A stretch of 39,765 bases of DNA, from contig JAQSXQ010000002.1 in NCBI GenBank assembly GCA_029256565.1, positions 1 through 39,765 on the forward strand, in the 5' to 3' direction. Shown here in pieces: positions 1-39,765 of the stretch. Numbering within the stretch: the stretch's first letter is position 1; the number at the start of each line of letters is the position of its first letter. The stretch is from Mycobacterium sp. (lineage in GTDB: Bacteria > Actinomycetota > Actinomycetes > Mycobacteriales > Mycobacteriaceae). Made by a program: the position numbers and the translations under genes. Under the pieces are notes generated by a model. It searched no databases and had not been told where the DNA came from. It saw only the letters and a list, made by a program, of their open reading frames with translations.

Positions 1-270
1 CGCCGAGGACTCCACCCGCGTCAAACCCTCAGGCGTTGCGAACGTCGTGTCCCATGGCGTGCGCTCAGCCACAACCTCCACCTCGACGCCACACCGCACC
101 GCCGTCTGTGCAGCATCGCCAGCAAGGAGAGCGCTCGTCGCGCACACCTCCTCGACCGCGTCGCCGGCTCCGCTCGAGGGTGAGGCGACCGCACCGCCCG
201 CACCCAATGTGACGACCGAAGCTCCGGCGATGACACACAGGAGGTTTGTGCGCCGCCTTTTGCGGCCCAT
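1..270 (-). CDS. N-terminal fragment of a secreted protein, paralogous to the N-terminus of the 972-aa DNRLRE/LamG protein (runs off window start)
   Basis: Manual minus-strand translation from ATG at 268..270: MGRKRRRTNLLCVIAGASVVTLGAGGAVASPSSGAGDAVEEVCATSALLAGDAAQTAVRCGVEVEVVAERTPWDTTFATPEGLTRVESSA. It is open to base 1 and parallels DAAASVQDAAVMAVSCGQDVEVVAERTEWETTYATAEGNTRLDVSS of the upstream gene. Absent from the ORF track because it is truncated. Confidence 0.8.
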   Translation of the reverse strand, partial: MGRKRRRTNLLCVIAGASVVTLGAGGAVASPSSGAGDAVEEVCATSALLAGDAAQTAVRCGVEVEVVAERTPWDTTFATPEGLTRVESSA

Positions 271-3188
271 CAGGCGTCCGTCTCGGGGCCGACGGTCTTC
301 GAGCAGTTCTGCCGGATCTCCTCCACGCTCACGACGCGCTTGTAGACCCGGAGATGGTCGACCGAACCGGCCCAGCGATCCACCGCTGTGCCGTTCGAGT
401 ACGCCCGCCCAACCTCGAGTGCCCCGCCCGCACTCCACGTCGCAGTAAAGGGGATCTGCGCCGCCGCCTGCGGAACGCCCCCCGCCAGGCACACGTAGAG
501 CGTGATCGTGTCAGCCTGCGCATCATGAACACCTGTCAGGTGCACCCACTCGTTCGCCTCGACAGGGACCGCAGACATCACAGGGTTCGACCACCCCGGA
601 CTGGGGGCGTCCATCCCATACGTCCAGAACGCCCAGCAGCTTCCGTCCCCCGTCGGGCACGTCGCACCCTTCTTGTGCCCCAGTCCGAATGCCGTCGTGA
701 ACTGGCCGCCCTGACTCACCGCGGCTGCGGCGCCCCCCGTTGCCGAGGGATCGAGCCTGACGAACGCCATCACCGAGTAGCTTTCGTTTGTCGCGACCAC
801 AGGACCAGCCGTCCGCGCACGATCATCCGCGGAGTCGAACAGCAGGGCCGAGTCTCTGGGGTCGAGATCGGCCAGCGGCCCCGCCGTCCAGCCGACAGTG
901 CCGGACAAGCTCAGCGGGTTCCCACCCTCCAAGTCCGCCGCCGACGTACCGGCGCCCTCGTCCAACGGCCACAGACCGTTCGACGGCGTCTTGGTCACCG
1001 TGAACCGGTAGTGCTCCACGTCGCTCACGTTCCCAGCGCGGTCCACGGACTGTACCCATAGGGAGTGGGACCCGGTCCGCGTCGGCGTGAACGCCACCAC
1101 CGCACCTGCACCCGCGTTGATCGTCTTGTCCAGGCTGTCGGTATCGAAGGAGTACTTGTACGAGGTCACGTCGGAGATGCCGCCGGTCTCAAAGGCGAAC
1201 TTGCCGGCCAGACCGACACCCCCGTGCACCTCGTCCTTGACGTAGACCGCGGGCTGCCCCGCCACCGGCTTCACCACAGGGAGCTTGGCGGGCCGCGTCG
1301 TATCGACCGTGAACTCACAACCATTCGCATTCGCCGGGCCCGAGCGACCCTCGTTGTCCGTGAAGGAGGCCCACCACCGGTACCTCGTCCCGTCGACGAG
1401 CTTGCCCGACGGCACGGCGGCACCGAGCGTGGTCCCAGACGACGCGTAGGCGGTGCTGGTCGACCACACCAGCGCGGAATCCGCATACTTGCGGATCTCG
1501 AAGTTCGCTCGAACGGTCTGCCCCGGGTCCGGATCGGACACCTTCGCCCGTAGCGTCGGCGTGGCAGAGCGAATGAAGGGGTGATCGGCCCCAGCCTTGC
1601 AGACCGTGTCCGGGTTGACTGTCTCCAGACCCGTCGGCGCGGCCGGTGCCCGGTTGTAGGTGACCGACAGCGTCGCGTTTGCGCCGTACCGCTTCCAACT
1701 CAGCGGCATCGAGTTCTCGACCGCGGCCTTGAGCCCGATCGTGGCTGTGGAGTAGTTACCGTCTGCGGTGCCCTTGAGCTGGCGTGTCACGTCGAACTCG
1801 ACCATGCGAGAGGGGTGGTTCGGGCACGTGGATCGGTGTGCGTACTCGCGGTAGTCGAGCTGGTTCGCCCACGTCGCGCCGTAGTTGTTCCAGGTCGTGC
1901 TTGCGCTGATTCCTGTCACCCAGTGCGCCTGCACGCCATAGGGCGTACATCCGAACGAGTGCGCGCCATATGCCGAGAACGTCGCTGAGATCACGTCGGA
2001 CCCTGCCATTGAACCGATGGTCGACAAGCCGTTGTACTCGAAGATCAGGCGGTGCACGTCGTTCCACTTTGAGCATGCGGAATCCGTGCCCGGGTCGCAC
2101 AGCCCCAACCCTGCGTTGCCGGACCAGTTGTACCCCGCAACGATGCTCGGGTTACCCGAGCGGACCAGTGTGCGCTCGTGCAGGCCGCCACTGATGCTCG
2201 GGTCGATGAACACCGGCCACTGTGTTTGCGGGTCATCGATCAGCTCCGCGTCGGGAACGATCGTCACCGTGTCCTGCTCGACGCGGGCAGGCATCGCGGC
2301 TACCTCATCGCCGACCAAGGGCCCTGCCACTCGATCGGCGACCGCCTCACTCGCGCTGGCGGCCTCATCAGCGAGTGCGGAAGCTCCGAACCGAGAAACG
2401 ACCTCGGCGGGCGCATCATCGATGGTCGGCGTGGTGGAGTCCCACATCAACGGCGTGGGCGAGGAGAACACACGTTCTCCCGAGTCGTCGACTGCCTCGA
2501 AGCCGCCACCGGATTGTTCCACCGCCAGGCCCGTGCTCGTTGTCACCGGGAAAGACAGCTCCGCCAGGACGGGGTTCGCTGCAGCTTCTGGTGACTCCAC
2601 GCGCAGCACCTCGGAGAAGCCAGTGCCGTCTTCGTGCACAGACACCACAAGGTCTACTCCTTCAAGGACCTGCGGATAGGTGATCCGTGAGCCGTCCACC
2701 ACGGGTGCGGTCAGGTCGAACGGGACGTCAAACGTCAGCTCGTGGTCATCCTTGACGATTCGAGCCAACGGTTGGCCGCCCGAGCCGTCGGAGAACGCCA
2801 TCTCGAACGCCGGCGCGGCCACACGCAGTTCACTACCGCCGGCGACGACGGACGTGTCGATCGGCTCCCACACTCCGTTCACCGCGGTACGGACCGCCGT
2901 CGAAGAGACATCGAGCCGGGTATTCCCCTCCGCCGTCGCGTAGGTCGTCTCCCACTCGGTGCGTTCCGCGACGACCTCGACGTCCTGGCCGCAAGAGACC
3001 GCCATCACCGCCGCGTCCTGGACGCTCGCCGCAGCGTCAGCGCACACCGGCGGTTCGGTGGCTTCGGCAGGTTCGTCTGCAGCCACCGGGGCGCCGCCTG
3101 TCATCGCCGAGGCGACGAGGGCGAAGGATGCCGCTGCCGCGACGCGACGAACAACGTGGTGGTGGGCAGGCGAACGACGAGCAGCCAT
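270..3188 (-). CDS. Secreted DNRLRE-type protein with C-terminal LamG/concanavalin-like domain
   Basis: 972 aa; signal-peptide-like N-terminus; DNRLRE-like beta region (FIDPSISGG...RLIFEYNGL...YNRAPAAPTGL); fibronectin-like segment; C-terminal LamG-like domain (WPLDEGAGTSAADLEGGNPLSLSG...WVHLTGVHDAQADTITLYV...VGRAYSNG). Confidence 0.8.
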   Translation of the reverse strand: MAARRSPAHHHVVRRVAAAASFALVASAMTGGAPVAADEPAEATEPPVCADAAASVQDAAVMAVSCGQDVEVVAERTEWETTYATAEGNTRLDVSSTAVRTAVNGVWEPIDTSVVAGGSELRVAAPAFEMAFSDGSGGQPLARIVKDDHELTFDVPFDLTAPVVDGSRITYPQVLEGVDLVVSVHEDGTGFSEVLRVESPEAAANPVLAELSFPVTTSTGLAVEQSGGGFEAVDDSGERVFSSPTPLMWDSTTPTIDDAPAEVVSRFGASALADEAASASEAVADRVAGPLVGDEVAAMPARVEQDTVTIVPDAELIDDPQTQWPVFIDPSISGGLHERTLVRSGNPSIVAGYNWSGNAGLGLCDPGTDSACSKWNDVHRLIFEYNGLSTIGSMAGSDVISATFSAYGAHSFGCTPYGVQAHWVTGISASTTWNNYGATWANQLDYREYAHRSTCPNHPSRMVEFDVTRQLKGTADGNYSTATIGLKAAVENSMPLSWKRYGANATLSVTYNRAPAAPTGLETVNPDTVCKAGADHPFIRSATPTLRAKVSDPDPGQTVRANFEIRKYADSALVWSTSTAYASSGTTLGAAVPSGKLVDGTRYRWWASFTDNEGRSGPANANGCEFTVDTTRPAKLPVVKPVAGQPAVYVKDEVHGGVGLAGKFAFETGGISDVTSYKYSFDTDSLDKTINAGAGAVVAFTPTRTGSHSLWVQSVDRAGNVSDVEHYRFTVTKTPSNGLWPLDEGAGTSAADLEGGNPLSLSGTVGWTAGPLADLDPRDSALLFDSADDRARTAGPVVATNESYSVMAFVRLDPSATGGAAAAVSQGGQFTTAFGLGHKKGATCPTGDGSCWAFWTYGMDAPSPGWSNPVMSAVPVEANEWVHLTGVHDAQADTITLYVCLAGGVPQAAAQIPFTATWSAGGALEVGRAYSNGTAVDRWAGSVDHLRVYKRVVSVEEIRQNCSKTVGPETDA

Positions 3189-3382
3189 AGGCCACCGCTC
3201 CTACTAGCCAGGGCGCCCGACAGCAGTGACGAGCGACAGTCCGAAGCCGAACACCCCCTGTGGGCTCGACCCCAGCGCTGTCTCATAAACCCCACAGCCA
3301 GCGGTGGTGTGTGAAAGGTAACGGGAACACCGCAGTTCTGCAAGAGTCGTCCCACATTCCCGATTGGTGATTCGAAGAGGGC

Positions 3383-4204
3383 CTACCGCACGTCAGGGAA
3401 CATACCTTCCGGGGGTGCCGTGTACGGCAGCGGTCCGCCGGGAATGTTGCGGTCGTGCACACCGTCGACGGGACCGAAGGGCCCGTTCTGGGGGTCGAGC
3501 AGGACGGCCATGTGGTGGTCGGCGTGGTCGCGCCACCACACGCTCATGCCGGTGGCGGGGTCTTGACGCAGGTTTTCCCAGGCGCGCCAGAGCGCTTCGA
3601 GGCGGATCACTGCCTCGTCGTACTTCCACCACTCGGCGGCCCAGACGCGGTGTTCGCCGCGGCCGGCGATGTGGCGCCGGTAGACGTTGCGCAGGTACTC
3701 CCGCACGAACTCGTCGACCGACCCGTAGTAGAGCGACGCCGCACCGTCCTCGTCGCTCGCGTGCTCGACGGCGGGCCGCGCCTGGTCGATGGCGACGGCG
3801 AGGTCCTGGTCGGCGTGATGGACGACGGCGGCCGCGTCCTTGAGCTCACGCTCCCGGGCGCTGACCCCGGCGGTACGCCGGGCGAGGACTCGGCGTGCCT
3901 TCTCCACGTCCTCGGCCGCCGCGACGCGCTGCCACGTCGCCTTGGTCTCGTCGTCCTCGTAGTCGGTGACCTTGGCCTCCGCGACGCGTAGGACGCCCTC
4001 GGCGTCCGCGAGGGCGTCGCGTGCGTCGTCGAGCTGGGCCGTCGCGCGAGCGTGCGCCGTCAGCGCGCCCTCGAGCGTGGCGCGCGCCTCGACGACCTCG
4101 GGCGGCTCGACGGCCGCCCGGCCACCGGAGGCCGGCGCGTCGTCGACGTCGACGGGCTGGGCCTCGATCGCCGGCTCGTAGTCGTCCTCGCCCCAGTCGC
4201 TCAC
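3383..4204 (-). CDS. DUF4913 domain protein
   Basis: Real start taken as GTG 4204..4202 (VSDWGEDDYEPAIEAQ...), giving a GTGA overlap with the upstream gene stop. C-terminus YGSVDEFVREYLRNVYRRHI...WWKYDEAVIRLEALWRAWENLR...WWRDHADHHMAVLLDPQNGPF is DUF4913-like. The longer 862-aa ORF reading is an out-of-frame extension. Confidence 0.8.
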   Translation of the reverse strand: MSDWGEDDYEPAIEAQPVDVDDAPASGGRAAVEPPEVVEARATLEGALTAHARATAQLDDARDALADAEGVLRVAEAKVTDYEDDETKATWQRVAAAEDVEKARRVLARRTAGVSARERELKDAAAVVHHADQDLAVAIDQARPAVEHASDEDGAASLYYGSVDEFVREYLRNVYRRHIAGRGEHRVWAAEWWKYDEAVIRLEALWRAWENLRQDPATGMSVWWRDHADHHMAVLLDPQNGPFGPVDGVHDRNIPGGPLPYTAPPEGMFPDVR

Positions 4205-6033
4205 GGTGCCTCCTGGTGCGGTGCGGCGGCCGCGACGGTCGCCATCTCGTCGTGGGCTTCGCGCAGGGTGCGCCCCGCCTGCGGGTCGTTCTCGGCGATC
4301 GACGCCTCGACGGCCTCGCGGTGCGGGCCGGCCATCCACGGGACCGTCCGGATGAGCGTCGGGCGGGCCCCGGAGGCCAGGACGACGGCGCGGCCCTTGG
4401 GCAGCGCCGCGAGGTCGGCCACGTCCATGATGCGTTCGCGGTGCAGCTGCTGGGAGACCGTGCGCTGCCCGCGCCCCGTCGACGTCGAGGACGAGAGCCG
4501 GTCGTAGTCCCCGATCATGCGCGAGAGGTCCTCGAGGAAGTTCGCTTCGCTCACTCCCCCGCCGTAGACCTTGACGTTGGACGCGCTCCACAGCTTCTTC
4601 ATGCCCGACTCGCCCCAGACCTCCACGCCCTGGGACCAGCTCTGCAGCACGGTGTCCAGGACGATCCCGCGCGAGCCGTAGTGCGAGTAGAGGTTCGGCA
4701 GCTCGCGCCAGCGGCACACGTTCGCGGCCTCGTCGAGCACGCCGACGAGCGGGGTCGCCAGCCGCCCGCCCGCGGACTGCGCCGCCAGCTCCTCGGCCGC
4801 CTCCACGACGGCGACGGTGAGCGCGGTGACGAGCGGGCCAGCCGTGCCGCGCCCTTCCTTGGACAGCGAGTACAGGGTGCCGGGCTTCGTCGGCGCCGAC
4901 TCCCCCGCCGCGGAAGGCAGTCCGGCGCGCACGAACTCCGCCGGGCTGAACTGGGGCCGGGTGTCGACGGGGCCCTGCGGGGTGATCCAGGCCGCGACCT
5001 GCCGGTTGGTGAGGCAGGACGCCATCTGCTGCGCCGTGCCGTACACGCCGCCGCGCTGCTTCTCGGGTGCGGCGATGACGCCGGCGACCTGGTCGGCGGT
5101 CAGCGTGTAGCCGCGGGAGGTGAGGATCGTGACGGGGGCCTGGTTGGTGGGGCGTGTGAGCCAGGTGTAGACGTCGGTGATCGGCCGGGCGTCGAGTGCC
5201 GCGGCGAGCAGGAGACCGGCCAGGAGGTCCTGGCCGGCGGGGTCGAAGTAGGCGTCCGTGCGGGCGCCGGGGTCGCGCGAGCCGGACGCGAAGTGCTCGG
5301 CCAGCTTGGCCGCGCGCACCTCGTCGGTGACGTAGCTCAGCGGGTTCCACCACCAGGTGGGCTCCTCGCCGGCGATGCCCTGCGGGTCGAACACCCACAC
5401 CGGCCCGACGGCCGCGCGCGGGCCGCGGGTCTGGTCGACGACGTCGCGCTTGTTCGACGTCGACAGGACCGAGCCGGGTGCGTCCAGAATTTCCGGGACG
5501 ACCATCGATGTCGTCTTGCCGGTGCGGGGCCCGGCGATCGTCATGCGCATGTCCTCCCACGAGCTGAGCAGGCGCTGCCCCGTGGACACCGTGACCCCGA
5601 TCGGCAGACCGGGTGCGGCCTGTACCCCGAGGCGCTGCGCGGTGCGGCTGACGTGCTTGCGCGAGAGCCCTTCGACGTCGCGGCCGCGACCCATGTACGC
5701 GGCCGCGCGGTCGACGCGGGTACGGCGGGCGCTCCGGCGCGCGAGCGCGACGCCCACCAGCGTGCCCAGCGCGAGGACGATCAGGGCCAGGCCGGCCAGC
5801 ACCCACCAACCGGGTGCACCCGGCCAGGCGAGGTCGCCCCCGAACAGCCCAAACGTCACGGTGAACGGGTCGGTCGGCACCACGACGCCGGTGCCGGCGA
5901 GCTTGTGGCCCAGGTGCATCGCGGCGTATATCGATCCGACGCCGAGCACGACGACGACGATCCCGACCCACAGCAGCACGACCTCGCCGGACAGGCCGCC
6001 GGGGTCGCGACGGCGGTTGTTCGGCACGCTCAT
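4201..6033 (-). CDS. TraG/TraD/VirD4-family type IV coupling protein
   Basis: From ATG 6033 (MSVPNNRRRDPGGL...), two N-terminal TM segments, Walker A MTIAGPRTGKTTSMVVPEIL, Walker B-like VGVLDEAANV. TGATG overlap with upstream gene. Start in the 706-aa ORF is over-extended. Confidence 0.9.
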   Translation of the reverse strand: MSVPNNRRRDPGGLSGEVVLLWVGIVVVVLGVGSIYAAMHLGHKLAGTGVVVPTDPFTVTFGLFGGDLAWPGAPGWWVLAGLALIVLALGTLVGVALARRSARRTRVDRAAAYMGRGRDVEGLSRKHVSRTAQRLGVQAAPGLPIGVTVSTGQRLLSSWEDMRMTIAGPRTGKTTSMVVPEILDAPGSVLSTSNKRDVVDQTRGPRAAVGPVWVFDPQGIAGEEPTWWWNPLSYVTDEVRAAKLAEHFASGSRDPGARTDAYFDPAGQDLLAGLLLAAALDARPITDVYTWLTRPTNQAPVTILTSRGYTLTADQVAGVIAAPEKQRGGVYGTAQQMASCLTNRQVAAWITPQGPVDTRPQFSPAEFVRAGLPSAAGESAPTKPGTLYSLSKEGRGTAGPLVTALTVAVVEAAEELAAQSAGGRLATPLVGVLDEAANVCRWRELPNLYSHYGSRGIVLDTVLQSWSQGVEVWGESGMKKLWSASNVKVYGGGVSEANFLEDLSRMIGDYDRLSSSTSTGRGQRTVSQQLHRERIMDVADLAALPKGRAVVLASGARPTLIRTVPWMAGPHREAVEASIAENDPQAGRTLREAHDEMATVAAAAPHQEAP

Positions 6034-7559
6034 CACGCCGCCCCCTCGTCCAGCAGACCCGTGCGCGAGCGGTCCGCCCAGCGCACCGCGCTCATGTGCA
6101 GCGACTTCTCGGACTCGGTGAGCACCAGGTCGATCGGAATCCCTGGGCGGCCACCGACCTTGACGAGAAACTTGCCGCGCCCAGGGGGCGGCGTCTCGCG
6201 CCCTTCCTTCGGGTCCCATGCGGGCGGGTCCTGCCAGCCGGCGAGCAGCTCCTGCTCCCCGCGCGAGAGCGCGACGACGGACGTCAGCAGCGGCATCTCG
6301 CTCAGCGGCAGGCCGCCGCACACGACCAGGCCGGACCGCTCGATGAAGCCCATGGCCTTCTGCCGGTCCTCCTCGAGCGGGAGGGAACGCAGGTCCTTGA
6401 GCGTGTGCGTGATCATCGCAAGACCCACCCCGACCGTGCGGTTGAGGCGGGTGAGGTAGTCGACGCGGTCCACGAGCCCCGGCCCGGCCTTGAGGGCCTG
6501 GTGCAGCTCGTCGAGGATCACGAAATAGTGCCGGCGGTTCTCCAGGCCCACGTCGGCAAGGGTCTGGGCGATGTTGACCACGGCGAAGCCCGCGGACCAG
6601 GAGGCGAGCAGCGCGACCGCGCGCAGGTCGCCGTCGGACTGAGGGATCGCGGAGACGTCGTAGACCACGGCGCGATCGCGGCGCATGGGGTGCGTGGTCG
6701 GCTTGGCGAACACGTCACCGAACTTTCCGCCCGGGCTCAGCGCCACGAGCGAGGCTTCCAGCTCCTCGGTGACCTCCTGGTAGCGCTGGTCGGTGCCGCG
6801 GTCCAGCGCCGCCTCACGCAGCTCGGGCGGCGCCGAGCGGATCACGCGCAGCAGGTCCGGGATCAGCGGGACGCCGTCGTGGTGCTCGTCGAGCCAGGCG
6901 ATACCGCGCGCGAGGATCGTCTCCTCGCGCGCGGTCGGGGCGCTCTTGCGCAGCACCGTGATGAGCGCGACCAGCATGTTCAGCCGCAGGCCCTGGGCAT
7001 CGGCCAGGACCTCGCCCGCGGCCTGGCGGTACCCGGCGGCGCGCAGCCGGCGCGCGGCATCGGGAGCCTCGCCCGGGTCCAGGACGTTCAGCGACCCGCG
7101 GTTTCGCCCCAGCGGGATCACCTGGCCGCCCAGCTTCTCGACCATGCGGACGTAGTCCGGGCGGGTGTCCCCCAGCACCAGAGGGATGACGCCCTGCCCG
7201 GACAGGCCGACGGCCATGCGCATGACCGCGGACGTCTTGCCGAGCCCGGGCCGGCCGAGGAAGAACACCGAGGGGTTGCCGATGAGGTTGGCGCGTTGGT
7301 ACCAGCTGATCGGGTCGCAGCACAGCGTGGCGCCGGTGAGGATGTGTCGGCCGAACGGCACCCCCACCATGGGGGTGCCGGCACCGATCGCGAACGGCCA
7401 CATGCCGCACACCTGCACGGTGGTGCCGCGCCACTCGTCGGCCTGCTGGACGTAGCCCGCCTGGCCGCGGCCGCGACCCAGCCACCCGCGCATCGGCGGG
7501 CGCTGGGGACGCAGTTCGCGCTGCCCCCGTGCCTTCTTCGCGCGTGCTCGGGTGCTCAC
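6033..7559 (-). CDS. VirB4/TraC-like conjugation ATPase
   Basis: 508 aa from GTG 7559; Walker A FLGRPGLGKTSAVMRMAVGL, Walker B YFVILDELHQAL; GTGA overlap with upstream gene. Confidence 0.85.
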   Translation of the reverse strand: MSTRARAKKARGQRELRPQRPPMRGWLGRGRGQAGYVQQADEWRGTTVQVCGMWPFAIGAGTPMVGVPFGRHILTGATLCCDPISWYQRANLIGNPSVFFLGRPGLGKTSAVMRMAVGLSGQGVIPLVLGDTRPDYVRMVEKLGGQVIPLGRNRGSLNVLDPGEAPDAARRLRAAGYRQAAGEVLADAQGLRLNMLVALITVLRKSAPTAREETILARGIAWLDEHHDGVPLIPDLLRVIRSAPPELREAALDRGTDQRYQEVTEELEASLVALSPGGKFGDVFAKPTTHPMRRDRAVVYDVSAIPQSDGDLRAVALLASWSAGFAVVNIAQTLADVGLENRRHYFVILDELHQALKAGPGLVDRVDYLTRLNRTVGVGLAMITHTLKDLRSLPLEEDRQKAMGFIERSGLVVCGGLPLSEMPLLTSVVALSRGEQELLAGWQDPPAWDPKEGRETPPPGRGKFLVKVGGRPGIPIDLVLTESEKSLHMSAVRWADRSRTGLLDEGAA

Positions 7560-9064
7560 AGCTTCTCCCTCAGCTCGGCCGGGACCTTGATGTGCTTCGC
7601 CAGCACCAGGCCCAGCGGAAGGGCCGCGGCGAACGCGGAGTCCTGCGACCCGTACACGGGCCGCAGCCGCAGCCGCGCCGTCGCGGCGAGGTTGTCGATC
7701 GCGGCCCTCGCGTCGGCCTCGCGGCTGGTGTCGGTCACCGTGGCGGTGACAAGCATCCCGAACTGCACCAGGCCAGCACCGCTGGCCTCTTCCTGCGCCG
7801 TCGCGGCCGCCGCCCGTACCGCGAGCGTCTCGCGGGCAGCGGGCTTGCTGGTCGAGGTGACCCGGAACTCCGCGGCCCGCAGGTCGGACTCGACGATCGC
7901 CGCGGCGCGCGCCGCGTCGATCGGCCGGTACAGCAACGTCACCCGCTTACGCGCAATCTCGCGGTGCGGAGCCAGCAACCGGGCCAGCACGCCCGACTGG
8001 ACGTTGCCGCGCGGGGCCGACGTCATCGCCCACGTGCACGAGTACGCCGAGTCGTGGCGGTACCCGCCCCAGGACGCTTCGGCAGCCGACGGGCCGACGT
8101 CGGGCCAGGACAGCTCGACGGGATCGCCCACCGCGTGCGCCTCGTCGATGAGCGCAGCGGCCGCGGGGTCGTAGGCGACACGGATCGCCTCGCACAAGTC
8201 CTGCGCGGACAGCGGGTGCGCCGCGCCCGCACCGGTCGCCTGCAGGCCGGCGGTGAGGCTGGGCAGGCGCGCGGCGAGCTCGCGGCCCATCTCCTCAGGC
8301 CCCCGCTTCTTGCCACCCACCCGGTTCGCCGCGGTGAACGTGATCGCGACGTACGCCTTCACCGTCGAGGACCCGGCCGGGTAGCGGTCCACGACCTCGA
8401 GAAGCATCTGCCGAGCAAACTCTGGTGCTCCGTCGTCCAGGTTCGTCTCGACCTCCCGACGAAGACGCGACCCGGAGTCGGGCGCAGTCTCGATCGTGAC
8501 CGAGGCTGCCTCCACGCCCGGCTCGTCACCGAGGTTCGCCAGCCAGTGGCCCCAGTCGGCCACCCAGACGTCGATCTGGTCGGAGTCGACGAGCGCGGCG
8601 CCGTCAGGCTCGGTGCCGATGACCACGGAGTACGACCCGGTCGCCGGCGTGTAGAGCAGCGCGAACGGGCGACCGTAGGAGTCGGTGTGCTCGCTCAATC
8701 GGGTGGGGGCGGCCAGGCCCGGGAGCTGGTACGTGCCCCACAGCGCGCGGCCCAGGGGCCCTGAGCGGTACACGTGCGTGCCGCGCGAGCGCGCAGACCA
8801 CCACGCTGCGCGAGCACCGCCGCGGCTGATGACGTTCTTGCCGTGCGCGTCCTTCGTCAGCACGGCCAGCATCACGGCCCCGAGCACACCGGCGAGGAGC
8901 ACGGCCTCGAGCAGCCCGGCGACCATCACGGTGATGACCACCGCGATGAGCCCCGCCAGGAGCATCCCCGTACCCACCGACCCGAGCCCGAGGATCCCGG
9001 GCGACGTCGGACGTCGCCAGTTCCCGTAGGTCCGAGGACCCCTGTTCACCTCAACGGCTGCCAT
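7556..9064 (-). CDS. SCO6880-family conjugation-associated membrane protein
   Basis: 502 aa from ATG 9064 (MAAVEVNRGPRTYGNWRRPTSPGILGLGSVGTGMLLAGLIAVVITVMVAG): N-terminal arginine-rich region, TM pair, then soluble domain. Recalled resemblance to SCO6880-type proteins located next to VirB4-like ATPases. Confidence 0.75.
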   Translation of the reverse strand: MAAVEVNRGPRTYGNWRRPTSPGILGLGSVGTGMLLAGLIAVVITVMVAGLLEAVLLAGVLGAVMLAVLTKDAHGKNVISRGGARAAWWSARSRGTHVYRSGPLGRALWGTYQLPGLAAPTRLSEHTDSYGRPFALLYTPATGSYSVVIGTEPDGAALVDSDQIDVWVADWGHWLANLGDEPGVEAASVTIETAPDSGSRLRREVETNLDDGAPEFARQMLLEVVDRYPAGSSTVKAYVAITFTAANRVGGKKRGPEEMGRELAARLPSLTAGLQATGAGAAHPLSAQDLCEAIRVAYDPAAAALIDEAHAVGDPVELSWPDVGPSAAEASWGGYRHDSAYSCTWAMTSAPRGNVQSGVLARLLAPHREIARKRVTLLYRPIDAARAAAIVESDLRAAEFRVTSTSKPAARETLAVRAAAATAQEEASGAGLVQFGMLVTATVTDTSREADARAAIDNLAATARLRLRPVYGSQDSAFAAALPLGLVLAKHIKVPAELREKL

Positions 9065-10664
9065 CCGGACCGCCCCCTTCACCAGTCGACTGCTCACCAA
9101 GACTCTTCGCTGCACCTGCTGCGGCCTGGCCCGCCTTCGACGCGGCATCCAGAGCCGCGCCGGCCGCCATGCCGCCCGCGGCACCGGCCGCGGCTGCCCC
9201 ACCACCTGCTGCGGCACCCGCACCGGCACCGGCGCCCGCTCCTGCGCCGGCACCGGCGCGAGCTCCCGCGGCGCCCGCTCCGGCGCCGCTTCCTGCGCCG
9301 CTCTGCTGCGGGTTCGGCGGCGCGCTCGGAGTCGGCGCGGTGTTGCCTCCCCCACCGCCACCCGACGGGCCCTGGCTCCCGCTCTGGCCGTTGCTGCCCG
9401 GCTGCGCGTTGCTCGTCGTCGACGAGTTGGACCCGCCCGAGGCGAGACGCCCGATCGCGGCCGCGCCGCTCGGCAGCGCCGCGAGGGCGCCCGCCGCCAG
9501 CGCGGCGCCACCGGCGCCGCTCGCCATTGCACCCACCATCGGGGTCACGAACCGCATCAACGCCGGCATCGCGAACAGCGCGATCACCATCAACATCAGA
9601 CCCGTCAGGACAGACAGGAGCCCCGAGCCGTCGTCAGAGAAGACGTCCGTGCCGACGAGCTGGAACGCGGCCGCGTAGATGATCGCCGCGGCGGGCTTGT
9701 AGAGGATGAACGCCACCAGCCACGCGATGCACTTGCGGAACCAGGTCTTACCCATCTCCGTACTCGTGAACGACGCCGACAGCGGCAAGATCCCGGTCAG
9801 GACCACGAGCATCCCGCCGCGGGCGACCATGAGGACGATCTGGAACGCCGCCGCGAGGATCGCGATGATCCCGAGAATGATGATGAGCAGCGACCCAAGG
9901 CCCCCTGCCGCGGGATTCGTCGTCAGAGCGAGCAGAGTGAGCATGCTCTTCCCGAAGCACGCCGACCCGGTGGCCGTCACGTCGCACTGGAGCGACCCGT
10001 TCAGAACCCAGACCGAAAACGAGTCAGCGGCTGCCACAAGAAGCCCCACGATCGTGACTCCGGCACCCGCGACCACGACGAGCGTCAGCAGGCTCTTGAC
10101 CGTCTCCTTCCCGGGCTCGGCACGCTGCTCCCACGCCATGCGCGCGCCCCCGATGATCACAGAGACGATCGCCGCGGCACCCATGTACCACCAGAGGCTC
10201 GACTGCAGGAAGAGCACCGCACCGCCCGCGTTGCTTGGCCCCGCGGGCAGCAGTCCGGTGACGAGCGCGCTCGCGCCAGAGATGAGCACCACAGCGCCCA
10301 GGACCAGCCCGACCTTTCCGACGGCGGCGATCCCCTCGCCAGCGCGCATGCGCGTCGCGATGAGCGCGCCCAGGATCACGAGCGAGATGATCGCGACAAC
10401 GAGGCTGATCCACGTCACGTAGCCCAAGACGGTCGTGATGTTCCCCGCGCCCGGTGCCGCGCTCCCGGCACTGATCCCAGACTGGCCGCCCGATCCAGTG
10501 AGGTTCGGAGTGCCGATGTGAACCCAGATCGTGCCAAGCGAAGCAACAGTCTTGCCGAACGCCTCGAGGACCGCGTTGGCCATGTTGTCGATCGCGTCAG
10601 TGATCGCGTTTTTCGCCAGCTCTCCCGCCTTGCAGCCGAAGTCAAGAGGTCCGCACACCGCCAC
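9051..10664 (-). CDS. Polytopic VirB6/TrbL-like conjugation membrane protein with Gly/Ala-rich C-terminus
   Basis: 537 aa, multiple TM helices, position between VirB4-like and VirB8/VirB2-like genes, low-complexity GAGAGAGAGAGAGAAAGGGAAAAG tail. Confidence 0.75.
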   Translation of the reverse strand: MAVCGPLDFGCKAGELAKNAITDAIDNMANAVLEAFGKTVASLGTIWVHIGTPNLTGSGGQSGISAGSAAPGAGNITTVLGYVTWISLVVAIISLVILGALIATRMRAGEGIAAVGKVGLVLGAVVLISGASALVTGLLPAGPSNAGGAVLFLQSSLWWYMGAAAIVSVIIGGARMAWEQRAEPGKETVKSLLTLVVVAGAGVTIVGLLVAAADSFSVWVLNGSLQCDVTATGSACFGKSMLTLLALTTNPAAGGLGSLLIIILGIIAILAAAFQIVLMVARGGMLVVLTGILPLSASFTSTEMGKTWFRKCIAWLVAFILYKPAAAIIYAAAFQLVGTDVFSDDGSGLLSVLTGLMLMVIALFAMPALMRFVTPMVGAMASGAGGAALAAGALAALPSGAAAIGRLASGGSNSSTTSNAQPGSNGQSGSQGPSGGGGGGNTAPTPSAPPNPQQSGAGSGAGAGAAGARAGAGAGAGAGAGAGAAAGGGAAAAGAAGGMAAGAALDAASKAGQAAAGAAKSLGEQSTGEGGGPDGSR

Positions 10665-10670
10665 CGTCTG

Positions 10671-11420
10671 TCACTCCCCCCAGGTGATGTAGCCCGCGAG
10701 GTCCGGAACCGTCGCGGTGTTGAGCGGCCGGACGACGTCGGCGCTGATCTTCCAGTCACCGTCCTGCCAGACCAGCTCGTAGACCCCCGAGAGGGTCAGG
10801 TTCTGCCCTTCGGACGGCGCCCGGACGGCGAGGTCGACTCGGGCGGTGTCTCCGTCGTAGGCGAGCATTCGGAAGCCGGCGAGGCTCATGCGGGTGCCCT
10901 CAGAACCCGAGGTGTCCCCCACCTGACCGATGAGTTCCTCGCGGTACGGGCCGTCAGCCAGGCCGTACTCGATCCACGCCTGGCTCACAGCAGGGTCGGA
11001 GCCCTGCACCAGTGCGTTCGCGGCCATGAACAGCGCCCCGGTGGGCGAGTGCTGGAAGCAGAACCGCACCCCGTCCGCCGAGGTCTCCCCCGGCCCAAAC
11101 TCGGGCGACGTCGGGTACGCGGTGGTTCCCTGGTACGCCCAGTCCGCGGCAGGGGCGGTCGACAATGTGCCGGACAGTTCCTCTCCCTCCAGGCCGCACA
11201 CGCTGGCGCCGCCCGCGACGTGCGAAGGCTCGGACGTCGGGGCGGCGCTCGTCGTGGGCGACGGGGCGGACGGTTCGGGTGCGGGGTCGGGATTGCCCGA
11301 GCGCGTGGCGTTCACGATCGCGATCACGATGCCGAGCACCACGACGAGGGCGACGACCACTGCGGCCGCGATGAAGCCGGGCCGGGTGAACGGGTTCTGC
11401 TCGTTGTCGTCGGTAGCCAT
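10671..11420 (-). CDS. Single-TM conjugation protein with C-terminal VirB8/TcpC (NTF2-like)-type domain
   Basis: 249 aa from ATG 11420 (MATDDNEQNPFTRPGFIAAAVVVALVVVLGIVIAIVNATR), Pro/Ser/Thr linker, C-terminal domain ending VYELVWQDGDWKISADVV typical of NTF2-like folds. Confidence 0.65.
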   Translation of the reverse strand: MATDDNEQNPFTRPGFIAAAVVVALVVVLGIVIAIVNATRSGNPDPAPEPSAPSPTTSAAPTSEPSHVAGGASVCGLEGEELSGTLSTAPAADWAYQGTTAYPTSPEFGPGETSADGVRFCFQHSPTGALFMAANALVQGSDPAVSQAWIEYGLADGPYREELIGQVGDTSGSEGTRMSLAGFRMLAYDGDTARVDLAVRAPSEGQNLTLSGVYELVWQDGDWKISADVVRPLNTATVPDLAGYITWGE

Positions 11421-11434
11421 GTCGGGGACTCCGC

Positions 11435-11740
11435 TCAGGCTCCGGAGAGGAAACCGACGAGCGCGACGGAGGCCGAGATCACGATGACGCCGCCGAGCGA
11501 CATGCCGAGCTTGCCGACGTGCTCCCCGCCCTCGCCGCGCGAGCGCCCAACCGCCATCATCGCGCCGACCGCAATCAAGCCGAGGATGCAGACGAAGAGA
11601 GCCACCCACTTCGCCCAGCCCATGATGGTGACCGCACCTTCGGTGCCCGGGGGCTGTATCGGTCCGGGGTCGGGAAGTTGCGCCGGGATCACGGCGGCGA
11701 GGTCGCTCGCCGCCGTGAGGACGCTGTGCAGGGTGGTCAT
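11435..11740 (-). CDS. Small two-TM protein, VirB2/TrbC-type pilin candidate
   Basis: 101 aa from ATG 11740 (MTTLHSVLTAASDLAAVIPAQLPDPGPIQPPGTEGAVTIMGWAKWVALFVCILGLIAVGAMM...GKLGMSLGGVIVISASVALVGFLSGA). Confidence 0.65.
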   Translation of the reverse strand: MTTLHSVLTAASDLAAVIPAQLPDPGPIQPPGTEGAVTIMGWAKWVALFVCILGLIAVGAMMAVGRSRGEGGEHVGKLGMSLGGVIVISASVALVGFLSGA

Positions 11741-12369
11741 CGGGTTTCCTTTCGGTTGACGGTGCCCGGGGCACCAGGGCGGACGAGCGCGTTGAGCTCG
11801 TCGACGAGTCGACGGACCTCGCGCGGGGCGGTCGCGAGTGTTGGGGGTTCCCCGAGGCGCCATGCCTCGATCCACGGCAGAGTCCAGGTGCGCGGGACGC
11901 CGCCGGCGACGAGCTGGGCGTAGTCGCGCAGTGGTCGTGGCAGCCGGCCGGGCGCGTCGGCAAGGATCACGAGGCCGAGTACCTCGACGTGCGGAACGAG
12001 GCCAGCCGCCCACTGGGTGGCTGCGGCTTGGGCGGCGCGCAGGCCGCGCATGTGCGAGCGCGCCGTCAGCACGACCCGGACGGGGTCGGGCCCGGGCGGC
12101 TGGGGCCACGCGTGCCCCGCGGCCGCCCAGTCGGCGACGAGCCGGGCGAGGGTGGACTCCCCCGCTCCCCCATGCACGCCGAGCCACCACAGGTCCGCCC
12201 CGTGGGGCTGAGGACAGGTGGGGAGCTGGTCGGCGCGGTCGGGGGCCGGGATGCCGCTTTGCGGCGCTCTCGGGCCGGTCAGCGCGGGATCGGCGGGTGC
12301 CGCTGAAGTCACCGCGACGGGGGTCGCCGGATTTTGCGCGCGCGACACCCACGGGTTGGTATCGGACAT
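11737..12369 (-). CDS. DUF6668-like P-loop-type protein of the conjugation operon
   Basis: 210 aa; LWWLGVHGGAGESTLARLVADW P-loop-like motif; ATGA overlap with the pilin candidate; first gene of the minus operon. Confidence 0.65.
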   Translation of the reverse strand: MSDTNPWVSRAQNPATPVAVTSAAPADPALTGPRAPQSGIPAPDRADQLPTCPQPHGADLWWLGVHGGAGESTLARLVADWAAAGHAWPQPPGPDPVRVVLTARSHMRGLRAAQAAATQWAAGLVPHVEVLGLVILADAPGRLPRPLRDYAQLVAGGVPRTWTLPWIEAWRLGEPPTLATAPREVRRLVDELNALVRPGAPGTVNRKETR

Positions 12370-12513
12370 TTGCCCAGAGCCCCCTGATAATTGGACGCAG
12401 TCGTCGATGCGCCGACCCTAGCGCTAGACACCAACGGAAGGCAACAGCATGCGACAGACATCGATAGACCTATACAGAGTCGACGACTCTGCTGTAGCGT
12501 CTACTGTGTTCGC
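12370..12513. promoter_or_regulatory. Divergent intergenic regulatory region with several palindromes
   Basis: Between the minus conjugation operon and plus block: CTAGCGCTAG (12418-12427), GATAGACCTATAC (about 12463-12475), AGAGTCG-A-CGACTCT (12476-12490), GTAG-CGT-CTAC (about 12494-12504). Confidence 0.6.
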
Positions 12514-12789
12514 ATGCGTTCGTGGGTGCAGGTGTCTGCCGTGACGTCGGCTCTGGACGCGTTGTTCGAGGGCCGTGAAGCGACGCTGTCGGTGCCCGAG
12601 GTCGCGGAGATCTTGGGCATGACGAAGCCGGGTGTCTACAAGTGGCTCAAGGACGGCGTGATCCCGGGGTACAAGGTAGGGGCGACGTGGTTCATCCTGC
12701 GCGACGAGCTCAAGGCGACGCTGCAGGCGGGCTCGAACGCCCGCGCTGTACTGCGTGAGGACGGCCAGGGGACGCGTCCGAGCGACTGA
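12514..12789 (+). CDS. Small helix-turn-helix (excisionase/BldC-like) DNA-binding protein
   Basis: From ATG 12514: MRSWVQVSAVTSALDALFEGREATLSVPEVAEILGMTKPGVYKWLKDGVIPGYKVGATWFILRDELKATL. Confidence 0.8.
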   Translation: MRSWVQVSAVTSALDALFEGREATLSVPEVAEILGMTKPGVYKWLKDGVIPGYKVGATWFILRDELKATLQAGSNARAVLREDGQGTRPSD

Positions 12790-12812
12790 GCACGATCAGC
12801 AGGGGGCTGAGC

Positions 12813-13358
12813 ATGGCACGACGGGTCGCGTGGGCGGCCGGAGCGGTCGCGGTCGCGGCCGCCCTGGGAGGCTGCGCCGGCGCACCGGCCACAGAGGCGC
12901 CGGGAGTCGCTCCCGCGTCGACGGTCACCGCGACCGAGGGCGGCGCTGACCGGTATCCCGGGGCGCCCGAGGGTGTGGTCGACGAGGACACCGGCGAGGT
13001 CATCACCGCCCGGCCTGTGCCGACATGGGACGACGCGTCGCGCGATAGCGCTCTTGAGGCCGCGCAGGCGGCCATGACCGCGTTCGCCCGCCCCGACCTG
13101 GACCACGATGCGTGGTGGGCAGGGTTGGAGCCGTTGCTGACGCAGCAGGCGGCCCTGGACTACGCGTATGTCGATCCTGCGACCGTGCCCGCGACCGCGG
13201 TGACCGGGCCCGCGACGCTGGCGGAGGAGACCAGCGCCTACGTGGCGACGGTCGAGGTCCCCACCGATGCGGGCCTCTACACGGTCGTGCTGACCCGCCA
13301 GGACGCGGCCGCGCCGTGGTTGACCGCGCGCATCAGCCCGGCCCAGGGAGACCAGTAA
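12813..13358 (+). CDS. Putative lipoprotein of the conjugation block
   Basis: 181 aa; signal peptide with lipobox AALGGC; C-terminal NTF2-like-looking segment. Confidence 0.7.
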   Translation: MARRVAWAAGAVAVAAALGGCAGAPATEAPGVAPASTVTATEGGADRYPGAPEGVVDEDTGEVITARPVPTWDDASRDSALEAAQAAMTAFARPDLDHDAWWAGLEPLLTQQAALDYAYVDPATVPATAVTGPATLAEETSAYVATVEVPTDAGLYTVVLTRQDAAAPWLTARISPAQGDQ

Positions 13359-14419
13359 TGGGCTCCTCCCGCACCACGGGGGCGGTCGCGGTCGTGGCCG
13401 GTGTGCCCGTGCTTGCGCTGGGCACCGTGTTCAGCCTGCTCCTGCTCGGCTCGTCCTCCGAGGCCGCCACGTGCAACCCTGCCTCGGGTTCGAGCTCGGC
13501 GGTCACGATCGACCCGGCCGGCGTGCCGGGCGGGATCGCGGGGTACGACCGCGAGCAGCTGGTCAACGCCGCGCACATCATCGCCGCGGGCAAGGCCCTG
13601 GGCCTGGGGGTGCGGGACCAGACGATCGGGGTCATGACCGCGATGGGCGAGTCCAGCCTGCGCGTCATCGACCGCGGCGACGCCGTGGGGCCTGACAGCC
13701 GCGGACTGTTCCAGCAGCGCGACAACGGCGCCTGGGGGTCCTATGAGGACCGGATGGACCCGCACATCAGCGCGACGAACTTCTTCACCGCGATGATCGC
13801 CAACGTCCCCGGCCGTGAGTCGCTCGAGCCGACGATCGTCGCGCACCGCACCCAACGCAACGCCGACCCCTTCCACTACACGAAGTACTGGGACGGCGCG
13901 GTCGCGGTCGTCGAAGGCCTGTCCGGGGTGGACACCGGCCTGAACGCCGGCACCGGCGCCCAGGTCTGCACCGGCGGCACCACCATCGGCGGCGAGCTCT
14001 CTGCGACCGGGTGGGCCGTGCCCGCGACCGGCCCGATCGTCAGCAACTACGGGATGCGCCTGCACCCCATCGACAAGGTCTGGCGCCTGCACTCCGGCGT
14101 CGACCTGGGCGGCGGCGGGTGCGACGGACCGATCTGGGCCGCCCAAGACGGGGTGGTGACGTTCACCGGGTTCGACCGCAACGGCAACGGCACGATCACC
14201 GTCGACCACGGCGGCGGCGTCCAGACCTCCTACCTGCACCAGTACGCCTCCGGGATCCTCGTCCGCGCCGGCGACCAGGTGCAGGCCGGGGACCAGATCG
14301 GGCGCGTCGGGTCCTCGGGGCAGTCCACCGGCTGCCACCTGCACTTCTCAGTCCTCATCGACGGCTCCCCGACCGACCCGGTGCCGTTCATGAACGACAT
14401 GGGCATCCAGCTCGGCTAA
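13358..14419 (+). CDS. Secreted cell-wall hydrolase: lysozyme-like domain + M23 metallopeptidase
   Basis: 353 aa from ATG 13358 (TAATG overlap with lipoprotein stop); lysozyme-like segment IGVMTAMGESSLRVIDRGDAVGPDSRGLFQQR; M23 motifs HSGVDLG and GCHLHFSV. Confidence 0.9.
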   Translation: MGSSRTTGAVAVVAGVPVLALGTVFSLLLLGSSSEAATCNPASGSSSAVTIDPAGVPGGIAGYDREQLVNAAHIIAAGKALGLGVRDQTIGVMTAMGESSLRVIDRGDAVGPDSRGLFQQRDNGAWGSYEDRMDPHISATNFFTAMIANVPGRESLEPTIVAHRTQRNADPFHYTKYWDGAVAVVEGLSGVDTGLNAGTGAQVCTGGTTIGGELSATGWAVPATGPIVSNYGMRLHPIDKVWRLHSGVDLGGGGCDGPIWAAQDGVVTFTGFDRNGNGTITVDHGGGVQTSYLHQYASGILVRAGDQVQAGDQIGRVGSSGQSTGCHLHFSVLIDGSPTDPVPFMNDMGIQLG

Positions 14420-14434
14420 CGCAAGGAGAACACC

Positions 14435-15820
14435 ATGAGCACGACCACCGAAGCAGCGACCTGGCCACGCGTCGAGGCAATGCTCAACGACGACGGCACC
14501 GCCGAGGTCTCCATCGGCGGCACCGTGCACCCCATCACCGCACCCAGCGTCGAGGAAGCACGAGTCCAGGTCGTCGCGCTCCTCGCGGACAAGGCCACCC
14601 AGCTCGGGCGCCCCCTGCGCGCGATCACACGCGACCCCGACGGCCAGTGGCCACTGATCATCCACGGCGACGGCACCGTCGAAGAAGACACCACCACCGA
14701 ACCCACCCGCGCCCGGGCCGCGCGCGCCACGCAGCGCGCAGCCGACGACGCGCCCGCTCCCCCTATCCAGGCCACCTCGCAGGACGCGACACCGACGCCA
14801 CAGGATCCCGAGCCCACGCCGGCGCCCGCGAGTACCTCGCGGGCATGGGTCAGCTCCGGCCAAGACGAGACCGCCGCCAGCTCCACGACGTCGACCCGGC
14901 GCGAACGCCGCGAGTCGTTTCTCACCGTCGAGCAGACCGAAGAGCCCGCGACCGAAGGCCTGCGCGGGCTGCTGACCCGCGCCGGTATCCGGATGGCCCC
15001 CAGCGAGACCGAGCGCGCGCTGCGCGAGAACATCCGCCTCGTCTCCCAGCACTGGCCCGGGCCCCGCACGACCGCCATCGTCAACGGCAAGGGAGGCGCG
15101 TCCAAGACGCCCACCACCGCGTTCCTGGCCGCCGTGTTCGCCCGCTACGGCGGCGCCGGCGTCGTCGCCCACGACAACAACCAGACCCGCGGGACCCTCG
15201 GCTGGCGCACCGAACAAGGCCCCCACGACGCGACCTTCCTCGAGCTCCTGCCCGAAGTCGACCGGCTCCTCGGCACCGCCGCCCAGTCAGCAGACCTCGC
15301 GCACTTCGTGCACCACCAGACCCAAGACAAGTACGACGTACTGCGCTCCCAGCCCATGATCCTGGCCGACGAACAGCGCCTGGGCGTGGCCCAGTTCGAC
15401 GCGATCCACTCCGTCCTGCGCAAGTACTACCGACTCATCTTCACGGACTCCGGCAACGACGAGTCCGACTCCCTGTGGCTGCGCATGGTCGAGAACGCCG
15501 ACCAGCTCGTCGTCGCCACCACCACCCGCGGAGACATCGCCGAAGCCGGCGCCCTCCTCCTCGAAGCCCTCGCCGACCGCGACGAACGCAGCGCCGCACT
15601 CGCGCGCAACGCCGTCGTCGTGGTCAACCAAGCCAAGAAGGACGGCACCCTCGCCGAAGCCGAACAAGTCGCCGCAGCATTCCGCCCCCTCGCCCGCGAA
15701 ACAGTCGCCATCCCCTACGACCCCTCCATGGTCGAAGGCACCCTGCGCTACGGATCCCTGCGCCCCACCACCCAGCGCGCATGGCTCGCAGCCGCAGCCG
15801 CAGTCGCACGCGGACTCTGA
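14435..15820 (+). CDS. MinD/ParA-like ATPase with long N-terminal extension (mobile-element type)
   Basis: 461 aa; P-loop AIVNGKGGASKTPTTAFLAAVFA; later LIFTDSGNDESDSLWLRMVENADQLVVATTTRG. Confidence 0.8.
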   Translation: MSTTTEAATWPRVEAMLNDDGTAEVSIGGTVHPITAPSVEEARVQVVALLADKATQLGRPLRAITRDPDGQWPLIIHGDGTVEEDTTTEPTRARAARATQRAADDAPAPPIQATSQDATPTPQDPEPTPAPASTSRAWVSSGQDETAASSTTSTRRERRESFLTVEQTEEPATEGLRGLLTRAGIRMAPSETERALRENIRLVSQHWPGPRTTAIVNGKGGASKTPTTAFLAAVFARYGGAGVVAHDNNQTRGTLGWRTEQGPHDATFLELLPEVDRLLGTAAQSADLAHFVHHQTQDKYDVLRSQPMILADEQRLGVAQFDAIHSVLRKYYRLIFTDSGNDESDSLWLRMVENADQLVVATTTRGDIAEAGALLLEALADRDERSAALARNAVVVVNQAKKDGTLAEAEQVAAAFRPLARETVAIPYDPSMVEGTLRYGSLRPTTQRAWLAAAAAVARGL

Positions 15821-15824
15821 CGGT

Positions 15825-16445
15825 ATGGCAACGACCGAGTGTGATCTCCGCCGCAATGCGGCCGTACGCGCGGTGTCGTCGAACGGTCAGACACCGAGAT
15901 ACCGCCACCGCCGACACGCCGACACGCCGACTGCAGAATACGAGCAGATTCAGGAACTCGTGTGGTTGAGTATGCGCATGACGATCTCGACCGGCCGACC
16001 GAGCAAGGGCGACAGGGACCAGTTCCTGCCCGAGTTCCCCGCCGCCGTCGCAGACGTCCTCCGACGCAATGCCGACGCACTCCAGATGCCGCACGGCGAG
16101 TACATCGCAGCGGTCCTCGCTGAGCAGTTCGGGATGCCGTGGCTGTCTCCTGTCGAGACCCGGGCGCCCTTCGCAGGCCGCATCCAGGAGATGCTCGACG
16201 AGGCCGGCGTCGGCCACTGGGAGACGGCTCCGGCATCTGGTTGGGCCGAGAACGTCAAGTTCACGACAAGGCCAGCACGACCCATCGGTGACCTTGTGCG
16301 ATCACGCTCATGTACACAGGGGATGACGTACAAGGAGTACATCGTCGCGGCCGTCATGGCGTGGCATGGAATTACGCGTGACGCCGACTCGGTGCTTGCC
16401 CCCCGTACGCGCTACGCGCCGGAGGCGATGCGTCTACCGGCATAA
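15825..16445 (+). CDS. Hypothetical protein with two related helical segments (possible RHH-like duplication)
   Basis: 206 aa; VADVLRRNADALQMPHGEYIAAVLAEQFG and IGDLVRSRSCTQGMTYKEYIVAAVMAWHG resemble each other. Start uncertain. Confidence 0.5.
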   Translation: MATTECDLRRNAAVRAVSSNGQTPRYRHRRHADTPTAEYEQIQELVWLSMRMTISTGRPSKGDRDQFLPEFPAAVADVLRRNADALQMPHGEYIAAVLAEQFGMPWLSPVETRAPFAGRIQEMLDEAGVGHWETAPASGWAENVKFTTRPARPIGDLVRSRSCTQGMTYKEYIVAAVMAWHGITRDADSVLAPRTRYAPEAMRLPA

Positions 16446-16449
16446 GAAA

Positions 16450-16477
16450 GTGGCCCGTCCCTTGCGGGACGGGCCAC
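16450..16477 (+). terminator. Strong stem-loop, terminator-like
   Basis: Perfect 12-bp arms GTGGCCCGTCCC / GGGACGGGCCAC with TTGC loop, 4 nt after the stop at 16445. No clear U-tract. Confidence 0.7.
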
Positions 16478-16523
16478 CAGATCGAACCACTTCCGGCGAC
16501 TTGCTTGGCGGCTGGAAACCGGG

Positions 16524-18398
16524 GTGGTTCTCTACCTAAGAACAGGAGCCATCATACCCACCGCCCCGACGGGGCGCGATCACGCCTACCTCGGCGTGTC
16601 GTCGCCGACCGTTTCAGAGCCCTCACAGGCGACACCCGCGCACCCGCGCGCCGGTTCGCCGGACGAGCAATGGGCGGATACGGCGCACCTGCTCGCAGGG
16701 TGCGCCCGAGTACGCATTGGCACCGTCCGCGCCGACCGCAGCGTCGACTACCCCACCCGCGGTGAGCGCAAGCTGACGCTCGCACGACCCCTCAGCCCCG
16801 CCGCGGTGCGGGTTTATGGCGACGACGGCTGCTGCCAGGCTCTGTTTCTCGACCTCGACGCGAAGGGCCGCCACGGGGCAGCCGATGTCGAGCGCGACGA
16901 GGCGGTCCTGCAGCGCATCCTCGCGGTGGCGGGGCTGCGAGCATTCGCTGACATTGCGCCGACGGGCGGACGACACATCTACGTCCCGCTCGCCAAGCGC
17001 CTGCCCTTCGAGGTCGCACGTGAAATCGTCGAGGCCCTGGCTCGTCATGCTCCGACTCTCGACCCCGGCCCGCACCGCAGCGTACGCACGGGCTGCATCC
17101 GCACCCCGGGCTCAGCCCACGGCGCGGGAGGCCACCAGACGCTCACCTCGAGCCTCTCCAGCGCCGTCGACATGCTGCGGCGCCCCAACACGCCGACCAC
17201 GCTAGCCGAGCTGCGCGGGATGCTCGCCGCCGACATCGCCGCCGTGCGCGCTCAAAGAGCCGACCTCGCGGCCGCGCCGGAGGCAGGCGCGTCCCCCCAG
17301 GGCACGGCCTCGGACAAGCTCTCCGCCCGCGTCGCGGCGATCGCCCGCAACGGAATGTGGGACGCAGGCAGATACGACTCTCCCTCAGCTGCCCGCCAGG
17401 CCGTGATCACCGCATGTGTCCGCGCCGGCTGGGACATCACGGACGTCCAGCGCCGCATCAGCGACGGCACGTGGCCTGCTCTCGCCGGGATGTACGCGCG
17501 CTACTCCCCCAGCCGACGGCCGGCCTCGCTGCGCGCCGACTGGCTCAAAGCACAGGCCTTCATCGCGCGCACACCACAGAACGCCGAAGCCGGCACTGAG
17601 CTGCGGAATCACACTGTGCACATCTCCAACACAAGCGTCCTTGTGTCACAGGGGGGCACTGACCACGGCTGGATCCGGACCTGGCGAGCAGCGGTCTCCA
17701 CGTACGAAGTGGTCCGTCTCCCCGGTCGACACTGGTACACCGCACGCTTCCTGCTCCGCGCGATCGGTGAGGCTGCACATAAGAGTGGGAGCAAGTACGT
17801 CGGTTTCGGATGCAGATCACTGGCGGAAGCCTGCGGAGCGGACTACACGACTGTCTCCGTGCTGCTCCACGAACTGCAGCGAGTCGGGTGGATCGACCTC
17901 ATCGAACCGGGCCGCGGTGAGATGGCGGATCTGTACGAGCTGACACTCCCCAGCGACCTTCGGGAGAGTGCGGAGCGTCTGCGGTGGCAGAGAGGCAAGA
18001 TCTTCTCGCTGCGGCCTGCCTTCCGCGAGCTCGGTCACGTGAGCGCGTTCGTATTCGAGGCCCTCGAACAGGGCCGCGCCTCCTCGATTACAGAGCTCGT
18101 GTCTGTTACCGGTATCTCGCGACGAGCCGTTCACACGAGCGTCGACCTACTCACTGCGTGGGACCTCGTCGAGCGCAGTAGCGACGGTCTCCGAGCGTTC
18201 CCTGAGCGTCTCGGGCGAGTCGCGGAGCACCTCGACGTCTTCGAGGCAATCTACGAGCAGATGCGCCGCCATCGCGCACAGCGGGCCGCCTGGCGCGCGT
18301 GGCTCGCGCGGTTCGAGGATGCCTGGGACGAGGGTTCCGACTGGGACGAAGTGCACTCCCCCAGTTCTGATGCGCTCCTCGCGATGGAGGTGGCCTGA
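16524..18398 (+). CDS. Candidate plasmid replication protein: AEP primase-like domain plus two winged-helix domains
   Basis: 624 aa (start uncertain). Motif I-like QALFLDLDAKGR, motif II-like PTGGRHIYVPL, RSVRTGCIRTPGSAHGAGGHQTL. C-terminal wHTH-like SLAEACGADYTTVSVLLHELQRVGWIDLI and SITELVSVTGISRRAVHTSVDLLTAWDLVE. Lies directly upstream of parA. Confidence 0.65.
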   Translation: MVLYLRTGAIIPTAPTGRDHAYLGVSSPTVSEPSQATPAHPRAGSPDEQWADTAHLLAGCARVRIGTVRADRSVDYPTRGERKLTLARPLSPAAVRVYGDDGCCQALFLDLDAKGRHGAADVERDEAVLQRILAVAGLRAFADIAPTGGRHIYVPLAKRLPFEVAREIVEALARHAPTLDPGPHRSVRTGCIRTPGSAHGAGGHQTLTSSLSSAVDMLRRPNTPTTLAELRGMLAADIAAVRAQRADLAAAPEAGASPQGTASDKLSARVAAIARNGMWDAGRYDSPSAARQAVITACVRAGWDITDVQRRISDGTWPALAGMYARYSPSRRPASLRADWLKAQAFIARTPQNAEAGTELRNHTVHISNTSVLVSQGGTDHGWIRTWRAAVSTYEVVRLPGRHWYTARFLLRAIGEAAHKSGSKYVGFGCRSLAEACGADYTTVSVLLHELQRVGWIDLIEPGRGEMADLYELTLPSDLRESAERLRWQRGKIFSLRPAFRELGHVSAFVFEALEQGRASSITELVSVTGISRRAVHTSVDLLTAWDLVERSSDGLRAFPERLGRVAEHLDVFEAIYEQMRRHRAQRAAWRAWLARFEDAWDEGSDWDEVHSPSSDALLAMEVA

Positions 18399-18423
18399 GA
18401 TGCCGGCCGAGGCCGCTGCGATC

Positions 18424-18494
18424 TTCATTCATGAACACAGACATGAAGCGCGTCATGAAGTGTGGCCGCCGGTCATGACTTCATACATTCATGC
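18424..18494. repeat. TTCATG/CATGAA motif cluster upstream of parA (candidate operator/centromere arm)
   Basis: TTCATGAA 18428-18435, CATGAA 18442-18447, CATGAA 18454-18459, TTCATG 18488-18493. Confidence 0.75.
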
Positions 18495-18551
18495 AAACAG
18501 CCACAACCAGACGTTCGCAGGACGTCCTGGGCAACTTGAGAGAGGTACCCG

Positions 18552-19328
18552 ATGACGACGACGACCGCGCTCGGCAACCAGAAGGGTGGTGTCGGGAAGA
18601 CCACGGTGTCGCTGTGCTTGCTGAGCGAGCTCGCTCGTCTCGGCAGGTCATGCTTGCTGATCGACCTCGATCAGCAGATGTCAGCGTCCTCGACAGTAGG
18701 GGCTGAAGGCGACATCACGATCGAGGACGTCCTGCGAGCCAAGGCTCCTGCGCACCTGTCGGACGCGATCGAGAAGTCGAAGTGGGAGGGTATCGACGTA
18801 GTCCCGGGCTCCGACACGATCCAGACACTCGAGCGCGACCCGGACGTGATGGCTGCATTCCGGCTTCAGAAGGTCCTGCGGGACAACGCCGACCTGCTCT
18901 CGAAGTACGACGACATCATCATCGACCTGCCGCCTGACCTGGGGACATGCACGGTGTCAGGACTGCTCGCGGCAGACCAGGTGATCGCCGTAACAATCCC
19001 CGAGCCCTGGAGCTCGGAAGGCCTCGACCGATTCCTGACGACACTTGAGGGGATCCGACAAGGACCGCACCCGTCGCTCACGCTCTTCGGAGTAATGGTG
19101 AACATGGTCCGTAGGACAAACGAGCACCGCTACCGCATCACAGAACTCAACGAGACCGTGGGCGGACTAGTCATGCAGCCCGTTATCCCGCAGCGTGTGG
19201 CTGCGGCAGAGGTCGCAAGCGAGCAGCTGCCACTGCATGAACTGAAGAACGACGGCGCGAAGGTCCTTTCGGACCTGTTTGGCGAGCACGCCAAGGCGTT
19301 GGCCGATGGCAAGAGGGGGACGAACTGA
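18552..19328 (+). CDS. parA: ParA-family partition ATPase (short, no N-terminal HTH)
   Basis: 258 aa; ALGNQKGGVGKTTVSLCLLSEL, LLIDLDQQMSASS, IIIDLPPDLG. Confidence 0.9.
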   Translation: MTTTTALGNQKGGVGKTTVSLCLLSELARLGRSCLLIDLDQQMSASSTVGAEGDITIEDVLRAKAPAHLSDAIEKSKWEGIDVVPGSDTIQTLERDPDVMAAFRLQKVLRDNADLLSKYDDIIIDLPPDLGTCTVSGLLAADQVIAVTIPEPWSSEGLDRFLTTLEGIRQGPHPSLTLFGVMVNMVRRTNEHRYRITELNETVGGLVMQPVIPQRVAAAEVASEQLPLHELKNDGAKVLSDLFGEHAKALADGKRGTN

Positions 19329-19951
19329 TGCCGAAGCCACGGATGCAGAAGAGGACCGCACTGGACGTCGTCCTTGGCCAGCCGGCCCCGGAGATCCCTT
19401 CGACGGACATCGAGAACGGATCGCAGGACTCGTCTGTGCCTCAAGTGACAGCCGCCACCGCTGAGGCGTCAGCCACGGACGATGATGGTGTTCTGAGCGA
19501 TGACACCGTCAACCACGTCGCCGAGGGTGACGACAAGGCTGCAATGAAGGTCGTTGAGCCCGAACTCGGCGCAGAGCCGAGCGGGAACTCAACCGGCGAC
19601 ATGAGTTCCCTCGAGGACGAGGTTGAGAACGAACAGGGCGCACCGCCTGCAGTGACTCCGTTGCCTCTCACTCCGGCACGCACGCCGGCGCGGGATGGTA
19701 CGGCGAAGCCGCGGACACGGCGCCAGTCCGCTCCTGCCCCTTCCCTCGAAGAGACCGATCCCAGATTCGAACCCGTACTCGGACGCAACGACGATGCGGC
19801 CCTCGTCCCCTTCTCCACCCGCCTTAGTCCTGATCTTCGTCGTCGCCTGAAGCTCTACTCGGCTGTCTCCGGGGAGTCAACGACGAGCCTCACGAACCGG
19901 GCGCTGGACTACATGCTCGAAGTCTCAGAGCGAAAGGTCGGCCTTCGGTAG
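19328..19951 (+). CDS. Putative centromere-binding partner of ParA with C-terminal ribbon-helix-helix domain
   Basis: 207 aa, TGATG overlap with parA. Basic N-terminus MPKPRMQKRTALDVVLGQ, long acidic low-complexity middle, C-terminal VPFSTRLSPDLRRRLKLYSAVSGESTTSLTNRALDYMLEV (RHH-like). Confidence 0.75.
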   Translation: MPKPRMQKRTALDVVLGQPAPEIPSTDIENGSQDSSVPQVTAATAEASATDDDGVLSDDTVNHVAEGDDKAAMKVVEPELGAEPSGNSTGDMSSLEDEVENEQGAPPAVTPLPLTPARTPARDGTAKPRTRRQSAPAPSLEETDPRFEPVLGRNDDAALVPFSTRLSPDLRRRLKLYSAVSGESTTSLTNRALDYMLEVSERKVGLR

Positions 19952-20003
19952 CCTCCCTCTCGCTGCAAGCGCCGGCACGCCGCGGCATCGCCCGCGCCGT
20001 GCC

Positions 20004-20400
20004 GGCGTTCATGCGTTCATGAAGTAATGAATGATCCGTGCCCTTGGGCTGCTTCGCGTGTGAGTACGCCCTGCGCTAGCAGTCCGGTGCATCCGCGCGC
20101 GGGTTCATGCCTTCATGTATGCATGACTGTGTAGATGAACGGGTTCATTCATGTATGAAGACATGCAGTCAAGCATGAAGTGACCGCCGCTGGGCAAACT
20201 TGCATGAAACGCCTCATGAAGCCGTTCATGCATGAACACAGATAAGAAGTCCGACAAGAATGAATGCAGGAACGCATGCATGAACGCATGCATGAACGCA
20301 TGCATGAACGCATGCATGTATGAACCCGAGTGCATGATCAACACGGTGAACACGTGGCGAACGAGTTCATGCATGAACGCAGGCATGAATGAATGAAGCA
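20004..20400. repeat. Non-coding repeat field of TTCATG/CATGAA motifs; candidate partition centromere (or iteron-like origin element)
   Basis: About 16 or more hexamers, e.g. 20008, 20016 (TTCATGAA), 20104, 20112, 20148, 20174, 20203, 20215, 20225/20231, 20279, 20291, 20303, 20366/20372, 20384. Confidence 0.85.
20270..20317. repeat. Four perfect tandem copies of 12-bp GAACGCATGCAT
   Basis: 20270-20281, 20282-20293, 20294-20305, 20306-20317 read directly. Confidence 0.95.
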
Positions 20401-20478
20401 CTGGCGGCATCTGCCGGGCGAGCGAACCGCAGGAACGGGCTCGCGGGTCCTAGCGAGTACCCACCGAAGGAGCAGCGC

Positions 20479-20640
20479 ATGACGATCGATCTGACACACC
20501 CCCACACGGTCACGGTGACGATGCCTCCGGCACGTGCGGACGTCGAAGGGAGCCTGCTCAGGCTGCTGGCAGATGGTCCGAGCGGGCTCGTCGTGGGAGA
20601 CCTGATCTGGCCGAACGTCCCGGCCTCGGACCAGCTCTAG
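20479..20640 (+). CDS. Small 53-aa hypothetical protein
   Basis: ATG 20479 preceded by GAAGGAGC Shine-Dalgarno-like sequence: MTIDLTHPHTVTVTMPPARADVEGSLLRLLADGPSGLVVGDLIWPNVPASDQL. Confidence 0.5.
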   Translation: MTIDLTHPHTVTVTMPPARADVEGSLLRLLADGPSGLVVGDLIWPNVPASDQL

Positions 20641-20722
20641 GTGTACTGACCAGGATCAGGAGCCTGCAGGTCTCGCGATCGACTCCCGCGGGCACGGAAA
20701 TCAGCCAGGCTGCGCGATAGCT

Positions 20723-20760
20723 GGCGCCAGGGCGACGCGGTACGGCGTCGCCCTGGCGCC
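20723..20760. terminator. Long perfect hairpin between convergent genes, likely bidirectional terminator
   Basis: 16-bp arms GGCGCCAGGGCGACGC / GCGTCGCCCTGGCGCC, GGTACG loop. Confidence 0.8.
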
Positions 20761-20891
20761 TTCGAGTAGATCACCGCTCCGAGCGCGCGCGAGGACGGGG
20801 TGGGAGCCGGGGTGGGACGGCAACCTTCACGGAACCCGGTCCTCGTTCGGTGCGCCGAGAGGTGCTTCTCACCGATCGCCAAGGCCCTTGA

Positions 20892-21881
20892 TCACGAGCT
20901 CAGCGCCGAGACGCGTTCTCGGATCCATGAGAGCTTGCGTTCCTCGTGGCGCCACTGTCCTCCCTCGTGGCCGTGAAACTCGTAGACAGCCAGCTCCTTC
21001 GGGCCCTTGTAGGCGCGGTACGCGGCGAGCACGGTCTTCGGTGGGCACACGTCGTCGCGCATCGCGACGCTGAAGAGTGCAGGGGCGGTTGCCGCTCGGA
21101 CGTGTGCGACGACATCCACGTACGCCAGGCGAGAGAGGAGGTCAGCCTGCGAGTCAGGGTACGCGCGGAGGTGGTCGAGGAGCTCGAGGTAGGGGCCGCG
21201 TTCGGCGATGCGGATCGCTTGGGGGATGTCGCAGAGAAACGGGACGTCCGCGAGTACGCCGGCCACGTCCGGGACCAGTCCCGCCGCTGCTAGTGCGAGG
21301 CCGCCGCCTTGGCTTCTCCCGGTGAGAAACACCGCATCAGCCCGCACGGCGTGATGCTCCCGCAGCGCGCGCACGGCTTGGACGCAGTCGGCGAAGACGC
21401 GCCGGTAGTACATGGTGCGGGCGGAGCCAAGGCCGCGGGTGAGGAAGCCGGCGGTCTCAGGCCCGGTGCCCCCGAGGGGGTCGGCGGTGTCTCCGGGGGA
21501 AAGCGCGTTGCCTTGTCCTCGCGTGTCCATCGTCAGGTGTGCATATCCGGCCGACGCCCAGAGAGATGGCGCGAGCGGATGTCCGCGGCCGGCACCGTAG
21601 GGGTTGAACTGGACGACCGCGGGAAGTGGAAGGGGTGCATCTTTCGGAAGGTGGAGCCATCCTTTGATGGGGTTGCGGTGTGCTCCTGCGATAGTCATGT
21701 CGAATGTCGTTGTCGCGGCCAGCCCGGTCTCATGGGGCATGGCCTCGACCAGGGGTGACCGGGGGAGCAGCCTGAGGGACTCGTACCAGAACCGGTCGAA
21801 GTCCGCTGGAACCGCGGTGCCTCGTTCCTGGCCCTGGGGCGAGTTGGTCGCGATCATCGGCCCACGGGCACTCGATCTCAT
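20892..21881 (-). CDS. Acetylxylan esterase/cephalosporin-C deacetylase-like (CE7-type) hydrolase
   Basis: 329 aa; WYESLRLLPRSP, TMDTRGQG, nucleophile elbow TGRSQGGGLAL, HGHEGG near C-terminus. Confidence 0.85.
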   Translation of the reverse strand: MRSSARGPMIATNSPQGQERGTAVPADFDRFWYESLRLLPRSPLVEAMPHETGLAATTTFDMTIAGAHRNPIKGWLHLPKDAPLPLPAVVQFNPYGAGRGHPLAPSLWASAGYAHLTMDTRGQGNALSPGDTADPLGGTGPETAGFLTRGLGSARTMYYRRVFADCVQAVRALREHHAVRADAVFLTGRSQGGGLALAAAGLVPDVAGVLADVPFLCDIPQAIRIAERGPYLELLDHLRAYPDSQADLLSRLAYVDVVAHVRAATAPALFSVAMRDDVCPPKTVLAAYRAYKGPKELAVYEFHGHEGGQWRHEERKLSWIRERVSALSS

Positions 21882-22870
21882 CCGCGTCGCGCGACTTCGC
21901 TGGTGTAGGAGAGCACGGCGTCGGCGCTGAGCGCGGCCGCGCGCTCAGCGGTCTGACGCGTCGCCCCCGCCAGGTGGGGCGTCATGACGAGTCGAGGTGC
22001 CTGACGGATCGCGTCGTCGACCGCTGGCGGCTCGGGATCATAGACGTCGACTGCGGCGGCGCCGAGCCCCCCTGTACGAAGCGCTGTGACGAGCGCGTCC
22101 TGGTCGACGAGGCCGCCTCGGGCTGTGTTGACGAGGACCGCGCCTGGGCGCATGCGCTGCAGTGCTGCCGCATCGATGATGTGCCGCGTCTCGTCAGTCA
22201 GGCGGGCATGCAGGCTGACGACTGCAGCTTGTCGCAGCATGCCGTCGAGGTCACTCTGCTCGCCGTACTCGATCACTTCGGCGTAGGGATCGTGCACGAG
22301 GACGCGGGCGCCGAAGGCGCTCAGGATGCGTGCGACGCGTCGACCGATGGCGCCGTACCCGATCAGCCCGACGGTAGCGCCTGCGAGCTCGCTGCCGCAG
22401 GCTTCGATCTGGTAGTCACCGCCGCGCCACTCGCCCGCGCGCATGCTCCTGTCCAGCTCGGGGATGTTGCGCAGCGCCGCCATCATCAGAGCGATGGTGT
22501 GCTCGGCTGCCGCGGGGGCGTTGCGGCCCGGCGTGGTGCGGACCTGGACCCCGGCCTCGCGGGCGGCATCAAGGTTGACGTTCACGGGGCCGCCGCGGCA
22601 CACGACGACGAGGCGGAGGTCGGGTGCTGAAGAGAGTACGCGGCGCGTGATCGGCGCCATCTGTGTGACAAGGACCTCGATGCCTTCGAGAGCCGCGATC
22701 AGGCTCTCTTGCGTGCCCGATGCCTCGCTGACCTCGGCGACCGGTCCAAACGGCACGCTCGGCCACGGAAGCTCGAGGGTGTGGATCTCGGCCCCGGGTA
22801 CTCGGGAGCCGAGCTCTTGCGCGAGCAGCGCATTCGTGACGAAGCCGTCGCCTGCAGTCAGAATCTTCAT
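21878..22870 (-). CDS. D-isomer-specific 2-hydroxyacid dehydrogenase
   Basis: 330 aa; VGLIGYGAIGRRVARIL Rossmann motif, VNTARGGLVDQDAL, MTPHLAGAT. Confidence 0.9.
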   Translation of the reverse strand: MKILTAGDGFVTNALLAQELGSRVPGAEIHTLELPWPSVPFGPVAEVSEASGTQESLIAALEGIEVLVTQMAPITRRVLSSAPDLRLVVVCRGGPVNVNLDAAREAGVQVRTTPGRNAPAAAEHTIALMMAALRNIPELDRSMRAGEWRGGDYQIEACGSELAGATVGLIGYGAIGRRVARILSAFGARVLVHDPYAEVIEYGEQSDLDGMLRQAAVVSLHARLTDETRHIIDAAALQRMRPGAVLVNTARGGLVDQDALVTALRTGGLGAAAVDVYDPEPPAVDDAIRQAPRLVMTPHLAGATRQTAERAAALSADAVLSYTSEVARRG

Positions 22871-22879
22871 GATGTCCTC

Positions 22880-24319
22880 TCAGTCGGTGACGTCTGCCCA
22901 AAGAGTCCGGGCCGAGCGGACGTCCCGGAGGTAGGTCGAGTAGCCGCGTTCGTAGTGCTGGGTGCTGCCGTGCCCAGGGTTGATGGTCGTGGTCTCCGAG
23001 GGGGGCGGCACCGGCGTCCCGGTGGCGTGAGCAGCCTGGATCGCGGCACCGAGGGCGCCGACCTCGGGAGCGGTGCACTGTTCCATGGGACGCCCCAAGA
23101 CGTCGGCGAATGCTTGTGCGAGCGGACCGCGTGAGCCGCCACCGCACACGAGGAGGCGTCCCGAGAGTCCGGCTCTCTCGAGGCAGCTGCGTGCGCTGTA
23201 GCCGAGACTTTCCACGACCGCTCGGACGATGTCGGCTGCCGAGGTGTGCAGCGTCAGTCCGTCGATACGGCCCCGCGCGCGCGGATCGCGGAACGGAGCT
23301 CGCTCACCGGCCGGGGCGAGAAAGGGCAGCGCCCGGGCGGTGGTTGTGGGGCGCTCTTCCAGGAGGCGGGGGATGTCCTGGATCGTGTGACCCACCAGGC
23401 CCAGCGCCCAGTCGAGCGTCGCGGCCCCGACCATCGCTGGCATGGCGCGCCAGTGCCGGTCTGGGTCCGCGGTGGCAAGGGTAAGGCCGACAGGCTCCTC
23501 GTCCTGGGGAAGGGAGGACGCCAGGACTTCGCAGGCGAGGGTCGTTCCGACGATCAGCAGGCCGTCGCCGACCTCGGAAGCCCCCGCGCCGATCGCGCTG
23601 GCGACGAGATCGTAGGGGGCGGACACGACGGGTATGCCGGCCGTGAGGCCGGTACGTGAGGCGATCTCGGGCAGGAGGCCGCCGGTCGGCGTGCTCGTCA
23701 CCGGGGATGCGAGTTGCTCGGCGTCGGGGATGCCCAGCAGGTCGAACAGCGCGGCGGATGGCTCGCGGCGGTGCATGTCGAACAGGACAGCGTTGGAGTG
23801 GTCCGTGGAGCGGATTCCGGCGAGCTGGGCGGCGATCATGTCCTTGCAGTGCCATGCCCTGCGAGCCATCTTGAGTGTGTCTGGTTCCTCGCGGGCGGCC
23901 CAGGCGAGCAGCGCGGGTGTTGACCCTGCGAACGGGGCGCTGCCGGTGGTGTGGAACAGCTCGGCGTGGGTGCCATCGCGTTCCCACTCGGCGACGATTC
24001 CTTGGGCCCGCCCGTCCATCCAGGAGATCGCCGAGCGGACGGGGGTCCCGTCCTCGCGGGTCAGCCACAGGCCGTCGCCCTGGGCGGTCACGCCTACGGC
24101 GACCACATCGCGGGCCCGGTCTCCCAGGACGGTCACGAGATCGCTGAGCACGGCGACGACGGAGTCGAAGACGTCCTCCTGCCGTTGCTCATAGCGGTCG
24201 CTCGAGGTGTGCTCGACCCGAGTGGCCCTGGACGTGACGACCGTAGGCCTGTCCGGCGAGAACGCCGCGGCTTTGGTGATGGTCGTGCCGGCGTCGACGC
24301 CGATGACGATTCCCATCAT
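22880..24319 (-). CDS. FGGY-family carbohydrate kinase
   Basis: 479 aa; IGVDAGTTITKAAAF, GVTAQGDGLW, LLVCGGGSRGPLAQAFADVLGRPM, EVGALGAAIQAA. Confidence 0.9.
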   Translation of the reverse strand: MMGIVIGVDAGTTITKAAAFSPDRPTVVTSRATRVEHTSSDRYEQRQEDVFDSVVAVLSDLVTVLGDRARDVVAVGVTAQGDGLWLTREDGTPVRSAISWMDGRAQGIVAEWERDGTHAELFHTTGSAPFAGSTPALLAWAAREEPDTLKMARRAWHCKDMIAAQLAGIRSTDHSNAVLFDMHRREPSAALFDLLGIPDAEQLASPVTSTPTGGLLPEIASRTGLTAGIPVVSAPYDLVASAIGAGASEVGDGLLIVGTTLACEVLASSLPQDEEPVGLTLATADPDRHWRAMPAMVGAATLDWALGLVGHTIQDIPRLLEERPTTTARALPFLAPAGERAPFRDPRARGRIDGLTLHTSAADIVRAVVESLGYSARSCLERAGLSGRLLVCGGGSRGPLAQAFADVLGRPMEQCTAPEVGALGAAIQAAHATGTPVPPPSETTTINPGHGSTQHYERGYSTYLRDVRSARTLWADVTD

Positions 24320-25131
24320 TGGCCCCGGGCGACGACGACGTTGGCGCCCGCCTGCGCGAGGTCCTCGACCAGCGCGTCCGGTGTGCCGGCGTCGACGATG
24401 ACGAGGTCCCAGTCGGATGCGTCCGATACGCGGTGGAGCGCTTTGCGGCCGAGCTTCGAGTGGTCCATCAAGAGGATTCGCCGATCCGCGACCTCCATCA
24501 TGGCGCGTTTCACGGCGACGATCGCGGGCTCCTGGTGGAACGAGCCGTCCACGCTCATCGCTGAGGTGGAGGCGAAGAGGGTGTTCACACGCAGCGCACG
24601 CACCGCGTCGATGCAGCCGTGCCCAAGGAAGGACCGGTGCGTGGGCGAGTACTCGCCGCCTAGACCGATGAGCCGAAGCTCTTCGGTCGCTCCGAGCTCC
24701 TCGATGATGTCGACGAAGTTAGTCGCGACCGTCAGGTCGGGAACACCTGGCAGCAGGCGGGCCAGAGCGAGTGCTGAGGTTGAGTCGTCAAGCATGATCC
24801 CGGACCCGGCCGCAACGTGGGTGATCGCGGTGCTGGCGATCTGCTGCTTGGCGCTGGTGCTCAGGCGCATCCGGTAGGTGACGTCGGGCTCGAAGATGCT
24901 GCTGCGCTGGGCCGCCGCGCCGCCGTGGTAGCGGCGCACGATCCCCTGAGCGGCCAGCGCATCGAGGTCACGATGCACCGTCATGATGCTCACGCCGAAA
25001 CGCTCGGCGAGTTCTGCCGCGGACGCCTGCCCCTTCTCGAAGACGACTTCGGTGATCTCGGCCTGGCGCTGGGACTTGCGCCGCTGCGCGCGTGGCGGGG
25101 CACCGTCATCGGGGTGCGCGTAGGACATCAT
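24316..25131 (-). CDS. DeoR/GlpR-family transcriptional regulator
   Basis: 271 aa; AELAERFGVSIMTVHRDLDALAAQGIVRRYHGGA, DDSTSALALARLLP. Confidence 0.9.
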   Translation of the reverse strand: MMSYAHPDDGAPPRAQRRKSQRQAEITEVVFEKGQASAAELAERFGVSIMTVHRDLDALAAQGIVRRYHGGAAAQRSSIFEPDVTYRMRLSTSAKQQIASTAITHVAAGSGIMLDDSTSALALARLLPGVPDLTVATNFVDIIEELGATEELRLIGLGGEYSPTHRSFLGHGCIDAVRALRVNTLFASTSAMSVDGSFHQEPAIVAVKRAMMEVADRRILLMDHSKLGRKALHRVSDASDWDLVIVDAGTPDALVEDLAQAGANVVVARGQ

Positions 25132-25738
25132 GGTCTCCTAGTGACTGGTTGTAGGCGATGAGCGACCAGGTGCCGTCGGCGGAAAGCCCGAGCGTCGTCA
25201 CCGCGCAGGGCTCGAGCCTGGGCAGTCGCCGACGGTACTCCCCAAGAGAGATGCCCAGGACGTGGCAGACGATCAGACGAATCATCGTGCTATGGGCGAT
25301 CGCGAGTGGTCGAGGGCCGCACTGCGCTGCCCAGTCGGACAGCGCGGTGGTCGCCTCACGAACCCGGTCTGAGGGGTCGTCGCCGTTGGGCCAGTGATGC
25401 TTGACCGGGTCGGCCTCGAACGCTCGGGTCGCCCCGGGAAGCGCCTCACGCATCTGTGCGAGGGTGCGACCTTCCGCGACGCCGAATCCGATCTCGCGCA
25501 GCTCGCTCAGTACCGTGGCCGTGTGGCCAGTCTTCTCGGTGACGGCCTTAGCCGTGTCCTGCGCCCGGCGCAAGGTGCTCGCCGCAAGATCGCTGACGCC
25601 GCGAGCGGCCATCGCCGTAGCAAGGCGCTCGGCCTGGGCGCGCCCGACGTCGTCGAGGCCGATGTCTGAAGAGCCGGCGTACCGGTTTCCGTGATGCCAG
25701 GGAGTCTGCCCGTGACGGGCGAGGAGAAGCTCGATCAC
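25106..25738 (-). CDS. Histidine phosphatase (phosphoglycerate mutase-like) family protein
   Basis: 210 aa; LLLARHGQTPWHHGNRYAG, ELREIGFGVAEG, AIAHSTMIRLIVCHVLG. Confidence 0.9.
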   Translation of the reverse strand: MIELLLARHGQTPWHHGNRYAGSSDIGLDDVGRAQAERLATAMAARGVSDLAASTLRRAQDTAKAVTEKTGHTATVLSELREIGFGVAEGRTLAQMREALPGATRAFEADPVKHHWPNGDDPSDRVREATTALSDWAAQCGPRPLAIAHSTMIRLIVCHVLGISLGEYRRRLPRLEPCAVTTLGLSADGTWSLIAYNQSLGDHDVLRAPR

Positions 25739-27219
25739 GCCGGCGTCCTCTCCGCAGAACCTGAGCGGAGGTAGCCGCGCGCGACCAGCTCCTCCACGAA
25801 ACCGAGGTAGCCGTCGTTCATCCTTGCGGCACGGCCAGGCTCCGGATCGATCACCGGGTGATGACCAACCATCTCCTTGGCACTCTCCACGACCGTCTGA
25901 CCGCGATGCGCGCCCCGGGCAGCCACAGCCATGCCGAATGCAGGCTGCGGTTCGCGCGGGAGCCGAACCGGGTGGTCGAGGACGGCCGCGCGCAGGCCGA
26001 GCCAGTAGCGAGAGCGTGTCGCCCCTCCCGTCACGCTGAGCGGTCCAACGAGGCTCGCTCCATGCGCGCGCAGCAGGTCGTAGGCAAGCCGCTCCACGAA
26101 AGCTATGCCCTGGAGCGCCGCGGCATAGCGCTCGTCCTTGGCCGACCCGCTGATGGTGCTGAACGCGGTGATCGACGAGGACTCGAACGGGAAGCGCTCG
26201 CCGACGCCCACGAGGGGATACACCACGCCGGTGGTTGGTTCATATCGTGCGGCGCCGCGGTCGCGGTTGTGGCCCACGTCATCACCGAAGTGCTCGGCCA
26301 GGAATCCAGCACCCACGTTCGATGCCCCGCCGGGCAGCCACCCATCGACGGGTGACCGGTGGGAGTAGACGCCATGCAGGGGAAGCGCGATCCGGTGCTC
26401 CGAGGCGCCCTTTACCGCAAGCGTCGTCCCGAGGACAGAGTTCCAGTGCCCGGGTTCGAGCGCGCCCGCTGAAATCTGTGCGGCACAACTGTCGGTGGTC
26501 CCTGCGACGACGAGCGCGCCGGCGTGGAGCCCGGTCTCCTCCGCTGCCTCCGCGTGTACCGTCCCGATCACCGTCCCAGGAGGGACAACTGGCGGGAGGC
26601 CGTCCGCCGAGACCCCGAGCTCGCCGAAGACTTCAGTCGGCCAGCGCAGGTGCTCAACGTCGTACCCGGTCTTGAGCGCCTGGGCCCAGTCGGTGGGCAC
26701 GATCTCGCCGACCAACCGCTCGTTGATGAAGTCGCCCTGATGGGCAAGCCGCAGGTCGCCCGAGTCCCACAGGCGCCGGGGTCCAGGATCCGCAAGTGCA
26801 GCCACGAGCCGCGGAAGTGCCCAGACTCCCTGCATCGGGTATCCCAGAGCGTCCCAAAGCTCTCGACCGGCGTCACGCACCGCGGCCGCGTAAGGGAGTC
26901 CGCGGCGATCGTTGTACATGAGTCCGGGAGTCGACGGCTCGCCGTCGTCCAGCAGGGCGAACGTGCCGGACGTCGAGCAGACCGACACGGCCCGGATCCG
27001 TCCGTGCACCGAGGAGCATGCCTGCCGGCACGCCGCGGCGACCGCGGTCCACCACGATGTCGGGTCCTGCTCGTGCAAGTCGCCGGCACGACGACTGGCG
27101 AGTGGCGCCCGCCCGATGCCACGGACGTCGCCAAGAGCGTCCGTGACGACAACTCGGACGCCCTGGGTGCCCACATCGATGCCTGCATAGAGATCGTCAC
27201 TGATCGCGGACCCGGTCAA
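25735..27219 (-). CDS. FGGY-family carbohydrate kinase (second)
   Basis: 494 aa; AGIDVGTQGVRVVVTD, VAGTTDSCAAQISAGAL, LSVTGGATRSRYWLGLRAAVLDHPV. Confidence 0.9.
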   Translation of the reverse strand: MTGSAISDDLYAGIDVGTQGVRVVVTDALGDVRGIGRAPLASRRAGDLHEQDPTSWWTAVAAACRQACSSVHGRIRAVSVCSTSGTFALLDDGEPSTPGLMYNDRRGLPYAAAVRDAGRELWDALGYPMQGVWALPRLVAALADPGPRRLWDSGDLRLAHQGDFINERLVGEIVPTDWAQALKTGYDVEHLRWPTEVFGELGVSADGLPPVVPPGTVIGTVHAEAAEETGLHAGALVVAGTTDSCAAQISAGALEPGHWNSVLGTTLAVKGASEHRIALPLHGVYSHRSPVDGWLPGGASNVGAGFLAEHFGDDVGHNRDRGAARYEPTTGVVYPLVGVGERFPFESSSITAFSTISGSAKDERYAAALQGIAFVERLAYDLLRAHGASLVGPLSVTGGATRSRYWLGLRAAVLDHPVRLPREPQPAFGMAVAARGAHRGQTVVESAKEMVGHHPVIDPEPGRAARMNDGYLGFVEELVARGYLRSGSAERTPA

Positions 27220-27493
27220 GGCGGTAGCTCCTCTCTTCGTCGGGACCCAAGTTATAGCACGCTAGGACGTCGAACTATCAAGTAGATGTGAGTCTCGACG
27301 GCACGCAGTTGCCTTATTTCGGCAGGTCAGCGCCCTGTTAGCGGACTTCTGCACCCTCAAGGCCGTGTGAATTATCATCATACTGTTGCTTACTCGCGCG
27401 CTTCTCTGCTTCAATGCCACTGCGCTTCAGTGCGCCGCAGCCCGTGGCCGGGCGCCTCACTCGGCCGACCAGCTTGTCCAAAGGAGGACACCC
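27220..27493. promoter_or_regulatory. Divergent intergenic region controlling the two catabolic operons
   Basis: 274 nt between divergent starts, locally AT-rich (TGTGAATTATCATCATACTGTTGCTTAC near 27366-27393). No operator could be assigned by eye. Confidence 0.5.
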
Positions 27494-28825
27494 ATGGCAC
27501 GACGAAGGCTTGCACTCTGGACCAGCGCGGTGGCGATCGCTCTGGTCGCCGCCGGTTGCTCGCAGAGCCCCGAGAGCGGTGGTGACGACAACGGGGGGCT
27601 GGCTCAGCCGATCACCTTCTGGCACGCGATGTCGGGGAAGAACGGCGAAGCGCTCCAAGCGATCGTGAACGACTTCAACGCTTCCCAGGACGACGTGGTC
27701 GTGGAGGCCGTGTTCCAGGGCAAGTACAACGATGTCCTGACCAAGCTCAAGGCGTCGATCCAGTCGGGGCAGAGCCCCACGCTCGTCCAGGTCTTCGAGA
27801 TCGGGACTCAGATCATGGTCGACACCGAGGCGACCATCCCCTTCGAAGAGCTTGCGGACCAGTACGGAGTCGCGCTCGACGACGTCGACCCCTCGATCGC
27901 TGGCTACTTCACCGTCGACGAGACCCTGCAGGCGCTGCCGTTCAACACGTCGGTTCCTCTGCTGTACATCAACCGTGGCGCACTCGAGGAAGCCGGGCTG
28001 GGAGACGAGCGACCCGAGACGTGGGGTGAGGTCCTCGCTCTCGCGGAGACGCTGACGGTACGGGACGGGTCGCAGACCAGCCGCTACGGCATGGTGTTGC
28101 CCGTCGAGGGCTGGTTCGTGGAGCAGATGCTCGCCGCCGGTGGCATGGGCTACTGCGACGGGGGCAACGGGCGAGACACCCGGGCTACCAGTGTCGAGTG
28201 GGACAACGACGTGGTGCGCGACATCATCACGGGATGGGCTGGCGGCGTTGCCGACGGGAGCATCCTCAACGTCGGGCGCAACAACACCGACGCCGCCGCC
28301 GCCTTCCAGGCTGGGCGCGCCGCGATGATCCCCTTCACGTCCGCGAACCTGCGCGACATGATCCGCGAGTCCGACTTCGACGTCGAGGTTCTCGACTTCG
28401 TCCGTCCCGATGGCAGTTCCGCGGGCGGCGTCTTCAACGGTGGCGCTGCGCTGTGGACGATGGCGGACTCCGACGAGCGCGAGCTGGAAGCGGCTGCCGC
28501 GTTCCAGGAGTACCTGCTCTCCCCGGACGTTCAGGGTCGGTGGGCCGCCGAGACCGGCTACGTCCCGCTCAACGTCGCTTCCTCCGAGACCGACGCGCTT
28601 GCGGCTGTCACCGAGGAGTTCCCGGCCTTCACCGTTGCCGGCGACCAGCTCGCTGAGTCCACCGGCACCGGCTGCCTGCTGGGCACCATGCCCCAGGCCC
28701 GTGACGCCATGAACGACGCGATCGAGGCAAGCGTGAACGGGTCGGCTGACCCCGCGACCGCGGTCGCGGACGCGCAGAGCTCCATGGCCACCATCATCAA
28801 CAGCTACAACGCCACCGTCGACTGA
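27494..28825 (+). CDS. ABC transporter substrate-binding lipoprotein (UgpB-like)
   Basis: 443 aa from ATG 27494 after AAGGAGG; lipobox VAAGC; ITFWHAMSGKNGEALQAIVNDFNASQ, typical extracellular solute-binding protein family 1. Confidence 0.9.
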   Translation: MARRRLALWTSAVAIALVAAGCSQSPESGGDDNGGLAQPITFWHAMSGKNGEALQAIVNDFNASQDDVVVEAVFQGKYNDVLTKLKASIQSGQSPTLVQVFEIGTQIMVDTEATIPFEELADQYGVALDDVDPSIAGYFTVDETLQALPFNTSVPLLYINRGALEEAGLGDERPETWGEVLALAETLTVRDGSQTSRYGMVLPVEGWFVEQMLAAGGMGYCDGGNGRDTRATSVEWDNDVVRDIITGWAGGVADGSILNVGRNNTDAAAAFQAGRAAMIPFTSANLRDMIRESDFDVEVLDFVRPDGSSAGGVFNGGAALWTMADSDERELEAAAAFQEYLLSPDVQGRWAAETGYVPLNVASSETDALAAVTEEFPAFTVAGDQLAESTGTGCLLGTMPQARDAMNDAIEASVNGSADPATAVADAQSSMATIINSYNATVD

Positions 28826-28860
28826 GCGGGATCTCGCACACCAACCAGCAAGGGAGTGAA

Positions 28861-29541
28861 ATGGTAGTCATCGTCGGGCACCGAGGTGCCCCGTCGACGG
28901 AGGTGGAGAACACCGTCGAGGCCGTGCGCGCGGCACAGGCGCAGGGGGCGGACGCCGTCGAGATCGACGTGCGGTTGTCGTCAGACGGTGTTCCTGTCCT
29001 GCTCCACGATCGAACCTTCCATCGCATCTGGGATCGGGATGAGCGCCCCGAAGACCTCACCCACGAGCAGATCTCGCGCCTACGACCTGACGGTGGCGAC
29101 GCGCACGTCCCGACACTCGCCGAGGTGGCCGGCGCGGTAGACCTGGAACTCATCGTGGACCTCAAGAACGGCGACGGCGTCCACCACGTGATGGACCAGC
29201 TGAAGGCCGCGGGCGCGGCCAACCGCGCACGCTTCATCGGCGAACCCGAAGTCCTCACGCAGGTCCGGCGCGCACTTCCCGACGCCGAGATCGTCCTGTC
29301 CCACGACCTCGAGCGCGATCCCACCGACCTCGTCACGGCGATCCGTCCGATCGCGCTCAACCTTCCGTGGGATCGCGTCGACTCCACCACTGCCGCGCAG
29401 GTCAGGGATTACGGGTGTTCCTTGTGGACCTACTGCGTCGACACGCCCGCCGACCTCGAAAGGGCCATGAGTCTGGGCGCCACCGGGATCATCTCGAACA
29501 ACATCCCCGCGCTCGGCCTGCCGCGTCGGGAGGTGGCATGA
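28861..29541 (+). CDS. Glycerophosphodiester phosphodiesterase (cytosolic)
   Basis: 226 aa; VGHRGAPSTEVENTVEAVRAAQAQGADAVEIDVRLSSDGVPVLLHD; no signal peptide. Confidence 0.9.
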   Translation: MVVIVGHRGAPSTEVENTVEAVRAAQAQGADAVEIDVRLSSDGVPVLLHDRTFHRIWDRDERPEDLTHEQISRLRPDGGDAHVPTLAEVAGAVDLELIVDLKNGDGVHHVMDQLKAAGAANRARFIGEPEVLTQVRRALPDAEIVLSHDLERDPTDLVTAIRPIALNLPWDRVDSTTAAQVRDYGCSLWTYCVDTPADLERAMSLGATGIISNNIPALGLPRREVA

Positions 29542-30356
29542 CCGAGGCGAAGCACGGCCCAAGAACGGAACTCGTGGACTTTGCTGCGGACTTGGCACGC
29601 GGTGCTGGAGACCTGATCCGTTCGGCAGCCTTCGACAAGGGCGAGGCGACGACGAAGTCCAGTGCGGCCGACTGGGTGACCCCGATCGACCGATCAGTGG
29701 AGGCCTGGCTCAGGGAAGCGATCACGGCCAGGTACCCCGGTCACGCGATCGTCGGCGAAGAGCTCGGCGTGACTCCGGGCGCGCACGAGGCTGCCCACGC
29801 CTGGCACATCGATCCCATCGACGGGACGACCAACTTCCTGCACGGACTGGGCAACGTTGCGGTGAGCATAGCCGTCGTCGACCACACCGGGCCCGTCGCG
29901 GCGGCCGTGCAGGACGTCTACCGCGGGCAGACGATCACCGCGGCGCGCGGCCATGGGGTGCATCTGGACGGGACGCCTCAGAAGCCGGTCGTGGCTGAGG
30001 ACCTCGCCGGGAACGTGTTGCTCACCGAGTGGTCCGGGCACCGGGCATGGGACGGCATGGAATCCTTTCTGCGCTGGGCGACCGACCGGACCGCAACGGT
30101 CCGGATCCTGGGCTCGTGCGCACTCGCGCTCGCCAGCGCTGGACTGGGCCGAGCACCCGTGTGCATCCTGCCTGGCCGCTACAACTCTTGGGACGTGGCG
30201 GCGGGTCTGCTCATCGCGACCGAGGGCGGGCTCAGCGTCCGCGGCCGACATGACGAGACCGAGCCAGTCCCCCAGGACGGGCTTCTCGTCGCCCCCTCAG
30301 CGCTGATCGACGACGTTCGAGACGCGTGGCTCGAGGCGGCGGAGGCGCTGACGTGA
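29538..30356 (+). CDS. Inositol monophosphatase-family phosphatase
   Basis: 272 aa from ATG 29538 (ATGA overlap); VGEE, WHIDPIDGTTNFLHG, NSWDVAAGLLIATEGG. Confidence 0.9.
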   Translation: MTEAKHGPRTELVDFAADLARGAGDLIRSAAFDKGEATTKSSAADWVTPIDRSVEAWLREAITARYPGHAIVGEELGVTPGAHEAAHAWHIDPIDGTTNFLHGLGNVAVSIAVVDHTGPVAAAVQDVYRGQTITAARGHGVHLDGTPQKPVVAEDLAGNVLLTEWSGHRAWDGMESFLRWATDRTATVRILGSCALALASAGLGRAPVCILPGRYNSWDVAAGLLIATEGGLSVRGRHDETEPVPQDGLLVAPSALIDDVRDAWLEAAEALT

Positions 30357-31306
30357 CTACCGCCGCCCCCGCCAAAGAACCCGTTCTCGCGACGCAGCCT
30401 GCACGGGGTGGATCGTGGCGGCGATCTCGTCGACGCCGAGACCAGCTCGTCGCCGCGCTCTTCCTGGCCATCCCGCTGGCCATCTTCCTGGTCTTCGTCT
30501 TCGTGCCACTGGCACGCACCTTGTGGCTGAGCGTGCACGCGACCGACATGTTCGGCCGTCCCCGTCAGTTCGTGGGACTCGAGCAGTACGCCCGCATGTT
30601 CAGCGACCCTGGTCTGCGCAAGGTTCTGCTGACGACGCTCCTGTTTGCCGTGCTCACGGTCGTGCCCAGTATCAGCGTAGGTCTCGTTCTCGCGCTCTCG
30701 CTTCAGGCGAAGACCCGCAGGATCGGGGTCTTCCGCACCCTCATGGCCACCCCGTTCGCCTTCTCGGCCGCCGCGGCGGCCGTCTTGTTCGACATCTTCT
30801 ACAGCCCGAGCGTCGGGGTGTTCAACGGGATCTTCGACCGCCTCGGCATCGCGCAGATCGGCTGGCTCACCGATCCTCGCTGGGCGCTCCTCAGCCTCGC
30901 GATCGTCATCGTGTGGCGCGACCTCGCCTACTGCATGCTCGTTCTGTCCGCCGGTCTGGGGGCGGTCCCCACCGAGGTCACCGAGGCCGCTGCGCTCGAC
31001 GGTGCGGGCCAGTGGCGCATGCTGCGCTCGATCATCCTGCCGCTCATCACTCCGAGCATGTTCTTCCTGCTGGTCATCTGCACGATCAACTCTCTGCAGA
31101 CCTTCGGCGAGATCAACATTCTCACCCAAGGCGGCCCGGACGGGGCAACCACGACCCTCGTCTACAGCCTCTATCAGTCCGCGTTTGCGTTCGGCGCCTC
31201 CGACTACGGCATGGCGAGCACGAAGGCCGTCGTTCTCATGTCCCTCGTGCTCATCGTCACGGTGGTCCAGTTCCGATTCCTCCAGAAGAAGGTGTTCTAC
31301 GGATGA
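30353..31306 (+). CDS. ABC sugar/glycerol-phosphate-type permease (UgpA-like)
   Basis: 317 aa from GTG 30353 (GTGA overlap); EAAALDGAGQWRMLRSIILPLITP EAA-loop motif; multiple TM. Confidence 0.9.
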   Translation: MTTAAPAKEPVLATQPARGGSWRRSRRRRDQLVAALFLAIPLAIFLVFVFVPLARTLWLSVHATDMFGRPRQFVGLEQYARMFSDPGLRKVLLTTLLFAVLTVVPSISVGLVLALSLQAKTRRIGVFRTLMATPFAFSAAAAAVLFDIFYSPSVGVFNGIFDRLGIAQIGWLTDPRWALLSLAIVIVWRDLAYCMLVLSAGLGAVPTEVTEAAALDGAGQWRMLRSIILPLITPSMFFLLVICTINSLQTFGEINILTQGGPDGATTTLVYSLYQSAFAFGASDYGMASTKAVVLMSLVLIVTVVQFRFLQKKVFYG

Positions 31307-32118
31307 GCCGGCTCCGCAGCCTTGGTGTCATCGTCGGCCTCACCGCGCTCACGGCTGTCGTCGTCTTCCCCCTGTACTACGCGATCGCCGGCTCCGTGAT
31401 GAACTACCAGGACCTCACACGCTTCCCACCTGCCCTGATTCCCACGAGCGTGAACGTCGAGAGCTTTGGCCGGGTGTTCGAGTCGGTCCCCCTGGCCAGG
31501 CAATACCTCAACAGCATCGTCGTCGCATGCTCCGTCGTCGCAGCAGTGCTGATCACCTCCGTGCTGGCCGGGTACGCATTTACGTTCCTGGACTTCCCTT
31601 ACAAGAAGGCCGTGTTCGGCCTCACCATGGCGACGCTCATGGTCCCGGCCGAGGCGACAATCCTGCCGAACTACCTGACGATCTCGGGATGGGGACTGCT
31701 CAACACCTATCCGGGCCTGTTCCTGCCGTTCCTCGCATCCGGTTTCGGCATCTTCTTGATGCGCCAGTTCTTCCTCTCGTTCCCGCGTGAGCTCTACGAA
31801 GCGGCGAGAGTCGAAGGCAGTTCGCACCTCAGGTTCGTCGTCTCGATCCTGGTGCCCTTGTCGAAGCCGGCCCTGAGCACGCTCGCGATCTACACCTTCA
31901 TCGTGACGTACAACCAGTACTTCTGGCCGCTCCTGGTCACCAACACCCCGAAGATGCAGACCTTGCAGATCGGCCTGTCCCAGCTCAGCTCCGTGGACGA
32001 GCGGACACCGAACGTCGTCCTGGCCGGTGTGGTCCTCGCGGTGATCCCGATGCTCGTCATCCTCTACGTGTTCCAGCGCCAGATCGTCCGGGGCCTGACG
32101 CAGGGGGCGGTGAAGTGA
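31303..32118 (+). CDS. ABC permease (UgpE-like)
   Basis: 271 aa from ATG 31303 (ATGA overlap); EAARVEGSSHLRFVVSILVPLSKPALSTLAIYTF EAA-loop motif. Confidence 0.9.
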   Translation: MSRLRSLGVIVGLTALTAVVVFPLYYAIAGSVMNYQDLTRFPPALIPTSVNVESFGRVFESVPLARQYLNSIVVACSVVAAVLITSVLAGYAFTFLDFPYKKAVFGLTMATLMVPAEATILPNYLTISGWGLLNTYPGLFLPFLASGFGIFLMRQFFLSFPRELYEAARVEGSSHLRFVVSILVPLSKPALSTLAIYTFIVTYNQYFWPLLVTNTPKMQTLQIGLSQLSSVDERTPNVVLAGVVLAVIPMLVILYVFQRQIVRGLTQGAVK

Positions 32119-33620
32119 CCGTGGCCATCGAACCAGGACCCATCCGGGCAACCGGGGAACTGGGGGAGTACCGAGGGCTTCGGCAGGCACCCCGAGCGAG
32201 CGCCCTGTCTCGTGCCGACCTGACCTCAAGGTCCTCGGCCCAGGCGCACCACGTCGCCACCCTGACCCATCTGAGCGACTTGCACCTCGCCGATGTCGGG
32301 AGTCCTGCACGGCTCGAGTTCGCCATGCGAGACGGGGGTGGTGACCCGCGCTGGGGCGGGCTGGTGGACTGGGTCTTTCGACCGCACGAGCTTCTCACCA
32401 GTCACGCCGCGGCATCGATGGTACGAACGTTGGCGTCCCTCGAGACCGACCTGTGCATCGTCACCGGCGACAACATCGACAACGCCCAGCACAACGAGCT
32501 CGACGCCTACCTCAACCTCCTGGACGGCGGAGTCGTCGACCTCTGGCCAGCGGGACGGTACGAGGGTGTCCAGGACCCCGGCTTCGCTGACGACTGGTAC
32601 TGGACACCGGAGGCAGTCAGCGACCGGTACAAGCGGCTGTGGGGCTTCCCGTCGTGGCCAGGGCTTCTGGATACCGCGGCGCAGCCCATCCGCAGCGACG
32701 GTCTCGGGCACCCTTGGCTCGCCTGCGCGGGCAACCACGACCTTCTGGTCGGAGGGTCTTGCGCGCGTCTCGAGGAGCTGGAACACCTCGCCGTCGGCGA
32801 CGCGAAGCCCTTGCGGTTGCCACACGACGTCCCGACCGACCCGCTCCTGACCTACCTCACCGATCCGGCACGCCTGTTCAGCGGCGATTCCGCCGAGGTC
32901 ACCGCCTTCTCACGACGCCGGTTCGTGCGCCCCACCGACTTCGTCGACGCGCACTTTCGCCACGACGCACGACCTGCCGGACACGGATTCGAGCGGTCCG
33001 TCCGGCCGTACTACGCCTACGACCTCGACGGGAGGATCCGTGTGCTGATGCTCTCGACAGACAACCTGCGCGGCCACTGGGACGGGACCGTCGACGCCGA
33101 TCAGTACGAGTGGCTGCGGCACCAGCTCGACCTCGCACGCGGCCCCGACGCACCGTTCCTGATCCTCGCATCGCACCACGCGAGCCGTTCGATGGACAAC
33201 ACGTTCGACGGCTGCGCTCTCTCTCGCGACGCCATCTCCGCCGAACAGGTCATCTCGCTCGCCGCGACCCACCCCCGCGTCATCCTTTGGCTCAACGGGC
33301 ACCATCACGCAAATCGGATCACCGCGCACCACGGTCCCGGAGGTGGCTTCTTCGAGGTCACGACCTCGGCGGTGATCGACTGGCCGAGCCAGGCACGCCA
33401 GCTCCACATCCTCAAAGAACCGGGCGAGATCGTCCGGATCGAGAGCGTCATGGTCGACCACGACGGACTGGTCGATCCCTGGTCGACACCCGAAGACCCA
33501 CGCGCCCTCGCGGGCCTGCACCGTGAGCTAGCCCTGAACGACAGCTTGCGCGCCGGTCGACTCGGCGTCGCGGGCGGCCCTGCAGACCGAGACGTCATCA
33601 TGCGGGTCCCTGTCGCCTGA
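32115..33620 (+). CDS. Metallophosphoesterase resembling the PPA1498/TIGR03767-type family
   Basis: 501 aa; LTHLSDLHLAD, IVTGDNIDNAQHNE, AGNHDLL, LILASHHASRSMDN, LNGHHHAN. Confidence 0.85.
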   Translation: MTVAIEPGPIRATGELGEYRGLRQAPRASALSRADLTSRSSAQAHHVATLTHLSDLHLADVGSPARLEFAMRDGGGDPRWGGLVDWVFRPHELLTSHAAASMVRTLASLETDLCIVTGDNIDNAQHNELDAYLNLLDGGVVDLWPAGRYEGVQDPGFADDWYWTPEAVSDRYKRLWGFPSWPGLLDTAAQPIRSDGLGHPWLACAGNHDLLVGGSCARLEELEHLAVGDAKPLRLPHDVPTDPLLTYLTDPARLFSGDSAEVTAFSRRRFVRPTDFVDAHFRHDARPAGHGFERSVRPYYAYDLDGRIRVLMLSTDNLRGHWDGTVDADQYEWLRHQLDLARGPDAPFLILASHHASRSMDNTFDGCALSRDAISAEQVISLAATHPRVILWLNGHHHANRITAHHGPGGGFFEVTTSAVIDWPSQARQLHILKEPGEIVRIESVMVDHDGLVDPWSTPEDPRALAGLHRELALNDSLRAGRLGVAGGPADRDVIMRVPVA

Positions 33621-33692
33621 CACGTCCTCGCCGCCACACAGGCACGGGCCAGCTCAACGAACCCAACAAGTCCAACCCATTGGAGGCACACG

Positions 33693-36359
33693 ATGACGTA
33701 CGCCACCCCCTCGTCGCATCGCTCGAGACGCTTGCGCACCGCACTCACAGGCGCAGCTGCAGTCCTGCTCCTCACCGTGGCGGGAGCGCTCACCCAACCT
33801 GCGGCCGCCGAGATCGTCACCGTACCGGGAACCGACATGTCCACGTCGTTCCTGCGGCCGCGCCTGGACCCGGTCCCGCCGGCCCAGTACGCGGTGCCGG
33901 ACCCCACGAAGAACGGTCCCGAGGTCGGCGCCTACCAGGATCCAGGACTTCGAGACGCGCTCGAGGAGCTCATCGAGGCAGCGGTCCCAGGATCCACGGT
34001 GTACGGATCGCTCTACACGTTCTCTGACCAGGGAATCGTCGATTCGCTCTTGGCTGCGAACGGTCGCGGCGTCACAGTCCGCCTTCTCGTGGAGATGTGC
34101 ACCGGAGGCAATCCAGCCTCGTGCGACGCGGGAGCCGAGGTAGGAGCCCTCGTCACTGCGCTCGGCACAGCCACCTCGGGGCCGGGGTCCTGGGTGCACC
34201 GCTGCTATGCGTCGTGCGCCGGCGGGGGCGAGGGCATCAATCACAGCAAGTTCTGGGTCTTCAGCGAGCTCGACGATGGACGTGGAGACGTCGTGGTCAT
34301 CGGTTCGGCGAACCCGACCCGACCGCAGCAGCAGATGTGGCAGAACAAGGTGACGGTGGTAGGGAACGTCGCACTGGCTGACGGATTCCGGGACTATGTC
34401 GGCCGTCTGCTCTCGGCCGGCGGCTCGACAAAGACCTATGAAACCGGGCATATCGACGCCGGCAACACGCGCGTCTGGTTGTCTCCCCGGAACACGTCCT
34501 CGGCCGGGGAGGCGAGCACGATCGCGGCGTCGTTCTCGCCGGTCTCGGCGCGCACCGATGTCGTCGCCGCGGCGATCGACGACATTGCCTGCTCGCCGAC
34601 GTCCACGGACGACGTCGTACGGGTGGCGATGTGGGGAATGCGGTCCCACCGCCCCGAGGTGATCGACGCGCTCGGCGACAAGAAGGACCAAGGGTGCACG
34701 GTCGAGGTGGCCGGTGGTGAGCACCAGGACATGCTTCCCCTCCTGGCAGACCGCGGGATCCCCGTCTACGCGATGAACCCTGGCGGGTGCCGCCAGAGCT
34801 GGTTCACGGTCGGGTCCGGCGCAAACTCCGAGTGCTCCGACGGAAGCATCCACTCCAAGTACTTCCTCGTCCAGGGCACGTCCCGCAAGACCGGAACCTT
34901 CGTGCGCCATGTCTTCACGGGATCTCAGAACTGGACGAACGGTGCCCTCGTCAAGAACGACGAGGTGCTCGTGCGGATCGACGATCCGGCGACCTACGAC
35001 GGCTTCGTCGCCGACTTCGACGCGATCAAGCAGGCGGCGATCACCATCGCACCGACGAACTACCCCGACGCGACGCACTCGACTGCCAACGCTGTCGCGG
35101 CGGGCGACCAGCTCGAGCCGGAGGCTGCCTCGTACGTCGACTCAACCGGACGTCACGTCAACTACGTCGTGTTCTCCTCGGGGTCCAGGACTGGCCTTGG
35201 CAACGAGATCCGGCTCGCGCGTTTCATCGACGGAGTCCGGGACTGGGAGAACGTCGTGCGTACGGGCGGCGACCCCGGCTGGAACTACAAGCAGCCGGAC
35301 GTCGACGTCTCGCCGGACGGCACCGCCGTCGTCGTGTGGGCCGACGACAGGGACGGCAACGGCGGCTACGAGCTGCGAGCACGATCCGTCACAGCAGCCG
35401 GCGTCATGGGATCGATCGTCTCGGTCAACTCGGCATCGAACGGCGACCAGGTGCACCCTTCGATCGGGGTGCTGCCCGACGGTCGTTTCGCGATCGCCTG
35501 GGAAGACATCACGACGACCGGTGTCTCCTCGATCCGCTACGCGGCGTTCAGTGCAGCCGGTGCTCGGCTGACTCCCGTGACGGGAGGCTACGACGTTCCG
35601 GTCCAGGCCGTGGCTGGTGGAACCTACCTGCGCCCGGATCTCGACCTGTCCGGCGACGGGACCGCCGTCGTCGCTTGGGAGGACGATGAGGACGGCAACG
35701 GCGGCTTCAGCATCCGGGCGAAGGCCGGCACGTTCGCCGGAGTGTTCGGCTCGACGATCGCGGTCCACACGGGAAGCCTCTCGGACGGGCAACAGCGCAT
35801 GCCACGGACAGCGATCGCCGACAACGGGACCTGGTACGTCGTGTGGGAAGACCAGCACACGGGACGGACCGGTCAGGACGGCCAACCGCAGTCCGCGATC
35901 TACGTGCGCGGCTACTCCGGCAGCACCGCACTGTTCGCCGCGCGCACCGTGACGAGCCCGATCTACCGGTGGACCAACAGCGCGGCTGGCTACGCGGTCA
36001 CCGCCCAGACCCTGTACCAGTCGGACCGAGTGGGCAGGCAGGCCCACCCTGACGTGTCGACCGACGGAAACGGTGGCGCGGTCGTGGTCTGGCACGAGTC
36101 ACCGCAGTCGACCGGTCTGACGCGCTACCAGAGCGGCACCGAGGTCTGGGGCGCTGGGATCACCGCCGCTGGAACGATCGCCAACACGTTCCCGGAGTCG
36201 CGGCTGTCGGTCTTCACCGCCTATGCGCAACAGGAGCCGACGGTCGGCGTCGACAGCGCCGGCTACTTCGCCGTCGTCTACGTCGACGACTGGGACGGCA
36301 ACGGCGGCACGCAGCTGCACCTGCGCACGGGCCTGCGAAACTGCGCCCAGACGTGCTGA
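33693..36359 (+). CDS. Secreted phospholipase D-like protein with C-terminal D-G-N-G-G repeat region
   Basis: 888 aa; signal peptide; HSKFWVFSELDDGRGDVVVIGSANPT and HSKYFLVQGTSRKTGTFVRHVFTGSQNWT; repeats VVWADDRDGNGGYELRARS, VAWEDDEDGNGGFSIRAKA, VYVDDWDGNGGTQLHLRT. Confidence 0.85.
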   Translation: MTYATPSSHRSRRLRTALTGAAAVLLLTVAGALTQPAAAEIVTVPGTDMSTSFLRPRLDPVPPAQYAVPDPTKNGPEVGAYQDPGLRDALEELIEAAVPGSTVYGSLYTFSDQGIVDSLLAANGRGVTVRLLVEMCTGGNPASCDAGAEVGALVTALGTATSGPGSWVHRCYASCAGGGEGINHSKFWVFSELDDGRGDVVVIGSANPTRPQQQMWQNKVTVVGNVALADGFRDYVGRLLSAGGSTKTYETGHIDAGNTRVWLSPRNTSSAGEASTIAASFSPVSARTDVVAAAIDDIACSPTSTDDVVRVAMWGMRSHRPEVIDALGDKKDQGCTVEVAGGEHQDMLPLLADRGIPVYAMNPGGCRQSWFTVGSGANSECSDGSIHSKYFLVQGTSRKTGTFVRHVFTGSQNWTNGALVKNDEVLVRIDDPATYDGFVADFDAIKQAAITIAPTNYPDATHSTANAVAAGDQLEPEAASYVDSTGRHVNYVVFSSGSRTGLGNEIRLARFIDGVRDWENVVRTGGDPGWNYKQPDVDVSPDGTAVVVWADDRDGNGGYELRARSVTAAGVMGSIVSVNSASNGDQVHPSIGVLPDGRFAIAWEDITTTGVSSIRYAAFSAAGARLTPVTGGYDVPVQAVAGGTYLRPDLDLSGDGTAVVAWEDDEDGNGGFSIRAKAGTFAGVFGSTIAVHTGSLSDGQQRMPRTAIADNGTWYVVWEDQHTGRTGQDGQPQSAIYVRGYSGSTALFAARTVTSPIYRWTNSAAGYAVTAQTLYQSDRVGRQAHPDVSTDGNGGAVVVWHESPQSTGLTRYQSGTEVWGAGITAAGTIANTFPESRLSVFTAYAQQEPTVGVDSAGYFAVVYVDDWDGNGGTQLHLRTGLRNCAQTC

Positions 36360-37039
36360 TCTCTCGCTGGCGCTCGCGCGGTGGTTCAGGCCGGCGCGCG
36401 CTCCGAGCGCGGCGGAGGGCGGACTCTCGCCCTCTGCCGCGCTCGGCGGCGCTGCTCGCTGAGCCCTTGACAGCGCAGGTCGCAGCTGCGCGCGAGGGGG
36501 CCAGGCTGGCCAGCGCGCTGACGCGCAAGGAGATCAGCACGACTGACGCGCGCGCCCGTATCGCCGATGTCGAGCGCCGAGGTGACGAGATGCGCGCGGC
36601 TCTAGTCGACCAGTTGTCACGGTCGCTCTCCTCGCCCTTGGACCGCGAGGACCTGTTCCGGATCTCGCGGATGGTCGATGACGTCTTGGACGCGCTGCGC
36701 GAGTTCGTCCGAGAAGCGGACCTGTACAAGATCGAGCAGAGACGAAACTACGAGCCGATGGTCGCCAGCATCGTCGACTCACTCGCACGACTCGACTCAG
36801 CCGTGCAGGCGTTGTGGCGACGACCTCGCGAGGTCCCTGAGCGTGCACTACGGGCAAAGAAGGCGGCGAGCAAGGTCTCGCGGGCGTATCAGGCCGAGTT
36901 CGTGCGCATCCTCCGCGGTCCGGTCACTGCCCAGTCCCTCAAGCAGCGTGAGCTGATCAAGAGACTGGATGCGGTCGCGCGACACATCCACGACGCCGCA
37001 GATGCCCTGACCGAGGGCGTCGTCAAGCGCGGGTACTGA
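36353..37039 (+). CDS. DUF47/PhoU-like putative phosphate transport regulator
   Basis: 228 aa, alpha-helical; ISTTDARARIADVERRGDEMRAALVDQL...LDREDLFRISRMVDDVLDALREFVREADLY; directly upstream of the PiT gene. Start uncertain. Confidence 0.75.
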   Translation: MLISRWRSRGGSGRRALRARRRADSRPLPRSAALLAEPLTAQVAAAREGARLASALTRKEISTTDARARIADVERRGDEMRAALVDQLSRSLSSPLDREDLFRISRMVDDVLDALREFVREADLYKIEQRRNYEPMVASIVDSLARLDSAVQALWRRPREVPERALRAKKAASKVSRAYQAEFVRILRGPVTAQSLKQRELIKRLDAVARHIHDAADALTEGVVKRGY

Positions 37040-37107
37040 CCCGCACCGCCCGGTCAGGCGGCCATGTTCACCGTTCTTCCGTCTCGTCCCTCGAGGGAGC
37101 AGCTTCC

Positions 37108-38064
37108 CTGTCATCCACTGCCCTGCTTCTCGCCGTTGCCTTTACCTTCATCGTCGGACTCAACGACGGTGGAGCCCTCCTCGCTCCCGGCCTGCGCCTT
37201 CCTCGTCGCAGCGTCTTTGTGAGTGGCGCGGTCCTCACCACGTTTGTCGTCGCGATTCCGCTGATCGGTGCGACCGGCGTCGCGCGAGCCCTGCACGACG
37301 GACTGGTTCCAGCACAAGACGCAGCCACCGCGGTGATCCTTCTGGGCTTCGTCGTGGCAACCGGCGTTGTCTTCGCCCTGTCACGACGTGGGATTCCGAC
37401 AAGCTTGACCCTTGCGCTCGTCGGCGGAGTCACGGGTGCGGCGCTGGGTGCGAGGGCGACGATCGACCCTCACGTCCTCCTGCGGGTGCTGAGCTTCGGA
37501 GTGCTCGCCCCGCTCGCCGGTCTTCTCCTGGCGTTCCTCGGGTCGCGTCTGTGGCGATGGGTCCGAGCTACCTCGTATCAATCCACCGTGACTCGGACGC
37601 ACTCGCTTGCGTTCGTCCTCCAGTCGCTCGCCTATGGCATGAACGACGGGCAGAAGGTCCTTGTTCTCTTCTTCGTGGCCACCGGGCACTCCGCGGAACT
37701 TCCCTGGTGGACCTTCGTGCTGATCGGAGGAGCTTTCGCGGCAGGCACCGCGGTGGGCGTCCGGCGGATGGGCAGAGGAGGGGCAGACGTCCTCAGTGCG
37801 CACCCCGTGCACATCGTGACCGCCGAGCTCTCGGCCGCCACGGCGGTGATTGCCAGCTCGGTGGCCGGGGCACCGGTCAGCATGACACAGGCCATCACAG
37901 GCGGCTTCGTGGGAACGGGCCTGCACGATGGGGTGCGGCGGCTTCGGTGGAGTAGCGCAGCGCGGGTCGGTCTTGCCTGGGCAATCACCCTTCCCTCCAC
38001 ACTTCTGGCTGGCGCGGCCGTCTCGTCGGTGGCGTTCCTCGTCCACGCGCTCGTGAGTTCGTGA
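37108..38064 (+). CDS. PiT-family inorganic phosphate permease (proposed CTG start)
   Basis: Frame from 37219 extends upstream to give LSSTALLLAVAFTFIVGLNDGGALLAPGLRLPRRSVFVSGAVL..., with second signature AFVLQSLAYGMNDGQKVLVLFF. AGGGAG lies at 37094-37099. Confidence 0.75.
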   Translation: MSSTALLLAVAFTFIVGLNDGGALLAPGLRLPRRSVFVSGAVLTTFVVAIPLIGATGVARALHDGLVPAQDAATAVILLGFVVATGVVFALSRRGIPTSLTLALVGGVTGAALGARATIDPHVLLRVLSFGVLAPLAGLLLAFLGSRLWRWVRATSYQSTVTRTHSLAFVLQSLAYGMNDGQKVLVLFFVATGHSAELPWWTFVLIGGAFAAGTAVGVRRMGRGGADVLSAHPVHIVTAELSAATAVIASSVAGAPVSMTQAITGGFVGTGLHDGVRRLRWSSAARVGLAWAITLPSTLLAGAAVSSVAFLVHALVSS

Positions 38065-38071
38065 GAACCGA

Positions 38072-38815
38072 TCACCGCGCCGGCGCGACGAAGTTCCACA
38101 ACCGTCGGGCGAACCAGTCGGGTCGCTCGAGCGGGATGCCGTGACCGCACCCGTCGACGATCTCGACAGAGCTGCCCGGGAGCAGTTCGCCGAGCGTGCG
38201 AGCGGAGTCCTTCATGAAGCCGCGTTCACGCGCTCCGGCCAGGACGAGCGCGCGGCCAGGGAAGTTTGCCCACTCGGGCGGCGCCGTGAAGCGGATGTTC
38301 TCCCCGACCGCAGCCGTGAGCGTCGTCGTGGAGACGTTCCGAGAGGTGTGCAGGTAGTCGTCCAAGAGAGAGGTCGGTATCCGTAGCTCGCGGGCCTGCA
38401 TCGTGGCGAACCACGTGTATCTCGCCAGTGGCGCGGCCACGCGGAGCACGCTCACGGTCAGGCCAGGCGCCCTGGTCGGTATTGCCTGCGCGCTGACGGC
38501 GACGATCGCGTTCACGAGGTCGGGGCGACGTGCCCCGAGCAGCACCGCCAACTGAGCTCCGAGGGAGAATCCGACCACGGTGACGGGTCGGTCCGTGGCG
38601 CCCTCGATGATGTCGGCCAGGTCGTTGACCGTCCGGGTATGCGAGGCGTAGGCCTCGCCGGAGCTCTTCCCGTGCCCGGGAAGGTCGGGCACGATCATGC
38701 GTGCGCTCGAGGACAGGCGATCTGTCGTGGGTCGCCACATCCACCCTGCCACACCGCCGCCGTGCAGGAACAGCAGCGGGCGAGCACCTCGCTCACCGGA
38801 AACGGACACATGCAT
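38072..38815 (-). CDS. Alpha/beta hydrolase
   Basis: 247 aa from ATG 38815 (MHVSVSGERGARPLLFLHGGGVAGWMW); nucleophile elbow VVGFSLGAQLAV; DGCGHGIPLERPDWFA. Confidence 0.9.
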   Translation of the reverse strand: MHVSVSGERGARPLLFLHGGGVAGWMWRPTTDRLSSSARMIVPDLPGHGKSSGEAYASHTRTVNDLADIIEGATDRPVTVVGFSLGAQLAVLLGARRPDLVNAIVAVSAQAIPTRAPGLTVSVLRVAAPLARYTWFATMQARELRIPTSLLDDYLHTSRNVSTTTLTAAVGENIRFTAPPEWANFPGRALVLAGARERGFMKDSARTLGELLPGSSVEIVDGCGHGIPLERPDWFARRLWNFVAPAR

Positions 38816-38826
38816 GTGCACTCCCC

Positions 38827-39765
38827 TCACCTGCGTCGCGGTGTTGGTGCCGAGCCTCGTGCAGTGAACTCGCCGAGCTGCCCGCCGAGCCATCGCGTGT
38901 GCGCCATCTGGATCCGGACATCCCGAGGCGAGCCCTCGGCGCCGTGCCAGCCCCGGGCAGAGTCCGCCGCCCCGCTGGCGGTCGCCCCCGGTGCTGTGAG
39001 CAGTGCTTGTGTCGCCGTGGACAGTCGTTCGGCGTTCGCCGGGTCGAGCGTCTTGAGGGTCAACGGTAGCTTCTTGCCTCCCAGTGCGGCCGCTGTCCGG
39101 ATGAACACACGGGCGGCAGCGGGCAGAGGCGTGAGATCGCCGCTCTTGGTGAAACCCGGATGGTAGAGGACGTACCGGACGGCGTTGTCCGGCCGGCCGG
39201 CGAAGGCGACACCGAGGAGGTCGTTGGCACGACCTGCCTGGAGCTGAGCGGTGATGGTGCTGTACGACTGCTCCAACTGGAGATCGTCCCAGTGGATCTC
39301 TCCCTTGGTCATCCCCACCCCCGCCACGTTCACGATCACGGGTGCCACACTTCGACCCAGGAGAGGCGCGAGCTCGTGGCTGAGCACGTACCGGCTGAGG
39401 TAGTACAGCGCAAACGTGCGCTCCAGCCCCTCCGACGTGAGGACGCGCTGCGGCGACTGCCTGTTGGCGAACAGGCACAGGGCATCGATGCTCTCGTGCC
39501 TCGAGGCGATCTCGCGGATCGCACGGCGGGTCTCGGCGATGCTCGACAGATCCGCCTTGATGAAGCGGACACGATCACCGCCACCGGCCTGCTCGGCCTC
39601 GGCCACCACGCGCTGCCCCTTGTCGGGATTGCTGCCGATCACGATCACATGGTCACCTTGCCGCGCTCGGCCAAGCGCCAACGCTCGACCCATGCCGTCA
39701 GTGCCACCACTGACGACAACGACCCTGGGCTTGTAAGTACTCGGACGGGAACCGGTATTGGACAT
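38827..39765 (-). CDS. Short-chain dehydrogenase/reductase-like protein
   Basis: 312 aa; VVVSGGTDGMGRALALGRARQGDHVIVIGSN. Start ATG lies at the very last bases of the window. Confidence 0.85.
   Translation of the reverse strand: MSNTGSRPSTYKPRVVVVSGGTDGMGRALALGRARQGDHVIVIGSNPDKGQRVVAEAEQAGGGDRVRFIKADLSSIAETRRAIREIASRHESIDALCLFANRQSPQRVLTSEGLERTFALYYLSRYVLSHELAPLLGRSVAPVIVNVAGVGMTKGEIHWDDLQLEQSYSTITAQLQAGRANDLLGVAFAGRPDNAVRYVLYHPGFTKSGDLTPLPAAARVFIRTAAALGGKKLPLTLKTLDPANAERLSTATQALLTAPGATASGAADSARGWHGAEGSPRDVRIQMAHTRWLGGQLGEFTARGSAPTPRRR

Follow-up and report, generated by a model that had tools for sequence, protein, structure and literature searches.

A candidate type Ib plasmid partition cassette with CATG boxes in 4-bp register on both sides

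Introduction

In ParA–RHH partition systems, the RHH protein coats an array of repeats and stimulates the ATPase activity of nucleoid-bound ParA. Such RHH partition proteins have been studied mainly in two model plasmids. The box of plasmid TP228 is ACTC. Its partner protein, ParG, acts on degenerate tetramer boxes and occupies the operator as well as the centromere (PMC7308502). RHH partition proteins bind sites that overlap their own promoters; in the delta/omega system of pSM19035 these promoter-overlapping sites are present in many copies in several regions, and the partner needs at least four contiguous heptads for full activation of ParA (PMC9499535). A ParG-like/ParA pair is also carried by the R. 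equi element IME2287, for which the accessible part of the source describes no centromere (PMC10669575).

Here we describe a locus on a 39,765-bp stretch of DNA (the window), which is an entire contig. Like ParF-ParG-parH of TP228, the locus consists of a gene for a short ParA followed by one for a predicted RHH partner. On the other hand, its box is CATG rather than ACTC, its partner has 207 aa compared with 76 aa for ParG (1p94), and, unlike TP228, it has a large second array downstream. Its tetramer boxes with short spacers match the description of parH (PMC7308502). By sequence comparison, however, the ParA is nearer to Thermus Soj than to ParF: the PDB matches at E<=1e-8 included no ParF chain, and the best of them were a ParA family protein and Thermus Soj. 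With delta/omega the locus shares a ParA, an RHH partner and many repeated short sites in several regions, but pSM19035 has 7-bp non-palindromic heptads (WATCACW), whereas the window has a palindromic tetramer on a 4-bp lattice. In fact, a 7-bp period is absent from the upstream array (combined z 0.8), which has a period of 4/8/12 instead.

Results

The par genes

The features of the locus are collected in Table 1. The ParA, with a Walker A motif (KGGVGKTT) at residues 11-18 and without an N-terminal HTH, is type Ib-like, and its reading frame overlaps that of the partner by one base. Judged from sequence and family profiles, the locus has the make-up of a type Ib ParA–RHH system, with a short Walker A ParA that has no N-terminal HTH, a small protein predicted to be of the RHH type encoded directly downstream, and repeated short sites by the operon that co-vary with the partner.

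Table 1. Positions of the par cassette, its repeats and the neighbouring backbone gene in the window
Feature	Position	Strand	Evidence or remark
Probable replication initiator, prim-pol-like domain and winged helices	16524..18398	+	Backbone landmark outside the par cassette
Upstream array, 5 CATG boxes at 18430, 18442, 18454, 18474 and 18490	18428..18495	.	
parA, 258 aa	18552..19328	+	PF13614 (AAA_31) 1.8e-32; AAA_31 from residue 4
Candidate centromere-binding partner, 207 aa	19328..19951	+	Family and profile searches
Predicted RHH domain, residues 159-195, strand LVPFSTRLS	19802..19912	+	Nearly identical in L002 (NZ_CP072388.1)
GC-rich hairpin after partner stop codon	19968..20009	+	z -4.3
Downstream field, 24 CATG boxes from 20010 to 20384, 4-bp lattice	20008..20396	.	
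12-bp tandem array ATGCATGAACGC x4.6 within downstream field	20264..20318	.	Nearly perfect

The partner is made up of an N-terminal basic motif, MPKPRMQKRTALDVVLG, an acidic, proline-rich linker of about 130 aa and a C-terminal domain assigned to the RHH type. From a single sequence this assignment is weak, the family matches lying under curated cutoffs (RHH_10, E=0.014), and a PDB search with the RHH domain alone found no match. A family profile of nine sequences matched solved RHH proteins (9kkd, 1.3e-5; 2kel, 7.5e-4) and, over 27 residues only, ParG (1p94, E=0.053); the repetitive designed proteins that topped the list of this search were discarded as multi-copy artefacts. AlphaFold predicted two confident helices with a short turn between them in the last 68 residues, and the nearest solved folds are mostly RHH proteins, none of them significant singly; the model is a monomer, hence the intertwined strand is not formed. 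The family profile and the predicted fold thus support an RHH C-terminus. No ParB/Spo0J model in Pfam or NCBIfam matched the partner, which sets it apart from the HTH-ParB/parS pairs of type Ia, and the NCBIfam matches to PrgP, slr0373 and enoyl-CoA hydratase were far under their cutoffs and were dismissed. An acidic linker of such length between the basic motif and the RHH domain is unusual among such partners and, as a speculation, might let many dimers contact ParA.

The partner gene is followed by a hairpin that is terminator-like but has no T-run, a search of the region for T-tailed terminators having found none. The closest relative described below (NZ_CP072388.1) has an unrelated hairpin of equal strength at the matching place (z -4.9). 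The position of this hairpin suggests that the downstream field probably lies outside the operon, a location more in keeping with a structural site than with a promoter. Searches of the region found no sigma-70-like promoter and no Rfam RNA.

CATG boxes and their register

The window contains 33 copies of TTCATG/CATGAA, compared with a mean of 6.8 and a maximum of 16 in 100 dinucleotide shuffles. The earlier note, which had reported about four copies before parA and 16 or more after the RHH gene, was accurate on this point, with 5 copies within 18428-18493 and 17 within 20008-20389. The basic unit, however, is the palindrome CATG and not the hexamer. Base composition predicts 0.6 copies of CATG for the 152-bp gap before parA and 1.5 for the 397 bp of the downstream field. 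The gap has 5 and the field 24, although the counts within a field are not independent of one another, partly owing to the 12-bp tandem array, which is a recent duplication.

In both fields, neighbouring boxes are spaced by 4, 8, 12, 16 or 20 bp, and nearly all spacings are multiples of 4. Among nearest spacings of up to 24 bp, this holds for all four upstream (12, 12, 20 and 16) and for 17 of 18 downstream; outside both fields, it holds for 3 of 10 in the window, with mixed remainders modulo 4. Tetramers that lie in register but are not CATG agree with it at 1.66 of 4 positions, compared with 0.50-0.66 out of register, which makes each field a tiling of degenerate tetramer boxes. Such a lattice is more like the tetramer boxes of ParG/parH than like a set of hexamer half-sites. 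Slippage alone does not account for the register, since the spacers in box clusters other than the 12-bp array differ from box to box, and a slippage-only origin was therefore rejected. Where boxes are stacked 4 bp apart, simultaneous occupancy of all of them is impossible. The GC content of the downstream field is about 51%. A minus-strand ORF at 20105-20410 was dismissed as coding sequence, being merely a translation of the repeats.

The closest relative

The closest relative of the cassette (L002) is on NZ_CP072388.1, the complete 146-kb plasmid of Cellulosimicrobium cellulans ORNL-0100, where its genes are annotated merely as ParA family and hypothetical proteins. The ParA proteins are 94.6% identical and the partners about 50% overall, the linker having diverged. 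Like the window, this plasmid carries both CATG fields. The gap upstream of parA is 86.7% identical between the two, with the boxes in register, and all six spacings of the plasmid's upstream array (12, 12, 20, 8, 8 and 8) are multiples of 4. Its downstream field is largely rearranged, with only short pieces that can be aligned with the window, and contains 28 boxes (24 in the window) whose short spacings are multiples of 4 in 23 of 23 cases; outside the fields, 16 of 46 CATG spacings on the plasmid are multiples of 4. In the whole 146 kb, 400-bp windows with at least 10 CATG occur only in the downstream field, and, the two par arrays apart, the only lattice run is a single stretch of four boxes within coding sequence.

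A tblastn search with the partner found one plasmid record only, and class-wide and order-wide genome searches uncovered no further close cassettes, the empty order-wide search carrying little weight. When genome and viral contigs were scanned for peptide patterns of ParA, only distant relatives turned up, and the exact repeat strings are absent from viral contigs. The large downstream field was seen at two loci only.

Boxes and period in more distant relatives

Four cassettes from Rhodococcus-group plasmids and Mycobacteriaceae genomes combine partner strands of the type xFSARx with CATG boxes that precede parA and lie a multiple of 4 bp apart, the spacings being 8/24/16 (L022), 16/4/12/16 (L030), 16/16/28 (L119) and 4/12/16/12 (L120). 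Lattice runs of at least four boxes in about 774 kb of other loci were found only in L022, L030 and L120, always before parA. In the parA-parG modules of Prescottella equi pRSRe2287 and of a Rhodococcus ruber Y14 plasmid, whose partner strand (LTQFSARLD) is related to that of the window, the spacings of the CATG boxes ahead of parA are multiples of 4; these modules differ in their 85-aa partner, in having 4-5 boxes and in having no downstream field.

Across about 45 relatives, the array period tracks the type of the partner, being 4/8 bp with FSSKIE and most FxxR strands and 9 bp with HNxR strands. Partners with EPFSSKIEI strands (Arthrobacter and relatives) are accompanied by 8-bp GACGTAAT-like repeats. 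The Arthrobacter-type plasmid modules compared here, presumably those classified in PMC6305408, have a ParA about 40% identical to that of the window, a C-terminal RHH partner and an 8-bp periodic array before parA, but their boxes are GACGTAAT-like without a CATG lattice and their partners have 102-127 aa. Mycobacteriaceae cassettes with HNxR[IL]RPS partners (L009-L037) have 9-bp-period arrays upstream of parA, with a combined z of up to 8.5, whereas the period in Micrococcales cassettes is 4/8 bp. The RHH strand alone does not fix the box: L011 and L025, whose strand (LVPFSTRIT) is nearly that of the window, have GAAT/ATTC boxes and no CATG lattice, and the AFATRLPP group of partners has TCTAACA boxes. 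The L011 partner (genome G050) has a counterpart of 100% identity on a plasmid of Hoyosella subflava.

Linkage of the boxes to par

The probable replication initiator (Rep) next to the cassette matches LigD_Prim-Pol (E=1.6e-4) and has the motifs FLDLD, GGRH and LDPGPHRSVRTGCIR. Its relatives on the Cellulosimicrobium plasmids (NZ_CP072388.1, 6162-7847; pTL2A, 1869-3476) are annotated as 'MarR family transcriptional regulator', and these prim-pol-like proteins are probably a misannotated family of plasmid replication initiators, present in 16 of 395 genomes of the class. Identity of the Rep to that of the window is 83% on NZ_CP072388.1 and 56% on the C. cellulans plasmid pTL2A (L076, NZ_CP101476.1). 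The pTL2A backbone is otherwise common to the window, including a small ORF at 90.7% DNA identity, yet its par genes (3500-4995) encode a ParA only 25% identical and a different RHH partner. The repeats ahead of this parA are of the ACTTGCAAG type with a 9-bp period, and a CATG field is absent. Since pTL2A keeps the Rep but has par and repeats swapped, the boxes travel with par and not with the Rep. Some 2-6 kb downstream, each of the two Cellulosimicrobium plasmids has a gene for a ParB/Spo0J-like protein (L002 14349-15755; L076 7232-8644), possibly for a second partition system or another function; no such gene was noticed in the window.

Discussion

The sequence evidence makes it very probable that the locus is a ParF/ParG-like type Ib plasmid partition cassette in which the RHH partner acts on CATG boxes and the centromere comprises two arrays. 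The boxes are almost certainly the binding sites of the partner, as predicted from their grammar and their linkage to par. In the proposed mechanism, ParA would be the nucleoid-binding ATPase and the 207-aa protein the centromere-binding adaptor, whose RHH dimers would occupy CATG boxes in the 4-bp register, adjacent dimers being 8 or 12 bp apart. By analogy with known ParA–RHH systems, the 5-box upstream array, situated where the promoter is required, may serve as an operator for autorepression and as a minor centromere, while the 24-box field beyond the terminator-like hairpin may be the main centromere; there, many dimers would load and stimulate ParA through their basic N-terminal motifs. 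More tentatively, the palindromic box of 4 bp might be read by the RHH protein in an unbroken 4-bp register, so that several 8- and 12-bp dimer registers overlap within one array (a 'slidable centromere'), the RHH subtype setting both the array period (8 or 9 bp) and the box across actinobacterial plasmids. We consider this extension possible though doubtful; if true, period and box as set by the RHH subtype would constitute a readable incompatibility code.

Other readings of the arrays have to be weighed against this one. The CATG arrays could be replication-origin iterons bound by the winged-helix Rep, with par nearby only by chance, as the Rep adjoins the arrays and is conserved in the Cellulosimicrobium relative, and as the downstream field is, like many origins, AT-richer than the contig (GC 68.5%). 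Yet the repeats are not present wherever the Rep is, as pTL2A and more distant Rep relatives at 35-43% identity (L085-L087, L100 and L113-L116), which have no CATG run, demonstrate; conversely, L119 and L120 have CATG boxes before parA, and the Rep annotated beside their parA is not recorded as belonging to this family. We therefore set aside iterons of this Rep as very unlikely. It has also to be asked whether the roles of operator and centromere both fall to the upstream array alone, the downstream field being repeat DNA that expanded from it and has little function itself. The nearly perfect 12-bp tandem array and the mainly upstream arrays of distant relatives could be taken in this way, but the Cellulosimicrobium field is equal in size and similar in box number despite its largely rearranged sequence, and register and box are kept while the spacers vary, which leaves this reading a very small chance.

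A role of the RHH protein as an autorepressor or transcription factor, in a locus that serves conjugation or relaxosome placement rather than segregation, appears barely credible. Transfer-like genes, including a T4CP gene, do lie close by, and on Rhodococcus linear megaplasmids (pRHL1 and others; L121, L122, L123, L124 and L128) the RHH partner occurs as orphan copies that have no annotated parA next to them. These orphan copies, however, have no CATG lattice, and in the window the partner gene overlaps a ParA-family gene by one base in a plasmid context. A partition cassette with its RHH partner on CATG boxes thus remains the preferred reading.

The earlier note had proposed that the RHH protein reads CATGAA half-sites on both sides of the cassette and that this is a new motif class. 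Comparative evidence speaks for a partner acting on short boxes on both sides, although these are CATG units on a 4-bp lattice and not hexamer half-sites. The class is not confined to the window, as both fields recur in Cellulosimicrobium and the upstream one in the Rhodococcus group, but a literature search that left most subscription journals beyond its reach found no description of a CATG-lattice centromere. It therefore appears that the kind of system is known, while the CATG site grammar and the large second array are undescribed. Homologous parA–RHH pairs lacking the motif, which the same note would have taken as a refutation, do occur at about 35-42% ParA identity and carry other arrays; these arrays vary with the RHH type, which points to divergence of site specificity instead.

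Dozens of natural cassettes, among them a natural swap on one backbone, now allow a comparison of box, spacing and RHH strand, which makes both a specificity rule for RHH centromeres and the incompatibility of actinobacterial plasmids directly testable. In addition, these cassettes offer a simple signature at the DNA level by which plasmid centromeres overlooked in current annotation can be found.

The contig (C47) comes from a metagenome bin of 749 contigs that is 58.6% complete. Its nearest relatives are Cellulosimicrobium plasmids (Promicromonosporaceae), at odds with the family of the bin, which is probably GTDB Mycobacteriaceae, to judge from the Hoyosella subflava match of L011, whose genome belongs to that family. 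No strong match to the 2-hydroxyacid dehydrogenase of the contig was found among the listed genomes of the family. The contig is thus probably plasmid DNA of a Promicromonosporaceae-like host, either misplaced in the bin or recently transferred, a question without bearing on the par finding. Genes for a T4CP (TraG/VirD4-like) and an M23 peptidase at 4201-6321 and 13112-14419 suggest a conjugative backbone, and sugar and ABC-transport genes at 20892-39765 appear as cargo. The small ORF with 90.7% DNA identity on pTL2A, at 20479-20640 (MTIDLTHPHTVTVTMPP...), has a good ribosome-binding site, and its pTL2A counterpart directly follows the RHH gene of that plasmid.
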